Below, piece after piece: positions 1-64,000 of a stretch of 64,000 nt of DNA. The stretch comes from Chelativorans sp. YIM 93263 (GTDB taxonomy: Bacteria; Pseudomonadota; Alphaproteobacteria; Rhizobiales; Rhizobiaceae). The notes below the pieces were generated by a model. The model had not been told where the DNA came from. It worked only from the letters and a program-made list of their open reading frames with translations, and did no database searches. How positions within the stretch are numbered: position 1 is the stretch's first letter; every line of letters begins with the position of its first letter. Location of the stretch: positions 248,001 to 312,000 of the forward strand of contig NZ_JAKCWP010000003.1 of NCBI RefSeq assembly GCF_028767125.1. Reading direction: 5' to 3'. Made by a program: the position numbers and the translations under genes.

Positions 1-701
1 ATCTCCTCAACGTCGTGACCGTCACACGCCAACATCTGCCAACCCGCTGCTTCGAAGCGACCATGCGTGTCTTCCGTGAAGGCTTTGGCCGTATCACCGT
101 CGATCGATATCCCGTTGTCATCATACATGACGATCAGCTTTCCGAGCCTGTGGTGCCCCGCGAGGCTAATCGCCTCCTGGCTGATGCCCTCCATGAGGCA
201 TCCATCACCGCAAAAGACCCAGGTGCGATGATCGACGATTTCATCACCGAACTGCGATGCAAGCGAGCGTTCGGCCATTGCCATGCCGACCGCGCCGGCT
301 AGGCCCTGCCCCAGCGGTCCCGTTGTGATGTCCACGCCGGTGGCGTGACCGTATTCAGGATGTCCGGCCGTCTTTGAACCCCATTGGCGGAACGCCTCGA
401 GTTCCCCGAGCGGCATATCTTCGAACCCGGTCAGATAAAGCAGACTGTAAAGCAGCATCGAGCCATGACCGTTCGAGAGCACGAAGCGGTCGCGGTCCGG
501 CCAATCGGGCCGAGAGGCATCGAACTTCAAGTGCCTGGTCCAAAGAACGGTCGCGGCTTCGGCCAGCCCCATCGGAGCGCCGGGATGACCGGACTGGGCC
601 GCTTCAACGGCATCGATCGACAGAGCGCGTATGCAATTGGCAAGCGCGAATTGCCCGGCGTTGCTGCTGGCCCGAGCGAGCGCGCGGCTATGTTCGGTCA
701 T
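1..701 (-). CDS. tkt: transketolase, N-terminal part (cut by window edge)
   Basis: The gene runs off the left edge, so about 233 residues are visible. Transketolase moves two-carbon ketol units between sugar phosphates with thiamine diphosphate in the cytosol. Seen directly: SGHPGAPMG near residue 38, then SNGHGSM, then the cofactor-binding [10 protein letters not shown] and [10 protein letters not shown], in the order of full-length TktA-type enzymes. The ATG is preceded by GGGGAG seven bases upstream. It is divergent from eryR across 145 bp. Erythritol breakdown ends at D-erythrose 4-phosphate, a transketolase substrate, so a dedicated isozyme is plausible (inference). A split two-subunit transketolase cannot be excluded because the C-terminal half is not visible. 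Confidence 0.93.
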
Positions 702-846
702 TATCTATCTCCCCAAACAATTTGTGCCAATGTTAAGGAGTTATGATAAAAACCACAATATCAAATCGCAAAATCACACGCGATATGTTGCATCTCACGT
801 TCTCAGTGTTATATCTTATGTACCGGAATGCGGAAAGGCGCTGCGA

Positions 847-1614
847 GTGAAACCGGAAGATCGTCGGCACGATATCGTGGAAATGCTGGTCGAGGTGGGG
901 TCTGCCTCTCTGGAGGAGTTGTCCCAGCGCTTTGGTGTTTCCAAGATGACGATCCATCGGGACCTCGACGAGCTCGAGCAGGAGGGGCTTCTGCGCAAGA
1001 TGCGCGGCGGCGCGACCATCGAAGCGAGCGGACAGTTCGAAAGCGATTTCCGTTACCGCGCCCGTATGGCGGCAGAAGAAAAGAGGCGGATTGCATATCG
1101 GGCGGCGCAGTTTCTTGAGCCGGGCATGAGCGTGATGGTCGATGATGGCTCGACTTCGCAAAACCTCGTGCCCTTTCTCGTCGAAAAGCGCCCTCTTTCG
1201 GTCATCACCAACAACCTTGCGGTCATCGGCGGGCTATCCGGCGTTTCGGGAATAGAGTTAATCACGCTCGGCGGCACATATTCCCGCAAGTTCAACGGCT
1301 TTTTCGGTGTACTGACCCTTTCGGCGCTGGAAAACCTGCGCGCGGATGTCGTGCTCCTGTCGAGCTCCGCCATCGACGGCCGGACAGCATTTCACCAGGA
1401 CCAGGAAGTGCTCGAGGTAAAACGCAGGATGATCGCCTCCTCGGCGCGCCGTTATCTCATGGTCGATCATGAAAAGTTCGGGCGCACCGCGCTTCACCTG
1501 ATGTCCAACCTGGATGTCTTCGACGGCGTCGTGACGACGCGGGCTCTGCCCGAAGCAAAAGCTCGGGCGCTCATGGACCAGGGTATCAAACTTTATTTCG
1601 CGGAAGAGGAGTAA
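847..1614 (+). CDS. eryR: DeoR-family transcriptional regulator of the ery isomerase operon (EryR-like)
   Basis: 255 residues, typical for DeoR regulators. An N-terminal winged helix-turn-helix (LEELSQRFGVSKMTIHRDL, about residues 19-37) is followed by a sugar-phosphate-sensing domain with the DDGSTSQNL segment. I chose GTG at 847: it sits after a GGAAAGG Shine-Dalgarno-like stretch, begins the normal DeoR N-terminus, and longer starts would run back into the transketolase promoter and gene. Two bases separate it from eryH, so eryR-eryH-eryI is one operon. Brucella has the same order (eryR, tpiA2/eryH, rpiB/eryI). It probably controls this operon in response to a tetrose phosphate (inference). 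Confidence 0.9.
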   Translation: MKPEDRRHDIVEMLVEVGSASLEELSQRFGVSKMTIHRDLDELEQEGLLRKMRGGATIEASGQFESDFRYRARMAAEEKRRIAYRAAQFLEPGMSVMVDDGSTSQNLVPFLVEKRPLSVITNNLAVIGGLSGVSGIELITLGGTYSRKFNGFFGVLTLSALENLRADVVLLSSSAIDGRTAFHQDQEVLEVKRRMIASSARRYLMVDHEKFGRTALHLMSNLDVFDGVVTTRALPEAKARALMDQGIKLYFAEEE

Positions 1615-1616
1615 GC

Positions 1617-2381
1617 ATGTCGGAGTCGCCTCAGGCTTGGATCGGCACAAGCTGGAAAATGACAAAAACCCTGCACGCGGCGATGGCATTTGCCGAAAGC
1701 GTACGCCGAGTCGCACGCGATCCGCGCATACAGCGTTTTGTAATTCCGCCTTTCACTGCCGTACGTGAAGTTAAAGCAGCTCTTGCCGAAACCGACTTCA
1801 AGGTCGGCGCTCAGAATATGCATTGGGCCGAGTCCGGCGCCTGGACGGGTGAAATATCGGCCGGGATGCTGACGGATTGCGGCCTGGACATGGTGGAACT
1901 CGGGCACTCGGAGCGGCGAGCACATTTCGGCGAAACGAATGAGACTGTGGGTCTTAAAACCGAGGCCGCGGTGAAGCACGGGCTCATCCCCCTCGTTTGC
2001 ATCGGCGAAACGGCCGAAGACAAGGAGGCCGGTCGGGCGGATACGGTTTTGAAAGCCCAGATCGAAGCAGCGCTGGGCCGGCTCGATGACGAACAGAAGG
2101 CCAAACCCGTTTTGCTGGCTTATGAGCCGGTCTGGGCGATTGGCGAGCACGGAACGCCGGCCTCGCCCGATTACGCAGACGAGCGGCATGCGCTCATCAT
2201 CGAGGTAGCGGAAACCGTCATGGGGAGACCTCTGCCGTGTCTCTATGGCGGCGGGGTAAACCTCGAAAACTGCAGTGAGCTCATCACTCAGAAACACATC
2301 GACGGGCTTTTCATCGGGCGCTCCGCCTGGACCGCCGAGGGTTACCTCGCGATTCTGGAACGTTGCGCCCGGATTATCTAA
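1617..2381 (+). CDS. eryH: triosephosphate isomerase-family tetrulose-phosphate isomerase EryH
   Basis: 254 residues, TIM-barrel isomerase. The three catalytic residues of triosephosphate isomerases are present: Lys14 (in GTSWK), His97 (ELGHSERR) and Glu170 (AYEPVW), as is the C-terminal GGGV phosphate loop. In Brucella the homologue between eryR and rpiB is EryH, one of three isomerases turning tetrulose phosphate into D-erythrose 4-phosphate (established for Brucella abortus). The N-terminus differs from housekeeping TpiA ([12 protein letters not shown]-like rather than the usual GNWK), and the position between eryR and eryI makes EryH the better call than glycolytic TpiA. Specificity here is inferred. 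Confidence 0.9.
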
Positions 2382-2394
2382 GAAGGACATGACC

Positions 2395-2859
2395 ATGAAG
2401 ATTGCAATCGCAGGAGACAGCGCGGGCGCTCCGCTCGCCAAGACCATTGCCGATCACCTGTCCAACAAGGACACGTATGAGGTTTTCGAAGTAAGCAACC
2501 CGCCTTCGGACGAGAAGGAGTATTACGCCAACCTTTCGGATCGTGTCTGTCAGGGCGTTCTGGACGGCACGTATGATCGGGCTATCCTGTGCTGCGGAAC
2601 CGGTATCGGGGTTTGCCTGTCGGCCAACAAAGTGCCAGGCATCCGGGCGGCACAAACTCACGACACCTACTCGGCGGAGCGGGCGGCGCTTTCAAACAAC
2701 GCACAGGTCATCACCATGGGCTCCCGCGTCATCGGCCCGGAACTCGCCAAGTCCATCGCCGATGCCTATCTCGCCTGCACATACGATCCAAACGGTCGCT
2801 CTGCCGATAACGTGAAGGCAATCGACGCGCTCGACGCGAAGTATAACCAACGCGCCTGA
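2395..2859 (+). CDS. eryI: RpiB-family D-erythrose-4-phosphate isomerase EryI
   Basis: 154 residues, LacA/RpiB family. The active-site Cys67 and the phosphate loop GTGIG (68-72) are visible. I chose ATG 2395 over ATG 2389 because AGAAGG (2381-2386) is 8 bases from the first and only 2 from the second, and because MKIAIAGD is the usual start. In Brucella EryI makes D-erythrose 4-phosphate, which enters the pentose phosphate pathway. It closes the eryR-eryH-eryI operon and is followed by a clear intrinsic terminator. Generic annotation would call it ribose-5-phosphate isomerase B; context argues for the tetrose enzyme. Confidence 0.9.
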
Positions 2860-2884
2860 ACGGATGTGGAGTGACGGCAAACGC

Positions 2885-2913
2885 GGCGCGGTCTCACGGC
2901 CGCGCCTTTTTTT
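2885..2913 (+). terminator. intrinsic terminator of the eryR-H-I operon
   Basis: Perfect 7-bp stem GGCGCGG / CCGCGCC (2885-2891 with 2900-2906), 8-base loop, then seven T residues (2907-2913). It lies 26 bases after the eryI stop and just before the end of the convergent dehydrogenase gene. Confidence 0.9.
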
Positions 2914-2916
2914 CAT

Positions 2917-4584
2917 TTATAGCGGCGAGAGATTGCGCGTACGCAGCGTATCAAGCGTTTCCTCCAACTCCGCTCGCCGGCGTGGCTCCGACCAACCGAG
3001 GACGAGCCCTGCAATCTGTGAAATGCTTTCCAGGTCACGCGTTGTAAGCCGCCCCGTTACCGCGAGTGTCGTGCGGCGAAAGACAATGTCGGCGAGATGG
3101 ACAACCGCCTCGTTCTGCGCGATCCAGGCTATCTCGGAGTGGCTTACATCGGGCGTATCCTCCAGGAATCTCAGCGCTGGAGCAGCCGCCTCTTCCCGAA
3201 GAATCTGCGCGGCAGTGGTGCCGTAGCGTTGGAGCAGCGTTTCGACACGTTCTTCCGATACCCCGATTTTACCGGCAAGCGTGGCCACCAGATGCCGGCG
3301 ATCCACCTCCGACATGGGATATTCACGCCCGCCACCGATGGGAAGCTCACGGGTGGAGATCCGGCGTTTGCGGCCGAGACGCTCCAGAACCGAATCCGCC
3401 ACTTCCTCGGCAAATCCGCGAAACGTCGTCCATTTGCCGCCGACCAGTGAGAAAACCGGAAAGGAGCGGTCGCGTTCCGGTTCCGCAACGGGCGCGGAAT
3501 GATCGCGGCTGATCAGCCCCGGTGCCGCGCTGTCCGAAGCCGGCAGCGGACGTATCCCGCTATAGGCGTACACGATCTGGGAGCGCTCGAAGGTCAGGCC
3601 GGGCAGCAGTCCGCGCAAACTTTCGAGGAAGTACTCAACCTCGTCATCCTCACACCGGACATTGTCAGGATCGTCGGCGGGAATATCGGTCGAGCCGACC
3701 AGAACGCGGCCAAGATATTCGTAAACCAGACAAATACGGCCATCATCCGCCTCGAAGTAGATCATGCGGCCGGCGAGCTGGCGCACGAGCGCATCGTGAT
3801 CCAGAATGATGTGAGATCCCTTGGTCCCGCCGATAAGCTTGCCGGAGATGCCGAGAAGGCGATTGACCCGATCAATCCATGGTCCTGCCGCGTTGGCGAC
3901 CAATCTCGCCCTGACGGATCGGGTTACTTTATCCGGTCCCGCAAACGCCAGCACTCCGTCCTTCTGCCCCTGAAGGCTTGTGGCATTCCAGGCTTCCGAC
4001 TGCGGGTTCGCCGCAAGGCCGTCGCGGATCAGCTCCCAAACCAGGCGCTCCGGTGCGATCACCTTTGCGTCGTAATAGTTGCCGGCGGCCACGATGCGCG
4101 GCGTCAAGGCAGGCAGTTTCTTCAGCGCGTCCACCCGCCTCCAGAGACGGTGGCGCGGCATCATCTTGCCTCGGCTGCCGTAGAAATCATAAAGCGCAAG
4201 CCCGACTTTTACGAGTGCAACACCCCGGCTGCGCGGCGCGGTCTTCGACCCGAAGAATGTGCGCAACGCAGCGCCTATTCCCTTCGTCCAGGAGAAGATG
4301 GGGATGACCGTTGGCAGCGGCCGAACCAGATGCGGGGCGTTGCGGAGCAGTAGATTGCGCTCGAGTGTCGATTGGGCCACCAGACCGAACTCGCCTGTTT
4401 CCAGGTATTTGAGGCCGCCATGAATGAGGCGCGAGGGCGCAGCGCTCGTCCCGGAACCGAAATCATTTTTGTCAACCAGCAGGCAATTGATGCCCTGTTC
4501 GCAGAGATCGCGAAACAGCCCGGCACCATTGATGCCGCCCCCGAGAATGACGACGTCGAACGACCGGATATCGGAATTGCTCAT
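2917..4584 (-). CDS. GlpD-like FAD-dependent polyol-phosphate dehydrogenase (second copy in locus)
   Basis: 555 residues, glycerol-3-phosphate dehydrogenase (GlpD/EryB) family, a membrane-associated FAD enzyme oxidising polyol phosphates to ketose phosphates. Visible: the dinucleotide-binding GGGINGAG (about residues 15-22), SRLIHGGLKYLE, the substrate-side NAAGPW, and GGKWTTFRG near residue 390. It overlaps the upstream kinase gene by 4 bases (ATGA), so the two are translationally coupled. The kinase/dehydrogenase pair repeats the eryA-eryB logic but is clearly a different pair. Substrate unknown: another tetritol or pentitol phosphate is the reasonable guess. It could also simply be GlpD, but no typical glycerol kinase or facilitator is beside it. 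Confidence 0.88.
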   Translation of the reverse strand: MSNSDIRSFDVVILGGGINGAGLFRDLCEQGINCLLVDKNDFGSGTSAAPSRLIHGGLKYLETGEFGLVAQSTLERNLLLRNAPHLVRPLPTVIPIFSWTKGIGAALRTFFGSKTAPRSRGVALVKVGLALYDFYGSRGKMMPRHRLWRRVDALKKLPALTPRIVAAGNYYDAKVIAPERLVWELIRDGLAANPQSEAWNATSLQGQKDGVLAFAGPDKVTRSVRARLVANAAGPWIDRVNRLLGISGKLIGGTKGSHIILDHDALVRQLAGRMIYFEADDGRICLVYEYLGRVLVGSTDIPADDPDNVRCEDDEVEYFLESLRGLLPGLTFERSQIVYAYSGIRPLPASDSAAPGLISRDHSAPVAEPERDRSFPVFSLVGGKWTTFRGFAEEVADSVLERLGRKRRISTRELPIGGGREYPMSEVDRRHLVATLAGKIGVSEERVETLLQRYGTTAAQILREEAAAPALRFLEDTPDVSHSEIAWIAQNEAVVHLADIVFRRTTLAVTGRLTTRDLESISQIAGLVLGWSEPRRRAELEETLDTLRTRNLSPL

Positions 4585-6101
4585 TGTGCGAGTGTCTCCG
4601 ATCCAAGCGACTCAAGCTTTTTCCAGATCGGCCGAAGAGCGTCGACCGCTTCGAGATAGACACGATAACGGCGATCGTATTCCGCATTGCGGTCCATGTC
4701 GGGCTCGTAACATTGCGTCAGCGCATCGATATCGCGCGGATCGTCAAAGGGCGTTTCGAACATACCCACAGCCGCACCTGCGCAGAGAGCAGCGCCCCAT
4801 GCGGCCGCCTCCCCCGTTTCACTCGTGGAAACAGGCATTCCGAGCACGTCAGCCATCATCTGCGCGAAATCCGGATTGCGCGACACCCCGCCGGTCAAGC
4901 GCGCAGCATGGAACTGAAAGCCTTCCCCCAACGCGTCCACGTGGTAACGGTGATTGAAGGCAATCCCTTCCAGAACCGCACGCAGCAGCTCGCCACGGTC
5001 TTGCCAGGCGTGCAGACCGAGGAAAGCAGCGCTGGCACCGGTTGCGTGCGGCGAGCCGAAAAGGAACGGGTGAAACAGCACGGTTGAATGCCGCTTCATG
5101 GCCTCACGAATTTCCGGTCCGATTCTTTCATGTATGGAAGCCTCTTCGCTCTCTGCCTCGCCACGGCAGAGCGTCTCCAGAAACCAATCGTAATTTGTGG
5201 TCGAGGCCGGAGAGATCGACATGCTGTTCCAGGTGCCGGGCAGAATGCCGCTGCGGCAGAACCAGCGCGGATCGGTGTTGGGGCTATCCGACACGATCTC
5301 ATTGATCGAGTAGGTCCCTGCCACCAAATCCACCACTCCCGCGCGATGGCCGCCGATACCGAGTGCGGAAGCGGTAACATCGTGCAGCCCTGCCGCCACG
5401 GGCGTGCCTGATTCGAGCCCAGTCTGTTTTGCCACAGCTTCCGTCACGTGGCCGATGATGGACGCCGGCGGCTCAATGGAAGGCAGAGTCTGCGATAAAG
5501 CGCCAAGACCGAACAGCTCCAATGAATCGCTTGTATATTCCTGCGTTCTCAAATCCGTGAAGGCCGTGCTGCCTTCGGTGCGATCCGTACCGACGGTGCC
5601 AGTGAGACAAAAACGCAGCCAATCTTTGCAGGCCAGGATATGAGCGATCCGCTCGAAGCGAACCGGTTCCTCCCGGGCAATCCAGGCCAGCAAGGCTGAA
5701 GGCGCGGCAGCATGGGGCGTCTGGCCGGTCAGCGCGAGCGCACGCTCAAACAGGTCCGTCCGCGACCATTCGGAAACGATGCCTTCGGCGCGGCTGTCGA
5801 GAGACAGAATTCCCGGTCCTAATGGTCTGCGTTCCGCATCGAGCAGATAAATGCCGTCCCCGTGCGCGGTCGCGGCAATAGCGGCAATGTCGCTCGGCGG
5901 ACGTCCGCTTCTCTCGATCACTTCAGCAATCGCCTCGGCCGTTGCCGCCCAGAGGTTATCCATGTCACGCTCGACATGCCGTGGCCGAGGAATGTCCTGC
6001 GGCACCCGTCGCCGGGCAACGGCGATCTCGGTGCCATCGGTATCGAAAAGCACAGCTTTCGTGACCGTGAGTCCGCTATCTAATCCAAGCAGGCTGGGCA
6101 T
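4581..6101 (-). CDS. FGGY-family carbohydrate kinase (second copy in locus)
   Basis: 506 residues, FGGY sugar/polyol kinase. The N-terminal ATPase-fold segment LGLDSGLTVTKAVLFD (residues 4-19), the middle HDVTASALGIGG segment and the C-terminal LTGGVSRNPDFAQMMADVLG signature are visible. It likely phosphorylates a polyol or ketose in the cytosol, and the product would be oxidised by the coupled GlpD-like enzyme. It is distinct in sequence from EryA in this window, so it is a paralogue rather than a recent copy. It lies 72 bases downstream of a DeoR regulator on the same strand. Substrate cannot be read from sequence; threitol, xylitol or arabitol are candidates. Confidence 0.88.
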   Translation of the reverse strand: MPSLLGLDSGLTVTKAVLFDTDGTEIAVARRRVPQDIPRPRHVERDMDNLWAATAEAIAEVIERSGRPPSDIAAIAATAHGDGIYLLDAERRPLGPGILSLDSRAEGIVSEWSRTDLFERALALTGQTPHAAAPSALLAWIAREEPVRFERIAHILACKDWLRFCLTGTVGTDRTEGSTAFTDLRTQEYTSDSLELFGLGALSQTLPSIEPPASIIGHVTEAVAKQTGLESGTPVAAGLHDVTASALGIGGHRAGVVDLVAGTYSINEIVSDSPNTDPRWFCRSGILPGTWNSMSISPASTTNYDWFLETLCRGEAESEEASIHERIGPEIREAMKRHSTVLFHPFLFGSPHATGASAAFLGLHAWQDRGELLRAVLEGIAFNHRYHVDALGEGFQFHAARLTGGVSRNPDFAQMMADVLGMPVSTSETGEAAAWGAALCAGAAVGMFETPFDDPRDIDALTQCYEPDMDRNAEYDRRYRVYLEAVDALRPIWKKLESLGSETLAQ

Positions 6102-6173
6102 GCCCTGCTCCTTCGTCAGATCGTTTCGGAATGACAGCCCGGCTCACCACCGCGCTGCGCGTGCGGAAGGTCG

Positions 6174-7016
6174 TTACTGAGTGACTGAGGCGACGATGAC
6201 GTTGACACCTTTTGCGCGCATCCGGTCGAGATGTCGCTCCGGCGTCCTGTCATCCACGATCACCGCATCGAACTCATCCAGAGAAGCCATGCCGTAAAGC
6301 GCACGCCGCTCGAATTTAGAATGGTCGGCGAGAAGAATGCGCTTGGCAGAAGAATCGAACATCGCGCGTTTGGTATCGACCATTTCGGGGGACTGATGAA
6401 AAACGATATCGTCTGTGATTGCAGCCATGGAGAGGAAGAGTGTGTCGGCCCGTAGCTGCGAAATCTCGTTCGTAGTCATGCGACCAATGAAAGCATTGCA
6501 CCAATTGTGGAATTGGCCTCCGAGGCCGAGGAGCGAAAGATCGCGCGTCCCCTTGAGTTCATTCATGAGCGTGAGCGAGTTTGTGATCACCGTTAGGGGA
6601 GTTTTTTCCGGGATTAGGCTGGCGATCTGGAGGACCGAGGTCGAATCGTCCATGAAAATCGCCTGGCCGGACTCGACAAATTCGAATGCCGCCGCCGCCA
6701 TAGCGGCCTTTTCCGCGGATTGACGCACAGAACGATAAACGTCGCTAGCCTCGATGAGACTTGTTGGAGCCGCTGATACCAGGCCCCGCATTTTCCGTAG
6801 CAAACCGCGATCAACAAGGTCGTCCAGATCCCTATGCGCGGTCATCAGGCTAATGCCAAAACGCTCCGTCAGATCCTCGATGCGCATAGATCCCTCGGCC
6901 ATGACTGTCTCGGCGATCGTCTGTCGGCGAGCCAACTGACGCGCCTGCCGGGAATCGCTCGGCACCTCCTCGGCCATAAGCCGGTTCATTGCGGGGAGTG
7001 CACTATTCTCGTTCAT
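6174..7016 (-). CDS. DeoR-family transcriptional regulator
   Basis: 280 residues from ATG 7016; reading further upstream would run into the hairpin behind eryG and adds non-family sequence. The winged helix-turn-helix is IEDLTERFGISLMTAHRDLD (about residues 43-62), followed by a sensor domain with MDDSTSVLQIA. No strong Shine-Dalgarno is visible for this start, so the exact start is uncertain (ATG 6986 is an alternative). It sits between eryG and the second kinase/dehydrogenase pair, all on the minus strand, and most likely regulates that pair (inference). It is related to, but clearly diverged from, EryR. Confidence 0.85.
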   Translation of the reverse strand: MNENSALPAMNRLMAEEVPSDSRQARQLARRQTIAETVMAEGSMRIEDLTERFGISLMTAHRDLDDLVDRGLLRKMRGLVSAAPTSLIEASDVYRSVRQSAEKAAMAAAAFEFVESGQAIFMDDSTSVLQIASLIPEKTPLTVITNSLTLMNELKGTRDLSLLGLGGQFHNWCNAFIGRMTTNEISQLRADTLFLSMAAITDDIVFHQSPEMVDTKRAMFDSSAKRILLADHSKFERRALYGMASLDEFDAVIVDDRTPERHLDRMRAKGVNVIVASVTQ

Positions 7017-7112
7017 CAGACACAACCGCGATGAGAAAAGATTCGCACGGTAGCAGCGATGTACCCCGCCTGAATGGAACAGTAAACTGCCACATACGAG
7101 CCGTTGTCTTGA

Positions 7113-7146
7113 CTGCCCCGGCAGGTAGCGGAACTTGCCGGGGCAG
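7113..7146 (-). terminator. strong hairpin between eryG and the DeoR gene
   Basis: An 11-bp perfect stem (CTGCCCCGGCA with TGCCGGGGCAG) around a 12-base loop, 29 bases after the eryG stop. There is no T-run on either side, so it may be a weak terminator or a 3' stabiliser of the transporter mRNA rather than a full stop. Confidence 0.55.
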
Positions 7147-7174
7147 CGGTGCAATCGCTTGCGAAAGCCCGCGC

Positions 7175-8140
7175 TTAGTTGCTCATGCTTGCCAGCGTGA
7201 ACGGCGCGACGTACTGATCGACGTTATCCGGCGTGATGAGCACGCAGTCGAAAAGCTGTTTCTCTTGCTCGACCTGGGGCTCGCCATTCTTGATGTAATA
7301 GTCGGCCTGCCGAACCGCTTCCTCGGCGAAGACGGCAACCGGCTGAAGAACCGAATATGCCATTTCGCCGGCCTTGATGGCCTCTACGGCATCGGGCGAT
7401 CCGTCGAAGCCGCCGACAACAACATTGTCGAGCATGTCCGCCTCTTTCAACGCGGCAATCGCACCCAGGGCCATCTCGTCATTGCCGCTGATAACGGCAT
7501 CAATCTCAGGATTCGCCTGGATGATCGATTGCATTTTGTTGTTGCCCTGAGTGCGGTCCCAGTTGGCCACTTCCTCGGCAACCTTCTCAAGGCCCGGATA
7601 CTGGCTGAGAACGGTTTCGTAGCCGTTCGAGCGCGTCGCCGCATTGTTGTCGGCAGGGTTGCCGAAGAACTCGACGTATTTAGCCTCGTCGCCGACAACC
7701 TCGACCCACTGCTGAGCGCCGAGCGCCGCGCCCTGTGCGTTGTTCGAAACGAGCTGTGCAACGGCCAGCCCACTCTGATTGATCTCAGCGTTCACGAGGA
7801 AAACCGGGATGTCCGCCTCAACAGCTTTGCGAACTGCACCGACCGATCCGTCGGCATTGGCCGGGTCCAGAATGATGGCCTTCGCCTGATTGGTGATGGC
7901 GGTGTCGATCAACTGGCTCTCGGTGTTAGTGTCACCCTTGTGAGCGCTTACATTCGCTTCATAGCCGAGTTCCTCGGCCGTCTTCCTGGCGACTTCACCC
8001 TCTGTGTACCAGTAGGGATTGGACGGATCGGTGACGATGATTGAAATCAGCCCCTGATCCTGCGCCCAAGCGCTTCCGGAGAAAAATGGGGTCGCTGCGA
8101 GGACGGCCCCGAACAACAAAGTAGCTCTTCTGGTAAGCAT
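7175..8140 (-). CDS. eryG: sugar/polyol ABC transporter periplasmic binding protein (EryG-like)
   Basis: 321 residues, RbsB-type (periplasmic binding protein type 1) protein that captures substrate in the periplasm. A signal peptide (RR near residues 4-5, hydrophobic stretch, SAWA/Q cleavage near residue 26) is visible, then ISIIVTDPSNPYW and ISGNDEMALGAIAAL, both typical of this family. ATG 8140 is preferred over GTG 8152 because GGGAG lies 11 bases before the ATG but overlaps the GTG. It is the last gene of the DUF2291-eryE-eryF-eryG transporter group. Rhizobium and Brucella carry an equivalent erythritol transporter next to eryABCD. Confidence 0.88.
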   Translation of the reverse strand: MLTRRATLLFGAVLAATPFFSGSAWAQDQGLISIIVTDPSNPYWYTEGEVARKTAEELGYEANVSAHKGDTNTESQLIDTAITNQAKAIILDPANADGSVGAVRKAVEADIPVFLVNAEINQSGLAVAQLVSNNAQGAALGAQQWVEVVGDEAKYVEFFGNPADNNAATRSNGYETVLSQYPGLEKVAEEVANWDRTQGNNKMQSIIQANPEIDAVISGNDEMALGAIAALKEADMLDNVVVGGFDGSPDAVEAIKAGEMAYSVLQPVAVFAEEAVRQADYYIKNGEPQVEQEKQLFDCVLITPDNVDQYVAPFTLASMSN

Positions 8141-8200
8141 GGTTGGTCTCACTCCCTTTGGTTGAAAAAGCCGGCTATCCGGCGGACTTCCGCAATCGGA

Positions 8201-9295
8201 TCACTCGGAAGCTGTCCCTTTTTGCGGAGAACTCAGTTTGGCGGGGCCTTTACGGCGTCCGCCTCGGTACTGAATGGAGTTGAGCAGAACCGCCAGCACT
8301 ATGACTGCGCCGGTGAAAACCGTCTGCCAGTACGAAGACACCCCGATGATGACGAGGCCGTCAGACAGAAAGCCGATCACGAATGCGCCTAGAAGGGTGC
8401 CGCGTACCGTGCCCCGGCCGCCCGTCAACGCTGCGCCGCCGATCACCACGGCTGCGATGGCAGTTAGCTCGTATGTTTCGCCCGCAGTCGGACCGGCGGA
8501 AGTCAACTGGGAGCTCAGGACGAGACCCGCAATGGCCGAACAAATGCCGGATAGAATGTAGACGGTGACTTTCACGCGCTTAACCTGAACGCCGGAGAGC
8601 TCAGCCGCGCGCTCGTTACCCCCCGTAGAATAAATCCAGCGGCCCAGGGCGCTGCGGTTGAGCATGAGGCTGCAAGCGATTGCCACGAGAGCCAGGACGA
8701 TCACTCCGATGGGTACGCCGAGAAGACGATTGAATCCGAGCCATTCAAATCCTGTATTGCCGAGCTCCGGGCTCCCATCCAGATTGTTGTAGGTCAGCCC
8801 GTTGGTCATCAGCAGCGCGACGCCGCGCGCCACATAGAGAAGGCCAAGAGTGGCGACGAAGGCGGGCACCTTGAAAAAGGCCACCAAAACGCCGTTTATC
8901 AATCCAACGAACGCTCCAACCCCGCAGGTCAGGATCACCACGACCCAGACTGGCGGATAGAGAACGACGCCGAACATTTCCAAAGACACACCCTGCATCA
9001 GGAATCCGGCAACAACACCGGAAAGCGCCAGGGTCGAGCCGACCGACAGATCGATTCCGCCTGTGAGGATAACGAGCATCATGCCAAGCGCCAGCAGGCC
9101 GAATATGGCCACGTGCGAGGACATGATGAGAAAATTGTTGAGCGAGAAGTAGACCGGCGAAAGCAAAGAAAACGCGATTATTATCGCGATCAGCGCAAAG
9201 AAAGCCCGCCCCTCCAGAAGCAGTTTCACCAGGTCGAAATCAGCGCTCGCGACGTCGCCTTGAGCCTGGTTCGGAGCTGTTGTTGTGTCGCTCAT
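8201..9295 (-). CDS. eryF: sugar/polyol ABC transporter permease (EryF-like)
   Basis: 364 residues, AraH/RbsC-type inner-membrane permease with eight to ten hydrophobic segments, including GLLALGMMLVILTGGIDLS, the family's hallmark segment, and the C-terminal GRGTVRGTLLGAFVIG. The N-terminus is a soluble stretch of about 30 residues. Start ATG 9295 overlaps the eryE stop by 4 bases (ATGA), so translation is coupled; a longer reading frame would run deep into eryE. It should form the membrane channel with EryE as ATPase and EryG as receptor. Confidence 0.9.
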   Translation of the reverse strand: MSDTTTAPNQAQGDVASADFDLVKLLLEGRAFFALIAIIIAFSLLSPVYFSLNNFLIMSSHVAIFGLLALGMMLVILTGGIDLSVGSTLALSGVVAGFLMQGVSLEMFGVVLYPPVWVVVILTCGVGAFVGLINGVLVAFFKVPAFVATLGLLYVARGVALLMTNGLTYNNLDGSPELGNTGFEWLGFNRLLGVPIGVIVLALVAIACSLMLNRSALGRWIYSTGGNERAAELSGVQVKRVKVTVYILSGICSAIAGLVLSSQLTSAGPTAGETYELTAIAAVVIGGAALTGGRGTVRGTLLGAFVIGFLSDGLVIIGVSSYWQTVFTGAVIVLAVLLNSIQYRGGRRKGPAKLSSPQKGTASE

Positions 9296-10866
9296 AGGGT
9301 GACTCCGGTAGATGGTCTTATGGCGCTTACGGCCTCGCCCGAAGCTGCCATGATTTCTTCTTTGGTCACGTCGTTGGAAAATTCCGCCGATATTCGACCA
9401 CGCCGCATGACAATGATCCGGTGAGCGACGCTGAAACATTCGCCCACCTCCGAGGTGGAAAAGACAACGGCCAACCCCTTTCGCGCGCCTTCCGCGAGCA
9501 AACGAAAAACTTCGGCTTTCGCGCCGATATCGATCCCGCGGCTCGGCTCGTCGAGCAGAACGACTTTCGGATCCGTGGCGAGCATCTTGCCGATTACGAC
9601 CTTCTGCTGATTGCCGCCCGACAGCGATCCGATCTCGGCATCACTGCCGGAAGTCTTGATCGTCACGTTCTTGATGGCGCCTTCGATGATATTCCGTTCG
9701 CGACGGCGCGATATGATCGATGCGCGGGTGAAAGCCTGGATATTGGCCAGCGAAAGGTTCTTGCCGACTGACATCGTCTGTACCAGCCCGTCCCTTTGCC
9801 GGTCCTCGGGAACGAGCACCAGTCCTTCTTCGATCCGTTCGGCGATCGAGAGGGAAGAAACCTCCTGACCCAGGAGGTTCACCGAACCGGATGCATTGGG
9901 CAGACGTCCCGCGATGCATTCCAGCATCTCGGTGCGCCCGGCGCCCATCAGGCCGTAGATGCACACGATTTCGCCCGCGCGGACTTCCAGAGAGACACCA
10001 TCAACGACGTTGCGATCCTTCCTGACCATGTCGGGAACCGTGAGATCACGGACCGAGAGCGCCGTATCGCCCATCGCGTACCCTTCGGGCGGTGATCCCA
10101 GATCGAAATTCTCGCCGACCATATTCTGGACGATCCATTCCAGGCTGATGTCGCCGCGCGGTGCGCTTGCCGTCACTTCGCCGTCGCGCAGGACCACCGC
10201 GTGATCGGTGATCTGCAAAGCCTCTTCGAGATGGTGCGAGATATAGACGATGGAAACGCCGCGGTTCTTCAGATCCCGTACGACCTTGAAAAGCACCTCG
10301 ACCTCGGATGCGCTCAGCGCCGAAGTGGGCTCGTCCATAATGAGAATGCGTGAATCGACTGAGAGCGCGCGGGCGATCTCGACCAGTTGCTGCTGGCCAA
10401 GTCGGAGGTCCTCCACCAGGGTCAGTGGATCAATATCCTCCTCCAACTCGCGCATCAGCGCTCTGGACTGCTTTTCTTCCTCTGCGTAGTCGACACCGCC
10501 TGCCCCGATGATTTCGCGGCCCATGAAGATGTTGTCGCGCACGTTCATGTTGGGGGCGAGACTGAGTTCCTGGTGGATGATCGACACGCCGAGATCGCGC
10601 GCGTCCGAAGCCGAGTGGAAAGCAACCGGGTTTCCATCCAGCACGATCTGGCCTGAGCTCGGCTGCATGACCCCGGACAGGACCTTCATCAAGGTGGACT
10701 TTCCGGCGCCGTTCTCGCCGAACAGCGTAGTGACCTGACCATGGTGAACGTCGAAGTTCACCCCCTTCAACGCATGCACATTGCCGAACGATTTGGCGAT
10801 GTTGCGCGCCGAAAGCACGATCGAGGACGACTGCTCGGAAGCGATTTGCATCTCGTGCAGTGTCAT
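9292..10866 (-). CDS. eryE: sugar/polyol ABC transporter ATP-binding protein, two domains (EryE-like)
   Basis: 524 residues, RbsA-type fused double ATPase. Domain 1 has Walker A GENGAGKST (about residues 53-61), signature LRLGQQQ and Walker B ILIMDEPTSAL. Domain 2 has the usual degenerate Walker A GLMGAGRTE, signature LSGGNQQK and Walker B VVLLDEPSRG. This pattern is normal for the family. It drives import through EryF. Its start overlaps the stop of the DUF2291 gene by 4 bases and its stop overlaps eryF by 4 bases, so all three are coupled. Confidence 0.92.
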   Translation of the reverse strand: MTLHEMQIASEQSSSIVLSARNIAKSFGNVHALKGVNFDVHHGQVTTLFGENGAGKSTLMKVLSGVMQPSSGQIVLDGNPVAFHSASDARDLGVSIIHQELSLAPNMNVRDNIFMGREIIGAGGVDYAEEEKQSRALMRELEEDIDPLTLVEDLRLGQQQLVEIARALSVDSRILIMDEPTSALSASEVEVLFKVVRDLKNRGVSIVYISHHLEEALQITDHAVVLRDGEVTASAPRGDISLEWIVQNMVGENFDLGSPPEGYAMGDTALSVRDLTVPDMVRKDRNVVDGVSLEVRAGEIVCIYGLMGAGRTEMLECIAGRLPNASGSVNLLGQEVSSLSIAERIEEGLVLVPEDRQRDGLVQTMSVGKNLSLANIQAFTRASIISRRRERNIIEGAIKNVTIKTSGSDAEIGSLSGGNQQKVVIGKMLATDPKVVLLDEPSRGIDIGAKAEVFRLLAEGARKGLAVVFSTSEVGECFSVAHRIIVMRRGRISAEFSNDVTKEEIMAASGEAVSAIRPSTGVTL

Positions 10867-11522
10867 TGGACGCTCATTTCAACGGGCGTGACGAGCCAGT
10901 TGCTGGGATTGATCAGCTTGAAGACACCGGTCACCGTGATGGTCTTGCCAGTGAGATTCTCGGTATCGATGTCGGCCAGAACCTGACGCTTCATCTCATT
11001 GTTAATGCCCGCGCCGGCATCCTGGTATTCGATCTGGTTGGTAAACTCGCCAAAGGTGATCTCGCCGGTCGCGTCGCGCAGATCCGTTCCGTTAATGGCC
11101 GGCCCCGTCTGAACACGGATGGTGGTCTCCTCCGGCACACCCTCGACGTTGACGGTGTAGACCCCGGAGCGCGCCTCGCCAGCCACTCCGGTGAACTTCA
11201 CCGGGACTACGGGGCCAATTCCGCCTCCCACCCCGTATTCCTTGCCGGCAGCCGCCGCATCGTCCGAAATAGCCGCGGCCAGTGTCGGCGCCTCGACCGC
11301 GCGACTTACGACGCTTTGCCTGATTTCGGGGAACATTTCCTGGCCAAAGCGCTCTGGCGAGAAGGTTCCTTCCTGAACGTCTTCCTCGGACCCGATGACG
11401 ACGACTTTTGTATCCAGTGCCATTGTCACCACGAGCCCAATGACGGCCAGAGCACCGATTGCAGACTTCACTCCTGAGCCGTTGCGGCGCACAGAATGTG
11501 CGATGTCGGATTGAGAACTCAT
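10863..11522 (-). CDS. DUF2291-family membrane-anchored protein of the ery transporter operon
   Basis: 219 residues. One hydrophobic segment (about residues 18-38, IGALAVIGLVVTMALDTKVVV) suggests an N-terminal anchor with the rest in the periplasm. No lipobox cysteine is seen. Families with this domain occur beside RbsABC-type polyol transporters in rhizobia and Brucella, but the biochemical role is unknown to me. The gene is first in the transporter group and coupled to eryE. It could be an accessory of substrate capture or of transporter assembly (inference). Confidence 0.8.
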   Translation of the reverse strand: MSSQSDIAHSVRRNGSGVKSAIGALAVIGLVVTMALDTKVVVIGSEEDVQEGTFSPERFGQEMFPEIRQSVVSRAVEAPTLAAAISDDAAAAGKEYGVGGGIGPVVPVKFTGVAGEARSGVYTVNVEGVPEETTIRVQTGPAINGTDLRDATGEITFGEFTNQIEYQDAGAGINNEMKRQVLADIDTENLTGKTITVTGVFKLINPSNWLVTPVEMSVQ

Positions 11523-11532
11523 TGAGACGCGC

Positions 11533-11694
11533 CTATCGCCTTAATTCTTGGATCGTGGGGGAGATTAGAACTGCGGGGGAGATCCGACGCTGTCCTGATG
11601 GTCCGTCACAGGACCATTCCGACCTGAAAGCCACGCCCAGCCAACTCAGGCTCTGACGCGTAGCGGTATACAGGCAATGAAACGACTGGATCAT
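11533..11694 (-). CDS. possible small upstream ORF (53 residues)
   Basis: A 53-codon frame opens at an ATG preceded by GGGAGGAG only 3-4 bases away and closes 10 bases before the DUF2291 start, which itself has a poor Shine-Dalgarno. It might be a leader peptide coupling translation of the transporter genes, or chance. A perfect inverted repeat (ATGGTCC-N6-GGACCAT, 11598-11617) lies inside it. I recognise no family. Confidence 0.25.
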   Translation of the reverse strand: MIQSFHCLYTATRQSLSWLGVAFRSEWSCDGPSGQRRISPAVLISPTIQELRR

Positions 11695-11795
11695 GGTCTC
11701 CTCCCACGCATCCGAGCGCCTCTTCTCCCCGGTAGGTAATTCCGTCAGTGAAGCGGAACGCTCATGCCTCCCAATGTTAAGTTTGTGATATCTTG

Positions 11796-11831
11796 TGTGA
11801 CGATAGTGTTAGATTTCTGTGACGATGTCAA
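11796..11831 (-). promoter_or_regulatory. candidate promoter/operator for the ery transporter operon
   Basis: On the minus strand TTGACA (11831-11826) and CACTAT (11808-11803) are 17 bases apart, a good sigma-70-type promoter. Two identical 9-mers TGTGACGAT (plus strand 11796 and 11818), exactly 22 bases apart, overlap its -10 and spacer. The remaining intergenic sequence 11523-12185 holds only the small ORF candidate and the eryD promoter. Confidence 0.6.
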
Positions 11832-12105
11832 TCATTGAATCAACGCCAACACTGATGGCTATCGCCTGTCTCCTTGAATGCCGACGCGAGGGTCACTGTT
11901 ATACGCTCCTCGATTGCGTGCGCTCTTCCGAAAAGTCTATGGGAGAGAAATGCCCGAAAATGGCAGGATTCGGGCGAAGCATAGGGAATACTTCATATAA
12001 AACCTCTTCCATAACGGCCACTATCTGCTCCGTACCGCGGATGGCCGCGAGGCTAAGTCCGTCAAGGCTCGCTCCTCGGCAGGTTTCCTGCCTCGCGCGA
12101 ATGTT

Positions 12106-12145
12106 ATGTGATTTTATTGACAGTTTCATGTGATTTGAACTACTT
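12106..12145 (+). promoter_or_regulatory. candidate promoter/operator for eryD-A-B-C
   Basis: TTGACA (12117-12122) and CTACTT (12140-12145) are 17 bases apart and lie about 40 bases before the eryD start. Two copies of ATGTGATTT (12106 and 12128), again 22 bases apart, flank the -35 hexamer. The TGTGA core and spacing match the repeats at 11796/11818. Confidence 0.6.
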
Positions 12146-12185
12146 TTCTAACACTGAATTTTTTTTCACCCTCTCTGAAGGTCAC

Positions 12186-13151
12186 ATGGAAAAGCCGCTC
12201 AACCTGCGCGACCCCAATGACAGTCTTCCGATCCGGGCGGCATGGCTACATTACGCCGCGGGAATGACGCAGGCCCAGGTCGCGGCCCGGCTAGGTGTCT
12301 CAACGGTAAAGGCCCACCGCCTCATCGCCTCCGCGAACCAGCAAGGCGCAGTCCGTATTACGGTCACTGGTGAGATCGTTGAATGTCTGGAACTCGAAGA
12401 GCGTATTTGCGATGTCTTCGCTCTGGACGAATGCAAGGTGGTGCCCGATCTGCATGAGGCGGGCTTGCCGGTCAAAGCGCTGGGCGTCGCAGGTTCGTCC
12501 TATATTCAGCAGGAAGTCGAGAAGGAAGAACCACGGCTGATCGGGATCGGTCACGGCAGAACGCTTGCTGCTGCGGTCTCCGCCCTGCCCGTCGTGCCTG
12601 CAACGAATACACGTTTTGTCTCACTCATGGGCGGATTGACGCGCAATTACGCGGCCAATCCCCACGATGTCATGCATCGTCTGACCGAGAAGACCGCGGC
12701 AGAGGTCTACGTCATGCCGGTGCCCTTTTTTGCGAATTCCGCCGAAGATCGCGAGATCCTGCTCGCGCAGCGGGGTGTGCGCGAAGTTTTCGATTTGGCC
12801 GCGAACGCCGATCTTTTCCTTGTCGGTATCGGCACCGCAAGGCCCGATGCTCAATTGGTTGCCTCACGCATGATCGAGCTCGAGGAAATCGCCGAGGTGC
12901 AGGACAAGGGCGGCGTCGGCGAAATTCTGGGGCACTTTTTCAACCGGGATGGCCAACCGGTCCGCACCTCGTTAAGCGCGCGCACACTGGCGCCCGATTT
13001 CGACGTGATTTCAAGACGGCGCGCAGTCGCTATTGCCGGCGGCGCGGGCAAGGAACAGGCAATACTTTCGATACTGCGAAGCGGCCTTCTTTCAGGGCTG
13101 ATCACCGAAGAAAAGACGGCGCATGCCCTGCTCCGCACGAACGCCGAATAG
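12186..13151 (+). CDS. eryD: SorC/DeoR-type sugar-binding regulator EryD
   Basis: 321 residues, SorC family. The helix-turn-helix is MTQAQVAARLGVSTVKAHRLI (about residues 27-47), followed by the large sugar-phosphate-binding domain (GIGHGRTLAAAV, MGGLTRN, KGGVGEILGHFF). In Brucella EryD represses the ery operon and erythritol relieves it. ATG 12186 follows GAAGG at 5 bases. It starts the plus-strand eryD-A-B-C group; in Brucella the order is eryABCD, so the regulator has moved to the front here. The paired TGTGA repeats upstream are its most likely targets (inference). Confidence 0.9.
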   Translation: MEKPLNLRDPNDSLPIRAAWLHYAAGMTQAQVAARLGVSTVKAHRLIASANQQGAVRITVTGEIVECLELEERICDVFALDECKVVPDLHEAGLPVKALGVAGSSYIQQEVEKEEPRLIGIGHGRTLAAAVSALPVVPATNTRFVSLMGGLTRNYAANPHDVMHRLTEKTAAEVYVMPVPFFANSAEDREILLAQRGVREVFDLAANADLFLVGIGTARPDAQLVASRMIELEEIAEVQDKGGVGEILGHFFNRDGQPVRTSLSARTLAPDFDVISRRRAVAIAGGAGKEQAILSILRSGLLSGLITEEKTAHALLRTNAE

Positions 13152-13247
13152 GACGCCGTCTCAGGGAGGATGAATTGACAAAACGTCTCAACAGCTCAGC
13201 CGCGCGGGCGACCTCATCTTTCCCAGCATGGCTGAGGAGCAGTGCCA

Positions 13248-14873
13248 ATGGCTGAACCGGACATCCTTATCGGCATCGACGCCGGAACGTCGGTTATCAA
13301 GGCGGTTGCTTTCGACCTGAGCGGGCGCCAGGTCGCCGACGCCTCGGTCCTGAATCACTACCAAACCGGGCTGGACGGGTCAGCCAGCCAATCTCTGGAA
13401 CAAACCTGGGCGGACTGTGCCTCCGCACTACGCCAACTGTGCGATAAGCTAGACAGCCTCGCGCGCCGCACCGTCGCGATCGCAGTGACGGGACAGGGTG
13501 ACGGCACCTGGCTGGTTGGCGCCGACAACAGGCCGGTCGGAGACGCCTGGCTTTGGCTCGATGCGCGCGCAGCGCCGACCGTGCGCCGCCTTGCCGAGGA
13601 TCCGGCCGACCAGGCACGGTTCGAAGCCACCGGTACGGGATTGAACACGTGTCAGCAGGGCGCGCAAATGGCACATATGGATGCGACGGTGCCTGAGCTT
13701 CTCGACCGCGCGGAAGTCGCTTTGCATTGCAAGGACTGGCTCTATCTGAACCTGACCGGTGTGCGGGCCACCGACCCTTCTGAGGCCTCCTTCACCTTCG
13801 GGAATTTTCGCACCCGCGCCTATGATGACGGAGCGATCAGAGCGCTCGGCCTGAAGGGCCGTCGTAAGCTGCTTCCGGAAATCATCGAAGGCACGCAGAC
13901 GACGCATCCGCTCACCGCAGACGCGGCCGAAGCGAACGGCTTGCGCCCAGGCACACCGGTCTGTCTCGGCTATGTGGATATGGTCATGACCGCGCTGGGC
14001 GCTGGCGTCCATACCGGTGACGAAAACGCCGCCTGCTCGACTGTGGGTTCAACCGGTGTGCACATGCGGGCCGTCCCTGCAGACGCCGTACGCCTCAATG
14101 CGCAGCGGACCGGCTACACCATCTGCCTTCCCGTACCCGGGCTCGTCACCCAGGTTCAAACGAACATGGCCGCCACGCTCAACATCGATTGGGTGCTTCG
14201 GGTGGCCGCGGATCTGATGAGCGAAACCGGGCACGAGCACTCCTACAAGGATCTCGTCGATCGCATCGAAGGCTGGATGAGCCGCTCGCATCCCGGTGCC
14301 CTGCTCTACCATCCCTATGTTTCGGAAGCCGGCGAACGAGGACCATTCGTCAACGCGGATGCTCGGGCCGGCTTTATCGGGCTGTCCGCGCAACACCGTT
14401 TCCCTGATCTCCTGCGCGGAGTCATCGAGGGCCTCGGAATGGCGGCACGCGATTGTTACGCGGCGATGGGCCCGATGCCGGCCGAGCTGCGCCTGACTGG
14501 TGGCGCGGCCCGGTCAGCCGCTCTTCGCTCCGTTCTGGCCGCATCCGTCGGCGCACCGGTTCGCGTTTCGGCCCGCGAAGAAGCCGGAGCTGCCGGTTGT
14601 GCAATGATGGCGGCGGTGGCGACGGGTATCTACCCGGATATGAACGCGTGCATCGACGAATGGGTGAAGCCGCTCCTCGAGCAGGCGGAACCGCCCGATC
14701 CGGAGCTCGTGCAAGTCTATGACGGGCTGTTTCCGGCCTACGTTTCGGCGCGTCAGGCGCTCTCTCCGGTCTGGGACAGCCTTGCCGCGCATCGCGCGTC
14801 GCTTGGCACCGAAACACACGAAGAGAAGACGGGAATGACGCTCGACGCAGCGAAAAGAGCGCAGGGGGCTTAA
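13248..14873 (+). CDS. eryA: erythritol kinase EryA (FGGY family)
   Basis: 541 residues, slightly long for FGGY kinases but normal for EryA. N-terminal IGIDAGTSVIKAVAFDL, the AVTGQGDGTWL segment that resembles the substrate-proximal region of glycerol-type kinases, and the C-terminal LTGGAARSAALRSVLAASVG signature are visible. Brucella EryA phosphorylates erythritol to L-erythritol 4-phosphate. ATG 13248 is preferred over GTG 13242 because GAGGAG lies 8 bases before it. The gene is followed by eryB after 6 bases. Confidence 0.92.
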   Translation: MAEPDILIGIDAGTSVIKAVAFDLSGRQVADASVLNHYQTGLDGSASQSLEQTWADCASALRQLCDKLDSLARRTVAIAVTGQGDGTWLVGADNRPVGDAWLWLDARAAPTVRRLAEDPADQARFEATGTGLNTCQQGAQMAHMDATVPELLDRAEVALHCKDWLYLNLTGVRATDPSEASFTFGNFRTRAYDDGAIRALGLKGRRKLLPEIIEGTQTTHPLTADAAEANGLRPGTPVCLGYVDMVMTALGAGVHTGDENAACSTVGSTGVHMRAVPADAVRLNAQRTGYTICLPVPGLVTQVQTNMAATLNIDWVLRVAADLMSETGHEHSYKDLVDRIEGWMSRSHPGALLYHPYVSEAGERGPFVNADARAGFIGLSAQHRFPDLLRGVIEGLGMAARDCYAAMGPMPAELRLTGGAARSAALRSVLAASVGAPVRVSAREEAGAAGCAMMAAVATGIYPDMNACIDEWVKPLLEQAEPPDPELVQVYDGLFPAYVSARQALSPVWDSLAAHRASLGTETHEEKTGMTLDAAKRAQGA

Positions 14874-14879
14874 GCGCAG

Positions 14880-16391
14880 ATGAAGGAACAGGACACAGTC
14901 GATCTTTTCGTCATCGGGGGCGGCGTCAACGGGGCCGGCATTGCACGCGATGCCGCCGGGCGCGGGCTTTCCGTCATTCTATGCGAAAAGGACGATCTCG
15001 GCGAAGGAACCTCTTCGCGCTCCGGAAAGCTGGTGCATGGCGGCTTGCGCTATCTTGAATACTATGAGTTCCGGCTCGTGCGCGAGGCCCTGATCGAGCG
15101 CGAGGTTCTCATGAACGCCGCGCCCCACATTATCTGGCCGCTGCGTTTCGTCCTGCCCCATTCGCCCGATGACAGACCCGCCTGGCTCGTGCGGCTCGGC
15201 CTGTTCCTCTATGACCATCTCGGCGGGCGGAAAAAGCTTCCCGGCACGCGGACGCTCGACCTGCAGCGGGCGCCGGAGGGCGCACCGATCCTCAACAAGT
15301 ACTCGCGCGCCTTCGAATATTCGGACTGCTGGGTGGACGATGCACGGCTTGTGGTGCTTAACGCGATCGACGCGGCTGCACGCGGGGCGACCGTGCTGAC
15401 CCGAACGCCCTGCATCTCGGCGCGGCGCGAGAACGGCGCCTGGAGCGTGACCACGCGCAACGAACGCACCGGCGAGACCCGCGAATTCCGCGCCAAGGTG
15501 CTCGTCAACGCCGCGGGTCCCTGGGTCAACGATGTCATCCAGCGGGTGGCCGGCTCAACTTCGTCCCGCAATGTCCGCCTGGTGAAGGGCAGTCACATCG
15601 TCGTGCCTAAATTCTGGGAAGGCGCAAACGCGTATCTCGTCCAGAACCACGACAAACGCGTCATCTTCATCAATCCTTACGAGGGAGACAAGGCGCTAAT
15701 CGGAACCACGGACGTCGCCTATGAGGGTGAGGCTGGACAGGTGAGCGCCGATGAAGCCGAGATCGAGTATCTGATGTCTGCGGTCAACCGTTACTTCAAG
15801 GAAAAGCTGCGCCGCGAGGATGTCCTTTCCGCATTCTCCGGCGTGCGGCCGCTTTTCGACGATGGCCAGGGCAACCCGTCCGCCGTCACGCGGGACTATG
15901 TCTTCGATATCGACGAAAACGATGGCGCGCCCCTCCTCAACGTTTTCGGCGGTAAAATTACGACCTTCCGCGAACTGGCCGAACGGGGCCTCGGCAAGCT
16001 GCGGACCTTCTTCCCCGAAATGGGCAAGGACTGGACGCACTCCACACCGCTTCCCGGCGGCGACATGGAAAACGCCGATTTCGAAAGCTTCCAGGCCAAG
16101 GTAAAGGCAGAGTACCCCTGGATGCCCCGCTCGCTGCTGCAACACTATACGCGCCTTTACGGAACCCGCCTCTCCCGGATCGTGGGAGAGGCAACGTCAG
16201 TCGACGGACTTGGCCGACACTTCGGGGGTGATCTTTATGAGGCCGAGGTGCGCTATCTGATGGACCAGGAGTGGGCAACAACCGCGGAGGATGTGCTCTG
16301 GCGGCGAACAAAGCATCGCCTGCACCTCACCGAAGCACAACAGGCCGAGTTTGCCACCTGGTTCAGTGCCGAAATGCGGGAGGCCGCCTGA
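14880..16391 (+). CDS. eryB: erythritol-4-phosphate dehydrogenase EryB (GlpD-like)
   Basis: 503 residues, FAD-dependent GlpD family. GGGVNGAGIARDAAGRG (about residues 13-29), GKLVHGGLRYLEYYEF, VNAAGPWV and FGGKITTFRELAE near residue 360 are visible. It oxidises L-erythritol 4-phosphate to a 3-tetrulose 4-phosphate, probably feeding electrons to quinone. It sits between eryA and eryC with gaps of 6 bases and 1 base. It is shorter than, and clearly diverged from, the other GlpD-like protein at 2917-4584. Confidence 0.92.
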   Translation: MKEQDTVDLFVIGGGVNGAGIARDAAGRGLSVILCEKDDLGEGTSSRSGKLVHGGLRYLEYYEFRLVREALIEREVLMNAAPHIIWPLRFVLPHSPDDRPAWLVRLGLFLYDHLGGRKKLPGTRTLDLQRAPEGAPILNKYSRAFEYSDCWVDDARLVVLNAIDAAARGATVLTRTPCISARRENGAWSVTTRNERTGETREFRAKVLVNAAGPWVNDVIQRVAGSTSSRNVRLVKGSHIVVPKFWEGANAYLVQNHDKRVIFINPYEGDKALIGTTDVAYEGEAGQVSADEAEIEYLMSAVNRYFKEKLRREDVLSAFSGVRPLFDDGQGNPSAVTRDYVFDIDENDGAPLLNVFGGKITTFRELAERGLGKLRTFFPEMGKDWTHSTPLPGGDMENADFESFQAKVKAEYPWMPRSLLQHYTRLYGTRLSRIVGEATSVDGLGRHFGGDLYEAEVRYLMDQEWATTAEDVLWRRTKHRLHLTEAQQAEFATWFSAEMREAA

Positions 16392-16392
16392 G

Positions 16393-17325
16393 ATGCCTCT
16401 TACACTTTCCCTCAACACCAATCCGCTGGTGAACCGCTTTGCCGAGCCGGACGATCTTATCGATACGGTCGCGCATGCCCTACGCGTGCGGGATTTGCAG
16501 CTCACGCACGAGTTCATCAACCCATCCTGGCCGCCTCGTCTCATCCGCCGGCTGATGCGTGACATGAATCGTGCGCTTGATCGAACCGGCGTGCGGATCA
16601 CCTCGGGAATGACGGGACCTTACGGCCGGCTCAACCATTTCGGACACCCGGACCGGGAGGTCCGCCGCTATTATGTTGATTGGTTCAAGACCTTCGCCGA
16701 CATTATCGCCGACCTGGGCGGCACCTCCATTGGCACCCAGTTCGCAATCTTCACCTATCGCGACTACGACGACCCCGCACGGCGCGAGGAACTGATCCGG
16801 ATCGCCATCGACTGCTGGGCCGAGGTCGCCGAACACGCAAAAGACGCCGGGCTTTGCTTCCTCTTCTGGGAGCCGATGAGCATCGGCCGGGAATTCGGCG
16901 AGACGATTCAATCCTGCATGGCTTTGCAGGATCGCCTATCGGCAGCTGACATGGCCATACCCATGTGGATGATGGCAGACATTGATCACGGCGACGTCAC
17001 GTCGCCCAATCCCGACGATTTCGACCCCTATGCCTGGGCGCGGTCAGTGCCGAAAGTCAGCCCGATCATTCACGTAAAACAATCGCTTCTGGACAAGGGC
17101 GGGCACCGGCCCTTTACTTCCGAGTTCAATGCCAAGGGGCGAATCCAGCCTGAGCCGCTGCTTGCAGCGTTTGCCGAAGGCGGTGCGGAGAACAACGAAA
17201 TTTGCCTTGAGCTATCGTTCAAGGAGCGAGAGCCGAACGACCGGGAAGTGATACCGCAGATCGCCGAAAGCGTGGCCTTCTGGGCACCTCACATCGATTC
17301 GGGTGCTTCCGATCTCAAGGTTTAG
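16393..17325 (+). CDS. eryC: tetrulose-4-phosphate racemase EryC (AP-endonuclease-2/TIM-barrel family)
   Basis: 310 residues from ATG 16393, one base after the eryB stop. The fold family is the xylose-isomerase-like/AP endonuclease 2 TIM barrel: LTHEFINPSWPPR, GTSIGTQFAIF, LFWEPMSIGREF and ADIDHGD supply the carboxylates and histidines expected for metal binding. In Brucella EryC is the first of three isomerases after EryB. With EryH and EryI in this window the whole route to D-erythrose 4-phosphate is encoded. It ends 60 bases before the convergent dhaL gene; no obvious terminator lies between. Confidence 0.9.
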   Translation: MPLTLSLNTNPLVNRFAEPDDLIDTVAHALRVRDLQLTHEFINPSWPPRLIRRLMRDMNRALDRTGVRITSGMTGPYGRLNHFGHPDREVRRYYVDWFKTFADIIADLGGTSIGTQFAIFTYRDYDDPARREELIRIAIDCWAEVAEHAKDAGLCFLFWEPMSIGREFGETIQSCMALQDRLSAADMAIPMWMMADIDHGDVTSPNPDDFDPYAWARSVPKVSPIIHVKQSLLDKGGHRPFTSEFNAKGRIQPEPLLAAFAEGGAENNEICLELSFKEREPNDREVIPQIAESVAFWAPHIDSGASDLKV

Positions 17326-17385
17326 AGGCTGAACAATTTCCCTTCGACGCCGAAGCGAACGACTGTCTGACACCGCTCTCGCAAT

Positions 17386-18039
17386 TCATTGCTGGATCGA
17401 TTTCTTAAAATGAACACCGATGGTTTCGATGATAATTCTTGCCGAAGCCGCGCCCGGATCGATGTGACCGAGCGAGCGCTCGCCGAGGCGAGCGGCCCGC
17501 CCTTTTGATGCGATCATCGCCCGCGTGGCGGCCGCCCCAGCGGCCCCCGCCTCTGCTGCTTCGCGCGCGATCTGGTCGACCGAAGCGCCGCGCTCATAGG
17601 CAGCGTGGGCGGCTTCGGCGGCCGGCAGCCACGCGTCAAGCATCGTTTTGTCGCCACGCGCTCCCTTTCCGCGCTCCCTGATTCCCTCCGCGATTGCCGC
17701 AAAGATCGAACACAGGAAACGACCGTCGACACAATCGTGCTGCCGCACTGCCGTTGCGGCGCACAGAAAGGCAGTCGCGTAAAGTGGTCCAGTCGAGGCA
17801 CCGACCGCGTTGAGAAAGGCATTGGCCGCAGTAAAAAACACGTCCGATGGAGTGCAGTTCTCCATGTCCAGCTTTGAAAGTGCGGAATTCACGGCGAGAA
17901 AACCGGTGGACATCGTAATACCGTGATCGGCATCGCCGATAACCCCGTCGAGACGGGTCAGGGAACCTCTTTCGGCCTCGATCGCCTCGGAAATCGCGTA
18001 GAACATTGAGACCAGTTCGCGAGCCTGATTCCTCGACAT
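17386..18039 (-). CDS. dhaL: dihydroxyacetone kinase-like subunit DhaL (copy 1)
   Basis: 217 residues, DhaL family, the nucleotide-binding subunit of dihydroxyacetone-type kinases. The Mg-binding aspartates lie in DGVIGDADHG (about residues 30-39); GASTGPLYATAF, GDKTMLDAW and RLGERSLGHIDPGAAS follow as in the family. It lies 37 bases downstream of the SorC-DhaK fusion and is the last gene of the 11-gene operon, so its natural partner is the fused DhaK domain. No DhaM/PTS subunit is present nearby, so ATP rather than phosphoenolpyruvate is the likelier donor (inference). Confidence 0.9.
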   Translation of the reverse strand: MSRNQARELVSMFYAISEAIEAERGSLTRLDGVIGDADHGITMSTGFLAVNSALSKLDMENCTPSDVFFTAANAFLNAVGASTGPLYATAFLCAATAVRQHDCVDGRFLCSIFAAIAEGIRERGKGARGDKTMLDAWLPAAEAAHAAYERGASVDQIAREAAEAGAAGAAATRAMIASKGRAARLGERSLGHIDPGAASARIIIETIGVHFKKSIQQ

Positions 18040-18076
18040 GATATTCCTCCCGTTTCTCCCCTCGCCATTCTATCAG

Positions 18077-20134
18077 CTACTTTATGGAGAGGAATGCGGT
18101 ATCGCAGGGATGGTCCAGCAACTCCGCGAGTTGGTCGTCCAGATGCAGCACGGTGATAGAAGCGCCAGCCATATCCAGAGATGTGCAATAGTGACCGGTC
18201 CAACTGGCGTGGACTGCTATGCATTTGGCCTCCAGCCGCTGGCGTACGCGCCGGTAGAGAATGTAAAGTTCCATCAGGGGAGTGGCGCCGAGCGAATTGA
18301 CCAATACGGCAACGCGGTCGCCACTTCCGGCCTGCATCTCAGAAAAGATGCGGTCCATGACTGCATCCACGACCTCGTCGGCGGGTCGCAGCCGGTCGCG
18401 GGCGACCCCCGGCTCGCCGTGAATGCCGATTCCGATCTCCATCTCGTCCGGCCCGATCTCGAAATTGTGCGTGCGCGTCTGCGGCAACGAGCATGGCTCG
18501 AGCGCAACGCCGACTGTATAGGTCCGCCGGTTGGTCTTGCTGGTAACCGCTTCACAGGCCTCAAGCGGCCACATGCGATCGCATGCTGCGCCGGCGATCT
18601 TGAAAGTGAAGAAATTGCCGGCCACGCCACGCCGGCCCTCGCGGTCCTCGACGGGTGAGGAGGCAATGTCGTCCGTGGTGATGACGGTGCGCACCTCGAT
18701 GCCTTCTGCCTTGGCGAGATCTGCGGCCATCTGGAAATTCATGATGTCGCCGGTATAATTGCCGTAGACGAAGAGCACGCCCTTACCACCCGAGGCTGCC
18801 TTAGCGCATTGTGAGATCGGATCCGGTGGAGGGGCCGAAAAGATGTTGCCGATGGCCGCCGCGTCCGCCATTCCCTTTCCGACATAACCGAGAAAGCACG
18901 GCTCGTGCCCGGAGCCGCCGCCGATGACGAGCCCCACCTTGCCCTCGCGCGGCCCGCGCTGGGCCACGAGTGCGCGACGATGGCCGTCGATCGGCCTCAG
19001 ATAGCGTTCATGGGCATGGACGATGCCATCAAGCATCTCCTCGATCACGTCCACAGGCTTGTTGACAAACTTCTTGACCGCACTGCGGACGTTGACGACG
19101 CCGGCCTCCGGACCGCGCTGGGGCGCAAGCTTGCGGTCCAACTCCGCCACGCCGTCGGCCTTGAGGATGCCGCGGCCGGTTGCCGCGTCGGTGACGAGTA
19201 CATCGATATAGCCGCCGCGCAGAGCGCCCAGGATCGCGGCCACCTTGTCGATGCCGCCGACCACTGCGATCTTGGTCTCGATGCCCTCGAACCCGTCCAG
19301 CGTGATGCCGATGGTGCGCTCGTCGAGCGGTCCGGAGACCGGCCGCCCGTGGTCGTCGATGAAACGGCCGGCAATAACGCCCACGGCGTTCTTCTCCAGG
19401 TAGAGTTGGGTGGCGACCGAATCGAAGAAGCCGCTTGTATGGATGGTCGAGTTGGGACGCAGGGAGGAAATGCCGAAGAGAAGCCGGTTCGCTCGCGCCA
19501 GCGCCGCAAGCTGCCCCGCAACCACCGGCTCCTGCAAGAGGAGGTCGCGAACTTCGGCCGAAGAGACGAGCGCCGGCGCCGTCAGGTTGACGCAGCGTGC
19601 ATTCAGCGCGGCGGAAAGGCATGCCGCGCAAGCCTCGGGCGTGTATTCGAAGGTCGCCGTGGTGCCGCCCGTCGCCTGGATGACGGAAACGTCTTGAAGG
19701 TCGCCGCGCCGGGCACGCTCGGCGACTGCCATCACAGTGCGACCCCAGGCGACAGCGATCGTGTCGGCGGAGCGCACCGTCTGGTTGAGGACGCGTGCGC
19801 CAGCGGTCCCGAGACGCTCGATCAGCGGATGAGCGCCGCCGTCGCTGGGTATGACGAGGCAGTCGTCGAGACCGAAATGGCGCTTCAGCTCCTGGGCGAT
19901 GGTGAGCGCGGAAAGCCGCTCCGGATCAATGGTGATGTTGACGATGCCGCGCTCGCGCGCCTCGGCCAGATAGGCGTTGACCGTGGCGCGCGAGATGCCC
20001 ATCGTCTCGGCGATCTCGCCCTGGGTAAGCTGATCCTCATAGTAGAGCCAGCAGGCCCACACATAGGGATCGTCGCCATAGCGCAACGGAATCGACTGTG
20101 TCGTGCCGCCCTTCCCGTTTACTGCCTTAGCCAT
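18077..20134 (-). CDS. fusion of SorC-type transcription regulator and DhaK kinase subunit
   Basis: 685 residues in one uninterrupted frame. Residues 1-60 hold a helix-turn-helix (LTQGEIAETMGISRATVNAYL), about 60-330 the SorC effector domain (AWGRTVMAV, LLFGISSL, VVGGIDKVAAILGAL), and about 352-685 a full DhaK domain. The DhaK part keeps the substrate-side His in GGGSGHEP, the Asp in GNYTGD and the covalently binding His in GIHGEPG, so it looks active. It pairs with the downstream DhaL. Public annotation uses the name bifunctional sugar-binding regulator/DhaK for such fusions, but I know of no experimental work. The SorC domain could sense the product of its own kinase domain (inference). Confidence 0.9.
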   Translation of the reverse strand: MAKAVNGKGGTTQSIPLRYGDDPYVWACWLYYEDQLTQGEIAETMGISRATVNAYLAEARERGIVNITIDPERLSALTIAQELKRHFGLDDCLVIPSDGGAHPLIERLGTAGARVLNQTVRSADTIAVAWGRTVMAVAERARRGDLQDVSVIQATGGTTATFEYTPEACAACLSAALNARCVNLTAPALVSSAEVRDLLLQEPVVAGQLAALARANRLLFGISSLRPNSTIHTSGFFDSVATQLYLEKNAVGVIAGRFIDDHGRPVSGPLDERTIGITLDGFEGIETKIAVVGGIDKVAAILGALRGGYIDVLVTDAATGRGILKADGVAELDRKLAPQRGPEAGVVNVRSAVKKFVNKPVDVIEEMLDGIVHAHERYLRPIDGHRRALVAQRGPREGKVGLVIGGGSGHEPCFLGYVGKGMADAAAIGNIFSAPPPDPISQCAKAASGGKGVLFVYGNYTGDIMNFQMAADLAKAEGIEVRTVITTDDIASSPVEDREGRRGVAGNFFTFKIAGAACDRMWPLEACEAVTSKTNRRTYTVGVALEPCSLPQTRTHNFEIGPDEMEIGIGIHGEPGVARDRLRPADEVVDAVMDRIFSEMQAGSGDRVAVLVNSLGATPLMELYILYRRVRQRLEAKCIAVHASWTGHYCTSLDMAGASITVLHLDDQLAELLDHPCDTAFLSIK

Positions 20135-20218
20135 TCGCGCACCTGCATCCTATGCCGGCCCTGCCGGAACCCGCAATGTCGTATCGCGGTGTACAGTGCG
20201 GAGCAAGCGGTGCGCGGC

Positions 20219-20881
20219 TCAGGGGGCTCCTGGGCCACCTGCGCCGGAAAGGCTCTCCGCCATCACCTCGATAATGATCGCAGCCGAGGCCGCGCCCGGA
20301 TCGACATGGCCGCGTGCGCGCTCGCCGAGGCGGGAGGAACGTCCTTTGCCTGCGATCATGTCGGCCGTCGCCTCAGCCCCCTTCGCAGCGGCCGTGCTCG
20401 CCGCCTGCAAGGCGATGGCGAGACTGGCTCCGCCTTCGCGTGCCTCGGCAAGCGCGTCGGCCGACGGCCGCCAGGCATCCACCATCGTCTTTTCGCCGAC
20501 GACGGCCTTGCCGCGATCCTCAATGCCTTGTGCCATCGCCTGGAAGGCCTGCGCCATGTCGTCCTCCGTCGCGACCTCCTTGCCCTTCAATGCCGCGCCG
20601 GCGCGCATGTAGGCGGTGGCGTAAAGGGGACCGGACGAGGCACCGACAGCGTTTAGAAACGCCTTTGCGGCCGTGTTGAACACGTCGCTCGGCGCCACCG
20701 CACCGGGATCGAGATCAGTCACGGCGGCACGCACGGCGTTGAAGCCCTGCGCCATAGCAATGCCGTGATCGGCGTCGCCGATATGGCCGTCTAGCGCGCA
20801 CAGGTGGTCCTTCTCGGTCTCGATACGTGTGGCGACGGCCTCGAACATGGCGATCAAACGTGCGCTGTCGAATGTGCTCAT
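20219..20881 (-). CDS. dhaL: dihydroxyacetone kinase-like subunit DhaL (copy 2)
   Basis: 220 residues. DGHIGDADHGIAM (about residues 28-40) carries the metal-binding aspartates; GASSGPLYATAY, GEKTMVDAW and RLGERARGHVDPGAAS complete the family pattern. It starts 10 bases after the stand-alone DhaK gene and is evidently its partner. It is similar to, but clearly diverged from, copy 1, so the two pairs probably differ in substrate or enantiomer rather than being a recent duplication. Confidence 0.9.
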   Translation of the reverse strand: MSTFDSARLIAMFEAVATRIETEKDHLCALDGHIGDADHGIAMAQGFNAVRAAVTDLDPGAVAPSDVFNTAAKAFLNAVGASSGPLYATAYMRAGAALKGKEVATEDDMAQAFQAMAQGIEDRGKAVVGEKTMVDAWRPSADALAEAREGGASLAIALQAASTAAAKGAEATADMIAGKGRSSRLGERARGHVDPGAASAAIIIEVMAESLSGAGGPGAP

Positions 20882-20891
20882 TGCCGCCTCC

Positions 20892-21896
20892 TCAGCCGTT
20901 GAACATCGCGCAGGCGCAGGGGTGATCGACCATCCGGGTCAATTCGTCGTCGAGATGCATGAGCGTGATCGATGCCCCGGCCATTTCCAGCGAGGTGCAG
21001 TAACCGCCGACCCAGGTCTTGTGCGCGGAAAGCCCCGCCTCCCCCAGCCGCTGATGAACGCGGCGGTTCATTATATAGAGCTCCATCAGCGGCGTGGAGC
21101 CGAGAGAATTGACGAGCACCGCGACCCGGTCGCCCTTTTGGGGCGCCATTTCCTCGAAGATCGAATCCATGATGCGGTCGGTGATCTCGTCCGCCGTCTG
21201 CAGCGACTCGCGCATCATGCCGGGCTCGCCATGGATGCCCATGCCGATCTCCATGTCGTTCTCGCCCATCTCGAAATTCCATTTGCGCGTCTGCGGCAGC
21301 GAACAGGGCGAGAGCGCGACCCCGATCGTATAGGTGTGGTCGTTCGCCTTGCGGGCAATCCGCTCGCACTCGTCGAGCGGCAGCATCATGTCGCAGGCGG
21401 CACCCCCTGCCTTGAAGATGAAGAAATTGCCGGCGACCCCGCGGCGCTTTTCACGCTCGCTCACCGGGGCGGAGGCGATGTCGTCGGTTGAAAGCACCGT
21501 TCGGACCTCGATGTCCTCCATGGCGGCCATTTCGGCGGCCATGTCGAAGTTCATCACGTCGCCGGCATAGTTGCCGTACATGTAAAGCACGCCGGCGCCG
21601 CCATCGACCGCCTTGGTGCAGGCCAGCACCGGGTCCGGCGGAGGCGAGGCAAAGACGTTGCCAATTGCCGCAGCGTCGGCGAGCCCCTTGCCGACAAAGC
21701 CGAGAAAGGTAGGCTCGTGGCCGGAGCCGCCGCCGATCACCAGGCCGACCTTGCCCTTTCGCGGCCCCTCCCGCGCGACCAGGGCGCGGGGATTCTCGGC
21801 AAGCTGCATCACGACATCGCCGTGAGCAGCGATCACGCCATCCAGCATTTCGTCAACGGCATCATCGCCACGATTGATGATCTTCTTGGTCGCCAT
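20892..21896 (-). CDS. dhaK: dihydroxyacetone kinase-like subunit DhaK (stand-alone copy)
   Basis: 334 residues, DhaK family. GGGSGHEP (about residues 56-63), GNYAGD and GIHGEPG carry the His/Asp/His substrate-binding residues. With DhaL it should phosphorylate dihydroxyacetone or another ketose such as D- or L-erythrulose; the mycobacterial tetritol pathways use kinases of this fold for erythrulose (established knowledge). It lies 42 bases after the pfkB-type gene and 10 bases before dhaL. Its sequence aligns over its full length with the C-terminal half of the SorC-DhaK fusion. Confidence 0.9.
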   Translation of the reverse strand: MATKKIINRGDDAVDEMLDGVIAAHGDVVMQLAENPRALVAREGPRKGKVGLVIGGGSGHEPTFLGFVGKGLADAAAIGNVFASPPPDPVLACTKAVDGGAGVLYMYGNYAGDVMNFDMAAEMAAMEDIEVRTVLSTDDIASAPVSEREKRRGVAGNFFIFKAGGAACDMMLPLDECERIARKANDHTYTIGVALSPCSLPQTRKWNFEMGENDMEIGMGIHGEPGMMRESLQTADEITDRIMDSIFEEMAPQKGDRVAVLVNSLGSTPLMELYIMNRRVHQRLGEAGLSAHKTWVGGYCTSLEMAGASITLMHLDDELTRMVDHPCACAMFNG

Positions 21897-21938
21897 CCCT
21901 GTCCTCGCTCGCCGTAGCCTGTTCGTCGCGTTACGTTC

Positions 21939-22898
21939 CTAGACTTCCGCCCCGGTCCTCTGCACCGGCCAGGTGTTCATGCATTCCAGCGTGTGCTCGA
22001 ACGATCGGATCCCCGCGTCGGAGCCCAGTCCGCTCGCCACGAGCCCGGCGGCGGCCTGCGCGAAGCGCACGGCATCCTCGGGGTTCATCTCGTGTTTCAG
22101 CGCGGTGATGAACCCAGCATCGAAGGCGTCGCCGCAGCCCGTCGTATCGATCACCTCGATCCGGTAGGCGGGTATGGTGAAGCGTGTCCCGTCGGCATGG
22201 GCGTAAAACGCCCCCTCGCCGCCCAGGGTGAAGACACAGCAGGTCGCCCCCTTGTCGAGGAAATGGTCGGCTGCTTCACCTGCGGTCCCGCGCCCCGACA
22301 TCACCATCGCCTCCTCGATGGAAGGCATGAAATAGTCGATGTGCGGCAGCAGCGGCTCGACGATCGCCGCCGTCCCGGCATCAGCCGCGATGAGGTCGAA
22401 GGTGACGGTACGCCCGCGCTTCTTCGCTTCCTGCAGGAGCACGCGGCTCGGCTCGCCATCGAGCCGGCGCAGGAGTCCCGTGCCGCCCAGATGTACGATC
22501 GGTGCGTCCAGGACGAAACCGTAGGCATCAGCCGGCACGTCGAAATGATCGGACGCGCCGCGCGCATGCAGCGCCGGCCGTTCTCCATTGGCGCGCACGT
22601 TCAGGATCGTCGCCGAGGTCGGCACACCTTCAAGCCGCTGCATGGCGGAGACATCGATGCCATGCCCGCGCATGGTCGACAGCATCCAGTCCGCCTTCTC
22701 GTCGTTGCCCACCGCCCCGACCGCTAGGCAGCCGAGGCCGAGCTTGGCACAATCCACCACGGTTCCGCCGGCCGTGCCGGCGACCGTCAGCCGGATCTCG
22801 TCGATGAATTCGACATTCCCCCCCTCGGGAATCGCGTTTACCGGGCGGCCGAGCACGTCGAGGATGTACAACCCGATAACCGATACATCATGCGCCAT
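21939..22898 (-). CDS. PfkB/ribokinase-family sugar kinase
   Basis: 319 residues. The C-terminal PfkB signature DTTGCGDAFDAGF (about residues 250-262) with its catalytic Asp and the N-terminal GGTVVDCAKLGLGCLAVGAVG stretch are visible. The gene overlaps the end of the ABC ATPase gene by 11 bases, so it belongs to the transporter operon. Substrate unknown; a free sugar or sugar phosphate delivered by this transporter is likely. A third kinase in an operon already carrying two DhaKL pairs suggests several related substrates or sequential steps. Confidence 0.87.
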   Translation of the reverse strand: MAHDVSVIGLYILDVLGRPVNAIPEGGNVEFIDEIRLTVAGTAGGTVVDCAKLGLGCLAVGAVGNDEKADWMLSTMRGHGIDVSAMQRLEGVPTSATILNVRANGERPALHARGASDHFDVPADAYGFVLDAPIVHLGGTGLLRRLDGEPSRVLLQEAKKRGRTVTFDLIAADAGTAAIVEPLLPHIDYFMPSIEEAMVMSGRGTAGEAADHFLDKGATCCVFTLGGEGAFYAHADGTRFTIPAYRIEVIDTTGCGDAFDAGFITALKHEMNPEDAVRFAQAAAGLVASGLGSDAGIRSFEHTLECMNTWPVQRTGAEV

Positions 22899-24000
22899 CG
22901 ACTGTGCTCCTCCCCTCAGCGCCTTCTTTCATTTCAGCCCCGACCCGCGTGCCGTTTGCGAAGACGCTCGTCCACTCGGGATCGGCCGAAACGTAAACCG
23001 CATCGCCAGGCCGCACGCCGTCGAGGCCGTCAACCTTGGCCTTGATCTCGAAGTCCTCGAGCGCAATGCGGATGATCGAGCGCCCGGCGATGCCGACATT
23101 CATGTCCTTCAGCCTGCCTGCCACCGCGCCCGGCCGCGGGCGCGCCGAGACGCGCACATGTTCGGGGCGAACGCCGACCTTGATCTCGGCCGCACCATCC
23201 AGCGGACGTTCGGGGGTGTACACGCCACCGCCCAGCGCACTGGTCACCCCGTCCCCTTCCCGTCGCGCCGGCACGAAGTTCATGCCGGGATTGCCGAGGA
23301 ACCAGCCGGCGAACTCCGTCGCGGGCAGCGCGTAAAGATGCTGCGGCGTGTCGTACTGGATGATCCGCCCGTCACGCATCAGCGCCACGTGATCGGCCAA
23401 CGTCATGGCCTCGGTCTGGTCGTGTGTGACGTAGATGATCGTCTGCTTCAGGCGGCTGGTGACCAGCTTGAAGGCGCGGATCAGGGCAAGCTTGGCCTGA
23501 ACCTCGACGTTGGTGGTCGGCTCGTCGAAGAGCACGATATCCGAGCGCCGCGCCACGGCGCGGCCGACGGCGACCTTCTGCCGGCTGCCCGCATCCAGCT
23601 CACCGATGAAGGCGCCCCCGCGGTCGCGCATGTCGAGAACGTCGAGCACCTCGTCGATCCGCCGTCGCCGTTCCGCGGCATCGATGCTGCGGTCCTGGTT
23701 GAGCGGCAGCGCGATGTTCTCCTCTACCGAGAGCGTGGGGTACATGACCGGATACTGGAAAACCATGCCGACGCTGCGCTTGCGCGGTGGCAGGCCGCCC
23801 ATATCCTTGTCGCCGAAGAGGATGCGCCCCGAGGTCGGCGTCTCAAGCCCGACGATCATGCGCATCAAAGTGGTCTTGCCGCAGCCGGAGGGCCCGAGCA
23901 GGCAGGTGACGGCGCCATCCTCGAAGGTGGTGCTCAGGCAATCGACGGCGGTGAAGTCACCGAACTTCTTGGTGACGTTGTCGATGACGACCTTAACCAT
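22888..24000 (-). CDS. CUT1-type ABC transporter ATPase with degenerate signature motif
   Basis: 370 residues, MalK/UgpC-type ATPase like GlpT of the rhizobial glycerol transporter. Walker A GPSGCGKTT (about residues 38-46), Q-loop MVFQYPVMYP, Walker B IVLFDEPTTN and switch histidine YVTHDQTEAM are all canonical, but the ABC signature reads LDAGSRQKV instead of LSGGQ. A C-terminal regulatory OB-fold domain follows (VGVRPEHVRV). Start ATG 24000 overlaps the next ATPase gene by 8 bases. Its partner ATPase has the opposite defects. Confidence 0.88.
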   Translation of the reverse strand: MVKVVIDNVTKKFGDFTAVDCLSTTFEDGAVTCLLGPSGCGKTTLMRMIVGLETPTSGRILFGDKDMGGLPPRKRSVGMVFQYPVMYPTLSVEENIALPLNQDRSIDAAERRRRIDEVLDVLDMRDRGGAFIGELDAGSRQKVAVGRAVARRSDIVLFDEPTTNVEVQAKLALIRAFKLVTSRLKQTIIYVTHDQTEAMTLADHVALMRDGRIIQYDTPQHLYALPATEFAGWFLGNPGMNFVPARREGDGVTSALGGGVYTPERPLDGAAEIKVGVRPEHVRVSARPRPGAVAGRLKDMNVGIAGRSIIRIALEDFEIKAKVDGLDGVRPGDAVYVSADPEWTSVFANGTRVGAEMKEGAEGRSTVDGA

Positions 24001-25087
24001 GGTCCACGGCCTCCCTTTGCGGCTGAGCGCGCCCGATCCGCTCGCCGGTGGCGGCGTCGAAGACCATGATGCGCTGCGGGTCGATCGCGATCCTGACCTC
24101 GGCGTCGATCTCCGGCAGCGCCGCATGGGCGGAAGGGAAGGCCGCCGTCATCGGCATGCCATCGCTTTCGAGATAGACGACGATCTCGGACCCCAGATGC
24201 TCGACGATGCGGACAATGGCCTTGGCGCCCACCTCACCCGCGCCGTCGAGCCGCACGTCCTCGGGGCGCAAGGCGAGTCGCACCGTTCCTTCGGGCACAT
24301 CCGAAGGGAGCCCAAAGCGTAGTCCGCCCGTCTCTACGACCCCGTCGCGCGCGGTGCCGTCCCAGACATTGGCCTTGGGGAAACCGATCAGCTCGACGCT
24401 GCGCGCGAAACGCGGTTCGCGATAGAGATCAAGGACGTCATCCTTCTCCACCACGCGTCCGTCATCGATCACCACCAGATCCTGCGCCATGGTGAGCGCC
24501 TCGAGCGAATCGGCCGTGGCGTAAAAGAAGGTCGCCTGCAACTCCTCGCAAAGATGCTTCAAGTCGTCCATCAGCCGTTCGCGCAGCTTGTAGTCGAGAC
24601 CGACCAGCGGATCGTCGAGTACGAAGACCGTGGCGCTGGTGAGCAGGCCACGAGCAACGGCGACGCGCTGCTTCTCGCCGCCCGAGAGCTGGTCCGGCGT
24701 CTTCTTCATGAGATGCCCGATCGACAACATGGCCGCCGAGCGGTCGACGCGTTTGGCCACCTCGGCGGAAGGCGCGCGTGCAAGGCGCAGCGGATAGGCG
24801 ATGTTCTCGAACACGGTCATGTGCGGATAGAGCGCGAAGCTCTGCGGCACGTAGCCGAAATTACGTCCTCCCGGCGGCAGATCGGTGATGTCCACCCCGT
24901 CGGCCAGGATGCGTCCGCCGTCCGCCTTCTCCAGCCCGACCAGCAGGCGGAACAGCGTCGACTTCCCGCTCTTCGGCGGACCGCAGAGCACCGTGAACCG
25001 TCCAGGCTCGATGGTGAGCGACAGATCGTCCACGGCCTTGTCCCGGCCGAAGGTCTTGGTCACGGATTGAAACTCGACCGCCGGCAT
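23993..25087 (-). CDS. CUT1-type ABC transporter ATPase with degenerate catalytic residues
   Basis: 364 residues, GlpS-like. Walker A GPPKSGKST (about residues 36-44), Q-loop YVPQSFALYP and signature LSGGEKQRVAVARG are intact, but Walker B reads FVLDDPLVG (Asp in place of the catalytic Glu) and the switch region reads FYATADSLEAL (no His). A MalK-type C-terminal domain follows (ALRPEDVRL). It should dimerise with the ATPase encoded just downstream. It starts immediately upstream of the DUF2160 gene's end, with no gap. Confidence 0.88.
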   Translation of the reverse strand: MPAVEFQSVTKTFGRDKAVDDLSLTIEPGRFTVLCGPPKSGKSTLFRLLVGLEKADGGRILADGVDITDLPPGGRNFGYVPQSFALYPHMTVFENIAYPLRLARAPSAEVAKRVDRSAAMLSIGHLMKKTPDQLSGGEKQRVAVARGLLTSATVFVLDDPLVGLDYKLRERLMDDLKHLCEELQATFFYATADSLEALTMAQDLVVIDDGRVVEKDDVLDLYREPRFARSVELIGFPKANVWDGTARDGVVETGGLRFGLPSDVPEGTVRLALRPEDVRLDGAGEVGAKAIVRIVEHLGSEIVVYLESDGMPMTAAFPSAHAALPEIDAEVRIAIDPQRIMVFDAATGERIGRAQPQREAVDHG

Positions 25088-25369
25088 TTAACGCCCCAAT
25101 TGTGCGAGAAAGGGCACCAGGAAGATGCCGAGACAGAACAAGGCGACGATCACCGCCAGGATGATCAGCGTGCGAACGGCCGTGCCGGCAAAGCCCAGAT
25201 GCTTCGGCACGTTGCCCACGGCGATCTGCAGGAACGTCGCGGCGACCAGTACGACGAGGCCGAAGCGGTAGACGTCGATCGACCAGCGCTGCGCCACCAG
25301 CACGATGCCGCCGAGCATGGTGAAGATCAGCACCATCTCGGCGCGTTCGGCGAAAGGCACTTTCTGCAT
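25088..25369 (-). CDS. DUF2160-family small membrane protein of the transporter operon (GlpU-like)
   Basis: 93 residues with three hydrophobic segments (about residues 12-30, 33-52 and 66-88). Proteins of this family sit between the permease and ATPase genes of the rhizobial glycerol ABC transporter, where the equivalent is called GlpU. Role unknown. It abuts both neighbours: 3 bases from the permease stop and none from the ATPase start. Confidence 0.8.
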   Translation of the reverse strand: MQKVPFAERAEMVLIFTMLGGIVLVAQRWSIDVYRFGLVVLVAATFLQIAVGNVPKHLGFAGTAVRTLIILAVIVALFCLGIFLVPFLAQLGR

Positions 25370-25372
25370 CGT

Positions 25373-26206
<834 letters not shown>

Positions 26207-26208
26207 GG

Positions 26209-27120
26209 TCAGGTCCTCCTCCTGCGGCGCGACAGGACATAGATGAAGATCGAGGTCATGGCGATCGAGATGAGCAGAAGCAGCACCGAATAGGCCGACG
26301 ACCAACCCATATTGAAGCTCTCGAAGCTTTGCTTGTTGAGTTCAACGGCGACAAGTCGCGTGGTCTGGCCAGGCCCGCCCTTGGTCATCGGAATGACGAG
26401 ATCAAGCGTCTTGAAGGAATCGATGGTGCGCAGGAGGATGCCGAGCATAAGGATGAACTTGCCGTGGTGCCAGACGACCAGCGTCAGGCGCTTGTGCCAG
26501 GGCAGCCGGTCGATCTCTGCCGCCTCCAACTCCGCTTTCGGCACGGAACCGAGCGCGGCCAGCGTCATCAGCGTCATGAAGGGGGTCCACATCCAGCAGT
26601 CGACCGCCAGCACCGCCCAGAAGGCGATCTGCGGATCGCCCAGGAAGTCGATCCGTCCGGTGCCGAAAATGCCCTGCACCATAGCGTTGAGTACGCCGAA
26701 GGTCGGATCATAGATGAAGCGGAAGAAGGTGCCCGTGGCGATCGGCGTCAGCACCATCGGCGTAAAGAGGAGCGTCAGCGCCACGCGCCGGCCCGGCATG
26801 GCCTTCGAACCCCAGAAGAGAAGACCCAACAGCACGCCAAGCGTCGTCTGGATAGCCACGCCGACGCCAACGAACACGAAGGTCCGGTGCAGGTCGGACC
26901 AGATGTTGTTCTTGTTGTAGTAAATGTCGACGAAGTTGCGGAAACCGATGAACTCCGGCGGCATGCCGCTGATCAGCGAGAACTTGTGGAAGGAGAGGCC
27001 GAGAAGCCACAGCACCGGGATCGTGTTGAAGACCAGGAAGAAAGCCAACACCGGAACCAGCAGCGCGACTGTCAGAAACCGCCTGTCATCGAAGACGCGC
27101 AGGAAAGACGCTTTGGACAT
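26209..27120 (-). CDS. CUT1-type ABC transporter permease, MalF-like
   Basis: 303 residues, six hydrophobic segments, with the EAA-like loop AAEIDRLPWHKRLTLVVWHH (about residues 202-221). It forms the membrane pore with the MalG-like partner. It lies 69 bases after the solute-binding protein gene, the usual gap where abundant binding-protein mRNA is separated from the rest. Confidence 0.88.
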   Translation of the reverse strand: MSKASFLRVFDDRRFLTVALLVPVLAFFLVFNTIPVLWLLGLSFHKFSLISGMPPEFIGFRNFVDIYYNKNNIWSDLHRTFVFVGVGVAIQTTLGVLLGLLFWGSKAMPGRRVALTLLFTPMVLTPIATGTFFRFIYDPTFGVLNAMVQGIFGTGRIDFLGDPQIAFWAVLAVDCWMWTPFMTLMTLAALGSVPKAELEAAEIDRLPWHKRLTLVVWHHGKFILMLGILLRTIDSFKTLDLVIPMTKGGPGQTTRLVAVELNKQSFESFNMGWSSAYSVLLLLISIAMTSIFIYVLSRRRRRT

Positions 27121-27189
27121 GAGCAGACCAGATACTTAGCATCAGCCCGCTCCCGGTTGGGCCGGGAGCGGAACAGGTGCTGGGGATCC

Positions 27190-28677
27190 TTAGAGCGAGG
27201 TGCTTGCGCAGGCATCCGAAGGCCGTTCGGACGCCGTACCGTCGTCGTAAAGAATCTGCTGCTGCTGGCAGGCAATATAATCCAGCGCCTGCTTCGCGGA
27301 GGCGGTGGTTCCCGTCAGGTAGGAGGTAAAGCCCTCCTGCTGGACAGCAAGCATCTCCGAGTAGCGCGGGTGGTGCCAGAAGTCGCGCGAGCGACCGGGC
27401 TCAAGCATGTACTTGTAGGCCCTGTTCCACGGATTGATGTTGTTGAACTCGGGGTTCGACAACGTCGCCTTGTCCGTGGGGTTGCCGCCGCGCTTGGCGA
27501 ATTCGAGCGTCGTCTCCGGCAGGTACCACCAGTTGAGGAAGTCGATGGCGACGCGCATCTTGGTGTCGTCGTTGAAGGCGTTCAACACCCAGGGCTGCCC
27601 GCCCATAGTGTAGACGCGCTTGGCTTCGGCGCCCGTGCCGTGCTTGGGCGGCGGCACGACGAGAACCTGGTCGCGGTTCTCCTCGGTGATCATGGCGAGG
27701 CCGACGGCAGCCCACTGGAAGGCCGAGAAGACCTTTCCCTGGGTGAACACGTCGATGATCTCGGCAATGCCGTAATTCAGCGCGCCCGACGGCTGGTACT
27801 TGAGGAAACCCTTGTACTGCTCCATCGCCGTGGCGTTGATCTCGGAGTTGAGGATGCCCTCTACCTGTCCCGTTTCCGGATTCCAGACCTCGCCGCCCTG
27901 GCTCCACATGAAGGGGTAAAGGAAGCAGGTGCAAAAGTCATAGACCCGGCTGTATTGCGAGGCGGTCCCCCACAGCTCCCGGTCGGGGCGGGTGAAGAAG
28001 TCGGCGATCTTTTCGAACTCCTCCATGGTCAGGTCTTCGAAATCTTCAAAGGTCTGCGGCAGAGGCTGGCCGTACTTTTCCTGGAAAGCGGTGCGCTCGT
28101 CCTCGTTCTCCAGCAGGTCCTTGCGCACGAAGAGCGCGATGGTGTCACCCTCCTGCGGCAGGCCCCAGCGGTTGTTGGAGCCGTCGGGATAGGCCATGTA
28201 GGTGTCGACGACGGTCTGCGAATACCACTCGAGTTGTAGGTTCGGATTGTTGGCGATGACGTCGTCGAGCTGCAGGATCCAGCCGGGCTGCGCCAGTGCA
28301 CCGAGCCACTGGCTGTCGGAAATGATGATGTTGTATTCCTGGCTGCGCGTGGCCAGCGAGGTGGCCGCCTTCTGGAACAGGTCCGCAAACGGCGCCTCGG
28401 CGAAACCGAAGCTGACATCGTAGCCGTATTTCTCCTTGGCGTATTCGGCAAAGAGCGGCGACATTTCGACGCCAAGCGAGGACGGTAGCCAGCCGGCGAT
28501 GCCGAGAATGTTCATCTCGATCGACTGCCCGGCGAGCGGATGCTCCTCCTGGGCGCAAAGCCTGTTGATGAAGGGGGCGGAAACGGCGCCCGAAAGCCCC
28601 AGCGCGGCGCTGCCCTTCAAAAAGGTGCGGCGCGGAACGACGAGACGGCGCCCGGAACAATTGTTGTGCTCTGTCAC
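27190..28677 (-). CDS. ABC transporter solute-binding protein with Tat signal (GlpV-like)
   Basis: 495 residues from GTG 28677, which follows GGGAGGAG by 5-6 bases; longer frames start in the promoter. The N-terminus has a twin-arginine signal (PRRTFLKGSAALGLSGAV, about residues 15-32), implying export of a folded protein. The rest is a family-1 type periplasmic receptor. At nearly 500 residues it is longer than common sugar-binding proteins, in keeping with the GlpV group of glycerol/polyol receptors. First gene of the 11-gene operon. Substrate may be glycerol, a tetritol or a ketose. Confidence 0.87.
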   Translation of the reverse strand: MTEHNNCSGRRLVVPRRTFLKGSAALGLSGAVSAPFINRLCAQEEHPLAGQSIEMNILGIAGWLPSSLGVEMSPLFAEYAKEKYGYDVSFGFAEAPFADLFQKAATSLATRSQEYNIIISDSQWLGALAQPGWILQLDDVIANNPNLQLEWYSQTVVDTYMAYPDGSNNRWGLPQEGDTIALFVRKDLLENEDERTAFQEKYGQPLPQTFEDFEDLTMEEFEKIADFFTRPDRELWGTASQYSRVYDFCTCFLYPFMWSQGGEVWNPETGQVEGILNSEINATAMEQYKGFLKYQPSGALNYGIAEIIDVFTQGKVFSAFQWAAVGLAMITEENRDQVLVVPPPKHGTGAEAKRVYTMGGQPWVLNAFNDDTKMRVAIDFLNWWYLPETTLEFAKRGGNPTDKATLSNPEFNNINPWNRAYKYMLEPGRSRDFWHHPRYSEMLAVQQEGFTSYLTGTTASAKQALDYIACQQQQILYDDGTASERPSDACASTSL

Positions 28678-28774
28678 TGAAACTCCTCCCTTAGAACTAG
28701 ACGATCTGGACACAGGGGCTGCCAGTTCGCGCGGTCTCCTCCAACCAACGTTATCGCCGCTGAAGATCAGGTAT

Positions 28775-28809
28775 TTGACAAAAATCGAACGAAGATCGAC
28801 ATTTGTCAA
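28775..28809 (-). promoter_or_regulatory. candidate promoter/operator of the 11-gene polyol operon
   Basis: A perfect inverted repeat TTGACAAA-N19-TTTGTCAA, about 100 bases before the solute-binding protein start. The minus-strand TTGACA can serve as a -35 hexamer. It is a plausible binding site for the SorC domain of the fusion protein encoded in the same operon. Confidence 0.5.
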
Positions 28810-29239
28810 GTCTCAATTGTGAGTATGCGAAAGCGTGCGGCGACGCACACCGCATCCGTAGCATCTATCTAAGGACTGAAGGGAGGCTGACTCGACCAGT
28901 CAGAGTGGCGTGAGGCCAAGGGTGAGCAGCAGGACGCTTGCAACTTTCTGGCAGGAATGGATCGTGTATGAGACTGAGAACGGATGTCTCGGGTCTCCGC
29001 GTCCAAACCGGCCGGCTGCTACGCGGGGGAAGCTGCGTACGTTGAAACAGGGCGCTCGAACTGCACACGGGACAACGGCATCATCCAAGGTCAATTTTCC
29101 GAATGGGTGCAGTCGAAATTCCTAGCCGATGAAAAGCCTGACGCACCGCTGGACATGCATGGATGATTGCGCGCCGGCAACGTCTTGAAATTGCACGTCC
29201 TTGCAAGAATGTGAGGTGCTCTTCTGCGAGAAGCGCGCG
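28810..29239. other. intergenic stretch without recognised gene
   Basis: About 430 bases between the polyol operon promoter and the end of the phospholipase gene. I see only a short hairpin (CTGACT-N5-AGTCAG near 28886-28902) and no credible reading frame or repeat. Confidence 0.5.
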
Positions 29240-30697
29240 TCACCGGAAAAAGCCCTGCAGCAAGAACTTCTGCAAGGCTCTTTTCGTCCAGGACGGCGGC
29301 TGCTCGGGATCAAGCAAATCGTTCTCCGCGAGCGCCTCTTCAATGTCTGCCGGCTCGTCCGGTTCGTAGGGAACAAGCGTGCGGCCGCTGCCGCGAAGTG
29401 CGTCGATTGCTGCAACCAGGCTACCTCCGCGGTCCATCGCCTCCCTCATCTCTTCGACCGTGATCCCAAGATGCTCCGCTACCAGATCGTTTCGAACCCC
29501 CGTAATCGCAGCGCGGATCGCCTGGGCAGCGCGCGGCGGGCCGGCCGCCTCGACGACGAGGTCGCATTCCGTGTCGAAGCCCATCGATCGGTTGTTGAAA
29601 TTGGATGAGCCAACGCGCAGCAACCGGTCATCGGCGATCGTGATCTTCGCGTGGACATAGATCGGTTCGCCATTCTCCGTGACTGGCGTATAGATACGGA
29701 ACCGGTCATGCTTGTCAGCTTTGTGGATGAGCTTCAGCAATCGGTATCGTGCCGTGTCCATCGTCACCGATTCAAGGAAGCCGTCGGCGGATTCCGGATT
29801 GACGATGATAATCTCGGGGCCGTTCGTCTCCCTCAGCCGCTCGGCCATCGCTTCAGCGATGCGGCGAGAGGCGAAGTACTGGCTTTCGCAGTAAAGCACC
29901 TCCTTGGCCGACGCGATAGCATCGAGATAGAGGCGCTCGATCTCCCGAACCTCTTTGCGCCCCTCGTACTGAGGGATTGTCCGTGCAATCCCCACATCGA
30001 TGTCGCGGAAGGTAGGCTGGATCGACTGCGGCCAAATGGTGGAGCAACCCTCCGGAGGTATCAGTTCCTCACCGCCAGCCCACCGCCACCGTTCACGAGC
30101 CAACTCACCTAGTGCCTTGGGAACATCTCCATCGACTACGATCGATGCATCATGCCACGGGCCGTATCGTCGGCCGCTCGGCCGTCGGCGTCGTGGATCC
30201 TTGTCGCGGTGTTCCCGTGTATCCCACCTGTCAGCCGTCATGTCTATGCCGCCGCAAAATGCGATTACATCGTCAACGACAACTATCTTCTGGTGATGCA
30301 CTGATGCTCTCGGATGAGCTCCGTCGAGCTTGAAGTGGATTCGTTTGCTCGTCAGCCAGTTGAGAATGGCAAGGGGCGTCGTTCCACGCCCCAGTGCCTG
30401 TACCGCCCCGAGGTCCCACTTCAAGACAAAGACCTCCACCTCAGGCCGGTTCTTGTCGATCCACTGCAGAAAGGGGCCAAGCTTGTTCGGCCCTTCCAGA
30501 GTCTTGCCCTCGGGCTCGAACTTGATGCGCGTATCGAAATCCCAACCGATCAGATAGACGGAGTGGTGGGCGTGCAGGATCGCCTCCTTGACCGCCTTGA
30601 AATAGTCTTCCGCGTCGACGATGAGCGCCAGACGGCTGGCACGTTCTATGCGCCAGCAGTTCTTACCCGGTCGCAATATCTTGGCTAGTTGCGACAT
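29240..30697 (-). CDS. phospholipase D/cardiolipin synthase-family protein
   Basis: 485 residues with two HKD motifs: HHQKIVVVDD (about residues 137-146) and HAKITIADD (about 356-364), each followed by the GG/GS-N motif. This arrangement defines phospholipase D-type phosphatidyl transferases/hydrolases. It has no signal peptide; the N-terminus is soluble. The first HKD site is His-Gln-Lys, acceptable for HxK. Likely role: phospholipid headgroup turnover or cardiolipin-type synthesis. A tiny membrane protein gene lies 42 bases upstream on the same strand. Confidence 0.87.
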   Translation of the reverse strand: MSQLAKILRPGKNCWRIERASRLALIVDAEDYFKAVKEAILHAHHSVYLIGWDFDTRIKFEPEGKTLEGPNKLGPFLQWIDKNRPEVEVFVLKWDLGAVQALGRGTTPLAILNWLTSKRIHFKLDGAHPRASVHHQKIVVVDDVIAFCGGIDMTADRWDTREHRDKDPRRRRPSGRRYGPWHDASIVVDGDVPKALGELARERWRWAGGEELIPPEGCSTIWPQSIQPTFRDIDVGIARTIPQYEGRKEVREIERLYLDAIASAKEVLYCESQYFASRRIAEAMAERLRETNGPEIIIVNPESADGFLESVTMDTARYRLLKLIHKADKHDRFRIYTPVTENGEPIYVHAKITIADDRLLRVGSSNFNNRSMGFDTECDLVVEAAGPPRAAQAIRAAITGVRNDLVAEHLGITVEEMREAMDRGGSLVAAIDALRGSGRTLVPYEPDEPADIEEALAENDLLDPEQPPSWTKRALQKFLLQGFFR

Positions 30698-30739
30698 CTG
30701 GCTAGGCTTGTGCCTGTCCCGCCACGCCGTTGAACAACA

Positions 30740-30826
30740 TCAGAATATCAGCATTAGAATGCCGACGACGACCAGCACCCCCACGAGAAAGATGAAACCT
30801 ATGGTGCCGCCGATGAACTTGAGCAT
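30740..30826 (-). CDS. small single-pass membrane protein (28 residues)
   Basis: The frame begins MLKFIGGTIG and ends LMLIF; apart from one Lys at position 3 nearly every residue is hydrophobic or glycine. GGAGAGG lies 4-5 bases before the ATG, so translation is credible. It lies just upstream of the phospholipase D gene on the same strand. Peptides of this look recur in rhizobial genomes but usually go unannotated (my recollection). It may be a membrane-inserted regulator or toxin-like peptide; function unknown. Confidence 0.6.
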   Translation of the reverse strand: MLKFIGGTIGFIFLVGVLVVVGILMLIF

Positions 30827-31047
30827 GTTTCCTCTCCGTTAAACCTGTTTTCGTCGAACGCGGGGCAGGCAGGATTGTTTCGTGAACAGGATCTTCGGGT
30901 ACCATCGACTTGCGCTGTGCGCCGGCTATGCCCGTTTCCGGGATCTTGGCACACCTGCGCCACCGCCCGCTTTCCAAAGGGACGACGTCAAGGAACTTCA
31001 CCGGCTGACTGTGATTTGTCGTGCAGGCATTTCGGTTTTCTTATTCG

Positions 31048-32058
31048 ATGACACTTCTGGTCCAGCCGCGACTTGTGAACGAGCCTTACTCCGACCCGGC
31101 CCTGTTGCTTGATTTCAGGTTCGGCGCTCGATCCATCCTGTTCGACCTCGGAGACCTGTCACCGCTCTCCGCCCGCGAGATCCTCCGAACGACCCACGTC
31201 TTTGTATCGCATATGCATGTGGACCACTTCTTCGGCTTCGACCGGCTGCTCCGGCTGTGTCTCTACCGGGAGAAACAGCTATCCCTCGTCGGTCCACCCG
31301 GGATCGGAGACGCTGTAGAAGCCAAGCTGCACGGCTACACCTGGAACCTGCTCGATGAGAGCTCTCCCAACTTCTCGATTGTGGCTTCCGATTGGACGGA
31401 GGACGGTTTTCTTGCCCGGAGTACCTTTAAGGCCCGCAACGCATTCGCCCGGGAGGAGCAGTCCGCGGATCACGGGGAGCTGCCACTTGATGACGCTGAG
31501 TTTCACGTCGAGGCAGCGACACTTGATCATGGCATCGCAAGCCTCGCCTTCGCGTTCCAGGAAAGGGTCCGGATCAATGTCCACAAGGCACGACTGGACG
31601 ATTTAGGACTCCCAGTCGGTCCGTGGCTCAGCGAAGCTAAGAAGGCAGTACGCGTCCATGCTGACGCAGAAACGGAATTCATGCCCACCGAAGGCAGATC
31701 GGTTTCGCTGGGCGAGTTGCTCGAAGCGGGTGTACTCCAGCGCGCCAGAGGGCAGCGGATCGTCTACGCAACAGATCTTGCCTACCATAGTGAGAACATC
31801 GCCCGCCTATGCCGCCTGGCACGGGGTGCTGATCGGCTGTACATCGAGGGCGGGTTCCTGGAAGAAGATCGAGATCTCGCAGCCGCCAAGAAACATCTGA
31901 CCGCGCGGCAGGCGGGGGAGATCGCCCGACGTGCTGGTGTACATTCAGCCCAACAGATCCATCTCTCTGCGCGTTATTTTGATCGCGAGGCTGAACTACA
32001 CGAGGAGTTTGAACAAGCCTTCAGATCTCCCTGTTGGCGCTCGGCGAACCAGCATTGA
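31048..32058 (+). CDS. metallo-beta-lactamase-fold hydrolase, RNase Z-like
   Basis: 336 residues from ATG 31048 (GTG 31021 is a possible longer start; neither has a good Shine-Dalgarno). The zinc-binding HMHVDH motif (about residues 56-61), a later ATDLAYH with the bridging Asp and a final IHLSARY with His are present, in the layout of RNase Z/arylsulfatase-type enzymes. The N-terminus lacks the RNase Z exosite glycine-rich arm that I can recognise. The true substrate, a tRNA precursor or a small ester, is open. Confidence 0.78.
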   Translation: MTLLVQPRLVNEPYSDPALLLDFRFGARSILFDLGDLSPLSAREILRTTHVFVSHMHVDHFFGFDRLLRLCLYREKQLSLVGPPGIGDAVEAKLHGYTWNLLDESSPNFSIVASDWTEDGFLARSTFKARNAFAREEQSADHGELPLDDAEFHVEAATLDHGIASLAFAFQERVRINVHKARLDDLGLPVGPWLSEAKKAVRVHADAETEFMPTEGRSVSLGELLEAGVLQRARGQRIVYATDLAYHSENIARLCRLARGADRLYIEGGFLEEDRDLAAAKKHLTARQAGEIARRAGVHSAQQIHLSARYFDREAELHEEFEQAFRSPCWRSANQH

Positions 32059-32436
32059 AAACCAATCGCGCCCTTCTATCCACGGACTTCGCTGGCGAGG
32101 GCTGATTTATGGTGTAAACGGTCTGCGACGCGAGGAAGTGCCTCGCTACCTGCGTCCGCCGGCCAGAAGCCGCTTGCCCGACACGATCTCTGCGCTATGG
32201 GGCGAAAGCGGTCCGCAGGAGCGCAAGTACACAGAAAGCGGTTCAGCTGACGACCCAAAGCAGACTCGCCTGAAAATTGGACTGGCATCAATTACGAGTT
32301 CCTCGTTGACGGCATCACGGCTTGCATCGTCCGTCGCAGTTCACGAGAACGGCCTGGAAATGATTTGCAGGCATGGGGAACAAGGGCGCTTGACTTCATG
32401 CCCTCCACGCGCGTGTCCTTCTTCAGGGAGACCCAG
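32059..32436. other. intergenic stretch without recognised gene
   Basis: 378 bases. I see a short hairpin (GCGAGG-N5-CCTCGC near 32129-32145) and presumably the promoter of the hydrolase/xthA pair, but no supported gene. Confidence 0.45.
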
Positions 32437-33072
32437 ATGCCAATCCTTCGTGATGGTCCAGAAGATGCCTTTGCCACCATATTGCTAGCGCACGGCGCAG
32501 GTGCGCCGATGGATTCGGCAGCTATGAATGGCATCACGGGTGTCTTGGTTGGTGTGGGCTTTTGTGTCGCCCGGTTCGAGTTCCTTTACATGGCTTCTCG
32601 CAGGCAGGGAGTACGCAAGCCGCCGCCCAAGGCAGAGTTGCTTCAGGACGAGTACCGAAAAGCCGTCGATGAATTGGGTGCAACTGGGCCGCTGATCATC
32701 GGCGGCAAGTCGATGGGCGGGCGTGTCGCGTCCATGATAGCCGACGCGCATTTTGCTGATGGCCGGATCGCAGGCTTGCTGTGTCTGGGCTATCCTTTTC
32801 ACCCGCCTGCAAAGCCGCAGCAACTGCGCACGGCTCATCTTGCTGAGTTGAAGACACCAACCCTGATCTGCCAGGGGACGCGCGACCCGTTCGGGACGCA
32901 GGGCGAGGTCTCGTCCTACGATCTGTCCGACCAGATCGAAATCCTGTGGCTGAATGACGGCGATCATGACCTGAAACCACGCAAGAAGGTGTCCGGATTT
33001 TCCACGGCTGACCACCTGAACTCTGTTGCCCGGACAGCCGAAACATGGTCGCGGCGCATTATCGTCACATGA
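32437..33072 (+). CDS. alpha/beta hydrolase, KANL3/Tex30-type
   Basis: 211 residues. The nucleophile elbow GKSMGGR (about residues 89-95), an acid in CQGTRDPFG and the His in NDGDHDLKPRK form the usual triad; LLAHGAGAPMDS near the N-terminus is the oxyanion-side signature of this dienelactone-hydrolase-like group. ATG 32437 is chosen because AGGGAG lies 7 bases before it; an in-frame ATG at 32365 has no such signal. It overlaps xthA by 4 bases, so the two are translationally coupled. Confidence 0.82.
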   Translation: MPILRDGPEDAFATILLAHGAGAPMDSAAMNGITGVLVGVGFCVARFEFLYMASRRQGVRKPPPKAELLQDEYRKAVDELGATGPLIIGGKSMGGRVASMIADAHFADGRIAGLLCLGYPFHPPAKPQQLRTAHLAELKTPTLICQGTRDPFGTQGEVSSYDLSDQIEILWLNDGDHDLKPRKKVSGFSTADHLNSVARTAETWSRRIIVT

Positions 33073-33845
33073 AGATCGCCACGTTCAACATAAATGGAGT
33101 GAACAAGCGGCTGGCGAACCTGCTTGCCTGGCTGAAGAAAGCCCAACCGGATGTCGCTTGCCTTCAGGAACTGAAGGCGGAACAGAACGCCTTTCCACAA
33201 GAGGCTATAGCCGGAGCAGGCTATGATGCGGCTTGGAAGGGTCAGCGCAGCTGGAACGGCGTCGCGATCCTCTCGCGTGTGGGCGAGCCGGTGCTTACGC
33301 GAACGCGGCTTCCCGGCGATCCTTCAGATGAACAGGCCCGGTACATAGAGGCGGCGGTTGCCGGCGTGCTGATAGCTTCCATCTACGCGCCAAACGGCAA
33401 CCCGCAGCCGGGTCCCAAATTCGATTACAAGCTCGCCTGGCTGGAGCGCCTGCGTAAACATGCAGCGTCCCTGCGCAAAAGCGGCGCGCCGGTGGTGCTC
33501 GCCGGCGACTTCAACGTCGCGCCGACCGATCTCGATATCTATCCGACCAGTTCGTGGGACGATGATGCGCTGATCCAGCCCGAAAGCCGCGCTGCTTTCA
33601 GGAGGATCGTCGGGCGCAGCTGGACGGATGCATTGCGGCACATGCATCCGAACGAGCGCATCTACACCTTTTGGCACTACAGGCGCATGCGGTGGCAGCG
33701 CGACGCCGGGTTGCGTCTAGACCACCTGCTTCTCAGCCGGAACTTGCGCGGCCAATTGGTGGAAGCTGGTGTCGATCGTGAGATAAGAGGGCTGGAGGGT
33801 GCCAGCGATCATGCGCCCGTATGGATCACGCTGGGTCAAGCGTAG
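33069..33845 (+). CDS. xthA: exodeoxyribonuclease III (XthA-type AP endonuclease)
   Basis: 258 residues from ATG 33069, inside the stop of the previous gene. FNINGVNKR (residues 6-14), CLQELKAE with the metal-binding Glu, GDFNVAP with catalytic Asp/Asn, and the C-terminal SDHAPVW with the catalytic His are all present. It incises apurinic sites and digests 3' ends in base excision repair. The coupling to an alpha/beta hydrolase is not a functional link I know. Confidence 0.92.
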   Translation: MKIATFNINGVNKRLANLLAWLKKAQPDVACLQELKAEQNAFPQEAIAGAGYDAAWKGQRSWNGVAILSRVGEPVLTRTRLPGDPSDEQARYIEAAVAGVLIASIYAPNGNPQPGPKFDYKLAWLERLRKHAASLRKSGAPVVLAGDFNVAPTDLDIYPTSSWDDDALIQPESRAAFRRIVGRSWTDALRHMHPNERIYTFWHYRRMRWQRDAGLRLDHLLLSRNLRGQLVEAGVDREIRGLEGASDHAPVWITLGQA

Positions 33846-33952
33846 AGCGTACGATCACAAGGACGGCGCATTGCTGCCTGGCAGCAGCCTCGGGCCAATG
33901 CAGTCCGTCCGTTTACGGGTGCCAGGCCCTGGGAAGCTTTCATTCACTAGGC

Positions 33953-34166
33953 TTACGCACCTGCCGCAATCTGCTCAACGTAACGACGGTCGATGACGAT
34001 GAGGTCGTAGTTGCGGGCGAGGTCCTTGACGAGAGCTCTCGAACTCCTGGAGACTAGACTGCTCCCATACGACCAATGCCGGTCTTCCGCCGCCATTCTT
34101 GAGATGTCGCAACCATTGGATCTACGCCGCGAGGGTGGCGCCAGTCATGCCTTTTAGCGTCGTCAA
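33953..34166 (-). pseudogene. remnant of an extracellular solute-binding protein gene
   Basis: On the minus strand the conceptual frames read LTTLKGMTGATLAA then a stop, ALVVWEQSSLQEFE in the same frame, then after a one-base shift ALVKDLARNYDLIVIDRRYV and a stop. These pieces, in order, resemble the N-terminal region of family-1 solute-binding proteins (LRGMTWDH..., SLQEFA..., YDLIVIDHP). An internal stop, a frameshift and missing flanks show it is dead. The rest of 33846-34208 holds nothing else I recognise. Confidence 0.5.
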
Positions 34167-34208
34167 TTCAGTCCCAAGGGATCGATGAAGGAGCTGCAGT
34201 TCAGCCGC

Positions 34209-34982
34209 TCACGAGTTCTGCATTATGGTCGTAAGTTCCTCTGCGGCGGCGATGACCTTGTCCAGCACCGCTTCGGCCGCAAGGCGCATCCGCTTTTGCG
34301 GTAGAAAAGGGACGGTGATGGCACCCAGAGGCTCTCCTGCCGCGTCGAGAACGGGTTTCGTCAGGTTGATGACCCCTGCGGTGACATCGCTTTCCCGCTG
34401 CTCAAAACCGTCGCGCCGGATCGCTCCGAAGCGTTCCTCGAAGGCTTCTCGTTCAGCCCGCGCAAATTCTTCGAGCAGCGCATTCTGACGCGAAGGGGAA
34501 GCAAAGGCGGCGATGGCCACTCCAGAACTCGTCTCCATGGCTGGAAATCGGGAGCCAAGCTTGACGGTGTAGTGCATCGGCATGGGACTATCGGCTTGCG
34601 CCAGGATCACTAGCGACGTGCCGGCAATGGTTGCAAGGTGGCATGACTGATCCGTTTCTGCGGCCAGGTGCTGGAGGATGGGAGTGGCTTGGTGGATTAG
34701 CCGCTGCAGGGGCGGGTGCCTTGTTGCGATCTCGTAGAGCTTGAGCGAGAGGCTATAGCGGTCCGTAATCTCGTCGCGTCGCAGCACGCCCAGGCGATGC
34801 AGGGACACCACGATGCGGTAGACCTGACTGGTGGAGCGTCCGAGCCGCACCGCAATGTCGGTGACGGTCAGGCCCGACACTTCACCGGCGACGAGATCGA
34901 TGATTTCGAAAGCCTTGTCCACGGCCGGCGCCGAATAGCTCGGCTGGCCGCCGACCGCATCTGTTTCGTGAAACTCGCTCAT
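34209..34982 (-). CDS. IclR-family transcriptional regulator
   Basis: 257 residues from ATG 34982, with GGGAGG 4 bases before it. The winged helix-turn-helix LTVTDIAVRLGRSTSQVYRIV lies near residues 38-58, and the effector domain follows (ILQHLAAETDQSCHLA, PMHYTVKLGSRFPAMETSSGVAIAAF). The gene follows the TRAP permease by 10 bases on the same strand, so the operon dctP-dctQ-dctM-iclR is probably regulated by its own last gene. The ligand is likely the TRAP substrate, an organic acid (inference). Confidence 0.88.
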   Translation of the reverse strand: MSEFHETDAVGGQPSYSAPAVDKAFEIIDLVAGEVSGLTVTDIAVRLGRSTSQVYRIVVSLHRLGVLRRDEITDRYSLSLKLYEIATRHPPLQRLIHQATPILQHLAAETDQSCHLATIAGTSLVILAQADSPMPMHYTVKLGSRFPAMETSSGVAIAAFASPSRQNALLEEFARAEREAFEERFGAIRRDGFEQRESDVTAGVINLTKPVLDAAGEPLGAITVPFLPQKRMRLAAEAVLDKVIAAAEELTTIMQNS

Positions 34983-34992
34983 ACTCCCTCCC

Positions 34993-36264
34993 CTACAGGT
35001 ACGCCAATCCAGTGCTGAGTACGGGAATGCCAATCAAGCACAGAGCGAAAAGAAGATATGCAAGGATCATGGGCCAAACAGCTCGCATGAATTCGGTCAG
35101 CGGTGTCTTGGTGACGGTGCAGGTGGTGAACATTATTGTGCCCACGGGCGGCGTCACGCCGCCGAGGTGCGCCATCAGCACGAAAACCACCCCGTACTGT
35201 ACGGGATCAATTCCAAGAGCGTTGGTGACGGGCAGGAAGATCGGCCCAAGGATCAGGATCAGTGCCGTGCCCTCGATTAACGCTCCCGCGATGAGTAGGA
35301 AGACAGCAACGAGCAGGAGCAGCAGGAGCGGATCATTCGTAAATGAGAGCAGGCCCTCGGCGATGGTCTGGGGCACCCGCTCGAAGGTCAGCACCCAGCT
35401 GAAGGCGGCCGAGGCGGCAAGGACTAGGATGATCGCGGCAGTAGTCGAGACGGTGGAGCGCAGTGCTATCCAGATCTGCTTCCATGAGGCTTCCCGGTAG
35501 GCCAAGACGCAGACGAGCGTGTAGACCACGGCAACACCCGCCGCTTCTGCCGGGGTGAAAACGCCGCCGCGGATCCCTACGATGATGAACACCGGCAGCA
35601 GGATGGCGGGTAGCGCGCCGATGAAGCTGCGCAGGAGCGACGGATCATCAGGCTGCGGTCGCGTTGGCGGGTCCCACTTGTTGCGGCGGGTGGTGAGATA
35701 GGTTTGCGCCATCATGACCGCGGCCAGCAACAGACCCGGCAGGATGGCACCGGCGAACAGAGCGCCGATCGAGGTGTTGGTAACAAAACCAAAGAGAATG
35801 AGTCCGATCCCGGGAGGGATCATCGGCGCGATCAGCGACGACATTGCAGTGATCGCACTGGAGAACCCGAGCGGATAGCCACGCTTGGTCATCTCAGGCA
35901 CCAGGATCTTGGCCTGCATGGCGGCATCACCATTGGCCGAGCCGGACATTCCCGCAAGCAACGTGGACAGCAGAATATTCGTCTGCGCCACGCCACCCCA
36001 GACCCGTCGGGTCGCCGCCGAGGCGAAATCCAGCACCCTCCGGCTGATGCCGGAAATATTCATCAATTCACCGGTCAGGATAAAGAGTGGCACGGCCAGG
36101 AGCGGAAAGCTTTGTGTGCCCTGCACGATCCGCTGGGCCAGCACGACGTCCATGACGGCGGGCTCAAGCAGCACATAGGCCACCGAGAGGCTAAGGAGGA
36201 TAAAGCCGACCGGAACGCCGAGCAGCAGGAAAACGGCGAAGAGGACTGCGATGAGCCAGAGCAT
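34993..36264 (-). CDS. dctM: TRAP transporter large permease (DctM family)
   Basis: 423 residues, about twelve hydrophobic segments. Typical features: PLFILTGELMNISGIS (about residues 58-73), the GMSGSANGDAA segment near residue 110, IPPGIGLILFG and the C-terminal LGGVTPPVGTIMF. Uses the sodium or proton gradient to import an organic acid delivered by DctP. It starts 2 bases after the small-permease stop. Confidence 0.9.
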   Translation of the reverse strand: MLWLIAVLFAVFLLLGVPVGFILLSLSVAYVLLEPAVMDVVLAQRIVQGTQSFPLLAVPLFILTGELMNISGISRRVLDFASAATRRVWGGVAQTNILLSTLLAGMSGSANGDAAMQAKILVPEMTKRGYPLGFSSAITAMSSLIAPMIPPGIGLILFGFVTNTSIGALFAGAILPGLLLAAVMMAQTYLTTRRNKWDPPTRPQPDDPSLLRSFIGALPAILLPVFIIVGIRGGVFTPAEAAGVAVVYTLVCVLAYREASWKQIWIALRSTVSTTAAIILVLAASAAFSWVLTFERVPQTIAEGLLSFTNDPLLLLLLVAVFLLIAGALIEGTALILILGPIFLPVTNALGIDPVQYGVVFVLMAHLGGVTPPVGTIMFTTCTVTKTPLTEFMRAVWPMILAYLLFALCLIGIPVLSTGLAYL

Positions 36265-36266
36265 GG

Positions 36267-36755
36267 TCAGCGGCTCCAGTTCGCAAGATGGCGCACGATG
36301 CGCCCGAGATAGGACAGGGTGAGCAGGCCGAAGCCTACGGGCATGGCTGCATAAAGCCAGCGCGCCGAGATGCGCAGTGAGGAGATCTGCGCGCCCGTGC
36401 GCTGAAACAGCAGGTAGCCGATCCAGGCCAGATAGGCGCTAAGAGCCAGGACAAGGAGGTAGCGAATGGCGATCAGAATATTCTGAAGCGCGCGGCTGGA
36501 GAGACCCGAGATAAGGTCGAGCCCCATGTGGCTTTCATCGCGATCGGCGATGATGAGCCCGACGAAAACGATCCAGGCAAAGAGTACGGTCGACAAGTCG
36601 AAGGAAAACAGCATGGGCGTGTTTAGGACATAGCGCATGATGACCGCGGCGAAGACGACGCCGACAAGGATCACCAGGCAAGCGACCGCCAGAACAATCA
36701 GCAGCCGGTCCAATCCGCGCAACGCAATGTCAAAGAACCGCGTAAACGCCGTCAC
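36267..36755 (-). CDS. dctQ: TRAP transporter small permease (DctQ family)
   Basis: 162 residues with four hydrophobic segments (about 17-38, 53-70, 88-112 and 130-150). The family motif region ADRDESHMGLDLISG near residue 70 is present. It partners DctM. A 51-base gap separates it from the dctP gene upstream. Confidence 0.88.
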   Translation of the reverse strand: MTAFTRFFDIALRGLDRLLIVLAVACLVILVGVVFAAVIMRYVLNTPMLFSFDLSTVLFAWIVFVGLIIADRDESHMGLDLISGLSSRALQNILIAIRYLLVLALSAYLAWIGYLLFQRTGAQISSLRISARWLYAAMPVGFGLLTLSYLGRIVRHLANWSR

Positions 36756-36806
36756 CCATTTCTCTCCTTAGGGCCGGCCCGGAAGTTGCCGGGCCAGCAG
36801 CGTTCA

Positions 36807-37790
36807 TTATTCGCCGTCGACGACTGCCTTGGCGCGCTCGTAGAGCCCTTCACTCCACTCGGGGAAAGCTTCAGCGATGCCTGCAGCTCGGTCGGCGAAT
36901 GCGGCGCGATCCACATCGGAGATGATGACCATGCCTTCGGCGGCAAGCTGTTCGATGCCCCGCTCGTAGCTGGCGATGGAAGCTTCGGACATGCGGTCGC
37001 AGGCTGCACTGGCCTCTTCCTGGAAAATAGCCTGGTTCCCCTCAGAGAGGTTGTTGAACCAAGACGCGCTGACGGTGATCGGGACGATGTCCATCATGTG
37101 GTTGGTCTGGATCAGGAACTTGGCATTCTCGTAGTGCTTCTGATCGATAATCGCGGAGGGCGGTGCTTCGGCGGCGTCGATCACACCCTGCGCCAGCGCG
37201 CTGTACACGTCGGGCCAGGGCATCGGCGTAGCGGCACCACCGAACACTACGCGGACCATCTCGGTGTAGATCGTGACCGGCTGCACGCGGATGCTGAGGC
37301 CCTCGGAGTCGGCGGGCGAACGGACCTCCACGTCACGCGTGTAGAGGTCGCGCACACCGAAATGCGCGTAGCACATTACCTTGATGTTGTTCTCGGCGAC
37401 CTTGGCTTCGAGTTCTTTGATCAGGTCGCTGCCGAGCAGGCGCTTGGCTCCTTCGAAGTCCGAATACATGAAGGGGTACAGCACGATGGAATAATCGGGG
37501 GCGTAGTCGGCAAGCATGCCAATACCCACCTGCCCCATCAGATCGGCTCCGAACGACATCTGTTCGGTAACCGCGCCATTCTCACCGAGTTGGCCGCTGG
37601 GGAACAGCTCGATTGTCACGTCGCCATCTGTGCGCTCGACGACGGCTTCGGCCATTTCCTGCGCCGCTACGTGCACGAAGTGCTCCGGCGAATTCATGTG
37701 CGCGAACCGGACGACGGATTGAGCCTGGGCCGGAGCTGCCATGAACGCAGCAGAGATTGCAACCGCCGAAGCGGTGAACAGCAGTTTCAT
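36807..37790 (-). CDS. dctP: TRAP transporter periplasmic binding protein (DctP family)
   Basis: 327 residues. A signal peptide (residues 1-23, ending AAPAQA) precedes VVRFAHMNSPEHFVHVAAQEMAE; the ligand-carboxylate-binding Arg of the family is probably in LSIRVQPVTIY, and PWPDVYSALAQGVIDAAEAP is the conserved dimer/ligand segment. It binds a carboxylate in the periplasm; the exact substrate is not readable. First gene of dctP-Q-M-iclR; an inverted repeat lies 50 bases upstream. Confidence 0.9.
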   Translation of the reverse strand: MKLLFTASAVAISAAFMAAPAQAQSVVRFAHMNSPEHFVHVAAQEMAEAVVERTDGDVTIELFPSGQLGENGAVTEQMSFGADLMGQVGIGMLADYAPDYSIVLYPFMYSDFEGAKRLLGSDLIKELEAKVAENNIKVMCYAHFGVRDLYTRDVEVRSPADSEGLSIRVQPVTIYTEMVRVVFGGAATPMPWPDVYSALAQGVIDAAEAPPSAIIDQKHYENAKFLIQTNHMMDIVPITVSASWFNNLSEGNQAIFQEEASAACDRMSEASIASYERGIEQLAAEGMVIISDVDRAAFADRAAGIAEAFPEWSEGLYERAKAVVDGE

Positions 37791-37839
37791 AGAAATCTCT
37801 CCCTTCGCTGCAAACCTCGTCCCGCAGCGATGATTTTTG

Positions 37840-37863
37840 TATATGATAATTGTTTTTCATATA
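37840..37863. promoter_or_regulatory. inverted repeat upstream of the TRAP operon
   Basis: TATATGA-N10-TCATATA, perfect arms, in an AT-rich stretch about 50 bases before the dctP start and 45 bases before the broken dehydrogenase start on the other strand. A likely operator shared by the divergent pair, possibly for the IclR protein. Confidence 0.5.
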
Positions 37864-37907
37864 GCGACGCACCAGCAGTGTCAATAAACGGTGCGCTAGG
37901 AGGAGAA

Positions 37908-37953
37908 ATGACCAATCTGCAGGGGAAATGTGCTCATCACCGCTGTGGCGGGT
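37908..37953 (+). pseudogene. truncated start of a short-chain dehydrogenase/reductase gene
   Basis: A strong AGGAGGAG precedes ATG 37908. The first frame reads MTNLQGK, then the next frame reads VLITAVAGG, together resembling the MTxLxGKVALITGAGGG start of short-chain dehydrogenases with a one-base shift. Sequence after about 37953 no longer resembles the family, so only the beginning survives. A dehydrogenase divergent from a TRAP operon is a common layout. The stretch to 38121 holds no other gene; the catalase promoter must lie there. Confidence 0.45.
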
Positions 37954-38121
37954 GGTAAAAACGAGCTCCGGCGCCACACACGGAGCGGCCTGTTCGGCGT
38001 TCATTCTGCGTGCCTGCCACTTGCGGATGCGAACACCAGCGCTAGTTAGCAGTTTTATCCTGCGACAGGTCAATACACGCCGACGTCCAGCCGCCCTGGG
38101 CCTGGAATTGAGGAGTCAGAG

Positions 38122-39840
38122 ATGACCAAGAAAGAGAAAACACCGAAGCAAGGCGCACCGGAACGGACTCTCACCAACAGGCAGGGACATCCGATTACGA
38201 ACAATCAGTCCCAGCGCACGGTTGGCAGCCGAGGACCGGCGACGCTGGAGAACTACCCGTTCCTCGAGAAGATAACGCACTTCGACCGCGAGCGCATACC
38301 CGAACGGGTGGTGCATGCGCGGGGGTTCGTCTGCTACGGGGAATTCGAGGCCACAGGTAAAATTGGTGATGAGCCTGCCTCCAAATACACCCGCGCAAGG
38401 CTCTTCCAGGAACCAGGTAAGAAGACGCCGCTCGCCATCCGCTTCTCAACAGTCATAGGGGGGCGCGACTCCTCGGAAGTCGCGCGCGACCCGCGCGGGT
38501 TTGCGGTGAAGTTCTATACGGAAGACGGCAACTGGGACCTGGTGGGCAACAATCTCGCGGTCTTCTTCATCCGCGATGCAATCAAGTTTCCCGATGTGAT
38601 CCACTCGTTGAAACCGGATCCCGTGACGTTCCGCCAGGAGCCGAACCGGATATTCGACTTCATGTCGCAGACTCCAGAGTCGATGCACATGCTGACGCAC
38701 CTGTTCTCACCGCGCGGCATCCCGGCGAGCTACCGTCACATGGAGGGGTTCGGCGTGAACACCTACAAGATGGTGAACGCGCAGGGCGACACGGTGCTGG
38801 TGAAATACCACTTCCATCCACGCCAGGGCATCGCGAGCCTCACCGCCGAGGAAGCCGGGCGCGTGCAGGGCAAGGATCTCGGCTCTGCCTCGAAAGATCT
38901 TTATGAGGCGATCGAGCGTGGCGACCATCCGCAGTGGGACATGTATGTGCAGATCATGGAGGACCACGACCATCCCGAGCTGGACTGGGACCCGCTCGAC
39001 GACACGAAAATCTGGCCGGAGAAGGACTTTCCCCTGCGCCATATCGGCACCATGACCCTCAATCGAAACGTGGACGACGTCTTCAACGAGAACGAGCAGA
39101 TCGCGATGGGAACCGGTGTGCTGGTCGACGGTCTCGATTTTTCGGACGACAAGATGCTGGTCGGCCGTACCTTTTCCTATTCGGACACTCAGCGGTATCG
39201 GGTCGGCACCAACTACCTCCAGCTGCCGGTCAACCAGGCAAAGAACGCCAATGTCGCAACCAACCTGTCGGGCGGCACGATGTCCTATCGGCGCGAAATC
39301 GCGCATGGGCAAAACCCGCACGTCAACTACGAGCCCTCCATACATGGCGGGCTGGAGGAGGCGGGTCGCGAGCGGCCTAACAATCCGCCAGAAATCAGGG
39401 GTCGTTTAACGCGCAGTGTGATCGAACGGCACAATGACTACGTCCAGGCACGCGGGCGCTATTGCACCATGATGGATTGGGAGCGGGATGATCTCGTTCT
39501 CAACATGGGCACCCTTCTCGGGCAGTGCGAGCGCGACGTTCAAGAGCGGATGATCTGGCACCTGTTCCTTGTCCACGATGAATACGGCAAGCGCGTCGGC
39601 GACATGATTGGCATCACCGCGGATGACGTTCGCCATCTTCCCCCTTTGCCGAAACAGGTGCTTACGGATGAAGAGCAGCGACGGCTCGAGCACCTGGGCA
39701 ACAATGGCGACGAAATCGATAACTTGGTATGGGGCCAGTGGACGAGCTCTGTGAAGAACCTGCAGGTGTCGGCGGATGACGTCATTTCGGGGAAACTGCC
39801 TTCCGCCCAGAGGGGCATGAGCGATCGTGCCGCCGAGTAG
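38122..39840 (+). CDS. monofunctional haem catalase
   Basis: 572 residues, longer than small-subunit catalases (about 480-500) but without the C-terminal flavodoxin-like domain of large ones. The distal-site [15 protein letters not shown] (about residues 62-76) carries the catalytic His; the proximal haem ligand Tyr lies in [14 protein letters not shown] (about 349-362). It destroys hydrogen peroxide in the cytosol. It stands alone on the plus strand with a leaderless-looking region upstream and no regulator nearby. Confidence 0.92.
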
Positions 39841-40021
39841 CCGTTGTTGGCGACACTCCTGGCCGGGCACGTTCCGACCAGGGCACTGACCTGTCCTTCA
39901 AACCGGGATTAACCCACATCCATGACGATGTGGTCACACTCCCCCGGTCGGTTCCAGTTGTGCAGAAGGTCGACGGCAGAAAAACAGCAGGGGCGAACTA
40001 AGTATCGCCGTGCGGCTCTTT

Positions 40022-40843
40022 CTAGTCGTCGGCATCGGGAATTTTCAACTGGTAGCCGCAAGCCTTGCAATGAATTGCATCGGGATCATGGCGCTGCAGT
40101 CCGCATTGCGGGCACGGATAGCGGACCTTGTAGGGTCGAAAGAGCGCCTGAGCCAGACGGATGAAAAGCGAGATGCCGGCGATCATGACGACGACCGAGG
40201 TTAGCTTACCCCACATGCCCGGCAGGAGGATGTCACCATAACCGGTCGTCGTCATGCTCGTGACGGTGTAGTAAAGTGCGTCGACATAGCCGGTGATGCC
40301 TGAGCCTTCCCTGAAGAAGAACGTGTAAATGAAGCCGGTCACCACAAAGAGGAAGGTGATCAAGTTGAGAGCCGATTGGATGACCTCGCGCCACGGGCCG
40401 TAGCCACGCCGAACAAGCGGGCGCCATAGAAAACCGCTGCGCGAAAGCGACCATAGCCGCAGGACACGCAAGAACCCGAGATTGGCCAGCCAAAGCGGAG
40501 CGAGCAGCGTGGCCAGAATGAAAATATCGACGATAGTTGTGGACCGCCGCAGCCAGCGCAAAACGTCGTTGGCTGCAAGAGCACGAGCCAATATGTCCGC
40601 GGTGAGTATCGCCGCGATGGAATAGTCGATCCAGAGGAAGGATGGCCGCTCGCGCAGCACCGGGCTGGCAACGAAAAATGCGATAATCAGAAGATCGACG
40701 ACCATTATGGCGAGTTGGAACCGCAACGCGCCTTTTGAATCACTATGATAGAGCACGCGCAAACGCCCTCGCAGGCGGTCCAGCGCATTCGCCTCCCGTT
40801 TACTGCCAGCAGTGTCTGAGGAAGAATGCATCGCAGTCTTCAA
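40022..40843 (-). CDS. voltage-gated-type potassium channel with C-terminal zinc ribbon
   Basis: 273 residues. Several hydrophobic segments precede the pore helix and the K+ selectivity filter TTTGYGD (about residues 202-208), followed by the last membrane helix. The fourth segment (FLRVLRLWSLSRSGFLWRPLVRR) has regularly spaced Arg, like a voltage sensor. The C-terminus has two CxxC pairs (CPQCG and CKACGY, about 242-262), a zinc-ribbon. That tail is not the usual RCK ligand domain. Probably one subunit of a tetrameric channel. Confidence 0.87.
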   Translation of the reverse strand: MKTAMHSSSDTAGSKREANALDRLRGRLRVLYHSDSKGALRFQLAIMVVDLLIIAFFVASPVLRERPSFLWIDYSIAAILTADILARALAANDVLRWLRRSTTIVDIFILATLLAPLWLANLGFLRVLRLWSLSRSGFLWRPLVRRGYGPWREVIQSALNLITFLFVVTGFIYTFFFREGSGITGYVDALYYTVTSMTTTGYGDILLPGMWGKLTSVVVMIAGISLFIRLAQALFRPYKVRYPCPQCGLQRHDPDAIHCKACGYQLKIPDADD

Positions 40844-41073
40844 TGCACCGTAGCGAGAGGAGTTCCGAATAATCGGCGTTGCCGTGCGCGCGGGCTGTCG
40901 GTCCGCTTTGCAACAATTGCAGGATCAGTCGTCCGAGCAGGTCCGGCAGGGACCGATTTGTGGGGACCCTCTTTCGGGTCGGGGCCCTACAGATTTCGTT
41001 CAGTTTCCAGAAGCGCATCTCCTTGAACATTTCAACGCGAAGGTTTTAAGCTCGCTCCAGGGCGTGTGAAGGC

Positions 41074-41538
41074 TCACTCTCCGCGACGGGCCGCCAGCAG
41101 GTTTATCTTACTGTATTGAGGATCTCCCGTTACTTCTTGGCCGATCCAATCTGGCCGGCCAAACTCCTGGCTTTCGAACTGGAGCTCGACCTCGGCGATT
41201 ACCACTCCCGCGAGTACGCCTCCGTATACATCCACTGACCAGGTGAACCCCTCGTGCGGAACGAGGTACCGAACCTTCTCGACCACTCGCCCCTCACACA
41301 CGGTCCGTAGCAAGCCCTCGGCTTCGTGCAACGGCAAGTCGTAGGTAAACTCGCTGCGAGCTAATCCTTGCCGACGCCCCTTTATGGTAAGCGATCCAGA
41401 ACCATTGCAGATCCGCACTCGAACTTTGCGGCCCGCGTCATCTGCGATCAAACCGTCGCGCAGATGGAGTTCCTCCTGCACTGATGATCGCCAGCCCTCA
41501 TGCGCGATCAAGAATTTGCGTTCAATTTCGAGATGCAA
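41074..41538 (-). CDS. CYTH-domain protein (triphosphate tunnel metalloenzyme)
   Basis: 154 residues. The signature EIERKFL is at residues 4-10, followed by alternating charged strands (KVRVRICNGSGSLTIKGRR, WSVDVYGG, AEVELQF) that line the tunnel in this family. Such proteins hydrolyse inorganic tripolyphosphate or nucleoside triphosphates with Mg2+ or Mn2+. It stands alone, divergent from the small RNA. Confidence 0.88.
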   Translation of the reverse strand: MHLEIERKFLIAHEGWRSSVQEELHLRDGLIADDAGRKVRVRICNGSGSLTIKGRRQGLARSEFTYDLPLHEAEGLLRTVCEGRVVEKVRYLVPHEGFTWSVDVYGGVLAGVVIAEVELQFESQEFGRPDWIGQEVTGDPQYSKINLLAARRGE

Positions 41539-41681
41539 CCGTCGCCTCCAATAATATGCCAGTAATGAGGTGTGTCTCGGCTGGCGATTGTCAAACCGCT
41601 TCTCTCAGGGGCAAGACAACAAAGCCGAGGCACGCCTCAGTGCCTGCGACAAAACTGCATAGCAAAAACGCAGTGTATGGG

Positions 41682-41710
41682 CTTGCCGGGTTTTCGGCCC
41701 CGCCATATAT
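41682..41710 (+). promoter_or_regulatory. promoter of the small RNA
   Basis: CTTGCC (41682-41687) and ATATAT (41705-41710) are 17 bases apart, a rhizobial sigma-70-type arrangement. The expected start is near 41717, just before the first hairpin of the RNA. Confidence 0.6.
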
Positions 41711-41716
41711 GTCCGC

Positions 41717-41825
41717 GCGTCGGTCGACTAATCCTCCCGGTTTTAAGACCGACATGATGCGGTGTATCCTCCTCCCACACCGCAGTTAGATTGAGCCCGC
41801 CAGTTCCTCCCCTGGCGGGCTTTTT
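41717..41825 (+). ncRNA. trans-acting small RNA, alpha-r14-like, three anti-Shine-Dalgarno hairpins
   Basis: No reading frame; about 109 bases from a good promoter to an intrinsic terminator. Hairpin 1: GTCGGTC/GACCGAC (41719-41725 with 41747-41753), loop containing CCTCCC. Hairpin 2: GCGGTGT/ACACCGC (41759-41765 with 41777-41783), loop ATCCTCCTCCC. Hairpin 3: the terminator stem, loop TTCCTCCC. Three exposed anti-Shine-Dalgarno loops are the hallmark of the alpha-r14 family of rhizobial sRNAs, thought to bind ribosome-binding sites of mRNAs. Exact ends are inferred. Confidence 0.75.
41794..41825 (+). terminator. intrinsic terminator of the small RNA
   Basis: 10-bp perfect stem AGCCCGCCAG / CTGGCGGGCT (41794-41803 with 41812-41821), 8-base loop, then TTTTT. 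No protein gene on this strand ends here, which independently argues for an RNA gene upstream. Confidence 0.9.
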
Positions 41826-41952
41826 CGTGCGGGTTTTTCGCTCTGCCTCATCGTCTGCCAAAAATTTTCACTTTCTGGACGCAACCTTTTCAAGCTGCTG
41901 CCCGATTTGTCGCCCACTACACGGCAAAATCAACAAAGCACGGGTTGGGGTC

Positions 41953-42498
41953 ATGATCCGAAAGAACGCGGGCGCGAAGCTCGCAATGAGCGTTTTCTGC
42001 ATAGTATTTTTTGCCGGCTCGAGTATCGCCCACGCGGTGCCGCGCCCTTCTCCCCGGCCGGAGAACAAGCCCATATACCTGTCCTACAAACAGGAGGTTA
42101 CCTGTCTGGCCGAGGCGGTCTATTTTGAAGCGCGCGGCGAACCGGTCGAGGGGCAAAAAGCCGTGGCTCGCGTGGTGCTTAACAGGGTCGACAGCGCCTT
42201 CTATCCGGACACGATCTGTGATGTGGTCTATCAGAACGACCACATGAAGAATGCCTGCCAGTTTTCATTTGCCTGTGACGACATCCCGAAGAGGGTCAAG
42301 GAGTTTGACGCGTTCAAGAAGGCTCAGATCATCGCAACGAAGATTTTCGAATGCGATCAGGCCTGTCGCGAGCGGGAGCACCCGGTCGGGCGTTCGACCC
42401 ACTATCATGCCGATTTTGTTCATCCCCGGTGGGCAAACAAGCTGGAGCGCACTGGCAAGGTCGGCCGGCACATCTTCTATTATACCGCTTCCATGTAA
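41953..42498 (+). CDS. SleB/CwlJ-type cell wall hydrolase
   Basis: 181 residues from ATG 41953. A signal peptide (residues 1-27, cleavage after SIAHA) is followed by CLAEAVYFEARGEPVEGQKAVARVVLNRV, the catalytic-Glu region of the hydrolase_2 family, and by the C-terminal THYHADFVHPRWA. It cleaves peptidoglycan in the periplasm, probably as lytic transglycosylase or amidase. Alphaproteobacteria do not sporulate, so the role is wall remodelling. Confidence 0.87.
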   Translation: MIRKNAGAKLAMSVFCIVFFAGSSIAHAVPRPSPRPENKPIYLSYKQEVTCLAEAVYFEARGEPVEGQKAVARVVLNRVDSAFYPDTICDVVYQNDHMKNACQFSFACDDIPKRVKEFDAFKKAQIIATKIFECDQACREREHPVGRSTHYHADFVHPRWANKLERTGKVGRHIFYYTASM

Positions 42499-42651
42499 CG
42501 GTTCGTCGCGGGGAACCCGCCGAGGGCGGAATGGTCGGCCGGCGGGGATACCCCTTAAACAGACGATTACCGGCCGCGTTGCCAGATCGTCAACTTTGAA
42601 CATTCTGGCATTCACTGCTATGGCAACCTCGACATTTTTCATGAGGTTGCC

Positions 42652-43764
42652 ATGCGGAAGCGCCCTTCCCTCACGCCACTTATCGAAAGCCTGCCGGCGA
42701 CGGTTCCCTTCGTCGGGCCGGAAACGCAGGAGCGAAATCGCGGTCGGCCCTTTCGCGCGCGGCTCGGTGCCAATGAGAACGGTTTCGGTCCTTCCCCTGC
42801 GGTCATAGAGGCCATGCGTGCGGCAGCACCCGAGATGTGGAAGTATGGTGACGCGGAGAATTACGATCTCAAACAGACGCTTTCGGTGCATCATGGCGTG
42901 GCGCCGGAAAACATCGTAATCGGTGAAGGCATCGACGGCCTGCTTGGTCTCGTCGTGCGCCAATACGTGCCCGAGGGCGCGCCGGTCGTCACCTCGCTCG
43001 GGGCCTATCCCACCTTCAACTATCATGTTTCGGGCTTCGGCGGACGGCTGGTCACCGTGCCCTATGAGGACGACCGGGAAAGCCTCGAAGGTCTTCTTGA
43101 TGCGGTGAAGCGCGAGGCCGCACCCCTCGTCTACCTCTCCAATCCCGACAATCCCATGGGGACGTGGTGGGAGGCAAATGACATCCAGGGCTTCACCGAC
43201 GCGCTGCCCGAGACCACCATGCTGGTGCTGGACGAGGCTTATGGCGAAACCGCTCCGGCCTCGGCCCTTCCGCCGCTGGACCGTTCGCGGCCGAATGTCT
43301 TGCGCATGCGCACGTTCTCGAAAGTCTACGGCCTTGCGGGCCTGCGCTGCGGCTACTGTATCGGCGAACGGGAAGCAATCCGCGCCTTCGACAAGATCCG
43401 CAACCATTTCGGCATGACCCGCATGACCCAGGCTGCCGCGCTTGCCGCGCTGAAGGACCAGGCGCATTTGGAGTGGGTCGTCGGGTCCGTCGATGCCTCC
43501 CGCCGCCGCCTCGCCGCCATTGCCGGGGCGCAAGGCCTATCCGCCCTGCCCTCGGCCACCAATTTCGTCACGATCGACTGCGGCCAGGATGGAGAATACG
43601 CGATGAACGTGCTCAAGGCGCTCGGCGAGCGCGACGTCTTCGTGCGCAAGCCGATAGCCCCCGGTCTTGACCGCTGTATCCGGGTCAGCGTCGCCCCGGA
43701 CGACGAAATCGACGTTTTCGAGGCCGAGTTGGCGCCGGCGCTGGAGGCGGCGCGGGGGCGCTGA
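42652..43764 (+). CDS. PLP-dependent aminotransferase, HisC-like
   Basis: 370 residues, fold-type I. LGANENGFGPSP (about residues 38-49), NPDNPMGTWW, VLDEAYGE and the cofactor Lys in RTFSKVYGLAGLRCGY (about 221-236) are visible. Relatives include histidinol-phosphate aminotransferase and general alpha-amino acid transaminases. No histidine genes are nearby, so a broad or other specificity is likely. The gene ends 16 bases before a cyclotransferase-like gene and may be co-transcribed with it. Confidence 0.85.
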   Translation: MRKRPSLTPLIESLPATVPFVGPETQERNRGRPFRARLGANENGFGPSPAVIEAMRAAAPEMWKYGDAENYDLKQTLSVHHGVAPENIVIGEGIDGLLGLVVRQYVPEGAPVVTSLGAYPTFNYHVSGFGGRLVTVPYEDDRESLEGLLDAVKREAAPLVYLSNPDNPMGTWWEANDIQGFTDALPETTMLVLDEAYGETAPASALPPLDRSRPNVLRMRTFSKVYGLAGLRCGYCIGEREAIRAFDKIRNHFGMTRMTQAAALAALKDQAHLEWVVGSVDASRRRLAAIAGAQGLSALPSATNFVTIDCGQDGEYAMNVLKALGERDVFVRKPIAPGLDRCIRVSVAPDDEIDVFEAELAPALEAARGR

Positions 43765-43780
43765 TTATGGAGACCCGGTC

Positions 43781-44236
43781 ATGGCCGTAATTCAGTATTT
43801 CGCCTACGGGTCGAACATGTCCACCGAGCGCTTGCGGGGGCGGTGTGTGTCGGCAAGGCCACTGGAGGTCGCCTGCGCGGAGGGGTGGTCGTTCAGCTTC
43901 AGCAAAATCGGCAGGGACGGATCGGGCAAGGCCACAATTGCCGCAGCACCCGATTCGCGAGTGTTTGGTGTCGTCTACGAACTGGACGAGAATGAGCTCC
44001 CGAATCTGGATCTCGTCGAAGGCGCGGGACAGGAATACAGCCGCGAGGATCGCTTTTCCGTGTTCATCGGCGGCGCACCGCGTGAGGTGGTCACCTATAT
44101 CGCTCTTCCCTCGCGAATCAACACCAGCCTGAAACCCTCCGAGTGGTATCTGGACTTCGTCATCACCGGAGCCCGGCAGCACCGCCTGCCTCCGCACTAT
44201 ATCGATTTGATCGAGGCGGCAGCCAATCCGGCATGA
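43781..44236 (+). CDS. gamma-glutamylcyclotransferase-like protein
   Basis: 151 residues. The family start YFAYGSNM lies at residues 6-13 and the catalytic acid is probably the Glu in VEGAGQEYSRE (about residues 79-89). Such proteins release 5-oxoproline from gamma-glutamyl compounds. It follows the aminotransferase by 16 bases; both could act on gamma-glutamyl or amino-acid intermediates (inference). Confidence 0.82.
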   Translation: MAVIQYFAYGSNMSTERLRGRCVSARPLEVACAEGWSFSFSKIGRDGSGKATIAAAPDSRVFGVVYELDENELPNLDLVEGAGQEYSREDRFSVFIGGAPREVVTYIALPSRINTSLKPSEWYLDFVITGARQHRLPPHYIDLIEAAANPA

Positions 44237-44311
44237 TATACCCGGAGGCAGAGGATTGGGCTGCAAGCCGCCTGCCATGAAGGCCATCGGTTCGGAGAAA
44301 CCGTTCCCCGC

Positions 44312-44856
44312 TCAGTGCTGCGAATTGGCATAAAGCTTGTGGATCGTGTTCCAGTTTCGAGCGGTGCCCGGCTGGCCCAACTGCTTTTCAAGCACAGCCC
44401 CTGTCAGCTTTGACCGGCTGATACCATCGACATAATCAATGTAAACTTCCCGGCCGAGGACCTTGATCTTCTCAGGCCCTTGATATTGCTCCAGCGCGCC
44501 GGCCGCACGCGCATCCGCGTCGCGTTCCAGGAACAGAACCAGCATCTGGCTGGCTCGTTGAGCTGCGGCCTCGGGAAAAGGATTCCTTTTCAAGACCTCT
44601 CCCAGTTCGGCCGGCCGCCGCAAGAAGACATTGTTCGTCAGGCCATGGGATAGAATGATATCAGCGATCTTGTCCCTGATCTCTTCGGTGTGCGCGGGGG
44701 CAGAGAAGATGACGTTGCCCGTGGCAAGGACCGTTCTGCGTTCTCAAAACCGGCATCGCTGCACGCCTCACGAAGTTGTGCCATGGACATGAGCTTATGG
44801 GTCCCCGCCCCGATAGCTCTCAGCAAAGCGATCCACGTTGTTGGCTGAACGGTCAT
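44312..44856 (-). pseudogene. DUF1697-family gene with a single-base frameshift
   Basis: The 5' part (ATG 44856, TTWIALLRAIGAG, KLMSMAQLREACSDAGFENA) and the 3' part (VLATGNVIFS through FLRRPAELGEVLKRNPF to RNWNTIHKLY) together give a complete DUF1697 protein of about 181 residues, but in two frames. The break is near 44735-44738, where one T (plus strand) appears to be missing; restoring it gives GFENARTVLATGNV, the family consensus. Either a recent mutation or a sequencing error. Function of the family is unknown. Confidence 0.82.
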
Positions 44857-45030
44857 CGACGCTTGAGCATTTCCGTTGCTGAAGGTGAAAGGTTTTCGAC
44901 CTTACCTTGCCGCTCGACTTCCCGGCAAGTGCAACGCATGGCTTTGGCGAGTGGTCCGCGCTTTCGTCACGATATCCGCGCGCCTGAACCGGCCATGCAG
45001 GCAGGCTCCTCAGCCTCACGGGCACCGGGC

Positions 45031-45062
45031 AACCGTCACCCCGGCCTTGCGGAGTGACGGTT
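45031..45062. terminator. hairpin between the DUF1697 and GST genes
   Basis: 9-bp perfect stem AACCGTCAC / GTGACGGTT with a 14-base loop, 46 bases past the GST stop. The run of T is short, so it is at best a weak terminator for the minus-strand GST gene. Confidence 0.4.
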
Positions 45063-45107
45063 TCGCCATTGTGGTGTGGCAGCAGCCGAACCGGACGTTG
45101 CGCAAGA

Positions 45108-45827
45108 TTACGCCTTTTCTTCCCGCGTTCCGAACCGCTCGATAACTTCCGAGAGCGAAACATGCCCCAGACAAGCGCCCGTCCCCGGGCGCATGTCGCC
45201 ATCCTCCAGCGCCGTCGCGTAGATCACCGCCGGATCGGCCTCCAGCCGGCCGCGGAGAGCCGCGAGCTTAGGCCATCTGTTCTTGTCGGCAACTTCGTGG
45301 AAGTCGAGCCAGCGCGCCACGCCGATGAGCAGCGCATCCGCCAGCGTCGGCCGCTCACCGAGCAGAAAGGGGCTCTCGCCGATCATGTCTTCGAGCCTGT
45401 CGTGGCGCTCGATGACGCCTTCGCGGCCAAACTCCCGCAGGGCGGACTGCATCGCGGGGTTTGGCTCTTCCATTTCCATCGCCACCCAGAGCGGGCTGAA
45501 AGCACCGGTAAAGCCGGTGTTCACGAAAGCCTTCAGCTGATGCATCCGGTCAGCTTCCGGCGATAGCGGATCGAAGCTTATACGCCGTTCGGAGTCCCTG
45601 GCTTCCAGCCACGCGGTAATCGCCATGGTTTCCGTCAGCGGCTGCCCTTCTTCGGTGATGAAAACTGGTGTCTCATGCCGCGGGTTGATACGCGCATAGG
45701 ATGGATCGCGCATCTCGCCCAGCATGTCGACCCGGCAAAGACGGTAAGGTTTGTCCAGCCATTCAAGGGCTGCCACGAGCCCCATGGAGCTTCCCGCCGG
45801 GAAGCCATATATTAGAATCGGTTCCAT
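45108..45827 (-). CDS. glutathione S-transferase family protein
   Basis: 239 residues. Thioredoxin-fold N-terminal domain: IYGFPAGSSMG with the likely catalytic Ser (about residues 5-15), then the cis-Pro strand HETPVFITEEG and LTETMAITAWLEA; the all-helical C-terminal domain follows (PFLLGERPTLADALLIGVARWL, with the N-capping Asp). Conjugates or reduces electrophiles with glutathione. Divergent from an HxlR regulator 106 bases away that probably controls it. Confidence 0.88.
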   Translation of the reverse strand: MEPILIYGFPAGSSMGLVAALEWLDKPYRLCRVDMLGEMRDPSYARINPRHETPVFITEEGQPLTETMAITAWLEARDSERRISFDPLSPEADRMHQLKAFVNTGFTGAFSPLWVAMEMEEPNPAMQSALREFGREGVIERHDRLEDMIGESPFLLGERPTLADALLIGVARWLDFHEVADKNRWPKLAALRGRLEADPAVIYATALEDGDMRPGTGACLGHVSLSEVIERFGTREEKA

Positions 45828-45902
45828 GCTTATTCTCCGTGATTTCTGATGATCACGCTGCGCAGCGGAACCGCACCCTACTCGCGCCGGCAGGCAAGTA
45901 AA

Positions 45903-45920
45903 TTACGCACCTTTTCGTAA
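45903..45920. promoter_or_regulatory. candidate HxlR operator
   Basis: TTACG-N8-CGTAA lies 13 bases before the HxlR start, in the gene pair's divergent promoter region. Position and symmetry fit autoregulation; no footprint is known to me. Confidence 0.4.
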
Positions 45921-45933
45921 CCACGAGCCGTCC

Positions 45934-46287
45934 ATGAAAGACCTTATCTCCCGTTGCCCCATCGAAGAAGTGATGCAGGTCTTGAGTGGCCGCTGGCCCA
46001 CGCTCCTGATCTACTATCTGAAGGACGGCACGAAGCGCTTCAGCGACCTGCGCCGAGATAATCCTACGATCTCGCACAAGATGCTGACGGCCGAACTGCG
46101 CAAGCTGGAAGGCGCCGGCATTGTCCAGCGGACCGTATTTGAGGGTTATCCGCTGCGCGTCGAGTACGACCTCACCCCGGAAGGGCATAGACTCGTGCCG
46201 CTTATCGACGCGCTGGGCGACTGGTGGGAATCCACCGACGACACAAGAGAGCGTATGTCCGGCGGCGTTGCCGCCGGACATACCTGA
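45934..46287 (+). CDS. HxlR-family transcriptional regulator
   Basis: 117 residues. The domain-wide winged helix is preceded by CPIEEVMQVLSGRWPTLLIYYL with the family's redox-candidate Cys at residue 8; RFSDLRRDNPTISHKMLTAELRKLE is the recognition region. HxlR proteins respond to electrophiles or oxidants. Divergent from the GST gene, which is its likely target. The last 11 codons form a very strong hairpin. Confidence 0.88.
   Translation: MKDLISRCPIEEVMQVLSGRWPTLLIYYLKDGTKRFSDLRRDNPTISHKMLTAELRKLEGAGIVQRTVFEGYPLRVEYDLTPEGHRLVPLIDALGDWWESTDDTRERMSGGVAAGHT
46253..46283. terminator. very stable hairpin between convergent genes
   Basis: 14-bp perfect stem GTATGTCCGGCGGC / GCCGCCGGACATAC with a 3-base loop, inside the 3' end of the HxlR gene and 9 bases before the C69 peptidase stop. 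No T-run follows, so it may be an RNA-processing block or a weak bidirectional terminator. Confidence 0.5.
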
Positions 46288-46291
46288 AGAC

Positions 46292-47830
46292 TTACTGTTC
46301 CGAAGCGGGCACGTCGGGGTCCGCGTCGGCCAGGCAGTTGACGGTCTCACCACCTGAAGAGTTCATCTGCTTGCCCTCGGGCCGGCGCAGGCCGGACGTC
46401 ATCCGCAAATGCGCCTCGAGCCCATCGGCCATGGTCTGTCCGAGCTCCAGCGCCTCCATCGCGCGTGTGGTCGCGTAGTGCGTCAGCAGCGCGCGGGCGT
46501 CATCGCGCTGATCGGCATCGATCAAACCTTGTGCCGACGCCTCGACCCAGCCCAGATCCTCCTGGCTTTGCGCCTCGAACCCTTCGAGCATGTCGGTGAC
46601 GACCGGGAGGTAACTTTCCGGGTTCTCGCAGGTGAAATACATGACCTGCTTGAACGTGCGGCCGGCGAGGTCCGTCGCCTCCTGAATCTGGAAATCCGGA
46701 TCCAGGAAGGTGGAAGCCGCGTCCTTGGTCAAATAGCGGTGCGCGCCGTATTCCATCGGCACCTCCTGAACGCCCAGCCACCAGGGATTGAAGGGTGCGG
46801 TGACCGAGCCGGTGGGGGCCACCCAGATCTGGATCATGTCGGGGTCGACGCCCTCCTCCAGGCTAGCGACCTGCCCATAGCCCGCCTCGTCGTCGGCAAT
46901 ACGGCGGTCGCGGACGGCAGCCATCATTTCGTCTTCGGAAACGGGCGCCATTTCCTCAAGATCCTGTTCGATCTCGGCCTGAGTCCGATATTTGAAGCCG
47001 CCGGTGCGCGCCTCGTCGTCCTCCGCCTGTGAGCCGTAGACCTCGAAGATGTTGAAGGGCTCATCGCCCTCCGGGTCGAACCAGCCCTGCTCGACGGCGA
47101 AGTCCACGATGTTGTCGGCGCCCATATACTCTGGATTGTCCTGGAAATCCTCCGGAAAATCCTCGATGTAGCCGGGATAAAGCACGCGGATATCGTCGGG
47201 CCCGAGCCGCTCGGCGGCCCAGAGGCCCTGCCCTCCGGCAAACTCCCATACGACCCAGCCTTCGTTCGGATCGGCGATCAGATGGGTGTTGCCGCCATAG
47301 GTCGAGTAGCCGTGCTCCTCGATGAGCTGCCCGATCAGTTCGACACCCTCGCGCGCCGTGGTGGCGCGCTCCATCACCAGGCGCGCAAGGTCGCTGTACT
47401 GCGGCCCCTCCTGGGGCCTCGGCGTCATCTCGATCAGTTCGGAGCGGTTGGTGGCCCAGATATCACGGACGGCGACCTGGTGTTCGTTGATGCCGCCATT
47501 GGTGAGAGGCGCGGGAAAGCCGGCGAAATCCGAATAGAACATCGACAGGTAGCGATAGGCCTCGGAGACCTGCGGGATTTCGGTCGTCCGGCCGGGGATA
47601 CTGGCATCTTCCGTGACCCCGACCTCGACCGTCGTGCCTTCCTCGTGCGTCTGGGCCGGCACAATCTCGAGCCAGTGGCTGGAGACTTCTTCGCCCGTTC
47701 CGCCGATCAGGACTCCACCCGACTCGGTCTTGTTCTTGCCGACGTAGAAGCCATAGCTCGCCAGGGCCGGCGAGGCGGCGAGCGCGGTGGAAGCGGCCAG
47801 CACCGCCACGAGGCACCGGGGAATCTGCAT
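46292..47830 (-). CDS. C69-family (Ntn-hydrolase) dipeptidase, secreted
   Basis: 512 residues from ATG 47830 (GGGAG 8 bases upstream). A signal peptide ends AASPALA near residue 24, and the mature protein then begins SYGFYVGKN. C69 peptidases use the N-terminal residue as nucleophile, normally Cys; here the codon is AGC (Ser) one base away from TGC. Downstream SSHWLEIVP, NEHQVAVRDIWATNRSEL and STYGGNTHLIADPNEGWVVW match the family. It probably cleaves dipeptides in the periplasm if Ser works as nucleophile. Confidence 0.82.
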   Translation of the reverse strand: MQIPRCLVAVLAASTALAASPALASYGFYVGKNKTESGGVLIGGTGEEVSSHWLEIVPAQTHEEGTTVEVGVTEDASIPGRTTEIPQVSEAYRYLSMFYSDFAGFPAPLTNGGINEHQVAVRDIWATNRSELIEMTPRPQEGPQYSDLARLVMERATTAREGVELIGQLIEEHGYSTYGGNTHLIADPNEGWVVWEFAGGQGLWAAERLGPDDIRVLYPGYIEDFPEDFQDNPEYMGADNIVDFAVEQGWFDPEGDEPFNIFEVYGSQAEDDEARTGGFKYRTQAEIEQDLEEMAPVSEDEMMAAVRDRRIADDEAGYGQVASLEEGVDPDMIQIWVAPTGSVTAPFNPWWLGVQEVPMEYGAHRYLTKDAASTFLDPDFQIQEATDLAGRTFKQVMYFTCENPESYLPVVTDMLEGFEAQSQEDLGWVEASAQGLIDADQRDDARALLTHYATTRAMEALELGQTMADGLEAHLRMTSGLRRPEGKQMNSSGGETVNCLADADPDVPASEQ

Positions 47831-47852
47831 GTCTGAATCTCCCTTGTTCAAT

Positions 47853-47866
47853 GGGGCACGTGCCCC
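47853..47866. promoter_or_regulatory. perfect 14-bp palindrome before the C69 peptidase gene
   Basis: GGGGCACGTGCCCC lies 22 bases upstream of the ATG, just before the ribosome-binding site. It could be an operator or a mRNA 5' hairpin. The rest of 47867-48057 shows nothing else. Confidence 0.35.
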
Positions 47867-48057
47867 ACACCCGCAAACAGAGAGCAGGCCGGCAGGTTCC
47901 CGCTCCGGCCGCTCCCGGTTTGGAGACGGCCGCCGGAGCCCTGTCTCGTTCTTTACATTTCAGGGAGTGCCGAAGTTTGAATTCGGGCAAGCCGGTCCGG
48001 CGCGCCACACGAGGCGGCCAGTGGGTGCTCTGCTCTAGAACGCGCCCTCGATCGAGG

Positions 48058-48465
48058 CTAGCCCGGAAGTCCATCAATTTTGGGGAGGTCTTCTAATCTC
48101 ACCTCCCACTGCGCCCGGCTCGCGAAGCAGATATGCGCATTTGGCCGCATGTTTAACACGCTATCAAGACTTCCGGCAGGCACGACCAGCAAAGCACCTT
48201 GCGATTGAACGCTCGGTAGAGCTGACCCGCATTCAGTGCAAAAGCTTTTTTCATGCCGGGTCGCAGGAACTCTGTAGGACTTGATGCTGTCACTCCCGGA
48301 CAGCCAAGTAATCGTCGCTGTCGATGAAAACAAATTGGCCGCATGTGCCGATCCCGTGTCCTTGCGGCAGCGCGCACAGTGACAAAGGAAGAAACTCTCG
48401 AACTCGCCGCCAATCTGGAATGTAACGGCACCACAGAGACAACCGCCATTTATGATTTGTGTCAT
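48058..48465 (-). CDS. GFA-family (glutathione-dependent formaldehyde-activating-like) zinc protein
   Basis: 135 residues from ATG 48465. Zinc ligands: GCLCGAV (residues about 8-14), CHCARCRKDTGSAHAANLF (about 27-45) and FCTECGSALP (about 75-84). Most members have unknown substrates; some activate formaldehyde with glutathione. It stands alone and is transcribed towards the C69 peptidase. Confidence 0.82.
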   Translation of the reverse strand: MTQIINGGCLCGAVTFQIGGEFESFFLCHCARCRKDTGSAHAANLFSSTATITWLSGSDSIKSYRVPATRHEKSFCTECGSALPSVQSQGALLVVPAGSLDSVLNMRPNAHICFASRAQWEVRLEDLPKIDGLPG

Positions 48466-48506
48466 GCATATCACCCCCGCTAGGCTCCGGACCTGGGGAT
48501 CACCAG

Positions 48507-48659
48507 CTAGCACCTCTTCTGTACGGCCCGCGCTTCCTCGGCTTCGGCGCTTCCGCGTGCATCCACTATCGCAACCAAATTGTCCATTGACCAGAGCGTA
48601 TCGGCTACGCCGGCGGCCATTGGCGACATGCGAAGCGACTTATCAACGCGGATGAGTCG
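48507..48659 (-). pseudogene. transposase C-terminal fragment
   Basis: The minus-strand frame reads RLIRVDKSLRMSPMAAGVADT followed by LWSMDNLVAIVDARG and a stop. It resembles the conserved C-terminus of a family of insertion-sequence transposases in rhizobia (HKSLRMSPAMAAGVTDxLWSMEDIVALID). No start, no terminal repeats and no upstream domain, so it is a scar of an old insertion. It lies between the GFA and VOC genes. Confidence 0.5.
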
Positions 48660-48695
48660 GACCAGACCGTGTAGAGCACGACCAGGAGCCCGGCG

Positions 48696-49094
48696 TCACG
48701 TCGTCATAGACGGCGACGGCGAGGATACATCCAGAACGGTCCCGGCCGGATCGCGCATCAGCATGCGTCGTTGGCCATAGAAGAGGTCGGTCGGGGGCTC
48801 GATGATTTCGGCGTTCATGGCCTTGGCCTGCTCGAAGGCGACGAGCACTTCGTCGACCACAAAGGTGAGATACCCTCCCCCGTGTGGCCGCGTTGCGGGG
48901 TTGGGCGTCACCTCGCTATTGCGCGCGATGATGCCCAGTTCGAAGCGTGGACCTTCGACCGGCACGAGAACGATGTACCAGTCGCTCTCGTAAATCGCTT
49001 CCATGTCGAAGAGCGCGCAATAGAAATCCCGGAGCGCGCCGAGGTCATCGGCGGCGATGTTGTACATGGTTCGCCGGATAGTCGACTGCGGCAT
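48696..49094 (-). CDS. VOC-family (glyoxalase/bleomycin-resistance-like) protein
   Basis: 132 residues. Two beta-alpha-beta modules: MYNIAADDLGALRDFYCALF (residues 10-29) and YLTFVVDEVLVAFEQAKA (about 75-92), ending in MRDPAGTVLDVS. Metal-dependent lyases, dioxygenases and drug-binding proteins share this fold; the substrate is not evident. Confidence 0.83.
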   Translation of the reverse strand: MPQSTIRRTMYNIAADDLGALRDFYCALFDMEAIYESDWYIVLVPVEGPRFELGIIARNSEVTPNPATRPHGGGYLTFVVDEVLVAFEQAKAMNAEIIEPPTDLFYGQRRMLMRDPAGTVLDVSSPSPSMTT

Positions 49095-49159
49095 CGAGTG
49101 CCCTCCTTGTTTCCTGCGGCCTCCGCATCAAGGGATGGAGCCCTTCTGAGCCGATTTAC

Positions 49160-49399
49160 CTAAAGCGCGTCATCGTCCGTGCCGGGGCCATATCGGCGGT
49201 TCAAAATCTCCACAAGCTCCGCCACACGCCCCTTGGGCAACGGGCGGAAATCGTTCACGAGCGCATCGTCGTTTGTCACCCAGGCATTCGCTTCGGCCAG
49301 TTCCTCTTCGCTCGCGCCGGTGGTGGCGAGTTCGGCCAAAAACGCGTTGTCCACCGGACCCAAAATGCGCCGCACCCCGTCTTTGGTCAGAGTGGCCAT
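49160..49399 (-). CDS. hypothetical small acidic protein
   Basis: 79 residues from ATG 49399, rich in Ala, Glu, Asp and Leu, predicted mostly helical (RILGPVDNAFLAELATTGAS, then EEELAEANAWV). No family recognised. It contains no signal peptide or membrane segment. It is divergent from the TetR/leucine cluster across about 170 bases. Confidence 0.65.
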   Translation of the reverse strand: MATLTKDGVRRILGPVDNAFLAELATTGASEEELAEANAWVTNDDALVNDFRPLPKGRVAELVEILNRRYGPGTDDDAL

Positions 49400-49527
49400 C
49401 GCGATCTCCTCGTTACTGGTGAAAAACCCTCGGCGGCAACGTCCATGGCGCCAGCGGGTTCCACATTGCGATCCATACGAGGATGCTAGGCAACCTGCGA
49501 TCTTCATTCAAGCAGCGAGCTCTTGCT

Positions 49528-49554
49528 TTAATTAAACGGTCGTTCTATTAATTT
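49528..49554. promoter_or_regulatory. candidate TetR operator
   Basis: AATTAA and TTAATT arms frame a core ACGGTCGTTC in the AT-rich region 20-45 bases before the TetR start. Symmetry is imperfect in the core. Likely autoregulatory site that also controls the downstream leucine genes. Confidence 0.4.
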
Positions 49555-49572
49555 TACTCCTGGAGGATGCAA

Positions 49573-50169
49573 ATGGCGCGCACGGTCGGTTCGCAAGGAG
49601 GAAAGACGAAGGCGGCGATCCTCGAAGCCGCCCTGGAGCTCATCGCGCACCGCGGCTTCGAGGCGATGTCCATGCGCCAGCTTGCCGATAAAGTCGGCGT
49701 GCAGGCGGCGGCGATGTACCGCTATTTTCCCACCAAGGAAGACCTGCTCGACACGCTTATGCGCGCGCATATGGAGGCGCTCATCGCCTCCTGGGAAGAC
49801 GCGCGGCCCGCCGGAGACGATCCGGCTTCGCACCTTGCCGCCTTCGTGGACAACCACATCCGCTTTCACGTGGCGCGGCGGCTTTCCACCCACGTCAACA
49901 ATATGGAGTTGCGCAGCCTCTCGCCCGAGCGGCTGACCCATATTCTGCGCCTGCGCACCGCCTATGAGAAGGAACTCAGGCAGATCCTGCGCACGGGCGC
50001 CGAGGCAGGCCGGTTCCGCGTCGAGGATACCGCGATTACGACCATGGCCATCATACAGATGATCACGGGCGTCATCGTCTGGTTTCGGCCGGACGAGCGC
50101 CTTTCCGTCGAACAGGTCGCGAAGACCTATCACACGATGACCCTGCGCCTTGTCGGCGCGGAGGCTTAG
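49573..50169 (+). CDS. TetR-family transcriptional regulator
   Basis: 198 residues; ATG 49573 is chosen because GGAGG sits 6 bases upstream, whereas ATG 49567 directly abuts it. The helix-turn-helix is [23 protein letters not shown] (about residues 33-55). The C-terminal ligand domain is variable. The next gene begins 10 bases after its stop, so it heads the leucine-degradation operon and probably represses it until an acyl-CoA accumulates (inference). Confidence 0.87.
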
Positions 50170-50179
50170 GGAGACAGAG

Positions 50180-51337
50180 ATGTACACGCATACGATGTCC
50201 TTCGGGCTTGGTGAGGAGATTGAGGCGTTGCGCGATATGGTGCATCGTTTCGCACAGGAGAAGATCGCGCCATTCGCCGCTGAGATTGACGAGAGCAACG
50301 AATTCCCCGCCCGACTCTGGAAGGAGTTGGGCGATCTCGGCCTGCTAGGCGTAACAGTGGAGGAGGAGTTCGGTGGCTCCGGCATGAGCTATCTTTCTCA
50401 TGTGGTCGCCATGGAAGAGGTATCCAGAGCCTCGGCTTCGGTTGGCCTTTCCTATGGCGCGCACTCCAACCTTTGTGTCAACCAGATCCGCCGCTGGGGC
50501 ACGCCCGAGCAGAAGCACAAGTATCTCCCTGCTCTCTGCTCCGGCGAGACGGTCGGCGCGCTGGCCATGTCGGAGACCGGCGCGGGTTCGGATGTCGTCT
50601 CTATGCGTCTGAAGGCCGAGAAGAAGAACGACCGTTTCGTCCTTAACGGCAGCAAGATGTGGATCACCAACGGCCCGGACGCCGGCACGCTGGTCGTCTA
50701 TGCCAGGACGGACCCGGACGCCGGTCCGCGCGGCATCACCGCCTTCATCATCGAGCGCGACATGAAAGGCTTCTCCGTCGCGCAGAAGCTTGACAAGCTC
50801 GGCATGCGCGGCTCCAACACGGGCGAGCTGGTATTCGAAAATGTCGAGGTGCCGCTTGAGAACGTACTGGGCGAGGAAGGCCGGGGGGCTGAGGTTCTGA
50901 TGTCCGGCCTCGACTATGAGCGCGTGGTACTTTCCGGCGGGCCTCTCGGCATCATCGCCGCCTGCCTCGATGTCGCGGTGCCCTATGTGAAGGAGCGCAA
51001 GCAATTCGGCCGGCCAATCGGCGAATTCCAGCTCGTACAGGGGAAGCTTGCCGATATGTATACGGCCATGAACGCCTCCCGCGCCTACACCTATGCTGTC
51101 GCTGCGGCCTGCGACCGTGGCGAGACGACGCGCAAGGATGCCGCCGGTTGCATCCTTTATGCAGCCGAGCGCGCCACGCAGATGGCGCTCGATGCCATCC
51201 AGCTGCTGGGCGGCAACGGCTATATCAACGAGTTCCCCACCGGTCGCCTGCTGCGTGACGCCAAGCTCTATGAGATCGGCGCCGGTACGAGCGAAATCCG
51301 CCGCTGGCTGATTGGGCGGGAGATCATGGAGGCCTGA
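50180..51337 (+). CDS. ivd: isovaleryl-CoA dehydrogenase
   Basis: 385 residues, FAD-dependent acyl-CoA dehydrogenase. [16 protein letters not shown] (about residues 124-139), [15 protein letters not shown] and the C-terminal [32 protein letters not shown] segment are present. The segment [16 protein letters not shown] near residue 245 with its catalytic Glu in an inner helix is characteristic of isovaleryl-CoA dehydrogenase among its relatives. It catalyses the third step of leucine breakdown. ATG 50180 has GGGAG 8 bases upstream. Confidence 0.9.
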
Positions 51338-51401
51338 GCAGCGACGAACAAAGCCAATGGCAATGCGTTGGAAGCAAAGCCATTGCGACAGGAGTACACA
51401 A

Positions 51402-52124
51402 ATGCCGCTCAACGAGACTCAGAACAGGTTGATCGCGGAGAACACCATCGATTTCTCCAACCTCAAGGCGCTCTTCATCAACACCACTTTGACGCCGACC
51501 GAGCGTGGGCCTTCCCACACGGAAGACCTCATGCGCGATTCCATGGAGATCATGGAGCGCTGCGGTGTCGCCGTCGAATATCTGCGCGCAGCCGACTTCG
51601 ATATTGCTGTCGGCATCTATCCCGACATGCGCGAGCAAGGGGCGGCCAAGGACGCCTGGCCGGACGTTCTATGGCCGAAAGTGCAGGCGGCCGACATCCT
51701 CGTTCTCGGCTCGCCTATCTGGCTGGGGGAAGAAAGCTCGATCTGCCGCATCATCATCGAGCGGCTTTACGCGCATTCCGGCCAGACCGTTGACGACCAG
51801 TTCGTGTTTTTCGGAAAGACTGGCGGCGCGATCATCACGGGGAATGAAGACGGCATAAAGCATGTCGCCAAGACCATCCTCTACTCACTGCAGCATATCG
51901 GATGCACCATCCCGCCGCAGGCCGACACGGGATGGATCGGCGATGCCGGACCCGGCCCCTCCTATGGTGACACGCTGGAAGACGGTAAACATGTCGGCTA
52001 TGACAATAGCTACACACGGCGAACGCTAACCTTCATGAGTTTCAATCTGATGCATTTGGCCAAAATGATGCGCGACAATGGCGGCATTCCCGCTTACGGC
52101 AACCAGGTCTCGCACTGGCAATGA
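51402..52124 (+). CDS. NAD(P)H-dependent FMN reductase/flavodoxin-like protein
   Basis: 240 residues from ATG 51402 (GGAG at 7 bases). The flavodoxin fold starts [13 protein letters not shown] (about residues 22-34); [17 protein letters not shown] (about 98-114) is the FMN-binding region, followed by the [11 protein letters not shown] loop. It overlaps the carboxylase beta gene by 4 bases. A flavin reductase is unexpected between ivd and the carboxylase; it may recycle or protect electron carriers, or simply be hitch-hiking. Confidence 0.82.
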
Positions 52125-53728
52125 CCGTTATTAAGTCGCAGCTCTCGACCGCCTCCGAGGCCTTCCGCGAAAACGAAGCGCGCATGAAGGCTTTGGTCTC
52201 CGACATGGCCGAGAAGGCCGGAACGATAGAGCGCGGCGGCTCGGACGAGGCCCGCTCTCGACACACGAGCCGTAACAAGCTCTTACCGCGCGAGCGCCTT
52301 GCCCAGCTACTCGACGTTGGCGCGCCGTTTCTTGAGATCGGCCAGTTCGCGGCTTACGACATGTATGGCGGTGACATCGCGTCCGCCGGCCTCATCGCCG
52401 GGGTCGGGCGTGTGGAGGGCCGCGAATGCATGATCGTCGTCAACGATGCCACGGTGAAGGGCGGCACCTATTACCCTCTCACGGTGAAGAAGCATTTGCG
52501 CGCGCAGGAGATCGCGCTCGAGAACAATCTGCCCTGCATCTACCTGGTGGATTCGGGCGGCGCGAACCTGCCCAAACAGGACGAGGTCTTCCCGGACCGG
52601 GAGCATTTCGGCCGCATTTTCTATAACCAGGCCAACATGTCGGCTGAGGGCATTCCGCAGATCGCCTGCGTCATGGGCTCTTGCACGGCGGGTGGAGCCT
52701 ATGTGCCGGCCATGTCCGACGAGACCGTCATGGTGAAGGGCAACGCCACTATCTTCCTTGGCGGGCCGCCGCTCGTGAAGGCCGCCACCGGCGAGGTGGT
52801 GACGGCGGAGGAATTGGGCGGTGCCGAGGTGCACACGCGCGAATCCGGCGTGGCCGACCACTACGCACTGGACGACGAACACGCGCTTGCCATCGTGCGG
52901 CGCATCGTCAAAAACCTGAATCGGAAGAAGACGATAGGTCTCGATCTTCAGAAACCGATTCCGCCCCTTTACGATCCACGTGAGATCTACGGCATCATTC
53001 CGGCCGATGTCCGCCAGCCCTACGATGTGCGCGAGGTGATCGCGCGGATCGTCGACGGCTCGGAACTCGACGAGTTCAAGCAGAACTACGGCTCCACACT
53101 CGTCACCGGCTTTGCCCATCTGCACGGAATGCCGGTGGGCATCATCGCCAATAATGGCGTGCTCTTCTCCGAATCCGCGCTGAAAGGCGCACATTTCATC
53201 GAGCTGTGCTGCCAGCGGAAGATCCCCCTCCTCTTCCTGCAGAACATCACCGGCTTCATGGTCGGCCGCAAGTACGAGGCGGGCGGCATCGCTCGTGACG
53301 GCGCAAAGCTCGTCACCGCCGTCGCCTCCGCCCGCGTGCCCAAGATCACGGCCATCATCGGCGGCTCCTTCGGCGCGGGGAACTACGGCATGTGCGGCCG
53401 CGCCTTCTCGCCCCGCTTCCTCTGGATGTGGCCGAATTCGCGCATCTCCGTCATGGGCGGCGAGCAGGCCGCAACGGTCCTGTCCATCGTCAAGCGCGAG
53501 GGAATCGAGCGCAAGGGCGGCACGTGGGGGCAAGCCGAAGAAGCCGAATTCCGCGCACCGATCCTGGAAAAATACGAGCGCGAAGGCCACCCGCTCTATT
53601 CCTCCGCGCGGCTGTGGGACGACGGCATCATCGACCCCGCAAAGACCCGCGAGGTGCTCGCCCTCTCGCTGTCCGCCGCGCTCAACGCGCAGATCGAGGA
53701 GACGAAATTCGGCGTCTTCCGGATGTGA
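52121..53728 (+). CDS. mccB: methylcrotonyl-CoA carboxylase, carboxyltransferase (beta) subunit
   Basis: 535 residues. The carboxyltransferase domains show [20 protein letters not shown] (about residues 107-126), [17 protein letters not shown] and the C-terminal [19 protein letters not shown], as in MccB/LiuB. Propionyl-CoA carboxylase beta is related, but the [20 protein letters not shown] segment and the neighbouring ivd point to methylcrotonyl-CoA. The biotin-carrying alpha subunit is not in the window and must be elsewhere. Its stop is part of a terminator stem. Confidence 0.9.
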
Positions 53729-53757
53729 GGCGGCGGGCGCCGCCTCAGCTTTTCTTT
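53726..53757 (+). terminator. intrinsic terminator containing both convergent stop codons
   Basis: Perfect 9-bp stem TGAGGCGGC / GCCGCCTCA (53726-53734 with 53739-53747), 4-base loop, followed by a T-rich tail. The TGA at the left base is the mccB stop and the TGA read on the other strand at the right base is the stop of the DUF3618 gene. Confidence 0.85.
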
Positions 53758-54782
53758 TCCGGTCCCTTGCTTGCGGGGCTCGCCGGCGCGACCCTGTCCG
53801 ACGCGCTTCCGGCCGGCTTCGGCGGCGTCACCGCCCCCGGTCCGCTGCTCGTGCTGCTCGAGGAGCCTGACGAAGAGCCTGTCGAAGAGCCTGTTGAGGA
53901 GCCTGTCGAAGAGCCTGTTGAGGAGCCTGTTGAGGAGCCCGACGAAGAGCCTGCCGAACCGGTCTGCTTATGCGTCTGCTTTTCGGCTTCCCGTTCGCCA
54001 GCGCGATAGGCCTCGTTGGCCACGTTCTTCGCGCTTTCGGTGCCGCGGTTCACAGCCTCCTTTGCGCTCTCCTGCGCCTTGTCGGCATAGGGGCCGACAT
54101 ACTCTTCCTCGACCCTCGTGCGCGGCAGCATGGCGGCGATGGCCGCGCCTACGGCGAGGCCCAGCGCGCCGATGATCAGCGGCTCCTGCTTGAGCGTGTC
54201 GGAGAACATGCGCTGGACGCGGCTTCCGGCATGGCGCGCCTGAGCGGAGGCGTTCCGCGCCGCATCGCTCACCCTCTCGCCGGCATGGCTGGCCGTATCG
54301 GACGCAGATCCGGCGGCGGAGGAGACCCTGCTGCTTGCCGATTCATAAGCCGAGCTCGCCTTGCTGGTGGCGGAGTGCATGGCCCCGCCGGTGCTGTCCT
54401 TCGAGCTCTTGTCTCCGGTTCCCGAAAGCCCCGTACCGCGATGCGAAGCGGCGGTGCCGGGTGCGCCGTTCCACACCTCGTCGGAGGACAGCCCGCCTCG
54501 GGGGTGCGTGCCGGCCGTGTCGGCGTGGCTTTTCGTCCCGCCGCCCATGATGAGCCAGGCTATGCCCGTGCCCACCAGCGCCAGGGGCAGCGGATTGTCC
54601 CGCACCTGCGTCTTCATGTTCTCGAGGGCCTTCGCGCCGTCCGAGTGTCTGAAGTAGTCGTTGATGTCATTCATCATCCGCCCTGGCGTCATCCGGTTCT
54701 GGAGTGCCTCCGCGGTCTGGATGATGCCGGCGCGCGCCGCCTCGGCCTCGCGCTCCAGCTCGGCTGCTGATTTGCCTGTCAT
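53745..54782 (-). CDS. DUF3618-domain protein with low-complexity Gly/Ser/Thr tail
   Basis: 345 residues from ATG 54782. Residues 1-50 match DUF3618 (ELEREAEAARAGIIQTAEAL...MNDINDYF), followed by a short membrane segment (about 67-80, ALVGTGIAWLIMGGG), a Ser/Ala-rich helical region, a second hydrophobic stretch (about 200-220) and a GSST repeat tail near residue 280. Such proteins are found with DUF1469 and helical stress proteins in rhizobia. Function unknown; probably envelope stress. A longer frame upstream overlaps the next gene and is rejected. Confidence 0.8.
   Translation of the reverse strand: MTGKSAAELEREAEAARAGIIQTAEALQNRMTPGRMMNDINDYFRHSDGAKALENMKTQVRDNPLPLALVGTGIAWLIMGGGTKSHADTAGTHPRGGLSSDEVWNGAPGTAASHRGTGLSGTGDKSSKDSTGGAMHSATSKASSAYESASSRVSSAAGSASDTASHAGERVSDAARNASAQARHAGSRVQRMFSDTLKQEPLIIGALGLAVGAAIAAMLPRTRVEEEYVGPYADKAQESAKEAVNRGTESAKNVANEAYRAGEREAEKQTHKQTGSAGSSSGSSTGSSTGSSTGSSTGSSTGSSSGSSSSTSSGPGAVTPPKPAGSASDRVAPASPASKGPEKKS
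53860..53955. repeat. 12-bp tandem repeat, eight units, inside the DUF3618 gene
   Basis: Eight contiguous 12-base units of the form GA(A/G)GAGCC(T/C)G(T/A/C)(T/C). Read on the minus strand each encodes Gly-Ser-Ser-Thr or a close variant. Length is a multiple of three, so unit gain or loss would keep the frame. Confidence 0.85.
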
Positions 54783-55174
54783 TTCACCTGATCCTTCACG
54801 GCCCGCGCATCGCTGCTCAACTGGCTCTGCGTGCGCTCGGGCATAAGATTGGACTCGGACATGTTCGACGTGCCCATACGCACGAGGATCACGCCAATGA
54901 TTGCCACCACGACGCCGACGGCCAGCGAGGCCCATCCCGTGCCGAGGCCCAATTCGGCCAGCGCCACGACCAGCGCCTGCAGCAGGACCAGAAGCGCGGC
55001 CAGAAGACAGATCGCGCCTGCGATCATCTCCGCCAGGCCGTTCCTCACCTGCCCTACCTTTTCGGACATTTCGGCACGCAGAAGCTGGAACTCCGACTGC
55101 ACGAGGCGCGTGGCGTTGTTCGCCAGATCGGAGAAAAGCGTGGTGATGCCGCGCGGATCTTCCCGAGTACTCAT
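54779..55174 (-). CDS. DUF1469/phage-holin-superfamily membrane protein
   Basis: 131 residues. An amphipathic N-terminal helix (LFSDLANNATRLVQSEFQLLRAEM, about residues 13-36) precedes two membrane segments (about 48-70 and 78-99). The pattern is that of the putative actinobacterial/rhizobial holin-X (DUF1469) family; the name does not imply phage origin. It overlaps the DUF3618 gene by 4 bases and the following gene by 4 bases, so the three are coupled. Confidence 0.8.
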   Translation of the reverse strand: MSTREDPRGITTLFSDLANNATRLVQSEFQLLRAEMSEKVGQVRNGLAEMIAGAICLLAALLVLLQALVVALAELGLGTGWASLAVGVVVAIIGVILVRMGTSNMSESNLMPERTQSQLSSDARAVKDQVK

Positions 55175-55647
55175 CGTCCGCCTCCTCTTGTTCCTTGAGT
55201 TTCACCGCGCGAGGCGTGGCCGCTGTCCATGGCGTCGCCTAAGCCGGTGCGTGCAAAGCGGCCGAGCGCCATGCCGACCAGCACCGAACCGGCGACGAAG
55301 GCCGTCGGGTTGCGCCGGCCGAAGTCGCGGACATCGTCGACGATGTCCTCCAGCCGCTTTTTCCCGAGCGTGCCGGAAAGCTCTTCCAGCCCGCCGGCCG
55401 CCTCGCCGAGAAGCCGTGCGGCGGGGCCCTCGTCCTTCTTCTTCAGCTCGTCGCTGGCCGAGCGGATCGCCTCGGCGAAGCTGTGCAGACTCTCGGATGT
55501 CCGGTGCTTCGCCTCTTCCGCCTTTCTGCCGGCCTCGTGCTTGGCCTCGGAGCCCAGTTCGGAGGCTTTCGAGCGCATTGTGTCCGCGGTTTCCTGCGCG
55601 GTGCGGCCGGTTTCCGATTGCTTGTCGTTTCTCGGTGTCGTCGCCAT
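55171..55647 (-). CDS. helical stress-associated protein with single membrane segment
   Basis: 158 residues. The first 70 residues are charged, Ala/Glu/Lys-rich helices (TMRSKASELGSEAKHEAG..., reminiscent of LEA-like proteins). A glycine-bearing hydrophobic segment follows at about 115-130 (AFVAGSVLVGMALGRF). It resembles the nutrient deprivation-induced proteins of rhizobia. It overlaps the DUF1469 gene by 4 bases. Function inferred only from company: envelope or desiccation stress. Confidence 0.75.
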   Translation of the reverse strand: MATTPRNDKQSETGRTAQETADTMRSKASELGSEAKHEAGRKAEEAKHRTSESLHSFAEAIRSASDELKKKDEGPAARLLGEAAGGLEELSGTLGKKRLEDIVDDVRDFGRRNPTAFVAGSVLVGMALGRFARTGLGDAMDSGHASRGETQGTRGGGR

Positions 55648-55656
55648 TGCGCTCTC

Positions 55657-55731
55657 CTATGCCAAGCCGAGGAAGGAGAGGATCGCCAGAACCACGACGA
55701 TAAGCCCGATCAGGTAGATAATGGAGTTCAT
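55657..55731 (-). CDS. small single-pass membrane protein (24 residues)
   Basis: MNSIIYLIGL opens a 24-residue, entirely hydrophobic peptide ending FLGLA. GGGAG lies 9 bases upstream of the ATG. It is 9 bases upstream of the stress-protein gene on the same strand and is probably the first gene of that four-gene operon. Too short for normal gene finders; similar peptides recur in rhizobia (my recollection). Confidence 0.6.
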   Translation of the reverse strand: MNSIIYLIGLIVVVLAILSFLGLA

Positions 55732-55947
55732 TCGGACTGCTCCCGTTGAAATATACGTCTAACGACCGGGACCGGCCGCTGTTCCCATGCGGCCGCATAA
55801 GGCCGAAAAATATGCAAATGCGATTACCGTCGCCCGCCTTGGGCGCTGCCGTCGAACGCCCTTCCCAACCGAATGTTCCCGGGCAAATGCTTGGAAAACG
55901 CGCCTGAGAAGGTCATCATGCGAATATAACCGGCCGGAGTATCGAAC

Positions 55948-56508
55948 ATGCCCGTCACCGACCGCATCACAGCCGTCACCGGCGACATCACGAAGATCGA
56001 AGCCGACGCCATCGTGAACGCCGCCAACAGCTCACTGCTCGGCGGCGGAGGCGTGGACGGCGCGATCCACCGCGCCGCCGGCCCCGAACTGCTGGAAGAA
56101 TGCCGCCGGCTGAACGGCTGCGAGACGGGCGACGCGAAGATCACCAACGCCTACCGGCTGCCCGCCCGCCACGTCATCCACACGGTCGGCCCGGTCTGGC
56201 ACGGCGGCGGCCAGGGCGAGGCGGACCTGCTCGCCTCCTGCTACCGCCGCTCGCTGGCGCTTGCTCGCGACCATGCCTGCCGCACGATAGTCTTCCCCGC
56301 TATCTCCACCGGCGTCTACGGCTACCCGAAAGACGAAGCCGCCCGTATTGCGGTGCAGACGGTGGCGGATTTTCTGGAGGGGAGTGAGACGCCGGAGGAG
56401 GTTGTTTTTGTGGGGTTTGATGAGGAGACGACGCGGGGGTATGCGGGGGAGATTGCAAAATTCAAGAAGATCAATTGGTCGGCATATAAGACAGCTACGG
56501 ACCTGTGA
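55948..56508 (+). CDS. macro-domain protein (O-acetyl-ADP-ribose deacetylase type)
   Basis: 186 residues. [22 protein letters not shown] (residues about 7-28), [16 protein letters not shown] with the ADP-ribose-binding Asn/Asp, and [16 protein letters not shown] are the MacroD/YmdB hallmarks. It hydrolyses O-acetyl-ADP-ribose or removes ADP-ribose from proteins. GC content is like the neighbourhood. It lies 107 bases before the KAP NTPase gene on the same strand; a functional link is possible but unproven. Confidence 0.88.
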
Positions 56509-56615
56509 GGAAAGCTTGCATCAGATGCACGTTACGCTTGCAGATGCGTATGTCAAACCAATAGGTTACACGGCAAGCCGCAAGACGACAGGCTTGCGGG
56601 CATCTGGGAGGCGGC

Positions 56616-58511
56616 ATGCAGAAATGGGCCACACGCATGGTGGGCAAGCTCCGTGCTCAGCCAAACAGCAAGGAGCTGTCCGCGGATAACGCCGCTGGCC
56701 GGGGCTCTCGGCACATGACACAGCTCGACCACTATCTGGCCTTCTACGAATCGCGCGAATGCCCCGGTTATGCAGTTTTCATTACCGGCGAGTGGGGCAT
56801 TGGCAAGACCTTTCAAGTGAAACGGGCGATTCCGGACGACCGATGTTACTACGTAAGCCTATTCGGAATGCAGAGTGCCAGCGAAATATTCGCCGCCGTC
56901 TTCGCTTCAATGTTCCCCGCAACCGCCAAAAGGAAGGCTGATGCAGATTCTCACAAAGATGTTTCAGCTCTGGGATTTCCAATCGGTGCTCTCAATTGGC
57001 AACTCGAAAACATTTTCATACGGGATAAGGTGGAGACCGATCGCGTAATAATCTTCGACGATCTCGAGCGGTGCAAGATCAAGCCGACTGACCTACTCGG
57101 TGTCATTAACCGATACGTCGAACACCACAAATGCCGCGTGATTGTAATTGCGCACGATGGCAAGTTGCCGAAAAAATTATTGGAGCAGCAAGAGAAGATA
57201 TTCGGCCAAGTCATCAAAGTTATTCCCGAGGTCGAGGCCGCTTACACCGAATTTGCAAAGGAGTTTGGCAACGGCAGCGAAAATGACCCACTTTTCCGTT
57301 TCCGCGAGGATCTTGTCAGTCTCTTTAAGGAATCGCAGGTCGGCTCACTGCGTATTCTGCGCCACGTCATGGAGGATACTGTCCGTCTGTACAATTGTCT
57401 TTTGGAAGAACAGCGCAATCATCCTGAAGCGACAAGGGAAATCATCCGCCTAGTTGCAGCACTGGATTTTGAGGCGCGTGCGATGAGGATCAAGCCTGAG
57501 GATATTCGAGATCGAGTTGGCAGGCAGCTGATTTACGAGATGGAGCGCCGTAATCGTGAAGGCGAAGCAGAGCTGCCGGAGCCCGCATTCGTTACTGCCC
57601 AAAATCGCTACCAAACGGTTCAACTTGAGAGCACTCTCCTGTCCGATGGCCTACTTCAGGAAATACTTTTCGAGGGCGTTTATGATGCCAAACGCATTGC
57701 CGGTTCCGTAGCCGCAAGTGTTTATTTCGCGAACCCGACGGAGTTACCGTCGTGGAGAGTCTTTATTGAGTTCCAGAGCCAACCGGACAATGTTGCCGAA
57801 GCGGCAAAGACACGCATGGAACAGGAATTTCGAGACCGTGAAGTTCTTGAACCGGGTGAGATGCTTCACGTATTCGCACTTCGGCTGATGATGGCGCAAA
57901 ACGATCTTCTGCCAGAATCTCCCCCTGAAATCGCTGCCGAATGCCGAGCTTACATCGATGACCTCAGAGCAGCCAATCGCCTGAAACCAACTCCGATGAC
58001 TTGGGATGACCGAGAGGATCTTAGTCGTGCGTACGCGGGTTACGGCTATTGGGTTGAAGAGCCTTATCGCGCGCAGTTCGAAGGCATCTTTGGCTATCTT
58101 AGCGATGAGCGCAAAGCTGTGATGTTGGATCAGTTGAAAGATGCAGGACCTGGAATTCTCCATTTGGTCGAAACCGATGGGGAGACGCTGTATTCGCGTC
58201 TTAACCACACGGCTAAGGGCGGAGCCACCTATGCAGATGTCCCTGTGCTCGCCGAGATTCAGCCTGCTGATTTCGTTGCAAGTTGGATGCGCTCGCACCC
58301 AAAGAATTGGTACTGGATTCAGAATGCAATCTCCGCGCGCTTGCGGCCTGCTGTCCCTCAAGAGCTCAGCGATGAACTAGCTTGGGTAGACCGCGTCGTT
58401 TTGGAGCTGGAAGCAGAAGCCCAGAGGGCCAATGGTATTCGCGCGCTACGCATTCGGCGGCACCTCCCGCGAAATCCGACTCGGATTAATGAGGAAGAAC
58501 TGCAAGGGTGA
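56616..58511 (+). CDS. KAP-type P-loop NTPase, probably acquired
   Basis: 631 residues. Walker A GEWGIGKT (about residues 58-65) and Walker B VIIFDDLERC (about 143-152) followed by IVIAHDGKLPKK fit the KAP/STAND-like NTPases, but no membrane segments are seen, unlike classical KAP members. The C-terminal 400 residues are charged and helical with no family I recognise. GGGAGG lies 4-5 bases before ATG 56616. The gene is visibly more AT-rich than its neighbours, suggesting transfer. Possible roles: phage defence or signalling; not established. Confidence 0.75.
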   Translation: MQKWATRMVGKLRAQPNSKELSADNAAGRGSRHMTQLDHYLAFYESRECPGYAVFITGEWGIGKTFQVKRAIPDDRCYYVSLFGMQSASEIFAAVFASMFPATAKRKADADSHKDVSALGFPIGALNWQLENIFIRDKVETDRVIIFDDLERCKIKPTDLLGVINRYVEHHKCRVIVIAHDGKLPKKLLEQQEKIFGQVIKVIPEVEAAYTEFAKEFGNGSENDPLFRFREDLVSLFKESQVGSLRILRHVMEDTVRLYNCLLEEQRNHPEATREIIRLVAALDFEARAMRIKPEDIRDRVGRQLIYEMERRNREGEAELPEPAFVTAQNRYQTVQLESTLLSDGLLQEILFEGVYDAKRIAGSVAASVYFANPTELPSWRVFIEFQSQPDNVAEAAKTRMEQEFRDREVLEPGEMLHVFALRLMMAQNDLLPESPPEIAAECRAYIDDLRAANRLKPTPMTWDDREDLSRAYAGYGYWVEEPYRAQFEGIFGYLSDERKAVMLDQLKDAGPGILHLVETDGETLYSRLNHTAKGGATYADVPVLAEIQPADFVASWMRSHPKNWYWIQNAISARLRPAVPQELSDELAWVDRVVLELEAEAQRANGIRALRIRRHLPRNPTRINEEELQG

Positions 58512-58520
58512 GGTCTCCTC

Positions 58521-58772
58521 ACCCCCCATTCACCAGCTCAAGCACCAGCCGGTGCACATTGCCGCCCTCGCTCATCTCCTCGCGGTCGAAGGCGCGGTTG
58601 CGCTGTTTGAGTTCGGCGGCGATGGGGACGAGGCGGCGCTGGAGTTCGGCGCGCGTTCTGAGCGATCCGGGTCGTCGGCCATGGTCAGGCCGACCGACAT
58701 GGCCGCGATCTTGCGCGCGATGTCGGTGATGATCTCGCCATGCACCCGCTCATGCTTGGCCACCGTCGTCAC
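58521..58772 (-). pseudogene. truncated, frameshifted copy of the DUF922 gene 3' end
   Basis: About 250 bases nearly identical to 59433-59687, the 3' end of the intact DUF922 gene. On the minus strand it keeps the HERVHGEIITDIARKI peptide and TMADDPD, then loses the frame. It has no start region. With the toxin-antitoxin genes in between, the two copies form direct repeats. Confidence 0.85.
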
Positions 58773-59098
58773 ACCAAATCATCGATAGACACGCCTAGCG
58801 CCGCAGCCAGCTTCTGCAGCGTGTGCACGGAGCCCGTCTTCCTGCCCGCCTCGATCTCGGCGATCTGCACCCGGTTCACGCCGGAGCGTTCGGCAAGGGC
58901 CGATTGGGTGAGGCCCCTGAGATCGCGGAACACGTGCAGCGGACTTTCACCGTCCACCATGCGGCGCACATATTCGGCGGGAATGGCTTCGCCGGGATCG
59001 GCCATCGCCCGGTCATAGGCCTCGATGTCGGCCAGTTCCTCGGCGGCCTCGCGCAGCTTCGTATATTCCTCGCGGGTGATCGTGATCATATCGGCCAT
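58769..59098 (-). CDS. Xre-type antitoxin (helix-turn-helix)
   Basis: 109 residues from ATG 59098, 5 bases after GGAGGTGAG; an ATG at 59110 would overlap that site. The N-terminal half is helical and charged (ITREEYTKLREAAEELADIE), the C-terminal half is a helix-turn-helix (GLTQSALAERSGVNRVQIAEI, about residues 66-86). It follows the toxin gene by 11 bases: toxin-first order as in HigBA-like modules. Its 3' end reaches into the truncated DUF922 copy by 4 bases. Confidence 0.85.
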   Translation of the reverse strand: MADMITITREEYTKLREAAEELADIEAYDRAMADPGEAIPAEYVRRMVDGESPLHVFRDLRGLTQSALAERSGVNRVQIAEIEAGRKTGSVHTLQKLAAALGVSIDDLV

Positions 59099-59109
59099 GC
59101 TCACCTCCA

Positions 59110-59358
59110 TCAGTCGTAAACGCCGCCACGCGGCCCGATGCGCAGAACGTCCAGAACTTCACCGTCATGCATGATGACCCGCCAATCGCCGACCCTGAGC
59201 CTGATGCCCTCGCGCCCTTTCAAGGCCTTCACGTTGTTTGCCTGCGAGGCTGGATCGGCGGCATAGGCTTCGATCTTTTCCATGATCCGTCTGGCTGTAT
59301 TGGCCGGCATACGACGGAGCGCCTTGGCAGCGGCGGCTCTGTAGGCGATCCGCTTCAT
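59110..59358 (-). CDS. RelE/ParE-family toxin
   Basis: 82 residues. A compact RelE fold: KRIAYRAAAAKALRRMPANT (residues 2-21), KALKGREGIRLRVGDWRVIM (about 44-63) and VLDVLRIGPRGGVYD, with the usual Arg residues of mRNA-cleaving RelE toxins. First gene of the module. Its ATG lies just 5 bases after a -10 hexamer, so the mRNA may be leaderless. Confidence 0.85.
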   Translation of the reverse strand: MKRIAYRAAAAKALRRMPANTARRIMEKIEAYAADPASQANNVKALKGREGIRLRVGDWRVIMHDGEVLDVLRIGPRGGVYD

Positions 59359-59363
59359 GCCCT

Positions 59364-59400
59364 TATGTAGCTTACAGCTACATTGTCGTCAACAGCTACA
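59364..59400 (-). promoter_or_regulatory. promoter and operator of the toxin-antitoxin module
   Basis: On the minus strand TTGACG (59392-59387) and TACATA (59369-59364) are 17 bases apart. A perfect repeat ATGTAGCT-N3-AGCTACAT (59365-59383) covers the -10, and a third half-site AGCTACA lies at 59394-59400, overlapping the upstream -35 side. Typical of antitoxin autoregulation. Confidence 0.7.
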
Positions 59401-59432
59401 AAAAATTTCCCGCGCATTCCTGCGTAAGCGCC

Positions 59433-60029
59433 TCACCCCCCATTCACCAACTCCAGCACCAGCCGGTGCACGTTCCCGCCTTCGCTCATCTCCTCGCGGT
59501 CGAAGGCGCGGTTGCGCTGTTTGAGTTCGGCAGCGATGGGCACGAGGCGGCGCTGTAGCTCGGCCCGCGTCTTGGCACAGTCCGGGTCGTCGGCCATGGT
59601 CAGGCCGACCGACATGGCCTCGATCTTGCGCGCGATGTCGGTGATGATCTCGCCATGCACCCGCTCATGCGCGGCCACCCCGTCGATGAATTTGTCCCAG
59701 CGTTTTTGCATGGCGGGCGGCAGGTCGCCGGCGAGTTCGGGCAGGCGGTAGGTGATGATGAGCTTCGGCCTTGCCGAGGCAAGCGTGCAGCCGCCGCCGC
59801 GCGGCTGGTAGTCGCGCGTCCAGGTCAGCTTGAAATCCGTGTAGGCGATGGCGCGCCCGATCCCGACCTTCGGCCCGCGCTCGCCGATGGACTCGTAAAG
59901 CGCGATGCCGGTCTCGCCGGAAACGGCGTAGGTTTCGACCGTTTCCACCGGCTCCCACTCGGCCTGCGCAGCGACCGGAAACGGGAGAAAACAGGCCGCA
60001 AAAAGCGCCAACCGCAAAGCCGCCTTCAT
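59433..60029 (-). CDS. DUF922-family secreted zinc protease-like protein
   Basis: 198 residues from ATG 60029. A signal peptide (residues 1-23, ending PVAAQA) is followed by a beta-rich domain and an HERVH zinc-binding motif (HExxH, about residues 129-133) in AAHERVHGEIITDIA, the DUF922 signature. A periplasmic metallopeptidase is likely; substrate unknown. Its last 255 bases are duplicated at 58521-58772. Confidence 0.82.
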   Translation of the reverse strand: MKAALRLALFAACFLPFPVAAQAEWEPVETVETYAVSGETGIALYESIGERGPKVGIGRAIAYTDFKLTWTRDYQPRGGGCTLASARPKLIITYRLPELAGDLPPAMQKRWDKFIDGVAAHERVHGEIITDIARKIEAMSVGLTMADDPDCAKTRAELQRRLVPIAAELKQRNRAFDREEMSEGGNVHRLVLELVNGG

Positions 60030-60159
60030 CGCCACTCCTCTGGTTTTTTCGTGAAATGACGGCCAAACCGCCCGCAGGTCAAGGCTTTCCATGCCCGAGG
60101 CCCGCGCTGCCCCCGGGTGGTGAGCTTCCGGAAGCGCTGTCGCGTATCGTCACCGCTCT

Positions 60160-60287
60160 GGCATGGATTCCAGGATCAAGTCCTGGGATGACGACCGAGG
60201 GAACGGCTCCGCCAAGCACCAACCTTCGAGATTAGCGCCGCCATCCCCGCCTTCGTCATACCAAGGCTCGACCTTGGTATCCATGCC
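60160..60287. repeat. inverted pair of 34-bp palindromic intergenic elements
   Basis: Copy 1 (60160-60193) contains CCAGGA-N5-TCCTGG; copy 2 (60254-60287) contains ACCAAGG-N5-CCTTGGT. Outer parts GGCATGGAT and ATGACG match between copy 1 and the reverse complement of copy 2. Such palindromic elements are scattered through intergenic DNA of many rhizobia. No third copy seen in this window. Confidence 0.6.
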
Positions 60288-60940
60288 TGAGCGGAGACGA
60301 AACGCGCCGGCGCCTCCGGATAAAGCATCCCGCGCGGGGATAAAAAATGGCGCCTCAGACACTTTTTCGGCAGATAAGCAGTTGTTTTTGCTCGATATCA
60401 GAAAACAGTTCGAGCTTTTTTCGGCTGATTTTATCCTACAACGCCCAGCCGCTCTTATCATCGGATCCATCGCCCTCACGGGAACCGGGTCCGGACCGGG
60501 GATCAGGGAGGGCGGCGGCAGCCTTCCCCTGTGGTGCTCCGGTAGCCACAGGCATGTGAGGGCCCGCAACAGGCCGGCGGCACCGGGACACTGGGTCAGA
60601 GACAGTGTTTCGGAAAAACGGATGCTGGGTTCCAGACAGCATCGCGGAAGCCGCGGAGAAGCCGCTAGGTCTTCTTCTTCGGCCCGGCAGAGACCACCCC
60701 CTAATTGGGTGCAGCCGGGCAGGAGAGGAGGCCCGAGTGACCGGCCAACCGCGGGACAGCGGCCGACGGGGCGCGTGGAACGCGCCACATAAATTAATAG
60801 AGAGGCTCGGACCACGCGCCCCGTTTCCCGATCAAAGGCAAAACCCGGCGGACCACCGCGCGGGAACGGATGGGCATGGGCTGTGACAAGGTTTTTCGCC
60901 ACACTGAATCGAAGGAGAGAAGGCGCGCAGCCCCGGTCCC
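60288..60940. other. 650-base intergenic stretch, mostly unexplained
   Basis: Lies downstream of the siderophore-type ABC ATPase gene and upstream of the DUF922 gene. It holds GC-rich blocks, short inverted repeats (for example around 60687-60720) and an AT-rich patch near 60795, but no supported gene. I considered a riboswitch or structured RNA and could not match one. Confidence 0.4.
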
Positions 60941-61753
60941 TCACCCGCCCTTTGCCGCCAGCGGAATGCAGAAGGGGCGGTCGGTTTCCTCGTCGTGCAG
61001 CACGCGGCAGTGGATACCGAAGACCTGCTCGATGTTCTCCGCGTGGAAAACGCGGCCCACCGGCCCGGCGCTCGCCACCTTTCCTTCCCGGACGAAGACG
61101 ATGTCGTCGGCGAAGCGGGCGGCCAGGTTCAGGTCGTGGAGGACGACCACCACCGTCTTGCCCTCCTCGTGGCTGAGCTTGCGCACCAGCGAGAGCGTAT
61201 CCAGCGCGTGGGCGATGTCGAGGTGGTTGGTCGGCTCGTCGAGCAGGATGACCGGCGCGGCCTGCGCGATGACCATGGCGATCCACACGCGCTGCATCTG
61301 CCCGCCCGACAGCGTTCCGATGGGCCGGTCGGACAGATCCTCGATGCTGGTGGCGGCGAGCGCGGCGGCCACCGTCTCGCGGTCTTCCGCGCCCGGCCGC
61401 CCGAAGCGGCGGCGATGGGCGTAGCGGCCGAGGCGGACGAGATCGACCACCGTCATTTCCTCCGGCGCGCTGGGGCTTTGGCTCAGCATCGCAATGCGTC
61501 GGGCAAGCGCGCGAGGCTTCCAGTTCTCAAGCGGGTCGCCGTCGAGATGCACCGCCCCGGCCCTGAGCGGCAGCATGGCCCGCATGGCCCTGAGCACGGT
61601 GGACTTGCCGCAGCCATTGGGCCCGCACAGCGCCGTGACGCGCCCGCGCGCGACCGAGAGATCCAGTCCCTCGAAGACCAGCCGCTCGCCATAGCCGGCG
61701 GCGGCATCGCGCATTTCGAGGGCGGCGTGGTCTTGCAGGGTGTTGTCATGCAT
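60941..61753 (-). CDS. siderophore/haem-type ABC transporter ATP-binding protein
   Basis: 270 residues, FecE/FhuC group. Walker A GPNGCGKST (about residues 43-51), signature TLSGGQMQRVWIAM, Walker B VILLDEPTNHLDI and the switch His in VLHDLN are all intact. It overlaps the permease gene by 8 bases. It energises uptake of a ferric chelate or similar cofactor from the periplasm. Confidence 0.92.
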   Translation of the reverse strand: MHDNTLQDHAALEMRDAAAGYGERLVFEGLDLSVARGRVTALCGPNGCGKSTVLRAMRAMLPLRAGAVHLDGDPLENWKPRALARRIAMLSQSPSAPEEMTVVDLVRLGRYAHRRRFGRPGAEDRETVAAALAATSIEDLSDRPIGTLSGGQMQRVWIAMVIAQAAPVILLDEPTNHLDIAHALDTLSLVRKLSHEEGKTVVVVLHDLNLAARFADDIVFVREGKVASAGPVGRVFHAENIEQVFGIHCRVLHDEETDRPFCIPLAAKGG

Positions 61754-62792
61754 GGGCGCGGCCCGATCGGAAGAGAATGTACAGGAAATACGGCGCGCCT
61801 ATCAGCGCGGTCACCGCGCCCGTCGGCACTTCGAAAGGCGCGAACAGATAGCGCACCACCACATCGGCCAGCACCACGAGCACCGCGCCAATGAACGCCG
61901 TGCCGATCATGACCGGCAGGGCGCGGGTGCCCAGCAGCAGGCGCGCGGCGTGCGGCGCGATCAGGCCGACAAAGCCGATGGCGCCGACGAAAGACACCGC
62001 CGCCGCCGTCAGCACGACCGCCAGCGCGAGCAGCAGGGCTTGCGTTTGCATCACCGGCAGGCCGGAAGCCTCCGCGCTGGCATCATCGAGCAGAAGCTGG
62101 TCCATCCGGCGGGCGAGAAGCAGCACCACAGGCACGATGGCCGCCAGCAGAACCGAAATGATTGCCACATCGATCCACCGCGCCTGGTGGACCGAGCCGG
62201 CGAGCCAGGTGGCGGCCTGATTGGCGCGATAGACGGGGCCGACGATCATCAGCATGGTCACGCCCGCCTGCGCCAGCTTGCCGAGTGCGAAGCCGTGCAG
62301 AATGAGGCTCACCGGCCCGCGTGCCGCACCCTTTGCCAAGACGGCCACGAGCACGGCGAAGACCGCCGCGCCGCAGGCGGCAGCAAGCGGCTGCCAGTAG
62401 ATGCTGACGGTGAGCGAGTTGGATTCGTTGCTGAACAGAAACAAGAAGCCGACCGCGCCCAGCGCGGCGCCATCGGTAATGCCGAGCACGGAGGGCGCTG
62501 CGAGCGGGTTGCGCGTCGCCCGCTGCAGGAGAAGCCCCGCAAGCGCCAGTGTCATACCCGCCAGTCCGCTGAGCAAGACGCGCGGCGCGCGCAGGGTCCA
62601 GATGATGAGTTCGTCGGTCTGCGCGCCCTGCCCTATGACCGCAAGCAGCAGGCGTTCAAGCGTCATGGACGAACTGCCGATTCCCAGGCCCAGCAGCGCC
62701 GACAGAAGGAGAACCACGGCGAGGCCGATGAGCAGGGCTGTCCCGTTGCGCGTCTTGGGACGCGGCTCGGCTATGACCGTCACGCCCGTCAT
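61746..62792 (-). CDS. siderophore/haem-type ABC transporter permease
   Basis: 348 residues, FecCD/BtuC family with about nine to ten membrane segments. LRAPRVLLSGLAGMTLALAG (about residues 69-88), RNPLAAPSVLGITDGAA and the C-terminal GFVGLIAPHAARLLLG are the family motifs. It overlaps the second permease gene by 4 bases. The two permeases form a heterodimeric channel. Confidence 0.92.
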   Translation of the reverse strand: MTGVTVIAEPRPKTRNGTALLIGLAVVLLLSALLGLGIGSSSMTLERLLLAVIGQGAQTDELIIWTLRAPRVLLSGLAGMTLALAGLLLQRATRNPLAAPSVLGITDGAALGAVGFLFLFSNESNSLTVSIYWQPLAAACGAAVFAVLVAVLAKGAARGPVSLILHGFALGKLAQAGVTMLMIVGPVYRANQAATWLAGSVHQARWIDVAIISVLLAAIVPVVLLLARRMDQLLLDDASAEASGLPVMQTQALLLALAVVLTAAAVSFVGAIGFVGLIAPHAARLLLGTRALPVMIGTAFIGAVLVVLADVVVRYLFAPFEVPTGAVTALIGAPYFLYILFRSGRAHA

Positions 62793-63772
62793 GCAGCCGC
62801 CGTCCCTTTCCGCCGCAACAGCATCAGGAGCACGGGCACGCCGATCATGGCCAGCACCGCGCCAACCGGGGCCTGCGCGGGATAGATGAGGAAGCGCGAG
62901 GCGATGTCGGCGGCAAGCGCCAGGCTCGCGCCTGCCAGCATGGAAAGCGGTATCAGGCGGATGTGGCTTCGCGCACCCAGCCGCCGTGCCAGATGCGGCG
63001 CGGCTAGGCCGACGAAATTGACGGACCCCGCCAGAGCAACACTGATGCCCGCAAGTATGGCCGCTGCCGCAAAGGCGGTACCGCGCGCAGCCACTACGGG
63101 CACGCCCAGCGCTCCCGCCGTCGCATCATCGGCGGTCAAAACATCCAGCAAACGCGATGAGAATACGCAGCAAGCGGCAATCGTACCCATGATGAGCGCG
63201 GCCGGCAGGAGAAGCGCAACCTGCCCGTTGGTGAAGGCGCCGGAGAGCCAGAACAGCAGTTCCTCCATCGCCCGTTCGCTTGAAACGAGCGCAACCTGCA
63301 CGCCGGAGGTGAGCAGTGCCATCATGACGAGACCTGCCAAAAGGAGATGCAGCGGCGAGGCACTGTCATTGCCGAGCCAGGCCATGCAGTAAATGAGCGT
63401 GGCGGTGGTCAGCGCGCCGGCACAGGCGGCGAGCGTCAGCGGCAGGGGTGCCTCGATGCCCAGAAGCGTCACCATGAGCACCGCGGCGAAAGCCGCACCC
63501 GCGTTGATGCCGAGAAGCCCCGGCTCAGCCAGCGGATTGCGCGTCACCGTCTGCATCAGCAGCCCGGAAAGACCGAGCCCCGCCCCGACCAGAACAGCGA
63601 TGATCGTGCGCGGGACACGCAATGTGGTGACGATGAGCGCGGCCTGATCATCGCCGCCCACCGTGAGCGCGCGCCACACCTCGGCCGGCGACGTATAGTG
63701 TACACCGAACTGCAGGCTGGCGGCCGCCAGCACGGGAACCAGCAGGCCGAGTATCAGAAATGCGCGCTTCAT
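62789..63772 (-). CDS. siderophore/haem-type ABC transporter permease
   Basis: 327 residues, FecCD/BtuC family. LRVPRTIIAVLVGAGLGLSG (about residues 50-69), TRNPLAEPGLLGINAGAAFA and NFVGLAAPHLARRLG are visible. First gene of the minus-strand operon permease-permease-ATPase, divergent from the binding-protein gene. Expression is probably iron-controlled. Confidence 0.92.
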   Translation of the reverse strand: MKRAFLILGLLVPVLAAASLQFGVHYTSPAEVWRALTVGGDDQAALIVTTLRVPRTIIAVLVGAGLGLSGLLMQTVTRNPLAEPGLLGINAGAAFAAVLMVTLLGIEAPLPLTLAACAGALTTATLIYCMAWLGNDSASPLHLLLAGLVMMALLTSGVQVALVSSERAMEELLFWLSGAFTNGQVALLLPAALIMGTIAACCVFSSRLLDVLTADDATAGALGVPVVAARGTAFAAAAILAGISVALAGSVNFVGLAAPHLARRLGARSHIRLIPLSMLAGASLALAADIASRFLIYPAQAPVGAVLAMIGVPVLLMLLRRKGTAAA

Positions 63773-63802
63773 TTCATTCTCCGCCGCCCCGTTTCCATAA
63801 GA

Positions 63803-63833
63803 TGAGAATGCAAGTCAACTTATAACTTGACTT
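63803..63833. promoter_or_regulatory. candidate iron-responsive (RirA-type) operator and palindrome
   Basis: TGA-N9-TCA (63803-63817) matches the rhizobial iron-responsive operator recognised by RirA. It overlaps a 22-base near-perfect palindrome with arms AAGTCAA and TTGACTT (63812-63833). It lies in the short divergent promoter region of the transporter and its binding protein. Confidence 0.55.
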
Positions 63834-63888
63834 CATCGGTAATCTTTCTGCATGACCCGCGCCGGATAAGCTTGAAAGGGGAACGCGA

Positions 63889-64000
63889 ATGAAGCCGTTC
63901 AAGACGATCGCCGCCGCGGCGGGCTTTCTTCTCGCCGGTGGTGCAGCGCAGGCTGCCGAAGTCACACATGCCATGGGCACCACGGATGTGCCGGATGATC
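63889..64000 (+). CDS. siderophore/haem-type periplasmic binding protein, N-terminal part (cut by window edge)
   Basis: Only 37 residues are visible. The first 22 form a signal peptide (FLLAGGAAQA/A), then EVTHAMGTTDVPDD begins the mature protein, as in FecB/FhuD-like receptors. ATG 63889 has AAAGGGGA 7 bases upstream. Divergent from the cognate permease-ATPase operon. Confidence 0.85.
   Translation, partial: MKPFKTIAAAAGFLLAGGAAQAAEVTHAMGTTDVPDD

Follow-up and report, generated by a model that had tools for sequence, protein, structure and literature searches.

A widely retained SorC–DhaK fusion and its conserved predicted operator in rhizobia and their relatives

The window analysed here is a stretch of 64,000 nucleotides from Chelativorans sp. 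YIM 93263. On its minus strand, positions 18077–20134 form a single uninterrupted frame of 685 codons that encodes an HTH and a SorC effector domain, a linker and a full DhaK domain; the plus strand across the same interval, read in the same frame, contains stops. The first-pass annotation had placed a SorC regulator and a DhaK in one frame, and Pfam and NCBIfam searches of the 685-residue product bear this out. The Sugar-bind family PF04198 covers residues 77–325 with 200.5 bits against a cut-off of 27 (model positions 7–257 of 257), and the Dak1 family PF02733 covers residues 369–680 with 398.9 bits against a cut-off of 31.4 (model positions 1–312 of 313). Apart from these two and HTH-type models, no further Pfam domain was matched in the fusion. 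The HTH region (residues ~23–65; 19940–20068, minus strand) is placed by model helices at residues 23–32, 38–45 and 49–61 of an AlphaFold prediction, by alignment with the DeoR HTH, and by six short HTH or sigma-region-4 Pfam models that match residues ~30–74, two of them above their cut-offs. It is followed by the SorC effector domain (residues 77–325; 19160–19906), to which the structures of DeoR, LsrR, SorC and CggR are related, by a variable linker of about 27 residues (327–353; 19076–19156) delimited by alignment, pLDDT and dN/dS, and by the DhaK (Dak1) domain (residues 354–685; 18080–19075).

In sequence the N-terminal half is akin to full-length DeoR, LsrR and SorC, and can be aligned, starting at the HTH, with the full-length DeoR chain 8r7y; the C-terminal half is akin to E. 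coli DhaK. The fusion has the homeodomain-like HTH of 50–60 residues and the Sugar-bind domain of ~250 residues by which the SorC/DeoR subfamily is recognised, and shares the combination of HTH and PF04198 across its N-terminal half with B. subtilis DeoR, E. coli LsrR and Klebsiella SorC of that subfamily and with CggR of the sister subfamily. Unlike these repressors, it carries a complete DhaK after the effector domain, and a loop signature of its own, S224/R226/H232. The AlphaFold model of the fusion (mean pLDDT 76.4, pTM 0.50, linker residues 333–354 below 50) matches E. coli DhaK with a TM-score of 0.85 and full-length SorC and DeoR with TM-scores of 0.68–0.70, all by target length; the rmsd to SorC and DeoR is 9–12 Å, so the placement of the domains in the model is untrustworthy.

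Both halves of the fusion are conserved and under similar purifying selection. Over 41 non-overlapping sequence pairs, picked for a DhaK dS of 0.2–0.9, the summed dN divided by the summed dS was 0.128 for the SorC part, 0.118 for DhaK and 0.268 for the linker, for which pairs without a finite linker dS were omitted. Within the SorC domain, K297, T315 and D316 are present in all 102 fused rows (one of them partial), and the effector-loop residues S224, R226 and H232 in 101, 101 and 100 of these rows, respectively. The three loop positions vary in 19 unfused SorC rows, and the residues therefore mark the fused proteins. Given this constraint and the kept residues, the effector domain does not have the look of a relic, and its ligand type may be common to the fused proteins. 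Counting along the alignment, LsrR K288, which we take to be a phospho-ligand contact, lines up with K297 of the fusion, which is a lead only, and K141, presumably the covalent lysine of DeoR, lines up with T155.

As the first-pass annotation had stated, the DhaK half keeps its three substrate-binding residues. H410, D463 and H572 are invariant in a 17-row alignment; the three DhaK motifs (GHEP or GHDP; N[YF]xGD; [IVLM]HGE) occur in 112/112 fused frames, a count that includes some loci fetched twice, and D463 and H572 are found in 113/113 aligned fused rows. We considered and abandoned these residues as proof of catalysis, as a sensor DhaK would retain them as well; they do not discriminate between catalysis and pure sensing. 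A seeming absence of the third catalytic residue from the rhizobial stand-alone DhaK1 proved to be an artefact of the motif search: the His is kept in all 103 aligned rows (of 108, shorter fragments being excluded), where it lies mostly within GHHGEP. With 381.5 against a cut-off of 406.25, the fused DhaK takes no equivalog name from the dhaK1 model TIGR02363, and the stand-alone DhaK1 also stays under this cut-off (384.6). Against the DhaQ co-activator model TIGR02362 the fused DhaK scores 213.3 bits, with a cut-off of 413.25.

A DhaL partner had been noted directly after the fusion, and the next gene is indeed dhaL2 (17386–18039, minus strand), which begins 37 bp past the fusion stop and encodes the ATP-binding partner subunit (Dak2 PF02734, 152 bits; TIGR02365, 176.7 bits against a cut-off of 138.3). 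A search of the same genome for DhaM (TIGR02364), the mark of the PTS-type system, gave no match at E 0.001, with positive controls in E. coli, L. lactis and H. volcanii, and an ATP-dependent kinase is therefore likely. One relative is informative on activity. In the genome G349 (locus L027), which is rated complete, the fused DhaK is the sole Dak1 match at E 1e-20 and its neighbour is the sole Dak2 match; being the sole match, the fused domain should be a working kinase there, and an internal start, described below, might also give a free DhaK.

The minus-strand genes from the solute-binding protein to dhaL2 probably form one operon. Its first gene encodes an extracellular solute-binding protein (27190–28809; PF01547, open frame) and is followed by two ABC permeases (26209–27120, and 25373–26305 with an uncertain start), ABC transporter ATPase 1 (23993–25087) and ATPase 2 (22888–24126, the longest open frame, with an uncertain start). 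The permeases and ATPases were assigned from their open frames and homologues; homologues of ATPase 1 occur at loci L043, L120, L122 and L127, and that of ATPase 2 adjoins the PfkB gene in L043, L120 and L127 and lies near it in L122. Next come a PfkB-family sugar kinase (21939–22898; PF00294), the stand-alone DhaK gene dhaK1 (20892–21896; PF02733, 400.7 bits), whose product is 63% identical to the fused DhaK, and dhaL1 (20219–20881; PF02734 and TIGR02365 above cut-off), all on the minus strand ahead of the fusion. The substrate could not be fixed through the transporter: at E 1e-5 or better the solute-binding protein of the window weakly matches one solved structure, a trehalose/maltose binder, and the 13 structure matches of the S. 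meliloti binding protein (L116) include AI-2 binders as well as a putative ribose binder. A candidate substrate for the fused kinase is a small ketose such as dihydroxyacetone or erythrulose. Beside the group, on the plus strand at 12108–17325, lie a SorC regulator, an FGGY kinase and GlpD-like and TIM-barrel genes, a set that we take, from resemblance, to be of the erythritol type.

The fusion has been maintained across many genera at 55–70% identity to the window protein. Searching 397 sampled genomes of the order, with the two best candidates scored per genome, we found an uninterrupted fusion frame in 22, the window's own genome included; the other 21 (L006–L027) are 55–68% identical to the window protein. 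In G310 the fusion is split across two contigs, and in G103 (L028/L120) sorC and dhaK lie side by side, unfused. A GTDB scan with the SorC part, from which the best 80 of 235 relatives were kept, returned fusions in Rhizobium, Mesorhizobium, Shinella, Ensifer/Sinorhizobium, Phyllobacterium, Brucella/Ochrobactrum and other genera; these 80 loci partly repeat those of the 397 genomes (L010 and L063 are probably the same) and are not all independent. Among the best 80 of 235, the fusion is uninterrupted in 79, with L089 ending at a contig edge, and the order dhaK-dhaL-[sorC-dhaK2]-dhaL2 is kept in 79; a sugar-binding protein and a short-chain dehydrogenase stand in front in 73. In 79 of these 80 loci the fusion lies in a dhaKL operon. 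Of 220 plasmid records with a match, 103 span at least 80% of the query, including Roseibium and Labrenzia at ~56% identity, and pSymB of Sinorhizobium meliloti 1021 bears a fusion of 70% identity. Beyond the order, a class-level sample of 385 genomes yielded only the window's own genome at E 1e-110 or better.

Upstream of the group, 28775–28809 had been proposed as the site of DNA binding. It is a real inverted repeat, with 14-nt arms at 28775–28788 and 28796–28809 that are 86% complementary, and it is conserved in relatives; from its sequence it is predicted to be an operator. The first half-site, TTGACAAATGTCGA (28796–28809, minus strand), has its only exact copy in the genome here at the operon promoter, with four one-mismatch matches elsewhere, and the second (28775–28788, minus strand), the other arm of the repeat, lies 21 bp from it. 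The TTG start of the longest solute-binding frame falls within the operator, so that the true start is probably further in. A simple strict scan found no sigma-70 promoter at the operator; this weighs against repression by occlusion, which is only a possibility. As in other SorC-family repressors, a paired palindromic operator (here predicted) thus stands at the promoter of a sugar-catabolic gene group, and the two half-sites fit the tetramer on two half-operators that is described for the SorC repressors DeoR and CggR in PMC11229326.

The paired predicted operator, TTGACATTTGTCGA with a second half-site 21 bp on, lies ahead of the operon in 78/80 loci. Allowing up to two mismatches, the palindrome TTGACAWWTGTCAA is found directly before the first operon gene in 78 of the 80; L109 is without the pre-operon region and L045 has no match. 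Sites of this type occur with more than one transporter type and in more than one orientation. The pattern TTGACAWWTGTCGA, with at most one mismatch and anywhere in the locus, is present in 76/80 loci, compared with 0–2 of the 80 for 12 permuted control patterns and 5 for the reversed pattern. The second half-site (TGAATATTGTCA-like), 21 bp on, lay outside the selection criteria and is conserved in the window and in the 78-locus alignment. We also searched for exact copies in 23 further fusion-related genomes, namely those with the 21 uninterrupted fusions, the split G310 and the unfused G103. Six hold one, each single and within ~7 kb of the fusion, and 17 hold none; the reversed control pattern is present in 3 of the 23. 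An exact match also occurs in 3 of 23 comparison genomes that gave no full fusion hit; two of these copies, in G209 and G029, lie away from DhaK hits.

More divergent loci vary in this respect. The rearranged locus L123 (G085) has one site before the fusion and another before the transporter. L122 and L127, which carry the type B fusion described below, have only two-mismatch sites, and the unfused L120 has two-mismatch sites as well, in each case between the divergent genes; the distant loci L124, L125, L126 and L128 have no clear site at two mismatches, with at best a match preceding dhaK1 in L124. Conservation of the predicted operator is seen mainly among closer relatives. Similar palindromes are present at nearby unfused SorC genes, so the operator need not be private to the fusion.

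The linker that joins the two halves is variable: 20–30 residues separate the BLAST-matched parts, and the 17-row alignment has no invariant column between A326 and K354. Splitting of the two domains by a frameshift or a start codon, a possibility raised at the outset, was not found in the window, where the frame is open and no ATG, GTG or TTG in frame within the linker is accompanied by an SD-like sequence. Our test for internal starts called for ATG, GTG or TTG within residues 327–353 with AGGA or GGAG upstream. Such an element was found at the head of the DhaK domain in two of 102 fused rows, L017 (GTG) and L027 (ATG), and in none of the other 100, the window included; 73 of the 102 rows have an in-frame ATG, GTG or TTG in this interval without SD.

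These two loci, the type B fusions, point to a possible origin. At the unfused L120 the SorC gene ends and is followed by a spacer of ~100 bp and by dhaK with its own GGAGG and ATG. The divergent layout of L120 is common to L017 and L027 (L127, L122), in which the spacer is in frame and retains GGAGGA, along with GTG or ATG at the position of the old start, apparently a relic of the dhaK ribosome site and start. The unfused neighbours of L120 and the apparent former start in L017 and L027 make fusion by loss of stops plausible, and the series from the unfused L120, through L017 and L027 with their apparent relic start, to the type A fusions without one is a plausible evolutionary path. The type B DhaK is 70–71% identical to the stand-alone DhaK1 of the window, and in a Dak1 tree of 31 type A and 2 type B DhaK rows it falls, with a support of 84/73 that is not starred, into the clade of stand-alone DhaK1; a single clade for all fusions is not rejected in this tree (p-AU 0.42). 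A SorC tree of 26 type A and 2 type B rows joins the two types (support 71/87, not starred). Neither tree included the near-copies L008, L009, L014, L020 and L021 or the greater part of the 80 loci. For types A and B, one fusion event and two are both compatible with the trees.

We put at about even chances that the fusion combines in one chain a SorC-family repressor of its own operon and a DhaK that works with DhaL2, and that it is derepressed by a ketose phosphate. The SorC half, as the tetramer typical of the family, would bind both half-sites at 28775–28809 and repress its own operon, that is, the transporter, the PfkB kinase, DhaK1-DhaL1, the fusion and DhaL2. The DhaK half, together with the ATP-binding DhaL2, would phosphorylate dihydroxyacetone or a C4 ketose that is imported by the transporter or derived from an imported polyol, and the resulting ketose phosphate would bind the SorC effector domain, upon which the operator would be released. 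We infer DNA binding, repression, a single transcript, kinase activity and the identity of the effector, and the advantage of one chain may lie in a co-localised product, fixed stoichiometry or allosteric cross-talk.

DHAP is the product of Dha kinase. According to PMC11229326, CggR is released from DNA by DHAP, with a KD of ~3.3 µM for the isolated effector domain, and DeoR remains tetrameric with its effector. Because a Dha kinase product releases CggR, self-loading is chemically sensible, and by analogy the data would be consistent with a kinase half that loads the regulator half. In its fullest form, which we advance only tentatively, the fusion would be a self-loading one-component regulator: the DhaK half would supply the SorC pocket within its own tetramer with ketose phosphate, induction would report local kinase flux (substrate, ATP and DhaL2) and not cell-wide phosphate, and mixed DhaK1/DhaK2 dimers may tie the bulk enzyme to the repressor. 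As a general metabolite, DHAP would make a poor specific signal, which counts against derepression by a ketose phosphate. With a second, stand-alone DhaK-DhaL pair in the group, the fused DhaK need not carry flux; this same-operon pair could also make the product.

The main rival, which we consider possible without thinking it probable, takes the DhaK half as a direct sensor of substrate. Occupancy of H572 by a ketose, or an encounter with ATP- or ADP-state DhaL2, would be relayed allosterically to the SorC half; on this tentative account the logic of E. coli DhaK/DhaL-DhaR or of Lactococcus DhaQ-DhaS would be contained in one chain, and the chemistry would fall to DhaK1-DhaL1. In its favour, both the window and 79/80 loci have a second kinase pair; the same goes for DhaL2, which comes next after the fusion in 79/80 loci. 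There is also precedent among the structural matches of the fusion model, as E. coli DhaK physically binds DhaR (PDB 4lrx) and a DhaK-like co-activator, DhaQ, exists (2iu4). However, constraint on the SorC effector domain is about equal to that on the kinase, and the domain keeps the family residues K297, T315 and D316 and its own conserved loop S224/R226/H232, so that it seems to have retained a ligand; the fused DhaK is far under the DhaQ cut-off (213 versus 413 bits); and in G349 the only Dak1 match at E 1e-20 is the fused one, which should be an enzyme, with the internal start as a caveat.

We are more doubtful that the halves are independent, a SorC repressor and a DhaK of the usual kind that were fused as operon neighbours and are coupled through equal expression only. 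The linker, variable in sequence and of low model confidence, would suit such an arrangement, and so would the unfused side-by-side genes of L120 and the apparent former dhaK start in the linker of L017 and L027; against this, the fusion is kept in many genera (55–70% identity) with no split frame in type A, DhaL2 stays adjacent, and a second, unfused DhaK is available for plain kinase work. That separate halves, made through an internal start or by proteolysis, and not the full-length chain do the work in the cell is very improbable. The SD-like sequence and in-frame start of L017 (GTG) and L027 (ATG), 2/102 rows, speak for it; by the test given above, none of the other 100, the window included, has an SD-backed internal start.

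Links between DhaK and gene control have been described in other arrangements. In E. coli, DhaK and DhaL are linked to control of the dha operon, and DhaK can contact the regulator (4lrx). DhaR is an activator from another family and a protein of its own, whereas the regulator here is of SorC type and covalently joined, in a genome without a DhaM match. The Lactococcus DhaQ-DhaS pair likewise uses a DhaK fold in regulation (2iu4 and 2iu6 are structural matches of the fusion model); DhaQ is a separate co-activator of the TetR-type DhaS, and the fused DhaK differs from it in lying under the DhaQ model cut-off. The trigger enzymes NadR, PutA and BirA combine enzyme and DNA-binding parts of one pathway in one polypeptide, but they belong to other folds and pathways, and the regulator part of the fusion has a separate pocket of the sugar-phosphate type. 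SorC repressors, DhaK and enzyme–regulator fusions are thus already known kinds. The fusion itself is present in public annotation, as had been said, under the name 'bifunctional sugar-binding transcriptional regulator/dihydroxyacetone kinase subunit DhaK'. This product name has 0 occurrences in open-licence PMC papers, the presumed S. meliloti fusion gene tags appear in 0 such papers, and no mechanistic study of the fusion was found in the open-licence PMC literature among the matches listed.

If the favoured reading is true, rhizobia and their relatives hold a widespread natural case of a sugar-responsive repressor physically joined to a kinase of its own pathway, with separate ligand pockets for the substrate and, probably, the product. 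It would offer a clean test of flux sensing, in which local delivery of product could be set against occupancy of the enzyme. The series from unfused genes, through an apparent relic start, to the fused frame gives a view of a plausible route by which enzyme and regulator genes merge. The architecture, its wide retention and the conserved predicted operator make the question of a self-loading sensor directly testable.

Ahead of dhaK1, the stand-alone DhaK gene, lies a short-chain dehydrogenase gene in 73 of the 80 clusters fetched as the best of 235 relatives from a scan with the SorC part (for example at 7209-8078 in locus L048 and 7266-8093 in L040), and in the window group this slot is occupied by the PfkB kinase. 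The dehydrogenase's position ahead of dhaK1 hints that a polyol is first oxidised to a ketose. In most of these rhizobial clusters (loci L036-L115), where dhaK1 lies at about 8.1 kb, its product belongs to a distinct subfamily that carries the substrate-histidine motif GHHGEP rather than GIHGEP, and may act on a different substrate from the fused DhaK.

A graded series leads from separate sorC and dhaK genes (L120, 8401-8640) to the type B fusions L017 and L027 (loci L127 and L122), whose linkers retain what appear to be the ribosome site and start codon of a formerly separate dhaK. Both L017 and L027 might therefore yield free as well as fused DhaK.

The clusters of L054 (745, 7681) and L108 (678, 7693) are flanked by SorC genes that carry no fused DhaK (about 40% identical), and TTGACA-type palindromes similar to the predicted operator are found near these genes; the half-site may therefore be common to related SorC proteins. 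Elsewhere in the window's own genome, four one-mismatch copies of the half-site (C1:615855, C7:23122, C23:244222 and C23:328192) could be further targets or chance occurrences.

Upstream of the fusion's gene group, a frame at window 29240-30697 (-) looks like a phospholipase D-type protein, judging from two HxK-type motifs read in the sequence. Adjoining the group is a catabolic cluster (window 12108-17325 (+) and 7175-11522 (-)) that encodes a SorC/EryD-like regulator, an FGGY kinase, a GlpD-like dehydrogenase, a TIM-barrel protein and a sugar ABC transporter, and which is called erythritol-type by its resemblance to such clusters.
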